A stretch of DNA of 64,000 nt from Lunularia cruciata. Taxonomy: Eukaryota; Streptophyta; Marchantiopsida; Lunulariales; Lunulariaceae. This document shows, piece after piece, positions 1-64,000 of the stretch. A program made the position numbers and the translations under genes. The notes below the pieces were generated by a model. It saw only the letters and a list, made by a program, of their open reading frames with translations, ran no database searches and was not told where the DNA came from. The DNA lies in NCBI GenBank assembly GCA_948567375.1, contig OX419757.1:25600732-25664731 (forward strand), in the 5' to 3' direction. Position 1 is the stretch's first letter. The number at the start of each line of letters is the position of its first letter.

Positions 1-776
1 TGTGCCACTCTATCTATCGGTTGGTATACAGATCTGGTTGCATGGGCCACAAGGTGGATTGTTTGTGAGCGACATTGGAGGTTGGAGCCTATTGCACTAC
101 GAGAAGTGATCAAGGAGCAGTTCTTACTTTGCTTATGGCAGCAACCCAATACCAAGATGGTGTTCTATCAGCAGTTTGTAAATCCTATGTTGGTGTATTG
201 TGAGCAAGATTATCTATTGGCTAGGATTTCTACTTCACTTAGACGTGTTATTGCTCAATATAGAACTAGTTCTCATAGACTAGAAGTAGAACAAGGACGT
301 TGGCAGCAGATAGAGCACTCCATGCGACTTTGCAAATTATGTACTATGAGCAAAGTTGAGGATGAGCATCATGTGTTGATTGTTTGCCCTTGTTACATGC
401 AGATTAGAGTAAGACATCAGATTACTTGTAGTGATTTCTCAACTCTCTTACGGGTTGAAGCTTTAGAGCAGATAGAGCACTCCACGCGACTCCATGCGAC
501 TTTGCAAATAGACGTTGGCAGAGGACGTTGGCAGGACGTTGGCAGCAGATAGAGCACTCCATGCGACTTTGCAAATTGTGTATTATGAGCAAAGTTGAGG
601 ATGAGCATCATGTGTTTGTTGATTGCCCTTGTTACATGCAGATTAGAGTTAGACATCAGATTACTTGCAGTGACTTCTCAACTCTCTTACAGGTTGAAGC
701 TTTAGCATTAGGGAAGTACATGACAGAAGTTACTTTACATCGGACCAATTTGTTACAAATTGGGCCGATGCCCTAG
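1..776 (+). pseudogene. LINE ORF2 C-terminal fragment with internal duplication
   Basis: Frame 1 is open from base 1 and reads the region after the reverse transcriptase, then a zinc knuckle (CKLC, HH and C ligands near 328-385). At about 463 the normal sequence breaks off. It is replaced by short repeats of GACGTTGGCAG and of the segment encoding EQIEHS, and from about 528 the knuckle region is read again in another frame to the usual C-terminal stop near 774-776. The zinc-knuckle segment is therefore present twice. This is a broken fragment with no start and no catalytic domain; the family assignment is certain from near identity to the intact copies at 29252-33325 and 38324-42397. Confidence 0.85.
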
Positions 777-789
777 GCCCTTGCCTAGG
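772..789 (+). other. Conserved 3' hairpin of the LINE family (example in copy A)
   Basis: A 7-bp perfect stem (CCTAGGC / GCCTAGG) with a 4-base CCTT loop overlaps the ORF2 stop codon TAG. The same hairpin occurs at the same place in the other copies (for example 15270-15287, 29239-29256 and 38311-38328). It is a candidate RNA signal for reverse transcriptase recognition; that role is inferred. Confidence 0.55.
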
Positions 790-872
790 CTCACATTTCA
801 TGTGTTTTGTATTGTGTTTCCAGCCTTTTGACTCTTTGGGTCTTTCAGGCTTTATATTTCATTGTTTCATTG

Positions 873-1052
873 TTAGCGTTAGGGAAGTACATGACAGAGG
901 TTACTTTATATCGGACCAATTTGTTACAGATTGGTCAGATGCCCTAGGCCCTTGCTTGGGCTCACATTTCATGTGTTTTGTATTGTGTTTCTAGCCTTTT
1001 GACTCTTTGGGTCTTTCGGGCTTTATATTTCATTGTTCATTGTTCATTGTTC
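873..1052 (+). mobile_element. LINE copy B, extremely 5'-truncated (3' end only)
   Basis: About 180 bp matching only the last ORF2 codons, the 3' UTR and a tail of three to four TTCATTG-type repeats (about 1025-1052). It starts exactly where the tail of copy A ends, so two 3' ends lie in direct tandem. It could be a second insertion into the tail or a template jump during one insertion. Confidence 0.8.
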
Positions 1053-1376
1053 ACAATACACCAACATAGGATTTAAAAACTGCTGATAGAACACCATCTT
1101 GGTACCGGGCTGTTGCCATAAGCGAAGTAAGAACTGCTCCTTGATCACCTCTCAAAGTGCAAGAGGCTCCAATCTCCAATGTTGCTCAGAAACATTCCAC
1201 CTTGTGTCCCATGCAATCAGATCTGTATACCAACCAATAGATAGAGTGGCACATAAAGCTTGGTAGGGAAGTCTCTCATGCTCCATGGACCTCACCTTAG
1301 TGGCATATGTGAGAGCCAAAAACAAAGCTTCAGCCTCAAGAGGCAAAAACCCAGTTTCAGCAAGCAGCAATACATA
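1053..1376 (-). mobile_element. LINE copy C, internal ORF2 fragment, inverted
   Basis: Minus-strand match to the ORF2 region between the reverse transcriptase and the zinc knuckle (residues reading ETGFLPLEAEALFLA and onward). It has neither the 3' UTR nor the 5' half. It abuts the tail of copy B on its left. On its right a short filler containing ATACTCAG leads into the 5' UTR of copy D. Confidence 0.8.
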
Positions 1377-1393
1377 ATACTCAGATACTTGGA

Positions 1394-2383
1394 TCAATAC
1401 TCAGGGAGATCTGAATTTTTCAATTCTGAGACAATTTTGAGTAGTCCTTGTTATTGTGCGAGAATTGGGAAGGCTATTGCTCTGTGGTCACAAGTGCAAA
1501 TCCAGTGAAAATTACTGCATCAGAATCTGTGGGTTACAAGCTCTGTTTCAAGGCCAAGCTCGCAGCACATGGAGGTCTGAGCAAGCAGTGGTGGTAATTC
1601 TCATTCTGTCACATCTTGTGCATCTTGGTGTTTGGAGTACCAACTTTGCAGTGCAAGTTCTCCTCACTCATATATCCATTTCAAATCATTCTTGTATCAT
1701 AAGAACCACATGGTCATAAGCTTTCTATTGAGTCCATACTTGAGAGATTTGGATATCCAACGCAGATGATATGACCATTTGTTCCACTGTAGCACTTGCA
1801 ACTACTTGGTGTTAAAATCTGCACATGTGAAGGAGGATTTCTCTGTACTTATAGGTCCAAATCAAGTGGTTTTTGTGGCAATAGAACGAGCATTGTGCAA
1901 GGTTTCTATTGAGGTCTGATTTGTAGACATTGAAGGTCAGATAAGGAAGTTGTGACAGTTTGAAATCTGTGACTCTTTGGACATCATAACATTGTGAAGT
2001 GCAAATTCAAGCTATTGTATCTTTGTACTCAATGATCCAAATGAAGTGGTCTTTGTGTATTTAGAATCAGCTCCCTCAGACCTTGAGACTGAAAATTGAT
2101 TACTATAGGTTAGGTCACAGATTAGAAGCTCTAGGTACCTCAAATTTCGCAGCCTTTGGTATCTCTGTGCACTGCCGATGTGAAAGAGAGTATCTTTGCA
2201 CTCACATATTCAAATGAGATGATTCTTATCTCATTAGAATCAGCTTTTCAAGGTCTTTACTTAACACCAGCCTAGTAGTGCTTACAATTGTAAGACAGTA
2301 GTGATGCGTACTTGAAAATCCTAAAGTTTTGGTGTTGGAAGTAAAACTTCCAGATTGACCGTGAGTGATAAGTGATTGTCACA
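1394..2383 (+). repeat. 5' UTR of copy D made of diverged units of about 175 bp
   Basis: A recurring motif of the form TCCAAAT-GA-GTG-TTTTTGTG followed by ATTAGAA and then a CAAGG-TTTC stretch returns near 1690, 1860, 2035 and 2210, about 175 bp apart. The same units, better preserved, occur upstream of ORF1 in the other copies. By analogy with mouse L1 monomers they may form an internal promoter. That analogy is inference; no TATA box is obvious. Confidence 0.6.
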
Positions 2384-3223
2384 ATGGAGGATTCCAAGAT
2401 GGTGAAAGACATTGCTGATATAGCCATGAAGCAACAACAATTAGCTGAAATGTATAGAAAAGCAAATGATTTCCACAAGGACCTTAGAAGCTTCATGGCA
2501 CCTATGTCCCAGTGCATGAGTACTCTCATGACTGATATGAAATTTGTAAAGGTTGAGATCAGTAGTGTCAAAGAGTCTTTGAACCTAGTCAACCAAGAGA
2601 TTCAAGACCTCAAGAAGAGTTCTATCTCTTTGTTAACATCAACCAAGGGGATGGTTGATGCTACCGAGAAAGTTGCTTCCTTGGGAGCACAAGCCAACGA
2701 TATTGCTACACAAGGCGGAGGGCTCCAACAGATTGTGGTCACACTAGAAGTGAAGATGAAGTCTTATGCTGAAGCTACTAAGGTGGCTCAAATCTCTTGC
2801 TTGCAAGAGCATGAGGTTGAGAAGGAGAACCAATTGGTCAGGATGAAGAACTTGAGAATTTCAGGTTTGCCAGAGACTGAGAAGGAAGACACCAAGGCCA
2901 TAGTGTGTGAGTTTATTGCTGATTCTTTGAGAGTCCATGATCCTCAGATTTTGCAAGCATATAGATTGGGACAACAAGGTGCACAACCAATAAGCATTTT
3001 GGTGAGGTTTGGCTCAAAAACTCAAAGGAATGCAGTGATGGATAACAAGGCTATATTGAAGGGGCGGCGTATTTGGTTGGACCCTGATCTCACACCTCTC
3101 CAATGGCAAGCAAAGAAGGGAGAATTAGCAAAAGTGAAGGAGGCTCAACAAGCAGGTTTTGTTGCATTCTTGAGAGACAATAGAGCTGTGATTGCCCAAA
3201 GGAAATTGTCAACTACCGCATAG
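2384..3223 (+). CDS. LINE ORF1 protein (copy D), RNA-binding chaperone-like
   Basis: 279 aa, intact. The ATG at 2384 is chosen because it gives the same length and N-terminus as the other copies; the frame opens a few codons earlier without an ATG. Residues 1 to about 130 are rich in charged and Leu/Ile/Val heptads and look like a coiled coil. An RRM-like fold follows (RNP2-like NLRISGLP near 156-163, RNP1-like SILVRFGS near 204-211), then a basic C-terminal domain, as in L1-type ORF1 proteins. There is no CCHC knuckle. It should bind element RNA in a cytoplasmic RNP. The stop is TAG followed by CAA TTC, and the same frame continues into ORF2. Neighbouring ORF2 is broken, so any activity of this copy would have to be in trans. 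Confidence 0.85.
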   Translation: MEDSKMVKDIADIAMKQQQLAEMYRKANDFHKDLRSFMAPMSQCMSTLMTDMKFVKVEISSVKESLNLVNQEIQDLKKSSISLLTSTKGMVDATEKVASLGAQANDIATQGGGLQQIVVTLEVKMKSYAEATKVAQISCLQEHEVEKENQLVRMKNLRISGLPETEKEDTKAIVCEFIADSLRVHDPQILQAYRLGQQGAQPISILVRFGSKTQRNAVMDNKAILKGRRIWLDPDLTPLQWQAKKGELAKVKEAQQAGFVAFLRDNRAVIAQRKLSTTA

Positions 3224-5287
3224 CAATTCCAGACCCTTAGAGTGTTGTTTTGGAATGTTCATGGTCTCACACATACCAAGTACTCAAGCGCTAAACTTGT
3301 GTGGGATGATGCTGATCTGATCAATCTTGTGGAGACATGGGAACATGAAGGAAACACCATTCAAAACATTGAAGGTTTCATTCTTGTTGGTTCAACTTGG
3401 AACAATCGGAGGCAGCATAGAGGAAGGGGCTTTGGAGGTATTGCTACTTACGTCAGATTTGGTTTTGAAAAATCAGTCTCTTTGATAGGTCAAGACTCAA
3501 GTGGATAATACCAATGGCTGAGGATTGGAGGAGTTGCTACACCTTGCTTCCTTGCTGTTTGTTACTTTGCCCCATTGACATCACCAATCTATTCAAGCGG
3601 ATCTCTCAACACCATGCAGCCTTTCCACTCCTTGACAAAGGATGTGTTGGAATTTCAAAGTAAAGGTGCAGTATTTATCCTTGGTGATTTCAATGCTAGG
3701 ATCCAAACCTCTCAGATTCCTGAGTTTAGTGACCTTGAGAATGACCCTTTCCATAGCTTAATAGATCATTCTAGTGCTTGGTCCCGCTCTTCCAAAGATC
3801 TCATATCCAACTCCATGAGTGAGCACTTTTTGAGCTTTGGTACCAATTGTAGCTTGATGATCTTGAATGGCCTTTCTCAATTTCTAGAAACTTGTAAGAG
3901 CACATGCTTTGCCTCTAGTGGATCCAGCACTGTAGATTATATGCTCACCTCACCCAGTGATATACACATTGTCTCAGATTTTGTTGTTTTAGATCCTCAA
4001 CCTGAATCTGACCATGCACCTTTATCTTATGTCATCCTTCTTTCTTGCCTCAATAGAACCACATAACCTATTGATCATGCCTTTAGGGGGAAACTCCGTC
4101 TTGATTTTCACAAGCGAGATTTGTACCAACAAGCTATCCATGAGAAATTGAGCTCTATGGAGTGGAGTTCTGATTTTCAACAACGTAGTGATCAGTTGGT
4201 TGAACTTCTTCAATCTACATCAACAACTCTATTTCCACAAGGTTCTCACAGGAAGAGACTTGGTCTCCCTTGCAATAGGTGGTTTGATGCTGACTGTAAA
4301 ATGGCAAGGATCAAAGCTATGGATAGGTCTCTTGATCAGATTGCACAAAATCAAGCTTTTGTCTCTTATAGAAAGTTGGTGAAGTGCAAGAAGCGAGCGT
4401 TCTTGAGACTCAAGGGGGTTGAGTTGAGCAATGAATTGAGGAGCAATCCTAAGGCTTTTTGGCAGAAGGTAACCATCAGATCTTCATCTCCATCGCTAGA
4501 CATGAATGAGCTTTGTGAATATGTGAAGGATCTGTACTTTTACCCTGATGCTCCAAGCATGGCACCTTGCCTTGGATCTGCTCTCACCATCTCTGAAGCT
4601 GAAGTCCAGTACCAATTGAAGAAGTTGGCCAATGGTAAGACGGAAGACCTTGATGGACTATGTGTTGAACTACTTAAGTGGGGTGGTAGCCATCTGATTT
4701 CAGTACTCACTTCTCTCTTGAATGAGGCCATTAGGTGTGGGTTTCCTGATAGATGGTGCTTCAAGAAGGTAGTTCCTATTCACAAGTTTGGTCAGAGAGA
4801 TATTGTCACCAATTACCGTACCATTCTAGTGGGTAGTATCTTTGCCAAGTTGTACGGTCGAATTTTGGAGTCTAGGTTGAGTACTTGGGCTAAAAAGCAC
4901 AAAATTCGAGCTAAGTGCCAAGCGGGTTTCAGATCAGGCTTTAGTACTTTGGATCATCTATTGGTACTCCATGTTTTGTGGTGGAAATCTAAAGGTGTTG
5001 GGAGAGCTCTCTATGTCTTTGAAACCGGGTTTTTGCCACTTGAGGCTGAAGCTTTGTTTTTAGCTATCACATATGCCACTAAGGTGAGGTCCATGGAGCA
5101 TGAGAGACTTCCCTACCAAGCTTTTTGTGCCACTCTATCTGTCGGTTGGTATACAGATCTGATTGCATGGGCCACAAGGTGGAATGTTTGTGAGCGACAT
5201 TGGAGGTTGGAGCCTATTGCACTACGAGAAGTGATCAAGGAGCAGTTCTTACTTTGCAAATTAGAGCACTCCATGCAACTTTGCAAA
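3224..5287 (+). pseudogene. LINE ORF2 (endonuclease-RT), copy D, broken
   Basis: Continues in frame after the ORF1 TAG. The endonuclease start (LFWNVHGL), the GDFNAR motif and the SDH motif are readable. Defects: CAA to TAA at 3506-3508, a TAA at 4064-4066, and a deletion of about 1 kb at about 5018 that joins GRALYV directly to the ETGFLPLEAEAL region and removes the RT catalytic core. A second deletion near 5256 removes most of the C-terminal domain. The protein cannot be functional. Confidence 0.88.
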
Positions 5288-7180
5288 TTGAACAATGAAC
5301 AATGAAATATAAAGCCTGAAAGACCCAAAGAGTCAAAAGGCTAGAAACACAATACAAAACACATGAAATGTGAGCCTAGGCAAGGGCCTAGGGTATCTGA
5401 CCAATCTGTAACAAATTGGTCCGATGTAAACTTACTTCTGTCATGTACTTCCCTAACGCTAAAGCTTCACCTTGTAAGAGAGTAGAGAAATCACGACAAA
5501 TAATCGGATGTCTAACTCTGATCAGCATGTAACTAGGGCAATCAATAAACACATGATGCTCATCCTCAACTTTGCTCATAGTACACAATTTGCAAAGTCG
5601 CATGGAGTGCTCTATCTGCTGCCAACGTCCTTGTTCTACTTCTAGTCTATGAGGACTAGTTCTATACTGAGCAATAACATGTCTAAGTGAAGTAGAAATC
5701 CTAGCCAAGAGATAATCTTGCTCACAATACACCAACATAGGATTTACAAACTGCTGATAGAACACCATCTTGGTACCGGGTTGCTGCCATAGGCGAAGTA
5801 AGAACTGCTCCTTGATCACTTCTCGTAGTGCAATGGGCTCCAACTTCCAATGTCGCTCACAAACATTCCACCTAGTGGCCCATGCAACGAGATCTGTATA
5901 CCAACCGACAGATAGAGTGGCACAAAAAACTTGGTAGGGAAGTCTCTCATGCTCCATGGACCTCACCTTAGTGGCATATGTGATAGCTAAAATCAAAGTT
6001 TCAGCCTCAAGAGGTAAAAACCCGGTTTCAGCAAGCATCAATACATAGGGAGTTTGAGTCCTCACCCCAAGTTCATCACACAAAAACAATTTCTGAACTT
6101 TCTCCACCTTTTGCCACCATGTCTTCTTAGTACCTGGACCCCAAATCTGAGCACCATAGAGAACCACCGGCTGCACAAGAGATCTGAACAACACCTTCTT
6201 CAACTCCCATGTGGTAAGGTGGGCAAGTCTAGAGCGGTTCATGAGTGAATACAAAGCTCTAAAGCCTGCATTGATTCTCATCTTCACACAAGTGGACCAA
6301 CTATAGTCATGAGAAAACTCAAGGCCCAAGTACTTATAAGAAGAAACCTGCTCCAATTGCTGTCCATCAAAAAAGAAAGGTGTGACACCTTTAGAACCCA
6401 CCACAATGACCTTGGACTTGTCAAGGTTCACCTCCATCTTTGTTTGATTGCAAAAGCAAAGTAGAGAATCCAACAGCTTCTATAACTCTGTGGATTTGTG
6501 GAGAGAAGCACTACATCATCTGCATAAAGGAGTGCATATATCATCAAAGAGCCAACCTGTACACCTGTAGCTCCGGCTTCCATGAGTAGACTCTCTAGAT
6601 CATCAATGAAGATTCCGAACAGAGTTGGAGATAGAGAGCAGCCTTGGATCACACCCATTGTGCTAAGGACATCTTGAGAGCTCAAAGATGAAAGTTTCAC
6701 AATCACTTTCTCATAGAGTCTAGAGATAGCACCAATCGGATCAGATGAAACACCCACTTCAATAAGTCTCTCACTTAGAGATTTCCTCAGCACCTTATCA
6801 AAGGCTTTCCTGAAATCAATAAAGGCAACATAGAGAGCTCTCCCAACACTTTTGGATTTCCACCACAAAACATGAAGTACCAATAGGTGGTCCAAAGTAC
6901 TAAAGCCTAATCTGAAACCAGCTTGACACTTAGCTCGAATTTTGTGCTTTTCAGCCCAAGTGCTCAACCTTGACTCCAAAATTCGACCATACAACTTGGC
7001 AAAGACACTACCAACAAGTATGGTACGGTAATTGGTGATAACATCTCTCTGGCCAGACTTGTGAATAGGAACTACCTTCTTGAAGCACCATCTATCCGGA
7101 AAGCCACACTTGATTGCCTCATTCAAATGAGAAGTGAGTATTGAAATCAGTTGGCTACCGCCCCACTTCAGAAGTTCAAC
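5288..7180 (-). mobile_element. LINE copy E, 5'-truncated, minus strand
   Basis: Starts on the left with the family tail (GAACAAT repeats, 5288-5305) and 3' UTR, then ORF2 from its C-terminus back to the start of the RT domain. At about 7181 it meets, head to head, the endonuclease coding part of copy F. There is no ORF1 or 5' UTR. Confidence 0.88.
5388..7180 (-). pseudogene. LINE ORF2 (RT to C-terminus), copy E, frameshifted
   Basis: Reads the RT domain (AFIDFRKAFDKV, GVIQGCSLSPTLF, YADD) and the C-terminal region with its zinc knuckle. One base is missing near 6481 compared with other copies, which splits the frame just after YADD. The endonuclease is absent because the copy begins at the VELLKWGGS segment. 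It is truncated and frameshifted. Confidence 0.88.
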
Positions 7181-9762
7181 ATGTGGAGACATGGGAACAT
7201 GAAGGAAACACCATTCAAGACATTGAAGGATTCACTCTTGTTGGTTCAACCTGGAACAAGTGGAGACAACACAAAGGAAGGGGCTTTGGAGGTATTGCTA
7301 CTTACGTCAGATTTGGCTTTGAGAAATCAGTCTCTTTGATAGGTCAAGATTCAAGTGGACAATACCAATGGCTGAGGATTGGAGGAGTTGCCACACCTTG
7401 CTTCATTGCTGTTTGTTACTTTGCCCCGTTGACATCACCAATCTATTCAAGTGGACTTCTCAACACCATGCAGCCTTTCCATTCCTTGACGAAGGATGTG
7501 TTAGAGTTTCAAAGTAAAGGTGCAGTACTTGTTCTTAGTGATTTTAATGCTAGGATCCAAGCCTCTCAGATCCCTGACTTGAGCGACCTTGAGAATGATC
7601 CTTTCCACAGCTTGATAGACCATTCTAGTACTTGGTCACGCTCTTCCAAAGATCCTATGTCCAATTCCATGAGTGAGTACTTTTTGAGCTTTGATGCCAA
7701 TTGTAACTTGAAGATCTTGAATGGCCTTTCTCAATTTCCAGAAACTTGTAAAATCACATGCTTTGCTTCAGGTGGATCAAGCACCATAGATTATATGCTC
7801 ACTTCAGCTAATGATATCCATCTTGTCTCAGATTTTGCTGTTTTAGATCCTCAACCAGAATCAGACTATGCACCTCTATCTTGTACCATCCTTTTTCCTT
7901 GCCTCAATAGAACCACATTACCTATAGACCATGCTTTTAGAGGCAAACTTTGTCTAGATTTTCACAAGAGAGACTTGTACCAACAAGCTATCCAAGAGAA
8001 ATTGAGTTCTATGGAGTGGAGTTCTGATTTTCAACAACGTAGTGATCAATTGATTGAACTTCTTCAATCTACATCAACTTCTTTGTTTCCAAAAGGCTCC
8101 CACAGGAAGAGACTTGGTCTCCCTTGCAATAGATGGTATGATGCTGATTGCAAAATGGAAAGGATCAAAGCTATGGATAGATCTCTTGATCAGATTGCAC
8201 AAAATCAAGCTTTTGTTTTATACAGAAAGTTGGTGAAGTGCAAAAAGCGGGCATTTCTAAGACTCAAAGGAGTTGAGTTGAGCACTGAATTGAGGAGCAA
8301 TCCCAAGGCTTTTTGGAAGAAAGTAACCATCAGATCTCCATCTCCATCGCTGGACCTGAATGAGCTTTGTGACTATGTGAAGGATTTGTACTTTTTCCCA
8401 AATGCTCCAAGCATGGCACCTTGCCTTGGATCTGCTCTCACCATCTCTGAAGCTGATGTCAAGTACCAATTGAAGAAGTTGGCCAATGGTAAGGCTGAAG
8501 ACCTTGATGGACTATGTGTTGAACTTCTGAAGTGGGGCAGTAGCCAATTGATTTCAATACTCACTTCTCATTTGAATGAGGCAATCAAGTGTGGCTTTCC
8601 AGATAGATGGTGCTTCAAGAAGGTAGTTCCTATTCACAAGTCTGGCCAGAGAGATGTTGTCACCAATTACCGTACCATACTTGTTGGTAGTGTCTTTGCC
8701 AAGTTGTATGGTCGAATTTTGGAGTCAAGGTTGAGCACTTGGGCTGAAAAGCACAAAATTTGAGCTAAGTGCCAAGCTGGTTTCAGATTAGGCTTTAGTA
8801 CTTTGGACCACCTATTGGTACTTCATGTTTTGTGGTGGAAATCCAAGGGTGTTGGGAGAGCTCTCTATGTTGCCTTTATTGATTTCAGGAAAGCCTTTGA
8901 TAAGGTGCTGAGGAAATCTCTAAGTGAGAGACTCATTGAAGTGGGTGTTTCAGCTGATCTGATTGGTGCTATCTCTAGACTCTATGAGAAAGTGATTGTG
9001 AAACTTTCATCTTTGAGCTCTCAAGATGTCCTTAGCACAATGGGTGTGATCCAAGGCTGCTCTCTATCTCCAACTCTGTTTGGAATCTTCATCGATGATC
9101 TAGAGAGTCTACTCATGGAAGCTGGAGCTACATGTGTACAGGTTGGCTCTTTGATGATACATGCACTCCTTTATGCAGATGATGTAGTGCTTCTCTCCAC
9201 AAATCCACAGAGTTTACAGAAGCTGTTGGATTCTCTACTTTGCTTTTGCAATCAAACAAAGATGGAGGTGAACCTTGACAAGTCCAAGGTCATTGTGGTG
9301 GGTTCTAAAGGTGTCTCACCTTTCTTTTTTGATGGACAGCAATTGGAGCAGGTTTCTTCTTATAAGTACTTGGGCCTTGAGTTTTCTCATGACTATAGTT
9401 GGTCCACTTGTGTGAAGATGAGAATCAATGCAGGCTTTAGAGCTTTGTATTCACTCATGAACCGCTCTAGACTTGCCCACCTTACCACATGGGAGTTAAA
9501 GAAGGTGTTTTTCAGATCTCTTGTGCAGCCGGTGGTTCTCTATGGTGCTCAGATTTGGGGTCCAGGTACTAAGAAGACATGGTGGCAAAAGGTGGAGAAA
9601 GTTCAGAAATTGTTTTTGTGTGATGAACTTGGGGTGAGGACTCAAACTCCCTATGTATTGATGCTTGCTGAAACCGGGTTTTTACCTCTTGAGGCTGAAA
9701 CTTTGATTTTAGCTATCACATATGCCACTAAGGTGAGGTCCATGGAGCATGAGAGACTTCCC
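7181..9762 (+). mobile_element. LINE copy F, internal ORF2 segment only, plus strand
   Basis: Begins abruptly inside the endonuclease (VETWEHEGN) and ends abruptly after HERLP of the post-RT region, with no 5' UTR, ORF1, 3' UTR or tail. Sequence details (QIPDLSD, STSLFPKGS) place it with the minus-strand subfamily although it lies on the plus strand. Both ends are junctions with inverted LINE pieces. Confidence 0.88.
7181..9762 (+). pseudogene. LINE ORF2 (most of EN and all of RT), copy F, one stop codon
   Basis: An almost open reading frame through the endonuclease (SDFNAR, with G changed to S; SDY in place of SDH) and the RT. A CGA to TGA change at 8761-8763 interrupts it between KHKI and AKCQAGF. 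The YADD box is intact near 9172-9183. The endonuclease lacks its first catalytic Asn because the copy starts too late. Substitutions at GDFN and SDH suggest the endonuclease was dead before or after insertion. Confidence 0.85.
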
Positions 9763-9931
9763 ACCTAGTGGCCCATGCAACCAGATCTGTATACCAACCG
9801 ACAGATAGAGTGGCACAAAAAGCTTGGTAGGGAAGTCTCTCATGCTCCATGGACCTCACCTTAGTGGCATATTTGATAGCTAAAAACAAAGCTTCAGCCT
9901 CAAGAGGCAAAAACCCGGTTTCAGGAAGCAT
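9763..9931 (-). mobile_element. LINE fragment G, ORF2 C-terminal piece, inverted
   Basis: 169 bp minus-strand match to the post-RT region (ETGFLPLEAEALFLA to the AWATRW segment). Part of it (about 9831-9860) is the reverse complement of the end of copy F (about 9733-9762), so F and G form a foldback with a loop of about 70 bp. Confidence 0.8.
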
Positions 9932-9944
9932 TTTAGGGTTTAGG

Positions 9945-10083
9945 TCATCTTGACCTCTAATGTGTCAACCATCTCTTGGAGCCCTCCATTGTGTGAAGCA
10001 ATGTTGGTGGCTTGTGCTCCCAAGGAAGCAACCTTCTCAGTAGCATCCACCATACCCTTGGTGGAATCTAACATCAAACTGCT
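9945..10083 (-). mobile_element. LINE fragment H, ORF1 middle, minus strand
   Basis: About 140 bp of ORF1 (the region reading STKGMVDATEKVASLGAQ). It repeats what is present again at 10366-10505 in fragment I, so part of ORF1 is duplicated in direct orientation at this locus. Confidence 0.78.
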
Positions 10084-10736
10084 ACTGCGTTCCTTTGAGT
10101 TTCTGAGCCAAACCTCACCAAAATGCTTCTTGGTTGTGCACCTTGTTGTCCCAATCTATATGCTTGCAAAATCTGAGGATCATGGACTCTCAAAGAATCA
10201 ACAATAAACTCACACACTATGGTCTTGGTGTCTTCCTTCTCAATCTCAGGCAAACCTAAAATCCTCAAGTTCTTCATTCTGACCAATTGGTTCTCCTTCT
10301 CAACCTCATGCTCTTGCAAGTAAGAGATTTGAGCCTCCTTCGTAGCTTCAGCATATGACTTCATCTTGACCTCTAATGTGTCAACCATCTCTTACAGCCC
10401 TCCATTTTGTGAAGCAATGTTGGTGGCTTGTGCTCCCAAGGAAGCAACCTTCTCAGTAGCATCCACCATACCCTTGGTGGAGTCTAACATCAAATTGCTA
10501 CTCTTCTTGAGTTCTTGGATATCTACGATGATCGAATTGAGAGAGTCTTTCACAGTCAACACATCAGCTCTTATGGTTTGCAAATCTGCCATAAGAGTGT
10601 TCATGCATTGAGACATGGGGGCAAAAAAGCTCTTGAGTTCTTTGTGGAAGTCATTTGCTTTTCTATACATTTCAGCAAGTTAATGTTGTTTTGAAGCTAT
10701 CTCAGCAATGTCTTGCATCATCTTGGAAGCTTCCAT
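10084..10736 (-). pseudogene. LINE ORF1, copy I, broken
   Basis: The ATG at 10736-10734 starts the MEASKMM type ORF1. Stops: CAACAACAG-type codons have become a TAA near 10680, and CAA is TAA at 10389-10391. The C-terminus is missing after RFGSETQRNAV, where the sequence jumps into fragment H. It is clearly non-functional. Confidence 0.82.
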
Positions 10737-11633
10737 TCTAAAAGTTCTGACATATACTATGAGAATGTATCCTCTGGTTCACTCAGGCTCTGTGAACACC
10801 CAATAGCTCTACAATTACTTTTTCTCATGAACCAAAAATCTACTCATTTGGACTTGTAAATCAAAAGTTATAAACTTTTGAATTTGAGTTTTTCCTACAT
10901 GAAAATTTTGAAATCTTCCAGATTTCAAAAATTCTAACCTTGGCTACAACACTTCAAAATCTACAAGTGATGACTCAATCAAAAGCTTTTGAGAAATTCT
11001 ATCCAATGAATCAAAAGTGAACTCATTTGAGCCAATAGACATGAAGTTATGGCCTCTAGAGTTATTTATGGTAAACTTCTAAACCTCATTGAATCACAAA
11101 ATTCAAATGCTCATAACTTCAAGCACAAAGCTTCAAATTCAATAAAATCAACTTCAATCAATAGCTCTTGACAAGATGCTTCTAATGAGACCAAGATCAC
11201 CTCATTTGAAGATGTGAGTCCAAAGTTCCAGCCTCTGAAAGTTGCAGATTTGAGCACCACCAACCGCACAAGAACACAAATTGATGAATTTTGAAACTTC
11301 TTCCACAGAACTCCAATTTCAGCAAGCAGGTATTCAAAATAAAGCCCTTTCACAGCTGTTTCCAATGAAGCCAAGATTGAAAGATTTGGACATGGAACCA
11401 AAAAGTTACAAGGTGCTGAAAATTGAGCTCAAACCCCAAAATCCCCGAGAGATGGCAAAATTCAAATCCTCATAACTTTCTTTGTGTATATGCTATGCAA
11501 GCGCGCCTGGTATCAATCGAAAGAGCTTCCCAAGGCGCTTCTAATGCCACAAAAATCACTCCATTTGGACACCATATGATGAAGATTCGAACTCTCAAGT
11601 CCAGCTCTTGTGTCAGAAATTTCAATCACTTAT
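10737..11633 (-). repeat. 5' UTR unit array of copy I
   Basis: Diverged units of about 175 bp with the anchor ATCAATAGCTCTTGACAAGATGCTTC and its relatives, as in copies M, O and Q. The outermost unit is incomplete. Confidence 0.6.
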
Positions 11634-12076
11634 AACAATGAACAATGAACAATGAAATATAAAGCCCGAAAGACCCAAAGAGTCAAAAGGCTGGAAACAC
11701 AATACAAAACACATGAAATGTGAGCCTAGGCAAGGGCCTATGGCATCTGACCAATCTGTAACAAATTGGTCCGATGTAAAGTAACCTCTGTCATGTACTT
11801 CCCTAACGCTAAAGCTTCAACTTGTAAGAGAGTTGAGAAATCACTACAAGTAATCTGATGTCTAACTCTAATCTGCATGTAACAAGGGCAAACAATCAAC
11901 ACATGATGCTCATCCTCAACTTTGCTCATAGTACACAATTTGCAAAGTCGCATGGAGTGCTCTATCTGCTGCCAACGTCCTTGTTCTACTTCTAGTCTAT
12001 GAGAACTAGTTCTATATTGAGCAATAACATGTCTAAGTGAAGTAGAAATCCTAGCCAATAGATAATCTTGCTCACA
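11634..12076 (-). mobile_element. LINE fragment J, 3' end and ORF2 C-terminus, minus strand
   Basis: Begins with a tail of three GAACAAT repeats (11634-11658), then the 3' UTR, then ORF2 codons for the zinc knuckle region (stop near 11738). The CCTAGG hairpin has one mismatch (CCTATGG). It ends at about 12076 in the DYLLARIS segment. Confidence 0.85.
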
Positions 12077-12117
12077 ACAACCTTCTTGAAGCACCATCTA
12101 TTAGGAAAACCACACCT
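12077..12117 (-). mobile_element. LINE fragment K, 40-bp RT piece, minus strand
   Basis: A short minus-strand match to the RT segment reading DRWCFKKVV, wedged between fragment J and the 5' end of copy L. It is probably filler copied during a template switch. Confidence 0.6.
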
Positions 12118-13596
12118 GAGTGAATTTTCGAAGGTTTGAGAGAGGAGATTTTACCAAAAATTCAGAAACTCATATCTCACCACTTGCTCATCCAAACCTT
12201 TCGATTTTGGTCTTGTTTGAAGCGCCTTGCCAAGAGCTTTCCATGGACACCAAGATGGCACGATTCTAAGCCTTGTTGCGAAAGTACTGGGTACTTGAAT
12301 TTTCTGACACAGGTTCAATATTTGAGAGTTAGTTTCTTCATCATCAGAAGTCCAAATTGAGTGATTTTTGTGGCATTGGATGCGCCTTGAAGAGGTCTTT
12401 CGATAAATATAAAGCATGCTAAAAACCCACATCTGTGCAGAGAGTTACAAGGATTCGAATTCTGTCATCTTGGGCAGATTTTAGGGTTTGGACTAAATCA
12501 TGACTGTATCTCTGCCACTACTTAGGCAAATGGAGTGATTGGAGTCTCATTAGAAGCACTATGCTGAGAGCTTCTTTCAAGGTAAAGCTTGCCCAGTTTG
12601 GAGCAGTACTCAGGGAGATCTGGATTTTTCAATTCTGAGAAAGTTTTGAGTAGTCCTTGTTATTGTGCGAGAATTGGAAAGGCTATTGCTCTGTGGTCAC
12701 AAGTGCAAATCCAGTGAAAAATGCTGCATCAGAATCTATAATTTCCAAGCTCTGTTTCAAGGCCAAGCTTGCAGCACATGGAAGTCTGAGCAAGCAGTGG
12801 TGGTAATTCTCATTCTGTCACATCTCGTGCATCTTGGTGTTTGGAGTACCAACTTTGCAGTGCCAGTTCTCCTCACTCACAGATCCAATCTAGGTGATTC
12901 TTGAGTCATAAGAACCACATGGTCATAGGCTTTTTATTAAGTCCATACTTGAAAGATTTGCATATCCAACGCAGATGATATGACCATTTGTTTCATTGTA
13001 GCACTTGCAACTACTTGGTGTTAAAATCTGCACATGTGAAGTAGGATTGCTCTATACTTATAGGTCCAAATTAAGTGGTTTTTGTGGCAATAGAACAAGC
13101 ATTGTGCAAGGTTTCTATAGAGATTTGATTTGTAGAAATTGAAGGTCAGATAAGGAAGTTGTGATAGTTTGAAATCTGTGACTCTTTGGACATCATAACA
13201 TTGTGAAGTGCAAATTCAAGCTATTGTATCTTTGTACTCAATGATCCAAATGAAGTGATCTGTGTGTCTTTAGAATCATTGACTCCCTCAGACCTTTAGA
13301 CTGAAAGTTGATTGCTACAGGTTAGGTCACAGATTAGAAGCTCTAGGTCCATCAAATTTCGTAGCCTTTGGTATCTGTGTGCACTGCAGATTTGAAAGAT
13401 AGTATCTTTGCACTCACATATTCAAATGAGATGATTCTTATCTCATTAGAATCAGTTTTTCAAGGTCTCTACTTCAACACCAACCTAGTAGTGCTTACAA
13501 TTGTAAAACAGTAGTGCTACCTACTTGAAAATCCTAAAGTTTTGGTGTTGGAAGTAAAACTTCCAGATTGACCGTGAGTGATAAGGGATTGTCACA
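12118..13596 (+). repeat. 5' UTR of copy L: array of about seven units of about 175 bp
   Basis: Related segments with TCCAAAT-GAGTGATTTTTGTGGCAT-followed by GAAG-GC and CTTTC anchors recur at about 12350, 12530, 12880, 13065, 13245 and 13415, with the 350-bp step probably hiding a decayed unit. The spacing of 170-180 bp is regular. A promoter role is inferred from mouse L1 monomers. Confidence 0.65.
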
Positions 13597-14436
13597 ATGG
13601 AGGATTCCAAGATGGTGAAAGACATTGCTGATATAGCCATGAAGCAACAACAATTAACTGAAATGTATAGAAAAGCAAATGATTTCCACAAGGACCTTAG
13701 AAGCTTCATGGCACCTATGTCCCAGTGCATGAGTACTCTCATGACTGATATGAAATTTGTAAAGGTTGAGATCAGTAGTGTCAAAGAGTCTTTGAACCTA
13801 GTCAACCAAGAGATTCAAGACCTCAAGAAGAGTTCTATCTCTTTGTTAACATCAACCAAGGGGATGGTTGATGCTACCGAGAAAGTTGCTTCCTTGGGAG
13901 CACAAGCCAACGATATTGCTACACAAGGCGGAGGGCTCCAACAGATTGTGGTCACATTAGAAGTGAAAATGAAGTCTTATGCTGAAGCTACTAAGGTGGC
14001 TCAAATCTCTTGCTTGCAAGAGCATGAGGTTGAGAAGGAGAACCAATTGGTCAGAATGAAGAACTTGAGAATTTCAGGTTTGCCAGAGACTGAGAAGGAA
14101 GACACCAAGGCCATAGTGTGTGAGTTTATTGCTGATTCTTTGAGAGTCCATGATCCTCAGATTTTGCAAGCATATAGATTGGGACAACAAGGTGCACAAC
14201 CAATAAGCATTTTGGTGAGGTTTGGCTCAGAAACTCAAAGGAATACAGTGATGGATAACAAGGCTATATTGAAGGGGCGGCGTATTTGGTTGGACCCTGA
14301 TCTCACACCTCTCCAATGGCAAGCAAAGAAGGGAGAATTAGCAAAAGTGAAGGAGGCTCAACAAGCAGGTTTTGTTGCATTCTTGAGAGACAATAGAGCT
14401 GTGATCACCCAAAGGAAGTTGTCAACTACCGCATAG
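13597..14436 (+). CDS. LINE ORF1 protein (copy L)
   Basis: 279 aa, intact, starting MEDSKMVKD at an ATG at 13597. It differs from the ORF1 of copy D at only a few residues (for example T for A at residue 21, T for A in RNTV). The layout is predicted coiled coil, RRM-like fold and C-terminal domain. It ends in TAG CAA TTC with ORF2 continuing in the same frame. ORF2 of this copy is dead, so the protein could only act in trans. Confidence 0.85.
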   Translation: MEDSKMVKDIADIAMKQQQLTEMYRKANDFHKDLRSFMAPMSQCMSTLMTDMKFVKVEISSVKESLNLVNQEIQDLKKSSISLLTSTKGMVDATEKVASLGAQANDIATQGGGLQQIVVTLEVKMKSYAEATKVAQISCLQEHEVEKENQLVRMKNLRISGLPETEKEDTKAIVCEFIADSLRVHDPQILQAYRLGQQGAQPISILVRFGSETQRNTVMDNKAILKGRRIWLDPDLTPLQWQAKKGELAKVKEAQQAGFVAFLRDNRAVITQRKLSTTA

Positions 14437-15180
14437 CAATTCCAGACCCTTAGAGTGTTGTTTTGGAATGTTCATGGTCTCACACATACCAAGTACTCAA
14501 GTGCTAAACCTGTGTGGGATAATGCTGATCTGATCAATCTTGTGGAGACATGGGAACATGAAGGAAACACCATTCAAGACATTGAAGGTCAAGACATTCT
14601 TGTTGGTTCAACTTGGAACAAGCGGAGGCAACACAGAGGAAGGGGCTTTGGAGGTATTGCTACTTACGTCAGATTTGGCTTTGAAAAGTTAGTCTCTTTG
14701 ATAGGTCAAGACTCAAGTGGATAATACCAATGGCTGAGGATTGGAGGAGTTGCTACACCTTGCTTCCTTGCTGTTTGTTACTTTGCCCCATTGACATCAC
14801 CAATCTATTCAAGCGGATCTCTCAACACCATGCAGCCTTTCCACTCCTTGAAAAAGGATGTGTTGGAATTTCAAAGTAAAGGTGCAGTATTTATCCTTGG
14901 TGATTTCAATGCTAGGATCCAAACCTCTCAGATTCCTGAGTTTAGTGACCTTGAGAATGACCCTTTCCATAGCTTGACAGATCATTCTGGTGCTTGGTCC
15001 CGCTCTTCCAAAGATCTCACATCCAACTCCATGAGAGAGCACTTTTTGAGCTTTGGTACCAATTGTAGCTTGAAGATCTCGAATGGTTTTTCTCAATTTC
15101 CATAAACTTGTAAGAGCACATGCTTTGCTTCAGGTGGATCCAGCACTCTAGATTATCTGCTCACCTCACCCAGTGATATA
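14437..15180 (+). pseudogene. LINE ORF2 endonuclease fragment, copy L, broken
   Basis: Follows the ORF1 TAG in frame: LFWNVHGL, an insertion-like change giving DIEGQDIL, and GDFNAR. The stop TAA at 14722-14724 is at the same codon, with the same flanking bases, as the stop in copy D. A GAA to TAA stop follows at 15103-15105. The copy ends before the SDH motif. Confidence 0.85.
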
Positions 15181-15282
15181 CAATGAACAATGAACAATGA
15201 AATATAAAGCCTGAAAGACCCAAAGAGTCAAAAGGCTAGAAACACAATACAAAACACATGAAATGTGAGCCTAGGCAAGGGC

Positions 15283-18200
15283 CTAGGGCATCTGACCAAT
15301 CTGTAACAAATTGGTCCGATGTAAACTAACTTCTGTCATGTACTTCCCTAACGCTAAAGCTTCAACCTGTAAAAGAGTACAGAAATCACAACAAATAATC
15401 TGATGTCTAACTCTGATCAGCATGTAACTAGGGCAATCAATAAACACATGATGCTCATCCTCAACTTTGCTCATAATACACAATTTGCACAATCGCATGG
15501 AGTGCTCTATCTACTGCCAACGTCCTTGTTCTACTTCTAGTCTATGAGAACTAGTTCTATACTGAGCAATAACATGTCTAAGTGAAGTAGAAATCCTAGC
15601 CAAGAGATAATCTTGCTCACAATACACCAACATAGGATTTACAAACTGCTGATAGAACACCATCTTGGTACCGGGTTGCTGCCACAGGCGAAGTAAGAAC
15701 TGCTCCTTGATCACTTCTCGTAGTGCAATAGGCTCCAATCTCCAATGTCGCTCCGAAACATTCCACCTAGTGGCCCATGCAATCAGATCTGTATACCAAC
15801 CGACAGATAGAGTGGCACAAAAAGCTTGGTAGAGAAGTCTCTCATGCTCCATGGACCTCACCTTAGTGGCATATGTGATAGCTAAAAACAAAGCTTCAGC
15901 CTCAAGAGGTAAAAACCCTATTTCAGCAAGCAGCAATACATAAGGAGTTTGAGTCCTCACCCCAAGTTCATCACACAAAAACAATTTCTGAACTTTCTCC
16001 ACCTTTTGCCACCATGTCTTCTTAGTACTTGGACCCCAAATCTGAGCACCATAGAGAACCACCGGCTGCACAAGAGATCTGAACAGCACCTTCTTCAACT
16101 CCCATGTGGTAAGGTGAGGAAGTCTACTGCGGTTCATGAGTGAATACAAAGCTCTAAAGCCTGCATTGATTCTCATCTTCACACAAGTAGACCAACTATA
16201 GTCGTGAGAAAACTCAAGGCCCAAGTACTTATAAGAAGAAACCTGCTCCAATTGCTGTCCATAAAAAAAGAAAGGTGTGACACCTTTAGAACCCACCACA
16301 ATGACCTTGGACTTGTCAAGGTTCACCTCCATCTTTGTTTGATTGCAAAAGCAAAGTAGAGAATCCAACAGCTTCTGTAAACTCTGTGGATTTGTGGAGA
16401 GAAGCACTACATCATTTGCATAAAGGAGTGCATGTATCATCAAAGAGCCAACCTGTACATCTGTAGCTCCAGCTTCCATGAGTAGACTCTCTAGATCATC
16501 GATGAAGATTCCGAACAGAGTTGGAGACAGAGAGAAGCCTTGAATCACACCCATTGTGCTAAGGACATCTTGAGAGCTCAAAGATGAAAGTTTCACAATC
16601 ACTTTCTCATAGAGTCTAGAGATAGCACCAATCAGATCAGCTGAAACACCCACTTCAATGAGTCTCTCACTTAGAGATTTCCTCAGCACCTTATCAAAGG
16701 CCTTCCTGAAATCAATAAAGGCAACATAGAGAGCTCTCCCAACCCCCTTGGATTTCCACCACAAAACATGAAGTACCAATAGGTGGTCCAAAGTACTAAA
16801 GCCTAATCTAAAACCAGCTTGGCACTTAGCTTGAATTTTGTGCTTTTCACCCCAAGTGCTCAACCTTGACTCCAAAATTCGACCATACAACTTGGCAAAG
16901 ACACTACCAACAAGTATGGTACGGTAATTGGTGACAACATCTCTCTGGCAGGACTTCTGAATAGAAACTACCTTCTTGAAGCACCATCTATCCGGAAGGC
17001 CACACTTGATTGCCTCATTCAAATGAGAAGTGAGTATTGAAATCAGTTGGCTTCCGCCCCACTTCAGAAGTTCAACACATAGTCCATCAAGGTCTTCAGC
17101 CTTACCATTGGCCAACTTCTTCAATTGGTATTTGACATCAGCTTCAGAGATGGTGAGAGCAGATCCAAGGCAAGGTGCCATGCTTGGAGCATTTGGGAAA
17201 AAGTACAAATCCTTCACATAGTCACAAAGCTCATTCAGGTCCAGCGATGGAGATGGAGATCTGATGGTTACTTTCTTCCAGAAAGCCTTGGGATTGCTCC
17301 TCAATTCAGTGCTCAATTCAACTCCTTTGAGTCTTAGAAATGGCCGCTTTTTGCACTTCACCAACTTTCTATATAAAACAAAAGCTTGATTTTGTGCAAT
17401 CTGATCAAGAGATCTATCCATAGCTTTGATCCTTGCCATTTTGCAATCAGCATCATACCATCTATTGCAAGGGAGACCAAGTCTCTTCCTGTGGGAGCCT
17501 CTTGGAAACAAAAAAGTTGATGTAGATTGAAGAAGTTCAATCAATTGATCACTACGTTGTTGAAAATCAGAACTCCACTCCATAGAACTCAATTTCTCTT
17601 GGATAGCTTGTTGGTACAAGTCTCTCTTGTGAAAATCTAGACGAAGTTTGCCTCTAAAAGCATGGTCTATAGGTAATGTGGTTCTATTGAGGCAAGGAAA
17701 AAGGATGGTACAAGATAGAGGTGCATGGTCTGATTCTAGTTGAGGATCTAAAACAGCAAAATCTGAGACAAGATGGATATCATTAGCTGAAGTGAGCATA
17801 TAATCTATGGTGCTTGATCCACCTGAAGCAAAGCATGTGGTTTTACAAGTTTCTGGAAATTGAGAAAGGCCATTCAAGATCTTCAAGCTACAATTGGCAC
17901 CAAAGCTCAAAAAGTGCTCACTCATGGAATTGGACATAGGATCTTTGGAAGAGCTTGACCAAGCACTGGAATGGTCTATCAAGCTGTGGAAAGGATCATT
18001 CTCAAGGTCGCTCAAGTCAGGGATCTGAGAGGCTTGGATCCTAGCATTGAAATCACCAAGAACAAGGACTGCACCTTTACTTTGAAACTCTAACACATCC
18101 TTCGTCAAGGAATGGAAAGGCTGCATGGTGTTGAGAAGTCCACTTGAATAGATTGGTGATGTCAACGGGGCAAAGTAACAAACAGCAATGAAGCAAGGTG

Positions 18201-18516
18201 TGGCAACTCCTCCAATCCTCAGCCATTGGTATTGTCCACTTGAATCTTGACCTATCAAAGAGACTGATTTCTCAAAGCCAAATCTGACGTAAGTAGCAAT
18301 ACCTCCAAAGCCTCTTCCTTTGTGTTGTCTCCGCTTGTTCCAGGTTGAACCAACAAGAGTGAATCCTTCAATGTCTTGAATGGTGTTTCCTTCATGTTCC
18401 CATATCTCCACAAGATTGATCAGATCAGCATCATCCCACAAAGTCTTAGCGCTGGAGTACTTGGTATGTATGAGCCCATGAACATTCCAAAACAGTACTC
18501 TAAAGGTTTGGAATTG
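15283..18516 (-). pseudogene. LINE ORF2 (EN-RT), copy M, single in-frame stop
   Basis: 1077 codons after the ORF1 TAG, the same length as the intact copies and with no frameshift. Endonuclease motifs (LFWNVHGL, VEIWE, GDFNAR, SDHAPLS) are present, but the RT box is YANDVVLL instead of YADD, so a catalytic Asp has become Asn. A CAG to TAG change at codon 1002 (15511-15513) cuts off the zinc knuckle. It is recently dead on at least two counts. Confidence 0.88.
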
Positions 18517-19344
18517 CTATGCAGTAGCTGATAATTTCTTTTGAGTAATCACAGCTCTATTATCTCTCAAGAATGCAACAAAACCTGCTTGTTGAGCCTC
18601 CTTCACTTTTGCTAATTCTCCCTTCTTTGCTTGCCATTGGAGAGGTGTGAGATCAGGGTCCAACCAGATACGCCGCCCCTTTAGTATAGCTTTGTTCCCC
18701 ATCACTGCATTCCTTTGAGTTTCTGAGCCAAACCTCACCAAAATGCTTCTTGGTTGTGCACCTTGTTGTCCCAATCTATATGCTTGCAAAATTTGAGGAT
18801 CATGGACTCTCAAAGAATCAGCAATAAACTCACACACTATGGTCTTCTCAATCTCAGGCAAACCTGAAATCCTCAAGTTCTTCATTCTCACCAATTGGTT
18901 CTCCTTCTCAAACTCATGCTCTTGCAAGTAAGAGATTTGAGCCACTTTCGTAGCTTCAGCATATGACTTCATCTTGACCTCTAATGTGTCAACTATCTCT
19001 TGCAGCCCTACATTTTGTGAAGCAATGTTGGTGGCTTGTGCTCCCAAGGAAGCAACCTTCTCAGTAGCATCCACCATACCCTTGGTGGAGTCTAACATCA
19101 AATTGCTACTCTTCTTGAGTTCTTGGATATCTACGGTGATCGAATTCAGAGATTCTTTCACAGTCAAGACATCAACTCTTACGGTTTGCAAATCTGCCAT
19201 AAGAGTGTTCATGCATTGAGACATGGGGGCAAAAAAGCTCTTGAGTTCCTTGTGTAAGTCATTTGCTTTTCTATACATTTCAGCAAATTGTTGCTGTTTT
19301 GAAGCTATCTCAGCAATGTCTTGCATCATCTTGGAAGCTTCCAT
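18517..19344 (-). CDS. LINE ORF1 protein (copy M), 275 aa
   Basis: Open from the ATG at 19344 (MEASKMMQD). It is four residues shorter than the 279-aa form: the EDTK after EIEK in the RRM-like loop is missing, an in-frame 12-bp deletion shared with copy O. All other domains are present. It ends in TAG CAA TTC, and ORF2 continues in frame. Confidence 0.85.
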   Translation of the reverse strand: MEASKMMQDIAEIASKQQQFAEMYRKANDLHKELKSFFAPMSQCMNTLMADLQTVRVDVLTVKESLNSITVDIQELKKSSNLMLDSTKGMVDATEKVASLGAQATNIASQNVGLQEIVDTLEVKMKSYAEATKVAQISYLQEHEFEKENQLVRMKNLRISGLPEIEKTIVCEFIADSLRVHDPQILQAYRLGQQGAQPRSILVRFGSETQRNAVMGNKAILKGRRIWLDPDLTPLQWQAKKGELAKVKEAQQAGFVAFLRDNRAVITQKKLSATA

Positions 19345-20393
19345 TCTAAAATTTCTAACAGATACTATGAGAATTTATCCTCTGGTTCACTCACACTCTA
19401 TGAACACCAATAGCTCTACACCAAAAATCAACTCCTTTGGACTTGTAAATCAAAAGTTACAAACTTTTGAATTTGAGTTTTTTCCTACATGAAAATTTTG
19501 AAATCCTACAGATTTCGAAAATTCATAACCTTGCCTACAGTACTTTAAAATCTACAATAGATGACTCAATCAAAAGCTCTTGAGAAATTCTATCCAATGA
19601 ATCAAAAATGAAGTCATTTGAGCCAATAGACATGAAGTTATGGCCTCTAGAGTTCTCTATAGTAAACTTCTAAACCTCATTGAATCACAGAATTCAAATG
19701 CTAATAACTGCAAGCAAAAAGCTTCAAATTCTATGAAATGAATTTCAATCAATAGCTCTTGACAAGATGCTTCTAATGAGTCCAAGATCACCTCATTTGC
19801 AGATGTGAGTCCAAAGTTCCAGCCTCTGAAAGTTGCAGATTTGAGCACCACCAACCGCACAAGAACACAGATTGATGAATTTCGAAACTTCTTCCACATA
19901 ACTCCAACTTCAGCAACCAGGAATTCACAAGAAAGCCGTGTCACAGCTGTTTCCAATGAGTCTAAGATTGAAAGATTTGGACATGGAACCAAAAAGTTAC
20001 AAGGTGTTGAAAATTGAGCTCAAACCCTAAAATCTCCGAGAGATGGCAGAATTCGAATCTTTATAACTTTCTTTGTGTATGTGCTCTGCAGGCTAGCCTA
20101 GTATCAATCGAAAGAGATTCCAAAGGCGCTTCTAATGCCACAAAAATCACTCCATTTGGATACCATATGATGAAGATTTGAACTCTCAAGTCTAGCTCGT
20201 GTGTCAGAAATTTCAATCACTCATAACGTTTCGCACAAAGCTCATAATGACACAATCTTGGTAGGTATGGAAAGGTCTTGGCAAGGTGCTTCGAACGAGA
20301 CCAAAACCGCAACGTTTGGACATGTATGTAGGGAGATATGGCTTCTCAAACTTTCGGGACTCCTCTCCTCTCAAACTTTCGAAACTCCACTCC
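19345..20393 (-). repeat. 5' UTR of copy M: six diverged units of about 175 bp
   Basis: Anchors of the form AAAATCA-CTC-ATTTGGA recur on the plus strand at about 19430, 19610, 19785, 19965, 20140 and 20300, giving steps of 160-180 bp. The units are diverged from each other but match the equivalent units in copies O and Q closely. Confidence 0.65.
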
Positions 20394-20431
20394 ACTCCTT
20401 TCAGGGTAAAAGTCTCGAAATTACACACACA

Positions 20432-23043
20432 TACACATTGTCTCAGATTACACATGTCTCATGAAATACACATTGTCTCAAATTTTGTTGTTTTAGATCC
20501 TCAACCTGAATCTGACCATGCATCTTTATCTTGTGTCATCCTTCTTTCTTGCCTCAATAGAACCACATTACTTATTGATCATGCCTTTAGATGGAAACTC
20601 CGTCTTGATTTTCACAAGCAAGATTTGTACCGACAAGCTATCCATGAGAAATTGAGCTCTATGGAGTGGAGTTCTGATTTTCAACAACGCAGTGACCAGT
20701 TGGTTGAACTTCTTCAATCTACATCAACAACTCTATTTCCACGAGGTTCTCACAGGAAGAGACTTGGTCTCCCTTGCAATAGGTGGTTTGATGCTGACTG
20801 TAAAATTGCAAGGATCAAAGCTATGGATAGGTCTCTTGATCAGATTCCACAAAATCAGGCTTTTGTCACTTATAGAAAGTTGATGAAGTGCAAGAAGCGA
20901 GCGTTCTTGAGACTCAAGGGGGTTGAGTTGAGCAATGAATTGAGGAGCAATCCCAAGGCTTTTTGGCAGAAAGTAACCATCAGATCTCCATCTCCATCGC
21001 TGGACCTGAACGAGCTTTGTGAATATGTGAAGGATCTGTATTTTTTCCCTGATGCTCCAAGCATGGCACCTTGCCTTGGATCTGCTCTCACCATCTCTGA
21101 AGCTGATGTCCAGTACCAATTGAAGAAGTTGGCCAATGGTAAGGCTGAAGACCTTGATGGACTATGTGTTGAACTACTTAAGTTGGGGTGGTAGCCATCT
21201 GATTTCAGTACTCACTTCTTTCTTGAATGAGGCCATCAGGTGTGGTTTTCCTGATAGATGATGCTTCAAGAAGGTAGTTCCTATTCACAAGTCTGGTCAG
21301 AGAGATATTGTTACCAATTATCGTACCATTCTAGTGGGTAGTATCTTTGCCAAGTTGTACGGTCGAATTTTGGAGACTAGGTTGAGTACTTGGGCTGAAA
21401 AGTACAGAATTCGAGCTAAGTGCCAAGCGGGTTTCAGATCAGGCTTTAGTACCTTGGATCATCTATTGGTACTCCATGTTTTGTGGTGGAAATCTAAAGG
21501 TGTTGGGAGAGCTCTCTATGTTGCATTTATTGATTTCAGGAAGGCCTTTGATAAGGTGCTTAGGAAATCATTAAGTGAGAGACTCATGGAAGTTGGTGTT
21601 TCAGCCGATCTGATTGGTGCTATCTCTAGACTCTATGAGAAGGTGGTTGTGAAACTTTCATCTTTGAGCTCTCAAGATGTCCTTAGCACAATGGGTGTGA
21701 TTCAAGGTTGCTCTCTATCCCCAACATTGTTTGGAATCTTCATCGATGATCTAGAGAGGGTGCTTATGGAAGCTGGAGCTACAGGTGTACAAGTTGGCTC
21801 TTTGATGATACATGCACTACTGTATGCGGATGATGTAGTGCTCCTCTCACCCAATTCACAAAGTTTACAGAAGTTGTTGGATTCTCTTCTCTTGTTTTGC
21901 AATCAAACAAAGATGGAGGTGAACCTTGCAAAGTCCAAGGTGATTGTGGTGGGTTCTAAAGGTGTCACACCTTTCTTTTTTGACGGACAGCAATTGGAGC
22001 AGGTTTCTTCTTACAAGTACTTGGGTCTTGAGTTTTCTCATGACTATAGTTGGTCTACTTGTGTGAAGATGAGAATCAATGCAGGCTTTAGAGCTTTGTA
22101 TTCACTCATGAATCGCTCTAGACTTGCTCACCTTACCACATGGGAGTTGAAGAAGGTGCTGTTCAGATCTCTTGTGCAGCCGGTGGTTCTCTATGGTGCT
22201 CAGATTTGGGGTCCAAGTACTAAGAAGACATGGTGGCAAAAGGTGGAGAAAGTTCAGAAATTGTTTTTGTGTGATGAACTTGGGGTGAGGACTCAAACTC
22301 CTTATGTATTGCTGCTTGCTGAAACCGGGTTTTTGCCTCTTGAGGCTGAAGCTTTGTTTTTAGCTATCATATATGCCACTAAGGTGAGGTCCATGGAGCA
22401 TGAGAGACTTCCCTACCAAGCTTCTTGTGCCACTCTATCTGTCGGTTGGTATACAGATCTGGTTGCATGGGCCACCAGGGGGAATGTTTGTGAGCGACAT
22501 TGGAAGTTGGAGCCTATTGCACTACGAGAAGTGATCAAGGAGCAGTTCTTACTTCGCTTATGGAAGCAGCCCGGTACCAAGATGGTGTTCTATCAGCAGT
22601 TTGTAAATCCTATGTTGGTGTATTGTGAGCAAGATTATCTATTGGCTAGGATTTCTACTTCACTTAGACATGTTATCTCATAGACTAGAAGTAGAACAAG
22701 GACATTGGCAGCAGATAGAGCACTCCATACGACTTTGCAAATTGTGTATTATGAGCAAAGTTGAGGATGAGCATCATGTGTTGATTGTTTGCCCTTGTTA
22801 CATGCAGATTAGAGTTAGACATCAGATTACTTGTAGTGATTTCTCAACTCTCTTACAAGTTGAGGCTTTAGCGTTAGGGAAGTACATGACCGAGGTTAGT
22901 TTACATCGGACCAATTTGTTACAGATTGGTCAGATGCCATAAGCCCTTGCCTAGGCTCACATTTCATGTGTTTTGGATTGTGTTTCCAGCCTTTTGACTC
23001 TTTGGGTCTTTCGGGCTTTATATTTCATTGTTTCATTGTTTCA
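20432..23043 (+). mobile_element. LINE copy N, 5'-truncated, plus strand
   Basis: Starts inside the endonuclease and runs to the 3' UTR and a tail with TTTCATTG repeats (about 23020-23043). The first LINE segment (TACACATTGTCTCA) appears twice, at 20432 and 20467, separated by 17 bp, as expected of a stuttered template switch. Confidence 0.85.
20467..22942 (+). pseudogene. LINE ORF2 (end of EN, RT, C-terminus), copy N, broken
   Basis: SDH region (SDHASLS), RT with YADD, post-RT and zinc knuckle are readable. Defects: a one-base insertion near 21184 (AAGTTGGGG for AAGTGGGG), TGG to TGA at 21259-21261, and a deletion of about 20 bp at about 22676 that shifts frame before the zinc knuckle. The frame ends in KALA-type C-terminus residues as in other copies, followed by TAA-bearing 3' UTR. 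Confidence 0.85.
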
Positions 23044-23066
23044 TACACCAACATAGGATTTACAAA

Positions 23067-25401
23067 TCCTAGTGGACCAACTATAGTCATGAGAAAACTC
23101 AAGGCCCAAGTACTTATAAGAAGAAACCTGCTCCAATTGTTATCCATCAAAAAAGAAAGGTGTGACACCTTTAGAATCCACCACAATCACCTTGGACTTG
23201 TCAAGGTTCACTTCCATCTTTGTTTGATTGCAAAACCAAAGTAGAGAATCCAACAGCTTCTGTAAACTTTGTGGATTTGTGGAGAGAAGCACTACATCAT
23301 CTGCATAAAGGAGTGCATGTATCATCAAAGAGCCAACCTGTACACCTGTAGCTCCGGCTTCCATGAGTAGACTCTCTAGATCATTGATGAAGATTCCGAA
23401 TAGAGTTGGAGATAGAGAGCAGCCTTGGATCACACCCATTGTGCTAAGGACATCTTGAGAGCTCAAAGATGAAAGTTTCACAATCACTTTCTCATAGAGT
23501 CTTGAGATAGCACCAATCAGATCAGCTGAAACACCCACTTCAATGAGTCTCTCACTTAGAGATTTCCTCAGCACCTTATCAAAGGCCTTCCTGAAATCAA
23601 TAAAGGCAACATAGAGAGCTCTCCCAACCCCCTTGGATTTCCACCACAAAACATAAAGTACTAATAGGTGGTCCAAAGTACTAAAGCCTGATCTGAAACC
23701 GGCTTGGCACTTAGCTCGAATTTTGTGCTTTTCAGCCCAAGTGCTCAACCTTGACTCCAAAATTTGACCATACAACTTGGCAAAGATACTACCAACAAGT
23801 ATGGTACGGTAATTGGTGACAACATCTCTCTGGCCAGACTTGTGAATATGAACTACCTTCTTGAAGCACCATCTATCCGGAAAGCCACACTTGATTGCCT
23901 CATTCAAATGAGAAGTGAGTACTGAAATCAGCTGGCTACTGCCTCACTTCAGAAGTTCAACACATAGTCCATCAAGTTCTTCAGCCTTACCATTGGCCAA
24001 CTTCTTTAATTGGTATTTGACATCAGCTTCAGAGATGGTGAGAGCAGATCCAAGGTAAGGTGCCATGCTTGGAGCATTTGGGAAAAAGTACAAATCCTTC
24101 ACATAGTCACAAAGCTCATTCAGGTCCAGCGATGGAGGTGGAGATCTGATGGTTACCTTCTTCCAGAAAGCCTTGGGATTGCTCCTCAATTCAGTGCTCA
24201 ACTCAACTCCTTTGAGTCTCAGAAATGCCCACTTTTTGCACTTCACCAACTTTCTGTATGAAACAAAGGCTTAATTTTGTGCAATCTGACCAGGAGATCT
24301 ATCCATAGCTTTGATCCTTGCCATTTTGCAATCAGCATCAGACCATCTATTCCAAGGGAGACCAAGTCTCTTCCTGTGGGAGCCTCTTGGAAACAAAGAA
24401 GTTGATGTAGATTGAAGAAGTTCAATCAATTGATCACTACGTTGTTGAAAATCAGAACTCCACTCCATAGAACTCAATTTCTCTTGGATAGCTTGTTGGT
24501 ACAAGTCTCTCTTGTGAAAATCTAGACAAAGTTTGCCTCTAAAAGCATGGTCTATAGGTAATGTGGTTCTATTGAGGCAAGGAAAAAGGATGGTACAAGA
24601 TAGAGGTGCATGGTCTGATTCTGGTTGAGGATCTAAAACAGCAAAATCTGAGACAAGATGGATATCATTAGCTAAAGTGAGCATATAATCTATAGTGCTT
24701 GATCCACCTGAAGCAAAGCATGTGCTTTTACAAGTTTTTTGAAATTGAGAAACGCCATTCAAGATCTTCAAGCTACAATTGGCACCAAAGCTCAAAAAGT
24801 GCTCACTCATGGAATTGGACATAGGATCTTTGGAAGAGCGTGACCAAGCACTGGAATGGTCTATCAAGCTGTGGAAAGGATCATTCTCAAGGTCGCTCAA
24901 GTCAAGGATCTGAGAGGCTTGGATCCTAGCATTGAAATCACCAAGAACAAGGACTGCACCTTTACTTTGAACCTCTAACACATCCTTCGTCAAGGAATGG
25001 AAAGGCTGCATGGTGTTGAGAAGTCCACTTGAATAGATTGGTGATGTCAACGGGGCAAAGTAACAAACAACAATGAAGCAAGGTGTGGCAACTCCTCCAA
25101 TCCTCAGCCATTGGTATTGTCCACTTGAATCTTGACCTATCAAAGAGACTGATTTCTCAAAGCCAAATCTGACGTAAATAGCAATACCTCCAAAGCCCCT
25201 TCCTTTGTGTTGTCTCCGCTTGTTCCAGGTTGAACCAACAAGAGTGAATCCTTCAATGTCTTGAATGGTGTTTCCTTCATGTTCCCATGTCTCCACAAGA
25301 TTGATTAGATCAGCATCATCCCACAAAGGCTTAGCGCTGGAGTACTTGGTATGTGTGAGCCCATGAACATTCCAAAATAGTACTCTAAAGGTTTGGAATT
25401 G
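23067..25401 (-). pseudogene. LINE ORF2 (EN and RT), copy O, broken
   Basis: In frame after the ORF1 TAG. Endonuclease motifs LFWNVHGL, VETW, GDFNAR and SDH are intact, and so is the RT YADD. Stops: CAA to TAA at 24271-24273 and TGG to TGA at 23944-23946. The C-terminal third is missing. Confidence 0.87.
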
Positions 25402-26229
25402 CTATGCAGTAGCTGATAATTTCTTTTGAGTAATCACAGCTCTATTATCTCTCAAGAATGCAACAAAACCTGCTTGTTGAGCCTCCTTCACTTTTGCTAA
25501 TTCTCCCTTCTTTGCTTGCCATTGGAGAGGTGTGAGATCAGGGTCCAACCAGATACGCCGCCCCTTTAGTATAGCTTTGTTCCCCATCACTGCATTCCTT
25601 TGAGTTTCTGAGCCAAACCTCACCAAAATGCTTCTTGGTTGTGCACCTTGTTGTCCCAATCTATATGCTTGCAAAATCTGAGGATCATGGACTCTCAAAG
25701 AATCAGCAATAAACTCACACACTATGGCCTTCTCAATCTCAAGCAAACCTGAAATCCTCAAGTTCTTCATTCTCACCAATTGGTTCTCCTTCTCAACCTC
25801 ATGCTCTTGCAAGTAAGAGATTTGAGCCACTTTCGTAGCTTCAGCATATGACTTCATCTTGACCTCTAATGTGTCAACCATCTCTTGCAGCCCTCCATTT
25901 TGTGAAGCAATGTTGGTGGCTTGTGTTCCCAAGGAAACAACCTTCTCAGTAGCATCCACCATACCCTTGGTGGAGTCTAACATCAAATTGCTACTCTTCT
26001 TGAGTTCTTGGATATCTACGGTGATTGAATTCAGAGATTCTTTCACAGTCAAGACATCAACTCTTACGGTTTGCAAATCTGCCATAAGAGTGTTCATGCA
26101 TTGAGACATGGGGGCAAAAAAGCTCGTGAGTTCCTTGTGGAAGTCATTTGCTTTTCTATATATTTCAGCAAGTTGTTGCTGTTTTGAAGCTATCTCAGCA
26201 ATGTCTTGCATCATCTTGGAAGCTTCCAT
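25402..26229 (-). CDS. LINE ORF1 protein (copy O), 275 aa
   Basis: Open from the ATG at 26229 (MEASKMMQD). It lacks the same EDTK tetrapeptide as copy M, so both come from one source lineage. Domains are as in the 279-aa form. The stop context is TAG CAA TTC. Confidence 0.84.
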   Translation of the reverse strand: MEASKMMQDIAEIASKQQQLAEIYRKANDFHKELTSFFAPMSQCMNTLMADLQTVRVDVLTVKESLNSITVDIQELKKSSNLMLDSTKGMVDATEKVVSLGTQATNIASQNGGLQEMVDTLEVKMKSYAEATKVAQISYLQEHEVEKENQLVRMKNLRISGLLEIEKAIVCEFIADSLRVHDPQILQAYRLGQQGAQPRSILVRFGSETQRNAVMGNKAILKGRRIWLDPDLTPLQWQAKKGELAKVKEAQQAGFVAFLRDNRAVITQKKLSATA

Positions 26230-27299
26230 TCTAAAAGTTCTAACAGATACTATGAGAATGTATCCTCTAGTTCACCCACACTCTGTGAACACCAATAGCT
26301 CTACACCAAAAATCAACTCCTTTGGACTTGTAAATCAAAAGTTACAAACTTTTGAATTTGAGTTTTTTCCTACATGAAAATTTTGAAATCCTACAGATTT
26401 CGAAAATTCATAACCTTGCCTACAGTACTTTAAAATCTACAATAGATGACTCAATCAAAAGCTCTTGAGAAATTCTATCCAATGAATCAAAAATGAAGTC
26501 ATTTGAGCCAATAGACATGAAGTTATGGCCTCTAGAGTTCTCTATGGTAAACTTCTAAACCTCATTGAATCACAGAATTCAAATGCTGATAACTGCAAGC
26601 ACAAAGCTTCAAATTCTATGAAATGAATTTCAATCAATAGCTCTTGACAAGATGCTTCTAATGAGTCCAAGATCACCTCCTTTGAAGATGTGAGTCCAAA
26701 GTTCCAGCCTCTGAAAGTTGCAGATTTGAGCACCACCAACTGCACAAGAACACAGATTGATGAATTTCGAAACTTCTTCCACAGAACTCCAACTTCAGCA
26801 ACCAGGAATTCAAAAGAAAGCCCTCTCACAGCTGTTTCCAATGAGTCTAAGATTGAAAGATTTGGACATGGAACCAAAAAGTTACAAGGTGTTGAAAATT
26901 GAGCTCAAACCCTAAAATCTCCGAGAGATGGCAGAATTCGAATCTTCATAACTTTCTTTGTGTATGTGCTCTGCAAGCCTGCGTAGTATCAATCGAAAGA
27001 GATTCCAAAGGCGCTTCTAATGCCACAAAAATCACTCCATTTGGATACCATATGATGAAGATTCGAACTCTCAAGTCTAGCTCCTGTATCAGAAATTTCA
27101 ATCACTCATAACGTTTCGCACAAAGCTCAAAATGACACAATCTTGGTGGCTTTGGAAAGGTCTTGGCAAGGCGCTTCGAACGGGACCAAAACCGCAACGT
27201 TTGGACATGTATCTATATACATGTCCAAACATTGTGGGAGATATGGCTTCTCAAACTTTCGGGACTACTCTGCTCTCAAACTTTCGAAACTCGACTGCG
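26230..27299 (-). repeat. 5' UTR unit array of copy O, with a foldback insertion
   Basis: Same order of units as copies M and Q. A perfect inverted repeat, GTTTGGACATGTAT / ATACATGTCCAAAC with loop CTAT, lies at 27199-27230. The other copies have only the left arm there, so the right arm is new. Confidence 0.65.
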
Positions 27300-27474
27300 A
27301 AACATGACAGAAGTTACTTTACATCGGACCAATTTTTTACAGATTGGTCAGATGCCCTAGGCCCTTTCCTAGGCTCTCATTTCATGTGTTTTGTATTGTG
27401 TTTCCAGCCTTTTGACTCTTAGGGTCTTTCGGGCTTTATATTTCATTGTTTCATTGTTTCATTGTTCATTGTTA
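27300..27474 (+). mobile_element. LINE copy P, 3' end only, plus strand
   Basis: About 175 bp: last ORF2 codons, 3' UTR and a tail that mixes TTTCATTG and TTCATTG repeats (about 27440-27474). It abuts the 5' end of copy O and is followed by gypsy sequence. Confidence 0.82.
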
Positions 27475-29136
27475 GAGGATTTAGTGCCATTTCCTAAGGC
27501 CTTGACAAAGCTGACCAAGCTTACACAAGATTGGTGTCGGGAAGATGAGCAAGAGACCATTGTAGAGCTCAAGGAGAGGCTGACATCTACTCCTATTTTG
27601 AGGAGACCAATTAGAGGATGACCATTTTAGGTTAACACTGATGGGAGTATGTTAGGGCTTGGAGCAATGCTTACCTAACATGATGATGAGGGGAAGGAGT
27701 TTGTGGTGGCCTATGCTAGTCACTCTAACAATTCAATGGAGGTGAAGTATAGTTCATATGAGGGAGAATGCTTGGTAGCAATTTGGGCAATAGCAAATTT
27801 CCGACGTTACCTATTTGGTAACCCTTTTACTCTCATCATTGATCATCAGCCTTTGAAGTGGTTGATAGAGTCCAACAAGCTTTCAAGGAAGCTTGCACAA
27901 TGGGCTTTGATTTTATAGGAGTATGATTTCATGGTTGTTCATAGACATGGAGTGGTGAACCAAGATGCAAATGGGTTGAGTAGAAACACATGTCCTAGCC
28001 AACAAGATCAGACCAAAGCATGTTGGCATGGTGAGACAGATGAGAAGATGGTGCCAAGCTGGCATGCATCTGCATTTCTCTATATATTTTTGAGGCTTTG
28101 GTGGTATCTCTCTCAATGCATATAGGAGGAGTTATTGAGGTCATAGATCTAGAGAGTGGAGATAGTGGTATAGTTCAACAGGACATTCATGATGATGTCC
28201 TAGTGATGGACTATCTTTGCATTGGTGTTGTGGGTGGTACAATTGGGGTCCAAGGAGAGAGACCGTGTACTTCAACAAGCCAAACGGTTCAGATTGGAAG
28301 GCAAACACCTTCTTTGTGTATGGGAGGATGGTAGAGTGAGAGTAGTACCATTTCTATCTCAGAGACCACAATTGGTCCATCATGCTCATGAGGAGCTAGG
28401 ACATTTTGGAGTAAAGTATACATATAGCTTACTCTAGAGTCATTATTAGTGGCACGGTATGCAGACCAATGTACAATAGTTTGTTGCAAGATGTGTGGTT
28501 TGTGATCAAGTTAAAGCATCATCCAATGCTCCTATGTCATAGTTGCACCCATTACCTATCATGGGATTGGGTTATTGTTAGAGTTTGGACTTTGATTGAC
28601 CTTTATTGTTGACTATGAGACATCATCAGTACGTTTTGGTGATGGTGGAGCACTTTTCCAAGTGGATTGAGTTGGTGGCACTTCTTGACAAGTCTAGTGA
28701 AGAAACGGCTTACTCGTTCTTGGATCGGGTTCTTAATCATTTTAGTGCACTTGTTGAGGTTTTGATTGATCAGGGTATAGAGTTCTTGGGGGAATTTCAG
28801 GTCTTGTGTGACAAGGCTTTGATTGATCATCATAGTACCTCTTGAGATCACCCTGAGGCAGATGGCTTAGCAAAGAGAGTGGTTCAGACAGTGAAGAGAC
28901 GATTACGGAAGTATGGTTTGCAGAGACGCCACTTGGGAGATTGGGATCTCCAGTTACCTTGGTTGGCAATGGGCAATTGGTTTGGCCGGAAAGCCTCCTT
29001 GGCATCCTTCTCTCCTTACTTTCAACTCTATGGATGAGATCCAAATTTATTTGCAGCCATTTGTCAAGATGTTATTGTAGTTTTGGACTTGGATGATCCA
29101 AATGTATGGATGAGTGCATGTTCTCAATAGGCAGAG
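27475..29136 (+). pseudogene. Ty3/gypsy pol remnant: RNase H and integrase (left part of an interrupted element)
   Basis: Readable in order: the end of RT (LTKLTQDWCREDEQETIVELKE), RNase H (NTDGSMLGLGAML, then FTLIIDHQPLKWL) about 27540-27990, the integrase HHCC zinc domain (HAHEELGHFG and CVVCDQ) about 28370-28520, and the core (DQGIEF, then DHPEADGLAKR) about 28560-28900. Many stop codons are present (for example near 27617, 27676, 28438 and 28845). The element is cut at 29136 by LINE copy Q and resumes at 34438. Its RT core and gag lie outside or are lost behind copy P. Confidence 0.85.
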
Positions 29137-29238
29137 AGTGAATGAAACAATGAAACAATGAAACAATGAAATATAAAGCCCGAAAGACCCAAAGAGTCAA
29201 AAGGCTGGAAACACAATACAAAACACATGAAATGTGAG

Positions 29239-29256
29239 CCTAGGCAAGGGCCTAGG
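29239..29256 (-). other. 3' hairpin 2 of LINE copy Q
   Basis: CCTAGGC / GCCTAGG stem of 7 bp with a 4-base loop, overlapping the ORF2 stop codon. It is conserved in the other copies. Confidence 0.55.
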
Positions 29257-32200
29257 GCATCGGACCAATTTGTAACAAATTGGTCCGATGTAAAGTAACT
29301 TCTGTCATGTACTTCCCTAATGCTAAAGCTTCAACCTGTAAGAGAGTTGAGAAGTCACTGCAAGTAATCTGATGTCTAACTCTAATCTGCATGTAACAAG
29401 GGCAATCAACAAACACATGATGCTCATCCTCAACTTTGCTCATAATACACAATTTGCAGAGTCGCATGGAGTGCTCTATCTGCTGCCAACGTCCTTGTTC
29501 TACTTCTAGTCTATGAGAACTAGTTCTATATTGAGCGATAACATGTCTCAATGAAGTAGAAATCCTAGCCAAGAGATAATCTTGCTCACAATACACCAAC
29601 ATAGGATTTACAAACTGCTGATAGAACACCATCTTGGTACCGGGTTGCTGCCATAAGCGAAGTAAAAACTGCTCCTTGATCACCTCTCGAAGTGCAATAG
29701 GCTCCAATCTCCAATGTCGCTCAGAAACATTCCACCTTGTGGCCCATGCAATCAGATCTGTATACCAACCGACAGATAGAGTGGCACAAAAAGCTTGGTA
29801 GGGAAGTCTCTCATGCTCCATGGACCTCACCTTAGTGGCATATGTGATAGCTAAAAACAAAGCTTCAGCCTCAAGAGGTAAAAATCCTGTTTCAGCAAGC
29901 AGCAATACATAAGGAGTTTGAGTCCTCACCCCAAGTTCATCACACAAAAACAATTTCTGAACTTTCTCCACCTTTTGCCACCATGTCTTCTTAGTACCTG
30001 GACCCCAAATCTGAGCACCATAGAGAACCACCGGCTGCACAAGAGATCTGAACAGCACCTTCTTCAACTCCCATGTGGTGAGGTGAGCAAGTCTACTGCG
30101 GTTCATGAGTGAATACAAAGCTCTAAAGCCTGCATTGATTCTCATCTTCACACAAGTAGACCAACTATAGTCATGAGAAAACTCAAGGCCCAAGTACTTA
30201 TAAGAAGAAACCTGCTCCAATTGCTGTCCATCAAAAAAGAAAGGTGTGACACCTTTAGAACCCACCACAATGACCTTGGACTTGTCAAGGTTCACCTCCA
30301 TCTTTGTTTGATTGCAAAAGCAAAGTAGAGAATCCAACAGCTTCTGTAAACTCTGTGGATTTGTGGAGAGAAGCACTACATCATCTGCATAAAGGAGTGC
30401 ATGTATCATCAAAGAGCCAACCTGTACACCTGTAGCTCCAGCTTCCATGAGTAGACTCTCTAGATCATCGATGAAGATTCCGAACAGAGTTGGAGACAGA
30501 GAGCAGCCTTGGATCACACCCATTGTGCTAAGGACATCTTGAGAGCTCAAAGATGAAAGTTTCACAATCACTTTCTCATAGAGTCTAGAGATAGCACCAA
30601 TCAGATCAGCTGAAATACCCACTTCAATGAGTCTCTCACTTAGAGATTTCCTCAGCACCTTATCAAAGGCCTTCCTGAAATCAATAAAGGCAACATAGAG
30701 AGCTCTCCCAACCCCCTTGGATTTGCACCACAAAACATGAAGTACCAATAGGTGGTCCAAAGTACTAAAGCCTAATCTGAAACCAGCTTGGCACTTAGCT
30801 CGAATTTTGTGCTTTTCAGCCCAAGTGCTCAACCTTGACTCCAAAATTCGACCATACAACTTGGCAAAGACACTACCAACAAGTATGGTACGGTAATTGG
30901 TGACAACATCTCTCTGGCCAGACTTGTGAATAGGAACTACCTTCTTGAAGCACCATCTATCCGGAAAGCCACACTTGATTGCCTCATTCAAATGAGAAGT
31001 GAGTATTGAAATCAGTTGGCTACCGCCCCACTTCAGAAGTTCAACATATAGTCCATCAAGGTCTTCAGCCTTACCATTGGCCAACTTCTTCAATTGGTAC
31101 TTGACATCAGCTTCAGAGATGGTGAGAGCAGATCCAAGGCAAGGTGCCATGCTTGGAGCATTTGGGAAAAAGTACAAATCCTTCACATAGTCACAAAGCT
31201 CATTCAGGTCCAGCGATGGAGATGGAGATCTGATGGTTACTTTCTTCCAGAAAGCCTTGGGATTGCTCCTCAATTCAGTGCTCAACTCAACTCCTTTGAG
31301 TCTTAGAAATGCCCGCTTTTTGCACTTCACCAACTTTCTGTATAAAACAAAAGCTTGATTTTGTGCAATCTGATCAAGAGATCTATCCATAGCTTTGATC
31401 CTTGCCATTTTGCAATCAGCATCATACCATCTATTGCAAGGGAGACCAAGTCTCTTCCTGTGGGAGCCTCTTGGAAACAAAGAAGTTGATGTAGATTGAA
31501 GAAGTTCAATCAATTGATCACTACGTTGTTGAAAATCAGAACTCCACTCCATAGAACTCAATTTCTCTTGGATAGCTTGTTGGTACAAGTCTCTCTTGTG
31601 AAAATCTAGACGAAGTTTGCCTCTAAAAGCATGGTCTATAGGTAATGTGGTTCTATTGAGGCAAGGAAAAAGGATGGTACAGGATAGAGGTGCATGGTCT
31701 GATTCTGGTTGAGGATCTAAAACAGCAAAATCTGAGACAAGATGGATATCATTAGCTGAAGTGAGCATATAATCTATGGTGCTTGATCCACCTGAGGCAA
31801 AGCATGTGCTTTTACAAGTTTCTGGAAATTGAGAAAGGCCATTCAAGATCTTCAAGCTACAATTGGCACCAAAGCTCAAAAAGTGCTCACTCATGGAATT
31901 GGACATAGGATCTTTGGAAGAGCGTGACCAAGCACTGGAATGGTCTATCAAGCTGTGGAAAGGATCATTCTCAAGGTCGCTCAAGTCAGGGATCTGAGAG
32001 GCTTGGATCCTAGCATTGAAATCACCAAGAACAAGGACTGCACCTTTACTTTGAAACTCTAACACATCCTTCGTCAAGGAATGGAAAGGCTGCATGGTGT
32101 TGAGAAGTCCACTTGAATAGATTGGTGATGTCAACGGGGCAAAGTAACAAACAGCAATGAAGCAAGGTGTGGCAACTCCTCCAATCCTCAGCCAATGGTA

Positions 32201-32485
32201 TTGTCCACTTGAATCTTGACCTATCAAAGAGACTGATTTCTCAAAGCCAAATCTGACGTAAGTAGCAATACCTCCAAAGCCCCTTCCTTTGTGTTGTCTC
32301 CGCTTGTTCCAGGTTGAACCAACAAGAGTGAATCCTTCAATGTCTTGAATGGTGTTTCCTTCATGTTCCCATGTCTCCACAAGATTGATCAGATCAGCAT
32401 CATCCCACAAAGGCTTAGCGCTGGAGTACTTGGTATGTGTGAGCCCATGAACATTCCAAAACAGTACTCTAAAGGTCTGGAATTG
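29252..32485 (-). CDS. LINE ORF2: endonuclease-reverse transcriptase, copy Q, intact
   Basis: 1077 codons counted from the codon after the ORF1 TAG. The apurinic-type endonuclease spans residues 7 to about 265 (Asn11 in LFWNVHGL, Glu37 in VETW, GDFN 154-157, SDH 262-264). The RT follows with AFIDFRKAFDKV, GVIQGCSLSPTLF and YADD at 699-702 (30380-30391). A post-RT region and a C-terminal zinc knuckle (Cys1010, Cys1013, His1022/1023, Cys1028) end it. No RNase H is seen. The protein would nick target DNA and copy element RNA there. No ATG occurs in frame before about codon 131, which lies beyond Asn11 and Glu37. I therefore start the frame at the readthrough point, not at an ATG. All motifs are intact. 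Confidence 0.92.
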   Translation of the reverse strand, partial: QFQTFRVLFWNVHGLTHTKYSSAKPLWDDADLINLVETWEHEGNTIQDIEGFTLVGSTWNKRRQHKGRGFGGIATYVRFGFEKSVSLIGQDSSGQYHWLRIGGVATPCFIAVCYFAPLTSPIYSSGLLNTMQPFHSLTKDVLEFQSKGAVLVLGDFNARIQASQIPDLSDLENDPFHSLIDHSSAWSRSSKDPMSNSMSEHFLSFGANCSLKILNGLSQFPETCKSTCFASGGSSTIDYMLTSANDIHLVSDFAVLDPQPESDHAPLSCTILFPCLNRTTLPIDHAFRGKLRLDFHKRDLYQQAIQEKLSSMEWSSDFQQRSDQLIELLQSTSTSLFPRGSHRKRLGLPCNRWYDADCKMARIKAMDRSLDQIAQNQAFVLYRKLVKCKKRAFLRLKGVELSTELRSNPKAFWKKVTIRSPSPSLDLNELCDYVKDLYFFPNAPSMAPCLGSALTISEADVKYQLKKLANGKAEDLDGLYVELLKWGGSQLISILTSHLNEAIKCGFPDRWCFKKVVPIHKSGQRDVVTNYRTILVGSVFAKLYGRILESRLSTWAEKHKIRAKCQAGFRLGFSTLDHLLVLHVLWCKSKGVGRALYVAFIDFRKAFDKVLRKSLSERLIEVGISADLIGAISRLYEKVIVKLSSLSSQDVLSTMGVIQGCSLSPTLFGIFIDDLESLLMEAGATGVQVGSLMIHALLYADDVVLLSTNPQSLQKLLDSLLCFCNQTKMEVNLDKSKVIVVGSKGVTPFFFDGQQLEQVSSYKYLGLEFSHDYSWSTCVKMRINAGFRALYSLMNRSRLAHLTTWELKKVLFRSLVQPVVLYGAQIWGPGTKKTWWQKVEKVQKLFLCDELGVRTQTPYVLLLAETGFLPLEAEALFLAITYATKVRSMEHERLPYQAFCATLSVGWYTDLIAWATRWNVSERHWRLEPIALREVIKEQFLLRLWQQPGTKMVFYQQFVNPMLVYCEQDYLLARISTSLRHVIAQYRTSSHRLEVEQGRWQQIEHSMRLCKLCIMSKVEDEHHVFVDCPCYMQIRVRHQITCSDFSTLLQVEALALGKYMTEVTLHRTNLLQIGPMP
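29258..29290 (-). other. 3' hairpin 1 of LINE copy Q (perfect 15-bp inverted repeat)
   Basis: CATCGGACCAATTTG and its exact reverse complement are separated by 3 bases, within the last codons of ORF2 (HRTNLLQIGPM). Copy R has the same perfect repeat at 38330-38362. Older copies have two or three mismatches in the second arm. Confidence 0.6.
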
Positions 32486-32488
32486 CTA
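32480..32488 (-). other. Candidate stop-codon readthrough site between LINE ORF1 and ORF2
   Basis: ORF1 ends GCA TAG CAA TTC and the same frame stays open for 1077 codons. TAG CAA TTC matches five of six positions of the UAG-CARYYA context known from tobamovirus-type readthrough. A 7-bp pairing (GAGTACT with AGTACTC) is possible starting about 20 nt downstream. The same TAG CAATTC occurs in copies D, L, M, O and R. Confidence 0.6.
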
Positions 32489-33325
32489 TGCAATAGCTGA
32501 CAATTTCTTTTGAGTAATCACAGCTCTATTATCTCTCAAGAATGCAACAAAACCTGCTTGTTGAGCCTCCTTCACTTTTGCTAATTCTCCCTTCTTTGCT
32601 TGCCATTGGAGAGGTGTGAGATCAGGGTCCAACCAGATACGCCGCCCCTTTAGTATAGCTTTGTTCCCCATCACTGCATTCCTTTGAGTTTCTGAGCCAA
32701 ACCTCACCAAAATGCTTCTTGGTTGTGCACCTTGTTGTCCCAATCTATATGCTTGCAAAATTTGAGGATCATGGACTCTCAAAGAATCATCAATAAACTC
32801 ACACACTATGGCCTTGGTGTCTTCCTTCTCAATCTCAGGCAAACCTGAAATCCTCAAGTTCTTCATTCTCACCAATTGGTTCTCCTTCTCAACCTCATGC
32901 TCTTGCAAGTAAGAGATTTGAGCCACCTTCGTAGCTTCAGCATATGACTTCATCTTGACCTCTAATGTGTCAACCATCTCTTGCAGCCCTTCATTTTGTG
33001 AAGCAATGTTGGTGGCTTGTGCTCCCAAGGAAGCAACCTTCTCAGTAGCATCCACCATACCCTTGGTGGAGTCTAACATCAAATTGCTACTCTTCTTGAG
33101 TTCTTGGATATCTACGGTGATCGAATTCAGAGATTCTTTCACAGTCAAGACATCAACTCTTACGGTTTGCAAATCTGCCATAAGAGTGTTCATGCATTGA
33201 GACATGGGGGCAAAAAAGCTCTTGAGTTCCTTGTGGAAGTCATTTGCTTTTCTATACATTTCAGCAAGCTGTTGCTGTTTTGAAGCTATCTCAGCAATGT
33301 CTTGCATCATCTTGGAAGCTTCCAT
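32486..33325 (-). CDS. LINE ORF1 protein, copy Q, intact
   Basis: 279 aa from the ATG at 33325 (MEASKMMQD). Residues 1 to about 130 look like a coiled coil with a QQQL-rich start. The RRM-like part has NLRISGLP at 156-163 and RSILVRFGS at 203-211, and a basic C-terminal domain runs from about 222 to 279. No CCHC knuckle is present. As in L1-type ORF1p, it should bind element RNA as an oligomer and act as a chaperone in the RNP. It is directly followed, in frame, by ORF2 after one TAG. Confidence 0.92.
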   Translation of the reverse strand: MEASKMMQDIAEIASKQQQLAEMYRKANDFHKELKSFFAPMSQCMNTLMADLQTVRVDVLTVKESLNSITVDIQELKKSSNLMLDSTKGMVDATEKVASLGAQATNIASQNEGLQEMVDTLEVKMKSYAEATKVAQISYLQEHEVEKENQLVRMKNLRISGLPEIEKEDTKAIVCEFIDDSLRVHDPQILQAYRLGQQGAQPRSILVRFGSETQRNAVMGNKAILKGRRIWLDPDLTPLQWQAKKGELAKVKEAQQAGFVAFLRDNRAVITQKKLSAIA

Positions 33326-34372
33326 TCTAAAATTTCTAACAGATACTATGAGAATGTATCCTCTGGTTCACTCACACTCTGTGAACACCAATAGCTCTAC
33401 ACCAAAAATCAACTCCTTTGGACTTGTAAATCAAAAGTTGCAAACTTTTGAATTTGAGTTTTTCCTACATGAAAATTTTGAAATCCTACAGATTTCGAAA
33501 ATTCATAACCTTGGCTACAGTACTTGAAAATCTACAATAGATGACTCAATCAAAAGCTCTTGAGAAATTCTATCCAATGAATCAAAAATGAACTCATTTG
33601 AGCCAATAGACATGAAGTTATGGCCTCTAGAGTTCTCTATGGTAAACTTCTAAACCTCATTGAATCACAGAATTCAAATGCTGATAACTGCAAGCACAAA
33701 GCTTCAAACTCTATGAAATGAATTTCAATCAATAGCTCTTGACAAGATGCTTCTAATGAGTCCAAGATCACCTCATTTGAAGATGTGAGTCCAAAGTTCC
33801 AGCCTCTGAAAGTTGCAGATTTGAGCACCACCAACCGCACAAGAACACAGATTGATGAATTTCGAAACTTCTTCCACAGAACTCCAACTTCAGCAACCAG
33901 GAGTTCAAAAGAAAGCCCTCTCACAGCTCTTTCCAATGAGTCCAAGATTGAAAGATTTGGACATGGAACCAAAAAGTTACAAGGTGTTGAAAATTGAGCT
34001 CAAACCCTAAAATCTCCGAGAGATGGCAGAATTCGAATCTTCATAACTTTCTTTGTGTATGTGCTCTGCAAGCCTGCGTAGTATCAATCGAAAGTGCTTC
34101 CAAAGGCGCTTCTAATGCCACAAAAATCACTCCATTTGGACACCATATGATGAAGATTCGAACTCTCAAGTCTAGCTCCTGTGTCAGAAATTTCAATCAC
34201 TCATAACGTTTCGCCCAAAGCTCAAAATGACACAATCTTGGTGGCTATGGAAAGGTCTTGGCAAGGCGCTTCGAACGAGACCAAAACCGCAACATTTGAA
34301 CATGTATGTATGGAGATATGGCTTCTCAAACTTTCGGGACTCCTCTCCTCTCAAACTTTCGAAACTCCACTG
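33326..34372 (-). repeat. 5' UTR of copy Q: array of about six units of about 175 bp
   Basis: Same organisation as copy M, with anchors near 33410, 33590, 33765, 33945, 34120 and 34280. The outermost part has a shorter direct repeat built on CTCAAACTTTCG(G/A) at about 34325 and 34350. Probable internal promoter region, by analogy only. Confidence 0.65.
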
Positions 34373-34378
34373 AAGAGC

Positions 34379-34430
34379 GTGACCAAGCCTGAAAGCCACA
34401 CTTGATTGTGACCAAGCCTGAAAGCCACAC
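34379..34430. repeat. Filler at the 5' junction of copy Q: 23-bp direct repeat
   Basis: GTGACCAAGCCTGAAAGCC-CACAC occurs at 34379-34401 and 34408-34430. Its parts resemble two separate places in ORF2 (GAGCGTGACCAAGC and GAAAGCCACACTTGATTG), so it looks like patchwork copied from the element itself. Confidence 0.6.
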
Positions 34431-34437
34431 ACAGTGA

Positions 34438-35086
34438 TTCCAATGGCCTTTGAGAACTTAGCAATTGCTCATTATAGGGATACCTTACACTTTGTTACCA
34501 TTCAAGGAGGGAGGTATAGACCCTTGATCCATCAATTTCATCCAGGTGACTATGTATATGTATAGTAGATAGCACCGACGACAGTTGATGTTTCCACCGG
34601 CCGGACTATTTTGAGAGTGCACAAGGTTTTGCCATCTAGAGTCCTTGTGTTGGAAGGATATAATGGTGTTTGGAAGCATCATGTGCACAATTTTGCACCA
34701 TGCCACCTTCCAAACACTGATGGTATTATGGATCCAAGCTTGGCACTTGTAGGAACATGCTTGAGGTGTTTGTTATGCGGTTCTTTTGGTGGAGCTGCTA
34801 CTATGTTAGTGTGTGAAAGTTATTTGAGAGGATGGCATATGGCATGTATGACTCCTCCCCTCACGGTGGTTCCTCAAGGACAATGGTTATGTCCTAGATG
34901 TATTCGACCTATAGCTAGTTCATCCTTTATATGGTATAGATTGCAGGTAAACGACTAACAATGAGACTCAATAGCACCTAGCCTCATGATCTTTTGCTCA
35001 CCATAGGGTATACCATATGCTTGGAGTAGATAGCTATATGGAGTTAGAGGGACCTAACCACTAGCTAGGGGGCAATTGTGGTACTT
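34438..35086 (+). pseudogene. Ty3/gypsy integrase C-terminus with PHD-like finger (right part of the interrupted element)
   Basis: Continues the element cut at 29136: PMAFENLAIAHYRDTL, HPGDYVYV (followed by stop codons near 34564), then an open stretch 34611-34958 ending in a PHD-type finger (CLRCLLCG, LVCESYLRGWHMACMTPPL, WLCPRC). The spacing fits a Cys4-His-Cys3 finger but the fourth ligand is Tyr. A purine-rich stretch AGCTAGGGGGGCAAT at about 35073-35086 looks like a polypurine tract. PHD fingers read histone H3 tails, so the module may have guided integration; that is inference. Confidence 0.75.
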
Positions 35087-36200
35087 TAGAGTCCATGCAT
35101 GACTTTATGTGTGAGTTGTGCTTCTGTAGTGTGTGATGTTGACAACAATGTATGTTGTGTAGTGATGTATATGCGCACGACATCCTCAACACTACTCACC
35201 AAAGACATACAATCAATAATTGGAATTGAAGCAAAAGCAATGAAGGGATTTTGGCTTTTTGCTTTTGCTTCATAGTTAAATTAATTACACTTGGTTGAAA
35301 CCTTAATTAGTTTCTTCCTACTCTAAGTCAAAGAAATCTAATAGTTGAGGCATTCCAAAGATCTTATTGACTCATCCTCACTATACAATGATAATTCTAT
35401 CTTTGTCTTATGTTATCTTCTTACATATAGGTTAATTAAGCACTTGATTGATGTCATGGTAGGTATCAATTATTCTCCAAAGACAACTTACAAATTTATC
35501 TCCTTTGGACTTACAACTCCGTAGTGTACATCTACAAACGGGTTATGATTATGGCTACAATTATGAAGGTCTTTGGATAGCCTCCTATTGCCAAGGACTA
35601 TTGATACTGATAGCCTCCTAATGCCAAGGACTATTGATACTATTGCCAAGCTAAGACTTTTAATCTAATTACTTGTACACAAAAAATGAATATTGATTTC
35701 AATCAATAGTTAATAAACTAAATTCTAAGACCATTGATATGTTTTAGCATAATATATACAGTACATTAAAATAGGTGAATGAGCAAACCAAAAACCTATA
35801 TAATTCCTTTTAAATGGGAGCACACCCATTTAGAAAATCTGTTAAAAGAAATCAAAGAACAAACTCCTTATAGATTGCATTTTAACTCCTAAACACATAT
35901 AGAATTGCTTTTAAATTAGAATGAACCCATATTTTATGATTAAGACATACAATATAAGTAATATAAATATGTACAATATATTAAAATATGTGAGTGAGAA
36001 AACACAACATAGATAACAAATCCTGTCAAAATTGCATTTCAAACTAAACACATATTGAATTGCTTTTTAAATGGGAGCAAACCCATTTAGATAATTCAAG
36101 AAATCAAAGAGTTCACTCCTTCAAAATTGCGTTTCAAATGGATAAACCCTTGAAAACCAAATTTTGCTTTTGTTTTTATTACTAGGTTAGAGTTTGATAC
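35087..36200 (+). other. Probable 3' LTR start of the PHD-type gypsy element; rest without recognisable genes
   Basis: Starts TGTGGTACTTTAGAG right after the purine tract. The first 85 bp or so match, on the other strand, 51555-51647, next to the second PHD-type integrase end. I could not place the LTR end. AT-rich sequence follows, with no coding signal. Confidence 0.5.
35576..35641. repeat. 33-bp tandem duplication
   Basis: Two copies of GATAGCCTCCT(A/T)-TGCCAAGG-ACTATTGATACT in direct tandem, differing at one base. Confidence 0.8.
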
Positions 36201-36216
36201 AAACATCCACCAAGTG

Positions 36217-36640
36217 CTATGTCGAAGGCCAAACTGTTTCTACTATTGTCTGCCTAGTTTCTTCTATGCTCTTGTGATAGATTCTATGTACTTCACTTGT
36301 TGAATAGACCTTCTTGTTAGAAAGGTCCTCTTCATCCTCCCACATATTGGACCTATTGATCAGATAGTTGTGCAATATATATAACACATGCCAAAATCCA
36401 ATGCAAGAGATGTGCATCAAATTTTTTTTATTGAAATTATACCTCAACTCCCTCAATGAATGCCAACAGGATTTCAATATACCAATATAGTGTCCATTTA
36501 AACACCTTGTTCTAGCCACACATTGATTGAAGTCTTTCCTTTCTTGCGGATAAGCTTGTTTGAAAGAGTGCACCAAGTGATCCATAGGCACATATCTCGC
36601 ATCTCCTAATAAATATTTTCTTGTGTCACATGAGATACAT
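36217..36640 (-). pseudogene. PIF/Harbinger-type transposase C-terminal relic
   Basis: Reads YLGDARYVPMDHLVHSF, then FNQCVARTRCLNGHYIGILK and LHNYL, the end of a DDE_Tnp_4 (HARBI1-like) transposase domain. The second catalytic Asp (GDARY) is present. The usual third acidic residue in the AR--E--FG-LK motif is not. The frame ends at a stop near 36217. No N-terminal half or terminal repeats were found. Confidence 0.65.
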
Positions 36641-36822
36641 GCTTATCTTGGGTTCAAGTCCAACCAAAGCTCCAAACTCTTAAACATATCATATTCAACA
36701 TCAACATCAACATTTGACCCAAGCTTTCATAGATCCTTTGTCAATAATCCACACTTGACCCAAAGCTTTCACACAGCAATGATTCTTCTTTGGTATTCCA
36801 CAACTCAACCTAACTAAATCCA

Positions 36823-37559
36823 TGTAATACTCCAAGGACAAGACAAGAGAGAGAAACACAAATTGCACACTCAACATTTGGTGCCCCAAAGGAGCACCTT
36901 CTCTTTATTATATAGACAAAGAGGATCTCCTCCAAGGAAGCTCCACCATAGGATTAGGCACACAGATAGATGACCTGTCAGCAAGCTCCACCCTTGGATT
37001 ACTAACTTGGATGGGTGACATGTCGGTCTAGGTCCTATCTGGTTGGTCAAACAAGCTTTGACCAAAGGGAATCTTGTAGAGAATCTTCCTATAGGAGTCT
37101 CAGAATCACGTAAGGTACCATTGGAAAGCTCTCGATGAGATAAACTGGGGAGGAGGGAAGGCCAGTCTTTCTTTTGTTGGGCAACCATTAGCTCATGTTC
37201 GAGGCCTAATTCATCCGTTTAGGCCTCCAAAATTGCCTTCAAAGATTTCAAGCATATTTTGGTTCCTACTCTATTAGTAGAAGTCCTCTTTTGGTGATAT
37301 CTCTTTCTGATCTGTTTAGTCCATCATGTGTAAAATCCTTCCAGATGTTACCAAACCATCTCTCATCTTAAAATCATATGTCTAGCTATTGGTTCTAAGG
37401 TTCTCAAGTCTATTTCAATTTCTGCTCTATTTTGATTTCTGCTCTACTCTTTGGTGATAATTATATCTGATCTATTTTGACCATCATGTATAACATCATT
37501 CTAGATGTTACCAAACCAAATTTCACATCTAGATCATATGGCTAACTCTTGGTATTACA
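36823..37559 (-). mobile_element. Solo LTR, 737 bp, minus strand, with 5-bp target duplication
   Basis: On its own strand it begins TGTAATACC and ends AGTATTACA, an 8-bp terminal inverted repeat. It is flanked by ATCCA at 36818-36822 and again at 37560-37564. It matches over its whole length the LTR at 53959-54694. No internal retroelement sequence lies beside it, so it is a solo LTR left by recombination. Confidence 0.9.
36907..36914 (-). promoter_or_regulatory. TATA box of the solo LTR
   Basis: TATATAAT on the minus strand in the context GTCTATATAATAAAGAG, conserved in the sister LTR at 54603-54610. It probably marks the U3/R boundary. Confidence 0.55.
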
Positions 37560-37564
37560 ATCCA

Positions 37565-38216
37565 TTAGGTATACTAATGTCACAATCCTTCATCATTCTC
37601 AGTTCAACACCTTCATAAAACACTCATTGAATGTAGATTCAATCTCACCTCTTGCAAAGTGTATAATCTGGCATATGTTATCACATATCACCTACCCGTT
37701 AATTGAGTAATGGTATGCTTTATGACAAAGAAAAAAGTGTTCCATCCATCAAATTATAACAAAATATGCAGAATTATCAACTCTTGCACAACACTAATTT
37801 GATCACAATTAGAAACTACATACTTCAGAATACACATTTGCATTTGATGCACTTGAAATGTACTTGGGTTATAGTTCTTATTCTAGTTAATCCAAACATA
37901 ACAGAAAAAGTGACTTGAAGCTGTCTGCTTCAACTGGAGGATTCATGTGTATGTGAATACTTCCAATGCCACAAATGAAGCTGTTTATCCCAACTAGATA
38001 AGAAAACAAAAGACTATCCAATATACTATATGAACAAAAAGTTCAACACTGATCTTTTTGTTCATAACTCGGCAAAAAGAGAGTACTACACCACGGAGAG
38101 AATGTCTAGAATTAATAGACATCACAAGCAGATTTCAACCTTACCTCTTTCTAACAGAATCATCTCCTAGATAGAACACACATCATTGAACTTTATTATC
38201 AACGAACCTGTTAGAA
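37565..38216. other. Stretch without recognisable features
   Basis: AT-rich sequence between the solo LTR and LINE copy R. No coding signal or repeat relation to the rest of the window was seen. Confidence 0.5.
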
Positions 38217-38323
38217 TAACAATGAAACAATGAAACAATGAAATATAAAGCCCGAAAGACCTAAAGAGTCAAAAGGCTGGAAACACAATACAAAACACAT
38301 GAAATGTGAGCCTAGGCAAGGGC

Positions 38324-41300
38324 CTAGGGCATCGGACCAATTTGTAACAAATTGGTCCGATGTAAAGTAACTTCTGTCATGTACTTCCCTAATGCTAAAG
38401 CTTCAACCTGTAAGAGAGTTGAGAAGTCACTGCAAGTAATCTGATGTCTAACTCTAATCTGCATGTAACAAGGGCAATCAACAAACACATGATGCTCATC
38501 CTCAACTTTGCTCATAATACACAATTTGCAAAGTCGCATGGAGTGCTCTATCTGCTGCCAACGTCCTTGTTCTACTTCTAGTCTATGAGAACTAGTTCTA
38601 TATTGAGCGATAACATGTCTCAATGAAGTAGAAATCCTAGCCAAGAGATAATCTTGCTCACAATACACCAACATAGGATTTACAAACTGCTGATAGAACA
38701 CCATCTTGGTACCGGATTGCTGCCATAAGCGAAGTAAGAACTGCTCCTTGATCACCTCTCGAAGTGCAATAGGCTCCAATCTCCAATGTCGCTCAGAAAC
38801 ATTCCACCTTGTGGCCCATGCAATCAGATCTGTATACCAACCGACAGATAGAGTGGCACAAAAAGCTTGGTAGGGAAGTCTCTCATGCTCCATGGACCTC
38901 ACCTTAGTGGCATATGTGATAGCTAAAAACAAAGCTTCAGCCTCAAGAGGTAAAAATCTTGTTTCAGCAAGCAGGAATACATAAGGAGTTTGAGTCCTCA
39001 CCCCAAGTTCATCACACAAAAACAATTTCTGAACTTTCTCCACCTTTTGCCACCATGTCTTCTTAGTACCTGGACCCCAAATCTGAGCACCATAGAGAAC
39101 CACCGGCTGCACAAGAGATCTGAACAGCACCTTCTTCAACTCCCATGTGGTGAGGTGAGCAAGTCTACTGCGGTTCATGAGTGAATACAAAGCTCTAAAG
39201 CCTGCATTGATTCTCATCTTCACACAAGTGGACCAACTATAGTCATGAGAAAACTCAAGGCCCAAGTACTTATAAGAAGAAACCTGCTCCAATTGCTGTC
39301 CATCAAAAAAGAAAGGTGTGACACCTTTAGAACCCACCACAATGACCTTGGACTTGTCAAGGTTCACCTCCATCTTTGTTTGATTGCAAAAGCAAAGTAG
39401 AGAATCCAACAGCTTCTGTAAACTCTGTGGATTTGTGGAGAGAAGCACTACATCATCTGCATAAAGGAGTGCATGTATCATCAAAGAGCCAACCTGTACA
39501 CCTGTAGCTCCAGCTTCCATGAGTAGACTCTCTAGATCATCGATGAAGATTCCGAACAGAGTTGGAGACAGAGAGCAGCCTTGGATCACACCCATTGTGC
39601 TTAGGACATCTTGAGAGCTCAAAGATGAAAGTTTCACAATCACTTTCTCATAGAGTCTAGAGATAGCACCAATCAGATCAGCTGAAATACCCACTTCAAT
39701 GAGTCTCTCACTTAGAGATTTCCTGAGCACCTTATCAAAGGCCTTCCTGAAATCAATAAAGGCAACATAGAGAGCTCTCCCAACCCCCTTGGATTTGCAC
39801 CACAAAACATGAAGTACCAATAGGTGGTCCAAAGTACTAAAGCCTAATCTGAAACCAGCTTGGCACTTAGCTCGAATTTTGTGCTTTTCAGCCCAAGTGC
39901 TCAACCTTGACTCCAAAATTCGACCATACAACTTGGCAAAGACACTACCAACAAGTATGGTACGGTAATTGGTGACAACATCTCTTTGGCCAGACTTGTG
40001 AATAGGAACTACCTTCTTGAAGCACCATCTATCCGGAAAGCCACACTTGATTGCCTCATTCAAATGAGAAGTGAGTATTGAAATCAGTTGGCTACCGCCC
40101 CACTTCAGAAGTTCAACACATAGTCCATCAAGGTCTTCAGCCTTACCATTGGCCAACTTCTTCAATTGGTACTTGACATCAGCTTCAGAGATGGTGAGAG
40201 CAGATCCAAGGCAAGGTGCCATGCTTGGAGCATTTGGGAAAAAGTACAAATCCTTCACATAGTCACAAAGCTCATTCAGGTCCAGCGATGGAGATGGAGA
40301 TCTGATGGTTACTTTCTTCCAGAAAGCCTTGGGATTGCTCCTCAATTCAGTGCTCAACTCAACTCCTTTGAGTCTTAGAAATGCCCGCTTTTTGCACTTC
40401 ACCAACTTTCTGTATAAAACAAAAGCTTGATTTTGTGCAATCTGATCAAGAGATCTATCCATAGCTTTGATCCTTGCCATTTTGTAATCAGCATCATACC
40501 ATCTATTGCAAGGGAGACCAAGTCTCTTCCTGTGGGAGCCTCTTGGAAACAAAGAAGTTGATGTAGATTGAAGAAGTTCAATCAATTGATCACTACGTTG
40601 TTGAAAATCAGAACTCCACTCCATAGAACTCAATTTCTCTTGGATAGCTTGTTGGTACAAGTCTCTCTTGTGAAAATCTAGATGAAGTTTGCCTCTAAAA
40701 GCATGGTCTATAGGTAATGTGGTTCTATTGAGGCAAGGAAAAAGGATGGTACAGGATAGAGGTGCATGGTCTGATTCTGGTTGAGGATCTAAAACAGCAA
40801 AATCTAAGACAAGATGGATATCATTAGCTGAAGTGAGCATATAATCTATGGTGCTTGATCCACCTGAGGCAAAGCATGTGCTTTTACAAGTTTCTGGAAA
40901 TTGAGAAAGGCCATTCAAGATCTTCAAGCTACAATTGGCACCAAAGCTCAAAAAGTGCTCACTCATGGAATTGGACATAGGATCTTTGGAAGAGCGTGAC
41001 CAAGCACTGGAATGGTCTATCAAACTGTGGAAAGGATCATTCTCAAGGTCGCTCAAGTCAAGGATCTGAGAGGCTTGGATCCTAGCATTGAAATCACCAA
41101 GAACAAGGACTGCACCTTTACTTTGAAACGCTAACACATCCTTCGTCAAGGAATGGAAAGGCTGCATGGTGTTGAGAAGTCCACTTGAATAGATTGGTGA
41201 TGTCAACGGGGCAAAGTAACAAACAGCAATGAAGCAAGGTGTGGCAACTCCTCCAATCCTCAGCCAATGGTATTGTCCACTTGAATCTTGACCTATCAAA

Positions 41301-41557
41301 GAGACTGATTTCTCAAAGCCAAATCTGACGTAAGTAGCAATACCTCCAAAGCCCCTTCCTTTGTATTGTCTCCGCTTGTTCCAGGTTGAACCAACAAGAG
41401 TGAATCCTTTAATGTCTTGAATGGTGTTTCCTTCATGTTCCCATGTCTCCACAAGATTGATCAGATCAGCATCATCCCACAAAGGCTTAGCGCTGGAGTA
41501 CTTGGTATGTGTGAGCCCATGAACATTCCAAAACAGTACTCTAAAGGTCTGGAATTG
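38324..41557 (-). CDS. LINE ORF2: endonuclease-reverse transcriptase, copy R, open
   Basis: 1077 codons after the ORF1 TAG, with the same length and motifs as copy Q: LFWNVHGL, VETW, GDFN, SDH, YADD (39452-39463) and the C-terminal zinc knuckle. By eye it differs from Q at about a dozen residues (for example DIKGF for DIEGF, HLVLDF for HLVSDF, VFLLAETRF for VLLLAETGF, QQSGTK for QQPGTK). None hits a known catalytic residue. There is again no in-frame ATG before the endonuclease. Its 5' UTR is missing, so transcription would need an outside promoter. Confidence 0.9.
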   Translation of the reverse strand, partial: QFQTFRVLFWNVHGLTHTKYSSAKPLWDDADLINLVETWEHEGNTIQDIKGFTLVGSTWNKRRQYKGRGFGGIATYVRFGFEKSVSLIGQDSSGQYHWLRIGGVATPCFIAVCYFAPLTSPIYSSGLLNTMQPFHSLTKDVLAFQSKGAVLVLGDFNARIQASQILDLSDLENDPFHSLIDHSSAWSRSSKDPMSNSMSEHFLSFGANCSLKILNGLSQFPETCKSTCFASGGSSTIDYMLTSANDIHLVLDFAVLDPQPESDHAPLSCTILFPCLNRTTLPIDHAFRGKLHLDFHKRDLYQQAIQEKLSSMEWSSDFQQRSDQLIELLQSTSTSLFPRGSHRKRLGLPCNRWYDADYKMARIKAMDRSLDQIAQNQAFVLYRKLVKCKKRAFLRLKGVELSTELRSNPKAFWKKVTIRSPSPSLDLNELCDYVKDLYFFPNAPSMAPCLGSALTISEADVKYQLKKLANGKAEDLDGLCVELLKWGGSQLISILTSHLNEAIKCGFPDRWCFKKVVPIHKSGQRDVVTNYRTILVGSVFAKLYGRILESRLSTWAEKHKIRAKCQAGFRLGFSTLDHLLVLHVLWCKSKGVGRALYVAFIDFRKAFDKVLRKSLSERLIEVGISADLIGAISRLYEKVIVKLSSLSSQDVLSTMGVIQGCSLSPTLFGIFIDDLESLLMEAGATGVQVGSLMIHALLYADDVVLLSTNPQSLQKLLDSLLCFCNQTKMEVNLDKSKVIVVGSKGVTPFFFDGQQLEQVSSYKYLGLEFSHDYSWSTCVKMRINAGFRALYSLMNRSRLAHLTTWELKKVLFRSLVQPVVLYGAQIWGPGTKKTWWQKVEKVQKLFLCDELGVRTQTPYVFLLAETRFLPLEAEALFLAITYATKVRSMEHERLPYQAFCATLSVGWYTDLIAWATRWNVSERHWRLEPIALREVIKEQFLLRLWQQSGTKMVFYQQFVNPMLVYCEQDYLLARISTSLRHVIAQYRTSSHRLEVEQGRWQQIEHSMRLCKLCIMSKVEDEHHVFVDCPCYMQIRVRHQITCSDFSTLLQVEALALGKYMTEVTLHRTNLLQIGPMP
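38330..38362 (-). other. 3' hairpin 1 of LINE copy R (perfect 15-bp inverted repeat)
   Basis: Identical to the one in copy Q: CATCGGACCAATTTG with its exact reverse complement, loop of 3. Hairpin 2 follows at 38311-38328. Confidence 0.6.
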
Positions 41558-42397
41558 CTATGCAATAGCTGACAATTTCTTTTGAGTAATCACAGCTCTA
41601 TTATCTCTCAAGAATGCAACAAAACCTGCTTGTTGAGCCTCCTTCACTTTTGCTAATTCTCCCTTCTTTGCTTGCCATTGGAGAGGTGTGAGATCAGGGT
41701 CCAACCAGATACGCCGCCCCTTTAGTATAGCTTTGTTCCCCATCACTGCATTCCTTTGAGTTTCTGAGCCAAACCTCACCAAAATGCTTCTTGGTTGTGC
41801 ACCTTGTTGTCCCAATCTATATGCTTGCAAAATCTGAGGATCACGGACTCTCAAAGAATCAGCAATAAACTCACACACTATGGCCTTGGTGTTTTCCTTC
41901 TCAATCTCAGGCAAACCTGAAATCCTCAAGTTCTTCATTCTCACCAATTGGTTCTCCTTCTCAACCTCATGCTCTTGCAAGTAAGAGATTTGAGCCTCCT
42001 TCGTAGCTTCAGCATATGACTTCATCTTGACCTCTAATGTGTCAACCATCTCTTGCAGCCCTCCATTTTGTGAAGCAATGTTGGTGGCTTGTGCTCCCAA
42101 GGAAGCAACCTTCTCAGTAGCATCCACCATACCCTTGGTGGAGTCTAACATCAAATTGCTACTCTTCTTGAGTTCTTGGATATCTACGGTGATCGAATTC
42201 AGAGATTCTTTCACAGTCAAGACATCAACTCTTACGGTTTGCAAATCTGCCATAAGAGTGTTCATGCATTGAGACATGGGAGCAAAAAAGCTCTTGAGTT
42301 CCTTGTGGAAGTCATTTGCTTTTCTATACATTTCAGCAAGCTGTTGCTGTTTTGAAGCTATCTCAGCAATGTCTTGCATTATCTTGGAAGCTTCCAT
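41558..42397 (-). CDS. LINE ORF1 protein, copy R, intact
   Basis: 279 aa from the ATG at 42397 (MEASKIMQD). The frame is also open upstream through the foldback and hexamer run (SYSYSY), but that sequence is not part of the family protein, so the ATG is the start. Same domains as copy Q. The stop is TAG at 41558-41560 followed by CAA TTC. Confidence 0.9.
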   Translation of the reverse strand: MEASKIMQDIAEIASKQQQLAEMYRKANDFHKELKSFFAPMSQCMNTLMADLQTVRVDVLTVKESLNSITVDIQELKKSSNLMLDSTKGMVDATEKVASLGAQATNIASQNGGLQEMVDTLEVKMKSYAEATKEAQISYLQEHEVEKENQLVRMKNLRISGLPEIEKENTKAIVCEFIADSLRVRDPQILQAYRLGQQGAQPRSILVRFGSETQRNAVMGNKAILKGRRIWLDPDLTPLQWQAKKGELAKVKEAQQAGFVAFLRDNRAVITQKKLSAIA

Positions 42398-42417
42398 TCT
42401 AAAATTTCTAACAGATA

Positions 42418-42452
42418 CTATGAGAATGTATCCTCTGGATACATTCTCATAG
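42418..42452. repeat. 16-bp perfect inverted repeat at the 5' end of copy R
   Basis: CTATGAGAATGTATCC (42418-42433), 3-base loop TCT, GGATACATTCTCATAG (42437-42452). The left arm is normal LINE 5' UTR; the right arm is its mirror and then the LINE ends. It fits snap-back synthesis at the end of cDNA. Confidence 0.85.
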
Positions 42453-42472
42453 GAATAGGAATAGGAATAGGA
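42450..42472. repeat. GGAATA hexamer run
   Basis: Three to four tandem GGAATA units between the foldback of copy R and unique DNA. Confidence 0.8.
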
Positions 42473-43365
42473 AGGTTCGCACGATATCTTGATGTTCAAG
42501 AATTTCTGTGTATTATATTATACGATATATAGACCAGGAAATATATACAACAACGCTGATCTTCTCTCTCAAGGCTGTTAAGCTCCCTACGAAATACATC
42601 CTATAATATAGACGCAATAGATACAAGTCTATTTGGAGTTCAAGAAGAGAAATAGACATAGCAGGAAACCTCCAAATTCTATTAATTGAATCCTCAGCTT
42701 GTCGCTTGACATTACTTCACTTAGTTACCATGCATTCCATATTAAATTTATGATTATTATCTATCAAAAATTTGACAACATGAGATTTCAATCATAGATT
42801 TATGGGTATTTAGAAATACCCTAAAAACATTTTCGCATAAATTGTAATAAAATAATGAAATTCGTAAACTTTCTACGTGACCTCGTGATCCGGGTACGGA
42901 CCTCCCGTACAAGTTTATGAAAGCATTATTTAACTTGTTTTCTGGTCGACGTGTACCATAGACATGAATTTTTCTCCAGACGGGCATAAACTCAATGTTG
43001 TTTTGTCCAACTATGCAATTGTCAAATGATCACCCGCATACCTTTCTACAGGCATCCTATGGGAAAACGCATGTCACCCGGCAAAAACCGTCAATTTGAA
43101 TATTGAAACCCACTAATGTCTTTACCAATTTATGAGCAACGATACCACGCTCCTAATAAAGACAAATAAAATTCCATTTTGCATAAAATCTCACCAGGAA
43201 GGAAAGCATAACTAACCAGGTATTAATAGCTGAAGGTGAATTGCTACGCCACAACTATGCCGAATGAGGCACAGGTCAGGTCTGGTGAATATATGGTAAT
43301 GATTCCAAATTTTGCATCCATGCAACTACCGATGAGGTCATCAATATTACGCTCTTAAGATTTTA

Positions 43366-43452
43366 GCATCCATTTTAATCTTAACCGAATATTAAGATAA
43401 AATTAAATGAAGCATCCATTTAATCTCAACCGATATATTAAGAAAAATTAAA
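43366..43452. repeat. Imperfect tandem duplication of about 45 bp
   Basis: GCATCCATTT(T)AATCT-AACCGA-AT-ATTAAG-AAAATTAAAT occurs twice in succession with a few differences. Confidence 0.6.
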
Positions 43453-43550
43453 TAATCGAACTCTCCCGTTGAACTAAGTCACTTTGAAAATAAGATTTGT
43501 ATATTACAAAGAAATTCAACGATTTCTATTACAATCAATTTCTTTGAGAT

Positions 43551-43725
43551 GTTTGAGCAAATTTAGTCGAGAAAGATTCCAAATAAACTATCTCGAGTTC
43601 TAGATTCACAAATTAATTTTATTTTTGTTATCCTCCTAGGTTTCTCACCAAATTTAGTCAGGAAAATCTAAAATATAAAATTTAGAATTCTAGATTCACA
43701 AATGGATTTTATTTTTGTGATTCGG
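43551..43725. repeat. Imperfect direct duplication of about 95 bp
   Basis: Two segments sharing AAATTTAGTC-G-AAA near the start and TTCTAGATTCACAAAT followed by TTTTATTTTTGT at the end, spaced about 98 bp apart. Confidence 0.6.
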
Positions 43726-44653
43726 ATATAGTATTTTTAATTTACCCCAAACCTTAAATTTATCTTTTTGATTCCAATGTTGGTAAGTGTCCTAAACAGA
43801 GAAGGATGATCATGAAGAAAAAATGAAGGATGTGAAGACCCCATCAAGCTGCACTAGGGAGAGATGAAAATGGTAAAATGTGCTAAGCCCAATAGAGTCT
43901 ATGAGAAATTTCCCCACTGCACCTAAGATATCCTAACTATGCAAGTCGTGTGGTCTACAAACAATTTGAGCATCCAAAAAAGCATCACCTAATGTGATTG
44001 CTTTCCTATGAAATGCACCAGCCATTGCACTCTGTAAAACATTGGACATGAGCTGTCCAAAGTGCACTACAAAGTATGAGAGTGAAAGTGATACCCCTGG
44101 CACCTAACATAGTAAGCTCTCGTGCACTCCTTGACAAATGTGTCTAACGTCGTGTCCATAGCTTCACGTAACTCCAAGACTTGAGGAACAAAGAGATGAC
44201 CTCATTGCGTGTTACTGTACTTAGAAACCTTACGACCTGCTAATCTGCTTGCCGCCCATCCAAGGGGATAAGTGATCACTCCCTCCCAAATTGAATCTTG
44301 CGTAAAGTCTATAATCACGATATCCGCTACTATCATTGATCATCTCGGACCAAATCAAACTTTGCCGTGACACATGTCATCCGCAAAACATATGTACACT
44401 CCCTCCCAAGCAAGTATCCACTCTCTCATCCGAAAACAAACACTATATCCTTAACAAACATCATGGGTAGTTATCCTCTATCCTCCAAAAGAACACAATG
44501 TCCTAAACTGGACAGGAATTCCCGGCGCGCATTCATTCAAGCTTTGTGCAAAGCCCCGTGCCTAAGCATGAGCTACTTGAAGATCTAATACAATACAGAA
44601 GATTTCCACTATGCCATTTGCAGAGCTCGGGTGCCAATGGTTAATTAACCGAA

Positions 44654-44700
44654 AAAGTATCGGAATCGCGATACTGAACCTATCAGAATCGCGATACTTG
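44654..44700. repeat. Two tandem copies of a GAATCGCGATACT motif
   Basis: GTATCGGAATCGCGATACTG is followed 4 bp later by CTATCAGAATCGCGATACTT. The first copy has inverted GTATCG / CGATAC arms. Purpose unknown. Confidence 0.6.
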
Positions 44701-45962
44701 AATATAAGAAAAGCGGTCTGCTCCATTTTGGGTTACACCCCAACTCCCACGTGTGAGATAAAGTAATTTTACCTTTTTTATCTCAGAGAGGGAATTAGAT
44801 TTTCGATTTAGTTTTACTACGCTATATCCATCAATCAAAAATCCATTCTTTCTACTCGTACACACTAGAACTTATTTCTCACAAGGGTGGGTTATACATT
44901 AATGACTTATACATTAATGGCGGGTTCAACAGCAGGTATTACACTCACAACTCGTAGTGCTAAATTCGGATTACAGAGTAGACCACACGTGCACATTTCT
45001 CCCACAACGTTCGCTGATTCATCCTATGAATAAAAAATGTCAGGGAGGTTAGAGCTGTTACGTTACTTTCTCCAGTAAAAGGGTACACCATAAAAGGATC
45101 CCATAAAAGATTTGGTGTTATTCTCTAGGGAAATTATTTAAATGGTCGTATCTAATCCGGAATCTGACAAAAGTCCACCATGTATTTCACCGAATGATCC
45201 ATTGCTCATTTCTGTATATTCCTGCGGTTACATCTCTCAACGGCTTTGACCTTCAGTGCTTAAAGGAGTGAAAGTTTAAACTAAATGAGGCGAACATAAA
45301 AGAAACCAGAAACTTAATTAAAAACAAAAGCTCAAGCGGCCAAGCAGACATTCCTGGGTGCGTTACTGTTGGGTAACAACGGGACTGCTCATGTTGACAA
45401 CTCCTCGTAAAACCGTATTGACACCTCACGAAAATCAGTGCCAGTTAAGATCATGATATGTCTTAAACAGAACGGAAGCATTCATGGAGGCGTTCATTCA
45501 GTCCGGTCAGCTGTTAAGAAAAATCACCCCACTCCAACATTCAAGAGAACTCTCAGAGAACTGCGCATTTTCCAGACAATATTTTCCAGCTGGATTGGGT
45601 ATCCTCCAACGACCCTAATCAACCTACATGTTAAATAAATAATAGCTGCTCCTATTGTTTGAGCTCGCGCTGAACTATTTTTCCCGTAAGGGTGGCAGTG
45701 GGAGTATTCCTTCCTCATAGCAAAGAAGACCAACTGTAAATGATCTCAAAGTTTGATCGCTGCTTGGTACCGAAAACTTGCTTGTACAAATGAGAGTCAA
45801 ATTCGAGGGATGGACAAAGAAACGTATTCCAGGTGAAAACAGCTGCAAATATGATCGTGACTAAAAGTGATACATAAACGACGTTCGAACGACGGAGGGA
45901 ACTAGCAGGAGGTTCGGGCTGATGGCGGGGGGTGGGGCCGCCGGGGAAAGAACGGGAAACCG

Positions 45963-46058
45963 CATTGTCAATATGTAGTGAATTTACTATTGGAGTGCTT
46001 CATCATCGGGAAACATTGTCAATAAGTAGTGAATATACTATTGCAGTGCTTCATGATG
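45963..46058. repeat. 51-bp direct duplication downstream of the proteasome gene
   Basis: CATTGTCAATA-GTAGTGAAT followed by TACTATTG-AGTGCTTCAT occurs at 45963 and 46014, with about four differences. Confidence 0.75.
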
Positions 46059-46150
46059 AGAGGTAACGCAAATCCATCTGTTGCAATAGTGATCTATCGA
46101 GGCAATCACAACTGTTCGAGGCATACGACGTAAAAAGGTAGACGTTGCTT

Positions 46151-46205
46151 CCTCAAGTAGATCTAAATTCCCTGTTGGTCCGACGTAATATAGATCTACT
46201 TGAGG
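46151..46205. repeat. 15-bp perfect inverted repeat around an exon-7-like sequence
   Basis: CCTCAAGTAGATCTA (46151-46165) and its reverse complement (46191-46205) enclose 25 bp that contain TGGTCCGACGTAATA. With the first bases of the right arm, a 17-bp identity to the start of exon 7 of the proteasome gene (46706-46722) is reached. Confidence 0.8.
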
Positions 46206-46264
46206 TGCTGGCAACGCGCAGTAGCAATTCAAAAGTGCTGGCAACGCGCAGTAGCAATTCAAAG
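46205..46264. repeat. 30-bp tandem duplication
   Basis: GTGCTGGCAACGCGCAGTAG followed by CAATTCAAAA, two copies in direct tandem. Confidence 0.85.
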
Positions 46265-46588
46265 CTGTATGGCAGCAGTAGATGGAGAAAAATATACGGC
46301 AACAATCGACTGTGTCTGAAGCATTCAAGGGATATGAAGCCTCAGGGCTACATCTTGATTTCCATCTCTTCCCGTGGTAGTCACATAAAGTCGATCATCA
46401 TAAACAAGTATTGTGATCTTTCTCTTTCCAACTTCCCAAGCAAACCTAAAACAGAAAAACTTGAAATGACGAAAGACTCCTCGTTGAAAGCAAACAGAAG
46501 GTAAGAGTTGATCCCCGGTATACCGCTGGAGGACGACTTTCCGACGTAGCAGCATGCGTTGGAACGTCGAGCTGCTGAAAGTTAATCA

Positions 46589-48828
46589 TCATGAAGCACT
46601 TGTCGCATCTTTCATATCGACTTCTGGCTCTTCAGCGTCAGTTACTGGAAAGTACTTATAATGTAGCTCCCCTACGTCGTCCCCAGACACCTTCACCCAC
46701 CCATCTGGTCCGACGTAATATACTGCACTCGATGATGCCAACCAGGTTGGTAAAATAGGAGTCCGTCGCGGCAGTATGCACGAGCAGGGCTTGAAAAGTC
46801 ATTAACTGGACCCTCAGTTGATAATTCTTACTAACACTTTAGATGGACAGTCCAACAGCACTCCGTACCACACAGGCGTAAACGCGCAGAGTAAAGTTGA
46901 GATGCTTACCACTGGCTACACCACCACTAGCTCCATCACGGAAAGTAGCATGGTAAATTGCACGCCGGGCGAGTTCCACGGCTTCATCTACCGACATATC
47001 CCAGTGGAAGCTGAAAATATTATTGCAACGAAGCAAGTATCTACGTTAGGGCAAGAAATGCATGAAGCATAAAAACAAGGAAATTGACCCCGGACTAGTT
47101 AAATTGTAAACCTAGTTTTTCTAACTTGTCGCAATAGCAAAACAGATATGGGAAACATTAACAAAAATCTGCAGCTCTAAACCCTTTGAAGAAACTCATG
47201 AGGCATACACTATATAGCAGTAGCCATCACAAAAGTGAACTCGGGAGATAAACTCCGGGGTAAGAATTCCATAATCGTAAGGACACGATATATACCCTGT
47301 ATCCAGAACACCGTAAGCATAGGTTGAACCGGATCCCACAGAAAAGCGCCTTCCTTTCACTCGGCCTCCTTCACTATCTACGTAGTAAAGGCCAGGGCCC
47401 TGTCAGAAGAAGACAATGCGTTATGGAATTGCACCGCAGCATGATCTGACTAAAAAACAAACACCCATAAAGAAGCAAGAATACTTGTCGAAGATCAAGA
47501 CAACTTACAGTCTCATCCCAACCGGCGATCATTGTACCCATGGATAGGCCCATTCCTCTGTATGAATACAAAGTATTCGCCAGAAGTTTAGATGCACCAG
47601 TAACGGAAATTCTCCTTTTGTTTCCGAGTTCATGTAGGCGGCACTGCAAAACAGCCAGTCCTCAGGAATGCTTGTGACTGCTTGCGGTATATGATGATAT
47701 GATAAATCAGGAATAACCTGCACTTAAGTGCGACAGAAGTTGCTGACTACTAGTCCCCAAGTAAAAGTTCGAGGTAGTACAGAACAAACGCAAACAAACA
47801 CCCGTACCCGTGTGCCAAGATTTCTTTGCCAAAATTGACAATCTGCTGCACCTCCAGCCATTGTTCCTAAGAGATAAGGGTTGATTTCAAGAATCTTCTT
47901 GACGTTTTGGGACGCTGGAAAACCAGAAGAAAAAGTATTCAGAAAAACGGAAATGACTCCATGCTTGCATATTATTCCAGGAACCAAAAGCAGAAGGCAT
48001 AACAATATCTGGCCCTGTATGTACGTCACAAGTGCTCTGGCAAAATCAACAGAAAAATGAACCATCTGTGACCTTGAAAACTTATAACATCCATAATGAA
48101 GTGAGAGGATGAGGAGATGCTAAGCTCGACAACCTGTGGGCTAACCAACAAAGTGCACTTACTTGCTGATCGGGGATTCTTAAGAAATATAATGCTGGTA
48201 ACAACTAAATAAGACACACTAATCAAATGGGATGCGGAAGTCGAGCACGCACATATGTAATTGCCCATGCTTGCTCTCGAGTCAGCTGCGACGATAACTC
48301 CCTCCTTGAAAACAAAAGCCAGAGTAGTTGTACCATGGAGAGGCTTCACCATGTCTACAGCTGCTTTCTCAAAGCCATCCAACTAGAAACATCAAAGCAA
48401 ACAGATACTACTGCTTTAAATTTTATGGCGCTAGAGAAGGACGATCAATTCCACTAAAACCTTTCATGTACATCGCTGATATTAATGAAATCAAAAATTG
48501 GACATATGTACCCTAATCTGGGAATGTGACCTCGAGTATCTCTGTGAGAAGTGTAAGCGATCGCAAATCTACATAGACTTCCTCGTAATTAGGCCCACTC
48601 GTGAAACTTTTTAAGAAATGATACTCAACTGAAACATCCAAATAAAAGAATTCTTCGTCGGAAGAACATGTAACGTCGGATTCTATTGCATCCAAAACTC
48701 ACATCCGCAACGGCAGGAAGGTTGAAAGAAGCAGCAGACCCGATGGAGTTGCATGGCAAATCAAAACCAACATCGTCACTAGCGCGATGTAATGTGACAG
48801 GATCCAATCCGCTCAAATCGAGCCTCAT
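46589..48828 (-). CDS. PBE1: 20S proteasome subunit beta type-5 (chymotrypsin-like), seven exons
   Basis: Exons, in coding order: 48828-48703, 48382-48253, 47914-47808, 47643-47509, 47399-47296, 47010-46910, 46722-46589. All introns are GT-AG and the exons sum to 837 bp, or 278 aa plus TGA; Arabidopsis PBE is about 274 aa. The ATG at 48828 gives the plant-like start [10 protein letters not shown]; an in-frame ATG seven codons upstream does not fit the family. The propeptide ends PLHG, followed by catalytic Thr60 (mature Thr1). Asp17, Lys33 and the S1-pocket Met45 of the mature form are all present (residues 76, 92 and 104). [13 protein letters not shown] and the C-terminal [14 protein letters not shown] are typical. 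The product is an N-terminal nucleophile protease of the 20S core, in cytosol and nucleus. It appears complete and is the only clear host gene here. Confidence 0.95.
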
Positions 48829-49718
48829 CTTCGCTCGCTTGTGTATCAACGTGACTTTCTGTCACTCTGTAATTCAATATCGATGTAACGAGGAGCGATC
48901 ACGCACCGCTAAAGAAAGTTGTTGACTGAGATCCTACTCTTCCAATCTCTCTCCCCGTTTGATTCCGTCACAAATGAAGGAGTTAAACTACGAGTCCAGT
49001 GAGTGGAATCTTCGACTGCACGTCTCTCCTGCGTTACGAAACCCTAAGGGGACGGACGTTCTCTGTCAAGTTAGGCGAAATATCGACTTCTTCAATCAGA
49101 TGTCCTTCCTCTTACCAGTACTATTGCAGCTTAGCTCCTTTTTACCGGCTCTGTCTTTTCCTTGTACGGGGTCTTCTCATCCTTCTTGTTATTCTCCGCG
49201 CGCAACTCTTCCTCTAATCTGATTTCCTTCTTTCCTAAATGCTGGCATTATATCATTTGCCCCTGGCACATGATATTCTCAAGTGGCTTTTGACATATTC
49301 TCTTCTACTATTGCAGCACGGAATTGCTTTTTATATCATGTGAAATTTTTCTGACATCATTAGACCAAGGACTGGAGACAAACATCTATACCAATCACGT
49401 GCAGTGGGGTAGATTTATTATCTATGGAGGAAATGATACCTCTAGTGTTTTCCGGTAGTTATATTTTCTTGGTACTTTTATTTTCCTCTCATTTTGTGGT
49501 TGTTTATAGGCCAATTTTGGAGATTTATGTGATTGAGGTGGAAGAGGGATCATTTTCTCTCTAGGTGTCATTGCGGTAGGTGAGAGATGGTCTATCTCCA
49601 CAGGACACGTGAGGACCTTCCATCCTTTGCTTCACTACTGTTAGATTGGACCAAAGGTTTGTAGTCTTCCTTCATGGAGCGACAATATAAGCATATTATA
49701 AACATAATATATAGCATT
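48829..49718. other. Upstream region of the proteasome gene, no other gene seen
   Basis: Contains the presumed 5' UTR and promoter of the minus-strand beta-5 gene. Pyrimidine-rich stretches (CTCTCTCC near 48945) are present. No convincing TATA box is placed at a useful distance. The plus-strand open frame at 48959-49222 has no family features. A stretch CTTGTACGGGGTCTTCTCATCC at about 49161 resembles one at about 51384. Confidence 0.45.
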
Positions 49719-50363
49719 CCTTATGTATTGCTGCTTGCTGAAACCGGGTTTTTGCCACTTGAGGCTGAAGCTTTGTTTTTAGCTATCACATATGCCACTA
49801 AGGTGAGGTCCATGGAGCATGAGAGACTTCCCTACCAAGATTTTTGTGCCACTCTATCTGTCGGTTGGTATACAGATCTGATTGCATGGGCCACAAGGTG
49901 GAATGTTTGTGAGCGACATTGGAGCTTGGAGCCTATTGCACTACGAGAAGTGATCAAGGAGCAGTTCTTACTTCGCTTATGGCAGCAGCCCGGTTCCAAG
50001 ATGGTGTTCTATCAGCAGTTTGTAAATCCTATGTTGGTGTATTGTGAGCAAGATTATCTCTTGGCTAGGATTTCTACTTCACTTAGACATGTTATTGCTC
50101 AATATAGAACTAGTTCTCATAGACTAGAAGTAGAACAAGGACGTTGGCAGCACATAGAGCACTCCATGCGACTTTGCAAATTGTGTACTATGAGCAAAGT
50201 TGAGGATGAGCATCATGTGTTGATTGTTTGCCCTTGTTACATGCAGATTAGAGTTAGACATCAGATTACTTGTAGTGATTTCTCAACTCTCTTACAGGTT
50301 GAAGCTTTAGCGTTAGGGAAGTACATGACAGAGGTTAGTTTACATCGGACCAATTTGTTATAG
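49719..50363 (+). pseudogene. LINE ORF2 C-terminal fragment, copy S
   Basis: Open from upstream flank into the post-RT region and zinc knuckle (CKLCTMSKVEDEHHVLIVC). It ends early at a TAG at 50361-50363 (CAG to TAG in NLLQIG). It has no RT or endonuclease. Confidence 0.85.
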
Positions 50364-50483
50364 ATTGGTCAGATGCCCTAGGCCCTTGCCTAGGCTCACA
50401 TTTCGTGTGTTTTGTATTGTGTTTCCAGCCTTTTGACTCTTTGGGTCTTTCGGGCTTTATATTTCATTGTTCATTGTTCATTG
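49719..50483 (+). mobile_element. LINE copy S, 5'-truncated, plus strand
   Basis: Isolated truncated copy: ORF2 from the PYVLLLAETGF segment to the end, the 3' UTR with the CCTAGGC hairpin, and a tail of three TTCATTG-type repeats. No clear target duplication was found. Simple 5' truncation is the usual fate of LINE insertions, in contrast to the complex array at 1-27474. Confidence 0.88.
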
Positions 50484-50639
50484 GCTACATTCTCTCCTAG
50501 TTGACTCGTCCATTCCTTGGGCCACTAAAGCAGGTCTTTGCTTTTGCTTTGGCAAAGGTGCAAGCTCTTGGATCTTAGCTCGACTGTGCATTAGGGCATT
50601 CTGACTCGCACCAGCCACTTTCTCTATAGCAATGAGGTT

Positions 50640-51270
50640 TTGCCTAGGTTTGGTCCACCCATCTGCATCTTCATTACTCACTTGTGAGTGTGGTTCTACA
50701 CTAGATGCAATTGCAGTCCATATGATACGGTGTCCTTCTGGAGGACAAAAGATAGCTACCCATGATGCCATAAGGGATATAGTGTTTCCTATGGCACAAT
50801 AAAGTGGATACTTTGCTTGGAGTAAGCATTCATATTCTTTGCAGATGACATATGTTAGAGAAGACTTATACTTAGTCCGAGATGATCATGTGATAGTGGC
50901 AGATGTTTTGGTTACAAACCCTATGCAGGATGCAATTTTGGAAGGAGTGATTACTCATCCTCTTGGATGGGCAGCGAGCGGTGCTACAACACGTAAGGTC
51001 TCCAAGTATAGGGGTATGCAAAGAAGTCACATCTTTGTTCCTCTAGCCTTAGAGTTATATGGAGCAATGGACATGGCATTTGATACATTTGTTAGGGAGT
51101 GCATGAGAGCTTATCATTTTAGATCCCAAGGGGTACAACTCTCACTCATACTTTGTAGCATACTTTAGTGTGTGATAGCGTGTGTCCATTGCTCTACAAA
51201 GAGCATTGGCTGGTGCAATCCATAAGAGAGCAATCACTCTAGGTGATGCTTTTTTGGATGTGCCAATAGT
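50640..51270 (+). pseudogene. C-terminal domain of an RT-type retroelement protein, decayed
   Basis: Reads CECGSTLDAIAVHMIRCPSGG then THDAIRDIVF, a stop near 50801, then LVRDDHVIVADVLVTNPM, FVPLALELYGAMDMAFDTFVREC and finally VSIALQRALAGAIHKRA. The pattern C-C-G, H, C, then HDAIRD, a D-rich strand and FVPLALE is familiar from C-termini of reverse transcriptase-like retroelement proteins in many eukaryotes. I cannot name the family. It has nothing in common with the LINE ORF2 C-terminus in this window. Stops and frameshifts break it. Confidence 0.5.
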
Positions 51271-51959
51271 TTGTAGACCTTACTACTTGCATAGCTCAAA
51301 TATCTTAGGTGCAATAGTGCAGATTTCTTATACCCATACTATTGGGACCTATCCCCATTCTACCTCTTTTGTCTCTCCCTTGTACAGCTTGATGGGGTCT
51401 TCCCATCCTTCTTGTGTTTTATGAGGTCTGCTTTCTTCACTTTATTTAGCTACTAAATTACCAATTATTTGCATGATCATATAGTGTGATGTTATCTTTA
51501 GATATCATTGAAAAATTCTCTCCAATTATTTTCTCTTTCATATATATAGTGTATATACATTGCTACACAATGTACATCACTGTACATATCATACACTATA
51601 GAAGCACAACTCACACATAAGTCACATATTAACTCTAAAGTGTCACAATAATCAACTTACTTTTCCAGTCGAATCACACTCAAATCAGATATGTATTCAA
51701 TCTTTCACTCAACAATCTGCCAACAACTAGGTATTGATTATAGTCAAATCACATCCACTCTACCTAAAAGATTCCAATGCCAGTCTCTTTCCACCATAGC
51801 CAAGAACACAAAAGCTCAACATCAAAGAAGTGAGCTCTCTAGAGCTGCACTTCAAAGGTATACCTCTTGCTTAATCTAGGTCTCTAGCCTTAATGATGCC
51901 ATTAATAGCACATCCAATGGTACAAATGGTGCACGTGACGATTGGTCCTACCATGTGAT
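51271..51959. other. Gypsy LTR-like sequence (minus strand from 51647) and unassigned DNA
   Basis: On the minus strand TGTGACACTTTAGAG begins at 51647 and matches the LTR start at 35087 for about 85 bp. The other LTR end could not be found. 51648-51959 is the untranslated stretch between the PHD-like end and the LTR. Confidence 0.5.
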
Positions 51960-52325
51960 CAATAGCCTACCAGTCAAGTACATCTATGACATAACCACTG
52001 TCCTTGAAGAACCGTCGTGAGGAGAGGAGTCAAACATGCCATGTGTCATCGTCTCAAACAATTAATACACACTAATATAATAGTATCTCCACAAGAAAAG
52101 CCACATAACATACACCACAAGCTTGCATGTACAAGTGCCAACCTTGGGTCCATAGTGTCATCAATGTTTGGGTGATGGCATGTCACACAATTGCACACAT
52201 TGATCCTTCCAAACAATACCATCACGTCCTTCCAACATGAGGACTCCAAAAGGCAAAACCTCACATACTCTCAAGGAAGTGTAGCATGTAGTAACATCAA
52301 GTGTTGTTGGTGTTATCTTCTATAG
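51960..52325 (-). pseudogene. Second PHD-type gypsy integrase C-terminus, decayed
   Basis: Minus-strand relative of 34590-34950: LRVCEVLPFGVLMLEGRDG, then in a shifted frame CHHPNIDDTMDPRLALV, LWCMLCGF, ILVCINCLR, HMACLTPLLTTVLQGQWLCHRC. Here the fourth finger ligand is Cys (CINC), but the GW before HMAC is replaced by a stop. At least one frameshift and one stop are present. Confidence 0.65.
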
Positions 52326-52735
52326 ATATAAACTCACTCCTAATTAGATAGTACCCTTTGATGTCACCCAAATCATCTCTCCTATTGCTTATCAACTTGC
52401 CTTGCCTTGTCATATGCACATCCATCCTATCTTTCACATTTCCAAGTTGAAACCCTTTGTTCCTAACCCATCTTCTTTTTCCTCTTGTGTCCAACCTTCT
52501 CCTCCTCCCATCCCTATCAATGATCATAAGGAGTACAAAGTTGATTGTATCCTTGTGCATCACCACATCCAACAAGGCCGTTGACAACATTTGGAGTACA
52601 AGGTCCTTTGGAAAGGGTATCCCTTTCATGATGCCACACGGGAACCTCTTTCTCATCTCCAAAATGCACAAATAGCCATCCAGGAGTTTGAAGCTTCATT
52701 GGCAACAAGGACGTCACCAACTAGCGGTGGAGGAA
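52318..52735 (+). pseudogene. Chromovirus-type Ty3/gypsy integrase C-terminus with chromodomain
   Basis: RYKLTPN, IVPFDVTQIISPIAYQLALP, HPIFHISKLKPFV, then a chromodomain: EYKVDCILVHH, QHLEYKVLWKGYPFHDATREPLSHLQNAQIAIQEFE. A stop at 52582-52584 separates the two halves. Aromatic chromodomain positions (Y, W) are present, but ATW is ATR. A different gypsy lineage from the PHD type, placed back to back with it. Confidence 0.75.
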
Positions 52736-52857
52736 TATGTAACAATATGGAGTTGAGCAATGAAGTTAGTTAAGATTAACGAAGTAGCAAATAGGCCAAA
52801 TTAATTTAGAATATTCCAAAAGTATTTAAGAAGCTTCTTGGAAAGCCTTTTGATTAG

Positions 52858-53198
52858 CTGAGGCCTAATTCATCCATTTAGGCCTCTGAAATTGCCTTCA
52901 AAGATTTCAGGCATTTTTCAATTTCTACTCTATTAGTAGAAGTCTCCTTTTGGTATGTTTAGTCCATCATGTGTAACATCCTTCCAGATGGTACTGAACC
53001 AATTCTTACCTTTAAATCATATGTCTAGCTATTGGTTCTAAGGTTCTCAAGTCTATTTCGGTTTCTGCCCTATTAGTAGAAGTACTCTTTTGGTGATACT
53101 TCTATCTGATCTATTTTGACCGTCATGTATAACATCATTCTAGATACTACTAAACCAAAACTCACATCTAGATCATATGGCTAGCTCTTGGTATTACA
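52858..53198 (-). mobile_element. Partial LTR (first half), minus strand
   Basis: Matches the first part of the LTRs at 36823-37559 and 53959-54694, ending at the terminal TGTAATAC (reverse complement GTATTACA at 53191-53198). The U3/R part with TATA box is missing beyond 52858. Confidence 0.75.
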
Positions 53199-53199
53199 A

Positions 53200-53958
53200 T
53201 CTGCAAGGGAGCTATGACCAACATGGTAGGTACTTGGAGAGACAAAAGTAAGAGCTCTTGGAGTGACAAAAGTATGAGCTCTTGGAGTACAAGGAAGAAT
53301 TAATCTAGGCAAAAGATGAGCTTGATAGGATGTAAATTGATTTGTTCTAACAGGCCACTCAAATCCAAATGCATGAACAAAGTATTGCAAAATTAAGATA
53401 GATTCTTACAAAGAAGATGCAGGATTGGCAATTGAAGATGTTGAGCCAAGCCAAGGAAGAACAATGCCTACAAAACCTTGTCCAGCAAGACAAAGTACAA
53501 ATATCCAAGGTAGGAGATAATGTGAAGGTGATGGAGGAGAAGCGCTCTCCGGAAGTGCAAAAACTTTGCATGCAATTGGGAGAAATGATAACCTAGTGCA
53601 AGGCACTCTTAAAGAAGGAAAGTTTGGACCAAATGAGTAATATGACTTAGCATTTCAAAGTGATGCTCAACATTGGAGCTGAGGGGGAGCTAGAAAAATC
53701 TTACTTACACAACTTGAAGTTGCTAGTCCAAGAGACTCGTAGGAAGAAGGCAAAGGATGTAGACATAAATAGCTTGTAAATTTGCCTTAGAGATCGTATA
53801 GACAAGAAAGTAGTAGAAGTAGAAGATAACATTTGCTTAAGGTAAGACTTACTTAAACAAAATGTAGATAGTGTTCCCACTACTTTGAGTGAGCAAACAA
53901 CGATGCAATCCAAAGAAGTTGCTATCAAAGTGCAAGTGGATTTGGTTGAGCTACCCAA
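53200..53958 (+). pseudogene. Decayed coiled-coil reading frame (gypsy-associated), left part
   Basis: Nucleotide similarity to 63755-64000 (GGGAGCTATGACCA, GAGCTTGATAGGATG, TTGGCAATTG-AGATG, AAAATGCCTAC type blocks). The readable residues are Glu/Lys/Gln/Leu-rich, as in a coiled coil. Interrupted by many stops and by the solo LTR at 53959. A 24-bp tandem repeat (AAAAGTA-GAGCTCTTGGAG) lies at about 53245-53292. I do not know the protein. Confidence 0.5.
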
Positions 53959-54694
53959 TGTAATACCAAGAGCTAGCCATATGATCTAGATGTGAAATTC
54001 AGTTTGGTAACATCTAGAATGATGTTATACATGATGGTCAAAATAGATAAGATAGAAGTATCACCAAAAGAGTACTTCTACTAATAGGGCAAAAACCAAA
54101 ATAGACTTGAGAACCTTAGAACCAATAGCTAGACATATGATTTAAAGGTGAGAATTGGTTTGGTAACATCTAGAAGGATGTTACACATGATGGACTAAAC
54201 AGATCAGAAAGAGGTATCACCAAAAGGGGACTTCTACTAATAGAGTAGGAACCAAAATATGCCTTAAATCTTTGAAGGCAATTTCGGAGGCCTAAAAGGA
54301 TGAATTAGGCCTCGAAATGTGCAGATTCCTTCCCCCTAATGGAGGAAAGGCTGGCCTTCCCTCCCCCTTGCTTTGTCTTGTTGAGAGCTTTCCAACGTTA
54401 CCTTACGTGATTCTGAGATTCCTACAGGAAGATTCCCTAAAAGATTCCCTCCGGTCAAAGCTTGTTTGACCAACCAGATAGGACCTAGACCAGACATGTC
54501 ACCCATCCAATTAAGTAATCCAAGGGTGGAGCTTGCTGACATGTCACCTATCAGTATCCCTAATCCTATGGTGGAGCTTCCTTGGAGGAGATCCTCTTTG
54601 TCTATATAATAAAGAGAAGGTGCTCCTTTGGGGCATCGATTGTTTGAGTGTGCAATCTGTGTTTTCTCTCTTCTCTTGTCCTCGGAGTATTACA
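53959..54694 (+). mobile_element. Solo LTR, 736 bp, plus strand, with 5-bp target duplication
   Basis: Starts TGTAATACC, ends AGTATTACA, flanked by CCCAA at 53954-53958 and 54695-54699. Full-length match to the minus-strand LTR at 36823-37559. An imperfect repeat with a period of 156 bp is visible in its first half (GTTTGGTAACATCTAGA at 54002 and 54158). Confidence 0.92.
54603..54610 (+). promoter_or_regulatory. TATA box of the solo LTR
   Basis: TATATAAT in GTCTATATAATAAAGAGAAGG, conserved in the sister LTR. Confidence 0.55.
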
Positions 54695-55672
54695 CCCAAG
54701 TTATTTGAGAAAATTAGAATAGGGGAGGAGGATATTGCTTGGATATCTATAACTTAAGTTGCAATGCAGACTATGGATGTGATTGAATAGAGGTACATGT
54801 AGAACCCAAAGTGCAAGAGGCACTTATAGATACTTCAAGTGTTGAAGCCAAAGTAGGAGAAGTACTTGGATTAGATCAAGTCAACAATAGTCATAGACCT
54901 AAAGCAGCAGTTTTGTAAGTAAAGTTGATTTGTATCTACAATGTTGGTGGAAGTAATTTTGACAATTAAGTAGTTTAGGTAAGTTTTGTAACCTACAAGT
55001 GATCTAAGTACTTAGAGTAGTCATTCAGATTGTTTTGTATTTAGTAGTGAGTAGAAGATGACTAAAAAAAAGTGTTGATAAAGTGCATGTTAATTTTCTT
55101 AATTTAGAGTATCAATTGAAGGCATTTGTTTGTGAATGCATGAAGAAATTTGGATTGCAAGTGAAGGAGTGCTAGATACTAGATACTATAACTCTAAATT
55201 CCATTTTGTGTGTTTGATCTTGAGTGGAGCACATTTGAAGCAATGCCTTGATGGATCATATTGAGCTGTAGTGTTGTAAGTATTTATCATTTATAGCCTT
55301 AGTCAAGAAGCTGATGTAAAGTCACTTAAATTGAGAAGTTGTACCTTTGTGGGAAGGGTGGAATAAATTCCAAGGTTAAGTCACTTCATGACAAACTAGG
55401 CATCTTCTTATCAAATGAGTCATCACATTTGATATAAGTATGGACTAGAATTGAAGAATTGTGATTGTGAGTGACCATTATTTGTGGCAAAACGTCTTAT
55501 GAGTGTTTTCTACACTCTTCTAGGTGTGGTTTTTGCTTAAGAGTTTAAAGATGTAACCTACGGAACTATTGAGTTACTTTCACTTTGTATTTGAACATTC
55601 CTAACTTGTATCTCTAGGGAACAAATGATTACTCACACATTACTACAAAAGTGATATTTGCTAGGTTGTCAC
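54695..55672 (+). other. Remainder of the coiled-coil relic and probable decayed LTR before the gypsy element
   Basis: The relic resumes after the solo LTR and fades by about 54950. The stretch to 55672 ends next to a primer-binding-like site, so it should contain the 5' LTR of the following element. No matching LTR was recognised after 61590. Confidence 0.4.
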
Positions 55673-55694
55673 ATGATTTTTGGTGCCACTACTA
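55673..55694 (+). other. Primer-binding-like site
   Basis: TTGGTGCCACTACTAGGGAT resembles the TTGGCGCCGTTGCCGGGGA sequence common just after the 5' LTR of plant gypsy elements, allowing for C-to-T type decay. Confidence 0.4.
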
Positions 55695-55699
55695 GGGAT

Positions 55700-57800
55700 A
55701 AAAACCTTGGAAGTGGAGGAATATAAAGTAGAGTCAAAGGCCAAACATCCATCAAATATGAATTTCTGCATCAAGAGAGCAAAGAGAAGAGAGAGTGCAT
55801 AGAAGAAACTTGCAATGTGAAGAACAATAATGCCAAAAGAATCAACTCAAAGTTGAACAACTAAAGGAGTAAATGTTGGATTTGAAGCTTCTTCATGATG
55901 TACAAGATGCCTTGAGACAACTCAAACAATAAAAAAAAGAATTTGGGTCGAGCGATCTGCTTACACCACCTCACCCCAAATAAAAGAAGGATGTTAATGG
56001 ATGAACATATTTGTTGAGACATAGTACATTGACTTTGCCAAAGACTGAGAAGGGAGTTGGATACTTGAGAAATCTGATTCTTGATAAGAATCCATGAGCC
56101 TTGATAGAGGAGTGCCAATACATCTTACATAATATTTCTTGATCAGTTTGGCAGGATCTTGAAGAACAATTTGATGATATTGAAACCTTACCACAACCTC
56201 ACGCAAAGAAGAAGAAGTCTCCTTAGAATCCTTGCCATTGCAATTGATACCTTGGGAGGCTTGGCCCAAATCCAAAGTAGGACCCTCAAAGGGTAACTCA
56301 AAACAACCAAGTTCCTTGTCTCAAAAGATTATACTTCAAACTATTGCTATGTTGTTCCACCCAATTACAAGGCAAGCCTACCAAAAATACAAGGGGATGG
56401 AATGAGATGAAGACTTAGATGAATTTATTGAGTAATTTGGATTAATTTCCTTGTTAACAAAGAGCACATCTCCTAAAATTGATTGGATGTAGACTATGAT
56501 ACGAGTGTCTTTGCAGCACTCAATGATCATAGAAAGAATGAGAAGTTATGTGACTATGCCCAATGATTATATGTATTGAATTGAACCATGTACCTAAGAG
56601 AGCAAGCATGGTAGGCTACTTGGATGCCTAGGAAATTACTTGGTTCCTTGGAGGCCTATCATCAGAAATTTAGATCTTTGCAAGAGAGAGAAACATAACC
56701 TCTCTTGATAAAGTTCTTAAGCATGTAGCTCACTATGAGGCAGTTAATTTCTATTCTTCTAGTAACCAAAGAAAAAGGGAGAGGAAAGTGCATAAAGCAA
56801 GAAGGAGACAATCTTGGAGTACCTCCCCATCTTTGGATGACTCATCATCCTTGTCAAGCTACTTTTTGTCATCAAAAGATGATGATAACAAGTAGTAAGT
56901 AAAAGAAGAATCAATAGAAGTTGGGACACAAAACATTGTAGACTCCAATCAAGAAAACTAATAAATAGACACTAAGCTAGAGACACTAATAAAAGATTTT
57001 GCAGATTTTAAGATTCAGATGGTTGGGGTAAAGGACCAAAGGAAGCTCCCATTGTTTGCACAACCAAACATATGGTGTACTTTGTGTGGTAAGCTAGGTC
57101 ATACCAACACCTAATGCTTGACCAATTGGCCCCTAAACAACAAATTGATAAGGTTCCAACTTGGGATCATAACCAATATTATAAGCAAGAGGAAGAAGTG
57201 ATCTATCAAACACAATATGTACAAGTATAACATAATATAGTGTTTCAATCTTCTAGTTATGTGACAAGGGAGTGCATGAACAATGCAACACCAAAGAGGA
57301 TGTAGATGTAGACCCAAAATTAACCACAAAATGTTGCACCTAGTGGTTGTTATAATTGCAGGTCTATTGGACATTAAGTAGCCAATTGTCTTTAACCTTG
57401 GTGGCAAATTTGATATATCTCCTTGTGCAAGAATTGTAATGGATCTGATCATGTGGCCAACCAATGTTCTCAGCCACCAAATCTGAAGCCTTTGGTGAGG
57501 TATGCCTAGACATTGCTAGAATTCCATCCACCTCAAGCCAAACTTGATGCTACCATAAACTATATATCTTTGGAGGAAGTAGTTTTGAGTGAATTTCAAA
57601 TGGAGAATGGCTAGATATTGACGTGTTGCAAGTTGAAACATGCTTAGTGAAGAAGAAACATGATATTGAGGAGGTAAGTATTAGTTTTTCATCTTTGCAA
57701 AAAGCCAAGCATTTTTCTCTTAAGTCCATCCTATCCACTACGGAGGATATAATCTTGACCAAGGCCAAAGTAAAAGCAAAAAGAGGCAATACAATGAGAC
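55700..57800 (+). pseudogene. Gypsy gag region with three CCHC zinc knuckles, decayed
   Basis: PPNYKASLPKIQGDGM near 56360 and the following segments resemble gag. Three knuckles with CX2CX4HX4C spacing are at 57076-57117 (CTLCGKLGH), 57348-57389 (CYNCRSIGH) and 57426-57467 (CKNCNGSDH). The first two carry a stop codon inside. Confidence 0.65.
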
Positions 57801-58229
57801 TATGAAACAAACTTAAAGGAAGTTCAGAATGAGATTCAACCAACTTTTTCATCAAACATCTGAACCAAGGTCAAAAGTCTTATCCATACCAAAGTAAGCA
57901 AACCTAAGGTGACTCAAAAGCAAAATGAGACAACTTTGCTAACCATAATCAAGAGAACTCCAAGAGAAATATGACCTGAGTTTACCTCATATTGGGTTAC
58001 CCCTTTACCCACTAGGCAGAAGAAGGTGAAGCTAGTGGGTGTACTCTAGTATGATATTGTGGAGAATTTAGCATCCACTAATAAAAATTTGATGTTTAAG
58101 CAACTATAAGAAGATAATAAGTTGTAAAAGAAATAATTGAGCTTGGCTCTAAAGCAAGTGCGTAAACTAATTACGATGGATCTACTTTCCATATATCAAA
58201 TTGAACAAGAATACTTGGGATCTCATGAA

Positions 58230-58520
58230 ATAGATGCAAAGATTGCCAAATGTATAATTATATCCATATCATTGACTTAGGTTTAGGTGTTAATGTGATG
58301 ATGGAGGATATTGCCCACAAGTTGGGATATCATACATTTGAACCTACACCACAAATCCTGAAGTTCATGGATCAGTCAAGACAATGACCTTTGGGGATGT
58401 TGTCAAATATAGTAATAATCATCATCAAAGGAGTACCTTTTAAATTAAATTATATTGTACTTAGGCCAGTGACCAAGATAGGTTACCCATCATTGATCGA
58501 TAGACCATAGTTGTACAATG
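58230..58520 (+). pseudogene. Gypsy aspartic protease region, decayed
   Basis: IIDLGLGVNVMMEDIAHKLGY matches the D(S/T)G-GVNVM start of retroelement proteases, but DSG is DLG. GVPFKLNYIVL follows in another frame. Confidence 0.5.
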
Positions 58521-58959
58521 CACAAGTTGTAGTGCATTAGCATCAACATAAATTCAGGTTCAAAGATGTTGAATTTGAGGACAATCAATTGGTGATAGTT
58601 AGTTGGATGAAAGTTCTCCATCTTGGAGAAACCACCTCATCTAAAGATGAAGACCATCCCAGGATTCATCCTCATCTTCCTTGGAGGACACAAACCAAGC
58701 AATCTAAGTGAAATATCTGGAATGCTATGAAGTAGATGTCAAAGCAAAGAACTTGTACAAGGTGTCCACAAATAGTAGTGATATGGAGGAAAGAGGTTAC
58801 CACTCTGCTCAACTTGGTCTAAGTCAAGTCCGTCATGTGGAAGGAGTCATCAATCCCTTATACTTAGCTATTTAAAGAGTACCAAGATGTGTTTGCATGG
58901 TCAATTGACCAAGAATTCCTAAATAATTAAGGAAGCATTGGATTGATTTGATGGAAGGC

Positions 58960-59700
58960 ACAATCCTTAGTTTTGAATGGCAATACCAATTACCCAAGGT
59001 ACTCACTCCTCATGAAGGATGAAATTGATAAATATTTGGGAGCCGGAATTATATTTCCAATCTTGCACAATGAATGGGTATCCCCAATAGTAATTGTTCC
59101 AAAGAAGATTTGGATGCAAGGATTTCTGCAAGTGGAATTTGGTTACAAAGAAAGATCATCATCCATTGCCGTTACAAATACAATTCTAGATCAAGTAACA
59201 TGTCATTCTTGCTATATTTTCCTTGATGGATTTTTTGGGTATAACTAAGTGTCTATTTGACAAGAGGACAAGGAAAAAACTATATTCACCACCAATTGGA
59301 GTACCTACACATATAATCAGATACCTTTTGAGTTACATAATGCTCTAGCTACTTTTCAATAGATGATGAATGTTATTTTTAAGAACTTCCTACTAAAGTT
59401 TTTGGAAGGGTTTATTGATGACTTCTATGTGTTTGGATAGAGGGAGGTACACCTAGATTACCTCTTACAAACATTTGATTGGTGTTGCACTATGGGGTTG
59501 TCCTTTCACCCCAAAAAAAGTTCCTTCATGATGACAAAAGGAATCTTGTTGGGACATCAGATGTCAAGTCATGGAGTTGAGGTTGATGCTAAGAAGGTTA
59601 AAGTCATGAAAGCCTTGGAATCTTCCAAAAAATATTTGGGAGGTAAAAGCCTTCTTAGGTCATATTGGATACAACAAGCACTTTGTTTTTGATTATGCAA
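58960..59700 (+). pseudogene. Gypsy reverse transcriptase, decayed
   Basis: LLMKDEIDKYLGAGIIFPI, WVSPIVIVPKK, CYIFLDGFFGYN, PFELHNALATFQ, GFIDDFYVFG (the YxDD-like box, near 59405-59435) and FHPKKSSFM-KGILLGH follow in order. Stops lie near 59246, 59360 and 59440, among others. Confidence 0.75.
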
Positions 59701-59819
59701 TGTTGGTTGCACCATTAACAAAATTGCTAAAGAAATCCAAGGAATATATATGGGCGTCAAAGTAAGAAGAGACATTCCAAGTATTAAAAATGAGATTGGT
59801 AGAAGCACCAGTCATGAGG

Positions 59820-60350
59820 GCTCTGAATTGAGATGCCCCTTTTCATGTGTATGCGGATACTGAGTCTATAGCAATAGGAGTAGTCCTTAGCTAAAAGGAC
59901 AAAAAGAAGAAGGACTATCCTATTTTTTAGCCAATTGGCAATTGTCAATTGTAGAAAGAATAATACCACAATGGAATATTAAGCACTCAAAATAGTATAT
60001 GATTTTAAGAAATTTTGACACTACTTGTTTGGATTTGAGTCTGTTTTCCATCTGGATCACTATGTATTACAATATTTAGTAAAGAAAGCTAATTTGCCTA
60101 GATAGATTGCACGTTGGATTCTTTTACTACAAGAATTTACATATATAATGTTGGTGAGGAAGGGGGCTTTGTATGCAAATTCAGTCTTCCTATCAATGTT
60201 GGAAACCCAAGAACAAGACCTGGAGACAGATGGTTGCTTCCCTAATGAGGAACTACATCAATTGATGCCAATGCAAATTACAAGATATGCATCAAAATAT
60301 CACTTCTTGCATATATGTCAATGCCCTAAAGGACTAGATCTAGAGTAGCA
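59820..60350 (+). pseudogene. Gypsy RNase H region, decayed
   Basis: FHVYADTESIAIGVVLS then, in changing frames, the YPI and DHYVLQYL-type segments and IARWILLLQEFT-like residues. Several stops. Confidence 0.55.
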
Positions 60351-60579
60351 AGCATATTCCTCAAAAAGATCAGACCATATCAGCTCAACCATAAAATTTT
60401 GTTTAAGATGTGCAAGGACAAGATGCTTCATAGGTGTTTGGAAGCATACGAGGTAGGCGGAGTAATAGAATCCTTACACTCAAAGGCCTACAGAGTACAT
60501 GTGCTGAAAAATATGGTTAAGAAAATCCTCACAACTAGATACTAGTGGCCTATGATGTATTAGGATACACAAACACATA

Positions 60580-61500
60580 TTAAAAGCTATGATGCTTGTC
60601 AACATACAAGGAAACCCTCGTTTACCACTCAATGGCCCCTCAAACCAATCCTACCACTTGCTCCATTTGAGAAATGGGGTAGTGATTTTATAGGTCTAAT
60701 CCAACCAGTCACCGGGTTAACCAGAAGAAGGTATATTTTGGTATGTACTAATTATGCAACTAAAATAGTGGAAGTTGAGGTAAGCCAAAGAGATGACGTA
60801 AAAAAATAGCAGAATTTTTCTTCCAAAACATCATCTCAAGATATGAGTGCACTTTGGAGTTAGTTATGGATCACAATACTTATTTTTTTAACTCACAGGT
60901 GGAGGTTTTGACAAAATATTTTTGAATCAAACATCATAAGACAATTCCTTACAACTCAAGGGTGAATGGGTTAGCAAAGAAAGTTAATGGTTTACTTTAT
61001 AAAATTCTGAAGAAAGTAACAGCCAATTATGCCTATCATTAGGATACAAAGTTACCTATAGCTTTGTGGGCATATCAAATGATGGAAAGATCACTACAAA
61101 GCAGACTATGTACTTCTTAACGTATAGATTACATCCAATAAACCAGTCAGATTTGAAATGTAGTCATATGGGGTGCTATCCAAAGGAATAGTTATCAGAG
61201 GAAGAGAGTCAGGACCTTTGGCTTTAGTAGTTGATATGGCTGGAAGAGAAGTGAGCTAATGCACTACAAACTACATGGGAAATACAAGCCCAATGGAAAA
61301 AGAGGCATGATAAGAAGTTATGGCGTGTTAGGTTTCATGAAGGCAATTTTGTGTTGTTGTATGATAATCAACGGATATTTTTTCCAAGGAAGCTACATCT
61401 AAGGTGGAAAGTGCCCTACTAAGTGATGCATATCTTTGAGAATAGTTCTATACAGCAAGTGGACTTGGAGGGAAATCCTTTTTCCATTAAATTGAATGGC
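60580..61500 (+). pseudogene. Gypsy integrase, decayed
   Basis: CQHTRKPSF, PLAPFEKWGSDFIGLIQPVTG (first catalytic Asp), RYILVCTNYATKIVEVE, then WEIQAQWKKRHDKKL and GNFVLLYDNQ of the C-terminal part. No chromodomain or PHD finger was found after it. Confidence 0.65.
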
Positions 61501-61590
61501 TAGAGAACATCATTATCAGACCATGGACGCTTGAGAGGAAGGAAGGAAGGACCACACCCAATGTTCAAGGGGATGCTCACATTTGAGGGA

Positions 61591-62095
61591 GTGGGTATGT
61601 GATACCCACATATTTTGTTAATTGAAGTTTTAGGAGTAGAAAAGAAGGTTGGTTGTAGGAAAAAGGTCAGATTTAGACCTGAAGTTTGCAACCCAATCTG
61701 AGCTAAGGAACGTGAACTCGTATTGGAATAGCAATTGCTAGATTGGAGATTGACATCAGACCTGAGCTAAGTATACTCAGATTTAAGGATAGAAAGGAAT
61801 TTTGCATTGGGGCACAAATAGCCAATCCAATGGTCTTTCATTGAAAGCTTGACTTAAGTTGTACCAATCAAGAAAGTGCACCATACACAAACCGCTACCT
61901 TGTGCAAGCTTATATTTGAAAGTGACATGAGAAAACATGCATTAGGTATGATTTTTGACTTAAGAACAACCAAAATTTGGAGAGCTATAAAATTAAGAAT
62001 AGGCAGAGTGGATTTTGTAATGTTCAATCAAATTTGTCCAATTAATTTGTGTAGTCTTGTAAATAACAATCAAGTTGTAGTGCAAGTCTGAAATC
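61591..62095. other. Post-integrase stretch, no gene recognised
   Basis: TGATACCCACATATTTTG at about 61600 could be an LTR start after the purine-rich AGGGAGTGGG. No second LTR copy is seen in the window to confirm it. Confidence 0.35.
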
Positions 62096-62150
62096 TGAAA
62101 TATAAATCCCTAATGACCCAAAGAGTCAAAAGGCTGAAAACACATAAAAA
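62096..62150 (-). mobile_element. LINE 3' end relic, about 50 bp
   Basis: GAAATATAAATCCC followed by GACCCAAAGAGTCAAAAGGC and AAACACA matches the extreme 3' UTR of the LINE family on the minus strand. Much shorter and more diverged than the copies at 1-50483. Confidence 0.65.
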
Positions 62151-62317
62151 TAAAGTCATCTAGTTGTTGTGTGAAAAAGGGAGTTTTGATGATCAGGTCA
62201 AGATGCAATTATAAGGGAAGTTGTCAAGTTTCTATAATCTCAATTAGAAACCCAATCATTGGGAAGGTTGACATGAGAGTTAGGTTTGATGTCCTTAGCA
62301 TACTATGAATTACATTC

Positions 62318-62893
62318 TTGGCTTGGAATTGGAATTTGAGTTTTCTAGGGTTAATGACTGAAATTGCAGCTAGCAATTGTGTGGAGGGTCCAACAAAGGA
62401 GGAAGAAAGAGGAAATCCTACTCATTGGATGAAAGATGATTGGAGGCTTGTGTTGGAGAACAATACAAGGGAACCAACGGGGATTGCCTTTGATTGGAAG
62501 TGTGATGCCTTGGAGGAAATAGAAGAGTTGAAGGCATCATTTAGTGCACTAAGGAAGAAGAATGGTTGCATGGTAGATACTTATGTGGATCATGTAAGAC
62601 AAAGTGTCATCAAAGCCATAATGGCAATGATAAAGCTAGAGCAAACCACTTATGTAACAAAGCAACATACCATCTTCTTTCATATGATGTTTGCAAGTGT
62701 GTGTCAATTGGACGGGCAGTTTTTACCAACGGATGAGACAAATGGTTTTGTAGAAGAGGATAGACCTACTTCTAAATTACTTTGTGTCATTTGTAGCACA
62801 TTTCTACATTGGGTTAAATATGCTGACAATCAAAGAGAGGTAGAATATGGTGTCGCACTTTCATCCCAACTTAAGACAAGGTGCCAATCTTGA
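62318..62893 (+). CDS. Unrecognised reading frame of 191 aa, probably retroelement-derived
   Basis: Open from 62318 with no certain start; an internal Met at about 62351 is possible. The content includes TKEEERGNPTHWMKDDWRLVLENN, FDWKCDALEEIEELKASFSALRKK and CQLDGQFLPTDETNG. It is acidic with a helical middle and no known motif. The DNA downstream (to 64000) continues as a decayed Lys/Glu-rich frame and ends with the block repeated at 53200-53470, so both belong to one repeated family placed after gypsy pol. It may be the best preserved part of an additional retroelement ORF, or a gene fragment captured by one. Confidence 0.4.
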   Translation: MAWNWNLSFLGLMTEIAASNCVEGPTKEEERGNPTHWMKDDWRLVLENNTREPTGIAFDWKCDALEEIEELKASFSALRKKNGCMVDTYVDHVRQSVIKAIMAMIKLEQTTYVTKQHTIFFHMMFASVCQLDGQFLPTDETNGFVEEDRPTSKLLCVICSTFLHWVKYADNQREVEYGVALSSQLKTRCQS

Positions 62894-64000
62894 GGAAATA
62901 TGATACATGATAGAAAATGTGGGGAACTCAACACTTCTCAAGAAAAAACAAGAGAAAGTGATGTCAACTATGGTCCTAAAGCCAAAGAAGCACTCCAAAC
63001 TTGAGGATGTTGTATCACTAGCCAAGGGAAGAGCAACAAGAAGACTCAACCCAATCCAAGCTATGGTAGTGGTGGACTTGTCATCAAGAGTGGAAAAAGA
63101 AGGAGCTGATCAAACTCAGAGTCAAAGGATGAGTAAGAGCTTGTACTAAAGATCTGGGATTTAAGTACAAGTAGTGAAGACAAACCCAAGATGTCTCAAA
63201 AGGTGAGGATACCATATTGGATTGGGAATTCCCTAAAGAGATCAAGCACATAGAGGGGTTGATGTACTTTGCATGGACTTCAAATGAAGTCCATGTCTTC
63301 ATCCATACCGCATGAAGATATCCAAGAATAGCAAGGCAAGGAGCTAAGGATGGTATTTCAAAGGAGAACACACACACAACAAGGTCAAAAGTTGAGTCAA
63401 GTAGGGACAAGTGAACCAAAAGAAACAAATTTTGAAGGACTCTAAATAGGAGTGAAGCAATCTCAACTTTAGCTAAAGTTGCAAACAATCATATTAGAAG
63501 AAGAAGGTGAGCAAAAGGACAATCTATTCCAAGGAGTCAACTACTTGTCAAGTGTGGTGTGTCTTTGTTGGTGTACCTACAAGAGGGGATGCAAGAAGTG
63601 AAAGAAGAGCATCTTGAGGTGAAGACCAAATTCCAAATGGTGAAGGCAATGAACATGGATATATAGAATTCAAAGCTGATGCTTACTCAATTATGCCAAG
63701 ATGCTGAAGTACTTTAGGTAGATGCAATGAGACAACAATATATATTGATACATTTACAAGGGAGCTATGACCATCATGGCATGTACTTGGACAAATAGAA
63801 GGAAGAGCTATTGGAGCAAAACAAAGAATTAACCCAGGCAAAGTATGAGCTTGATAGGATGCACACTGATTTGTTCCAATAGACCACTCAAATCTAAATG
63901 CAAGAATAAATTATTGTAGAATTAAGACAAGTTGTTGTAGAGAAGGAGTGGAATTGGCAATTGGAGATGGCAAGTTGAGCTAAGGAGGAAAAATGCCTAC
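62894..64000 (+). pseudogene. Decayed coiled-coil reading frame, continues past the window
   Basis: Frames change often (62907-63149 is the longest open piece, KKKQEKVMSTMVLKPKKHSK). The end, 63755-64000, matches 53207-53470 at the nucleotide level. Residues such as ELTQAKYELDRMHTDLFQ are typical of coiled coils. No function assigned. Confidence 0.45.

Follow-up and report, generated by a model that had tools for sequence, protein, structure and literature searches.

The window, a 64-kb stretch of the Lunularia cruciata genome (C6:25600732-25664731 of a 566-Mb assembly in 74 contigs), contains many copies of one LINE, of varied 5' extent. Its approximately full-length copy Q (~5.2 kb; 29137-34371, minus strand) was delimited by blastn of Q and its flanks against the full-length copy M (1630-6864 of the extended Q sequence) and against the 5' end of copy O. 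On the minus strand, Q begins with a 5' untranslated region of ~1.05 kb, placed by blastn (33326-34371), in which no open frame of at least 200 codons was found; this is followed by ORF1, whose ATG lies at 33325 and which has 279 codons (32489-33325), and by an in-frame TAG (32486-32488) that separates ORF1 from ORF2. The ORF2 frame comprises 1077 codons and a stop (29252-32485) and opens with an eight-codon linker, CAA TTC CAG ACC TTT AGA GTA CTG (QFQTFRVL; 32462-32485), whose first bases, CAATTC, resemble CARYYA and after which FWNVHGL follows directly. Pfam recognized an AP-type endonuclease domain (PF03372, E 6.1e-12) at ORF2 residues 10-264 (31694-32458) and a reverse transcriptase domain (PF00078, E 9.8e-29) at residues 519-769 (30179-30931), both above cut-off. 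With these two domains and with dispersed copies that include 5'-truncated ones, the element is a LINE with an AP-type endonuclease and a reverse transcriptase.

Two subfamilies, 88-89% alike, are represented in the window. Copies M (matched part 15283-19386, TAG at 18519-18517), O (matched part 23071-26271, 3' part not included, TAG at 25404-25402), Q and R make up the first, all on the minus strand; R (38324-42517) is 99.4% identical to Q, with its ORF1 frame at 42517-41558, its TAG at 41560-41558 and its ORF2 frame at 41557-38324. The second comprises D (2383-5016, TAG at 3221-3223; 89% identical to Q) and L (13596-15183, TAG at 14434-14436; 88%), both on the plus strand. ORF1 gave no Pfam match above cut-off; it is 44-49% identical to Marchantia and Logan proteins and 31-35% to proteins of Riccia, and some of the ORF1-like proteins of Marchantia and Riccia are labelled RRM-domain by their sources. 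Judged by look and by these source names, ORF1 appears to have coiled-coil and RRM character. For ORF2, Calypogeia fissa and Riccia sorocarpa supply the nearest named relatives. Elsewhere in the window (5388-9765), a minus-strand LINE copy (7182-5388) and a plus-strand one (7176-9765) meet at their 5' ends, and the ORF1 end is missing from both.

The sequence GCATAGCAATTC occurs exactly at six sites in the window (3218 and 14431 on the plus strand; 18511, 25396, 32480 and 41552 on the minus strand), and all six are ORF1/ORF2 junctions reading GCA TAG CAA TTC, one in each of D, L, M, O, Q and R, as an earlier note on this DNA had described, and thus in both subfamilies. The other structural claims of that note also held: ORF2 is in phase with ORF1, the endonuclease begins eight codons past the stop, Q stays open between 32485 and its stop at 29252, and the ORF2 frames of Q and R are 1077 codons each. 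Only these two of the six copies are intact, because the ORF2 frames of the others are broken by additional stops, in D at codons 95 and 281, in L at 95 and 222, in M at 1002 and in O at 377, 486 and 754 (aligned to Q). A readthrough product would, by arithmetic, have 279+1+1077 = 1357 residues, the length that had been proposed. Two long frames in one phase with a single stop between them is the layout of a readthrough element, and we found it in the window family and in four distant relatives described below.

The stop belongs to the family at large. Across the genome the 12-base motif matched 586 times, vs 11 times for a reversed control, and two of the first eight matches cut out (L001 and L003) were chance occurrences rather than LINE junctions. 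With any codon allowed at the position of the stop, 445 junctions were matched (control 1), and TAG stood in 427 of them. Thirty loci cut out with ORF1 as query, the best of 150 scored from 1097 candidates and mostly young and alike, held 34 junctions, every one with TAG, after 4 of 38 pattern matches had been put aside as non-junctions. A distant ORF2 protein used as query gave a similar picture: among the best 41 of 2740 ORF2 candidates, several of which are near-identical duplicates, 37 were open for exactly 1077 codons and one had an internal stop. Given these genome-wide counts, the stop is a family trait and not the mark of a broken copy, and TAG is the founder state of this LINE family. 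Its retention among genome copies was considered as proof of function and rejected, since TAG and the neighbouring TTC change equally (18 of 445 and 15 of 442 junctions, respectively), as is expected of decay after insertion. The conservation test that the earlier note had suggested is therefore neutral, supporting neither side beyond common descent. In two of the 150 scored ORF1 matches the frame is open for 583 codons (C6:25297611-25298309 and C6:25363622-25364320); these copies may have lost the TAG, and a few ORF1 matches of 294-323 codons may have an extended front, as in R. A second, more distant family was sought in the host genome with the proteins P0015 and P0038; the 150 and 41 scored matches belonged to the same abundant family, as assigned by identity and frame length only.

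Among the matches listed, copies of the LINE lie mostly in one block of ~0.4-1.6 Mb per large contig on eight contigs (C1, C2, C6, C7, C8, C10, C11 and C12), for example at 46.1-47.4 Mb of C1, 33.2-34.8 Mb of C2 and 24.9-25.6 Mb of C6, the last of which includes the window. Clustering of this kind is as would be expected for a centromere-targeted LINE, and Zepp-like LINEs of green algae and the poplar element Celine, similarly clustered, are described as concentrating at centromeres (PMC8226300, PMC11288735). Celine differs in having overlapping ORFs and a DUF4283 ORF1 (PMC11288735). At C1:46280215-46312026, junctions recur every 10,598 bases exactly (46280215, 46290813, 46301411 and 46312009), a pattern that points to tandem segmental duplication of a LINE-bearing stretch.

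As the earlier note had stated, the ORF2 frame of Q is free of ATG up to codon 131 (32093-32095), which lies within the endonuclease. An AUG start there would cost the protein the front of this domain with its catalytic Asn and Glu. The codons ahead of this first AUG nonetheless evolve under constraint. Between D and Q, dN/dS was 0.22 in ORF1, 0.18 in ORF2 codons 1-131, 0.12 in codons 132-240 and 0.12 in codons 241-598; between L and Q, the values were 0.22 for ORF1, 0.21 for codons 1-131 and 0.17 for codons 132-240. Codons 1-131 are thus under selection at the protein level, which indicates that they are translated without an AUG in the active lineage. The linker points the same way: in 20 copies its shared variants comprised 4 synonymous changes and 1 nonsynonymous change, where ~72% nonsynonymous would be expected without selection (binomial P for at most 1 nonsynonymous of 5, ~0.02, by arithmetic and on five variants only). 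Singleton variants of the linker comprised 2 synonymous and 4 nonsynonymous changes, and shared variants in the last 30 codons of ORF1 comprised 8 and 11, respectively. These 20 copies were taken from 32 aligned sequences, leaving out near-duplicates, chimeric and poorly aligned rows, and one of 26 was put aside from the set of codon variants; most of the copies had been found via the motif, in which the stop and the two linker codons after it are invariant by definition. The comparison supports, in a small sample, a linker that probably evolves as protein.

Relatives of the element were sought in bacterial and archaeal genomes, where an alignment of ORF2 proteins found 20 loci (L059-L078), and in viral contigs, where four scans found none; one further locus, L084, was added by searching ten of the source genomes. 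The sources of L059-L078 are probably eukaryotic contigs misbinned into bacterial MAGs, deriving from hosts or accompanying organisms, and two of these MAGs bear names of Alviniconcha and Bathymodiolus symbionts. The stretch ahead of the endonuclease was readable in six loci of the clade (L059, L060, L061, L064, L065 and L084). In four of the six, L060, L061, L064 and L065, an upstream frame (298, 362, 185 and 366 codons, respectively, that of L064 being cut by the contig end) is followed by exactly one TAG and, from the next codon on, by ORF2 in the same frame, at 26-30% identity to the ORF2 of the window. Of the upstream frames, that of L060 is similar to the window ORF1 (28% over 141 columns, E 2e-8, among six sequences searched); no significant similarity to it was obtained for those of L061, L064 or L065, which by position and look appear to be ORF1. 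The endonuclease motif lies at about codon 16 in L060, 27 in L061, 102 in L064 and 94 in L065, and the first in-frame Met at codons 121, 53, 11 and 142, so that in three of these four relatives no Met precedes the endonuclease, the exception being L064.

The two remaining loci depart from this layout. In L059 a TAG precedes the ORF2 frame and a long upstream ORF1 is absent, and in L084 ORF1 and ORF2 share one frame with three stops between them and a Met ahead of the endonuclease. The earlier note had suggested searching related genomes for LINEs with the same in-frame TAG; the full layout of ORF1, one TAG and ORF2 in one frame was found in four of six relatives and not in L059 and L084. An ATG for ORF2, which the note had named as evidence to the contrary, is found in L084 and, ten codons after the stop, in L064, and is lacking ahead of the endonuclease in L060, L061 and L065. 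The ORF1 of L084 (first 1 kb, minus strand) is of a different kind, with a LIHTGTNDLT stretch reminiscent of an SGNH esterase. In L061 the upstream frame (373-1458) contains GDVETNPGP, a motif of the 2A type as defined in PMC4981915, and a second recoding event, StopGo, may accompany UAG readthrough in this element. The assembly from which L065 comes also contains LINEs of other groups: in L109 and L110 ORF2 is not in frame and has an ATG, and L113 has an ATG; the layouts of L111 and L112 are different and uninformative.

In a tree of 46 reverse transcriptase sequences, the window ORF2 clustered with the Calypogeia and Riccia proteins (support 0.99), and L060 fell inside the wider group around it (1.00). 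L061, L064, L065 and L084 were placed beside that group (0.86 for the whole, with several inner nodes weak), and the family lay far from the lone L1-like sequence used as root in this tree, which holds no named clade references. The layout with one UAG thus stands on both sides of a split in the tree, which would suit either inheritance from a common ancestor, followed by loss in L084, or more than one gain. Among publicly predicted proteins of the clade the picture was mixed. After 28 of 67 that did not reach the front of the endonuclease had been set aside, 39 remained, of which 18 have a Met before the endonuclease (some of them in joined gene models), 17 start inside it and 4 have another first residue.

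The context of the stop differs between the window family and its relatives. CAA TTC after the UAG agrees with CARYYA at five of six positions, as had been pointed out before, the sixth base being C instead of A, so that the type I motif is incomplete in the window family. The likeness does not extend to the relatives, in which the bases after TAG are GGG (L060), GAA (L061), GAC (L064) and GGA (L065); the CAA TTC context is lost outside the family, and a signal of the tobamovirus type can be at most a feature of the window family. Nor did the RNA 3' of the stop fold better than shuffled sequence in a pseudoknot-free model, either in the window family (z 0.15 and -0.06) or in the four relatives (z -0.32 to 1.40). 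The stable structure about 8 nt past the stop that marks the 3'-structure class of readthrough signals was not found in this model, from which pseudoknots are excluded, and a conserved stimulatory RNA structure was rejected on present evidence. A short GAGUAC/GUACUC helix in Q could stay paired via wobbles in other copies.

We consider it likely that ORF2 of this LINE is expressed by readthrough of the UAG. ORF1 and ORF2 would then form one frame of ~1357 codons broken by a single UAG, at which the majority of ribosomes would terminate and release the ORF1 protein, while a minority would decode the UAG as an amino acid and continue into an ORF1-endonuclease-reverse transcriptase fusion. From sequence comparison we infer readthrough itself, the ratio of the two products, the insertion of an amino acid at the stop and the role of CAAUUC as a stimulating context. 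Readthrough requires a common frame with a single stop and no AUG, a combination found in five families (that of the window and the four relatives), in four of which no AUG precedes the endonuclease. It is the best supported reading, given the founder TAG, the lack of a usable AUG, the selection past the stop, the varying CTG of the linker discussed below and the four relatives; against it stand the UAG-G of the relatives, the five-of-six match to CARYYA, the structure that was not found, the ordinary decay of TAG within the family, L084 and L059, the Met of L064, the three upstream frames unlike the window ORF1 and the mixed public proteins. The proposal in the earlier note is in this sense upheld by comparison, with part of what it had listed as contrary evidence present as well.

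Termination followed by reinitiation, or internal entry, in which ribosomes that have completed ORF1 would resume at a non-AUG codon close to the UAG and yield ORF2 as a protein of its own, has precedent among LINEs and appears unlikely here. In human LINE-1 and SART1, which like the window LINE have a two-ORF RNA, expression of ORF2 is described as unconventional and tied to the translation of ORF1, by ORF1-dependent reinitiation, which is proposed for LINE-1 and shown for SART1 (PMC5972666, PMC2881922). The short linker would suit a restart, as would a Met ahead of the endonuclease in 18 of the 39 clade proteins and, in two predictions (P0028 and P0039), a Met exactly at the start of this domain. 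Unlike the window LINE, however, both model elements have an AUG for ORF2, that of LINE-1 behind a 63-nt spacer and that of SART1 within UAAUG (PMC5972666). In Q no in-frame AUG lies ahead of codon 131, and the nearest AUGs 3' of the stop, 32 and 38 bases on, are in another frame. The best non-AUG candidate is the CTG at linker codon 8, for which D and L have TTG and O has CTA; this variation fits a leucine codon rather than a start, the CTG was rejected as a fixed start codon, and initiation at a CTG, which the earlier note had named as a possible finding against readthrough, is made less likely. Moreover, reinitiation requires neither a shared frame, yet the frame is shared across a single TAG in the window family and in four of six relatives, nor an open leader, yet ~93 codons are open ahead of the endonuclease in L065 and ~101 in L064, although the Met at codon 11 weakens the latter case.

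Far less probable is the lack of any functional link, with the frames shared by chance and the ORF2 protein supplied by other copies or transcripts. For the window family on its own the layout would arise with a probability of roughly 0.2 (one in three for the same frame, ~0.65 for nine open codons; arithmetic), and TAG shows no extra conservation. The layout in the window is by itself not very improbable, and the weight therefore rests on the missing AUG, on the selection before codon 131 and on the relatives. The same layout recurs in four relatives at 26-30% identity, for which arithmetic on random frames and spacers gives ~2e-7 for the four together, or 2e-6 for four of six, values in which L064, having its Met, is overcounted; selection acting on codons ahead of the first AUG also speaks against chance. 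Removal of the stop from the RNA by splicing or editing, giving ORF1 and ORF2 as a single frame, we find hardly credible, since new copies arise from RNA and splicing or editing of the template would produce stop-less copies, whereas such copies are rare (TAG is kept in 427 of 445 junctions, and the exceptions among 100 listed are AAG, GGG and TAA, with no CAG), and the joined Riccia models that might favour it, P0031 (ORF1-like sequence and the endonuclease start) and P0032 (ORF1-like sequence and ORF2), are predictions in which introns are a matter of interpretation.

Stop-codon readthrough of the kind proposed here has counterparts among viruses and LTR retroelements. In murine leukaemia virus the readthrough stop is a UAG followed by G, a context that resembles those of L060, L061, L064 and L065. 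Moloney murine leukaemia virus, like the window LINE, encodes two proteins in the same phase, separated by one UAG, and its Gag-Pol is made by UAG readthrough (PMC5009743); it is, however, a retrovirus with a stimulatory pseudoknot, whereas for the LINE no unusual structure was found in a model that leaves pseudoknots out. The tobamovirus replicase is expressed by readthrough at the type I motif UAG CAR YYA (PMC3542737), which the window family, with UAG CAA UU, approaches at five of six positions; tobamoviruses differ in being RNA viruses, in the sixth base (A, where the window family has C) and in a motif that is absent from the four relatives. In SIRE1 of soybean, a suppressed stop alone is said to separate the pol and env-like frames (PMC2829016, citing Havecker and Voytas, 2003). 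SIRE1 is likewise a plant retroelement with stop-separated frames, but an LTR element whose product after the stop is env-like and not an endonuclease-reverse transcriptase. The literature available to us, which covers the field in part, gave no instance of a non-LTR element expressed via stop-codon readthrough.

In summary, our comparison describes a LINE, and perhaps a LINE clade, that would work like a Gag-Pol readthrough element. A wider reading, which we hold tentatively and rate somewhat below an even prospect, is that a broad LINE clade, from liverworts to animals, has long and generally expressed ORF2 by UAG readthrough, producing ORF1 and the ORF1-endonuclease-reverse transcriptase fusion at a set ratio, with the bases after the stop (UAG-C here, UAG-G in the relatives) retuned in each lineage. 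The junction is a compact cassette of ~60 nt and can be assayed directly. Two LINEs in which the expression of ORF2 has been worked out, human LINE-1 and SART1, are described as using reinitiation. If readthrough is the mode in the Lunularia element, its reverse transcriptase, being fused to ORF1, could be carried into the particle of ORF1 and RNA in a constant proportion, as in a retrovirus.
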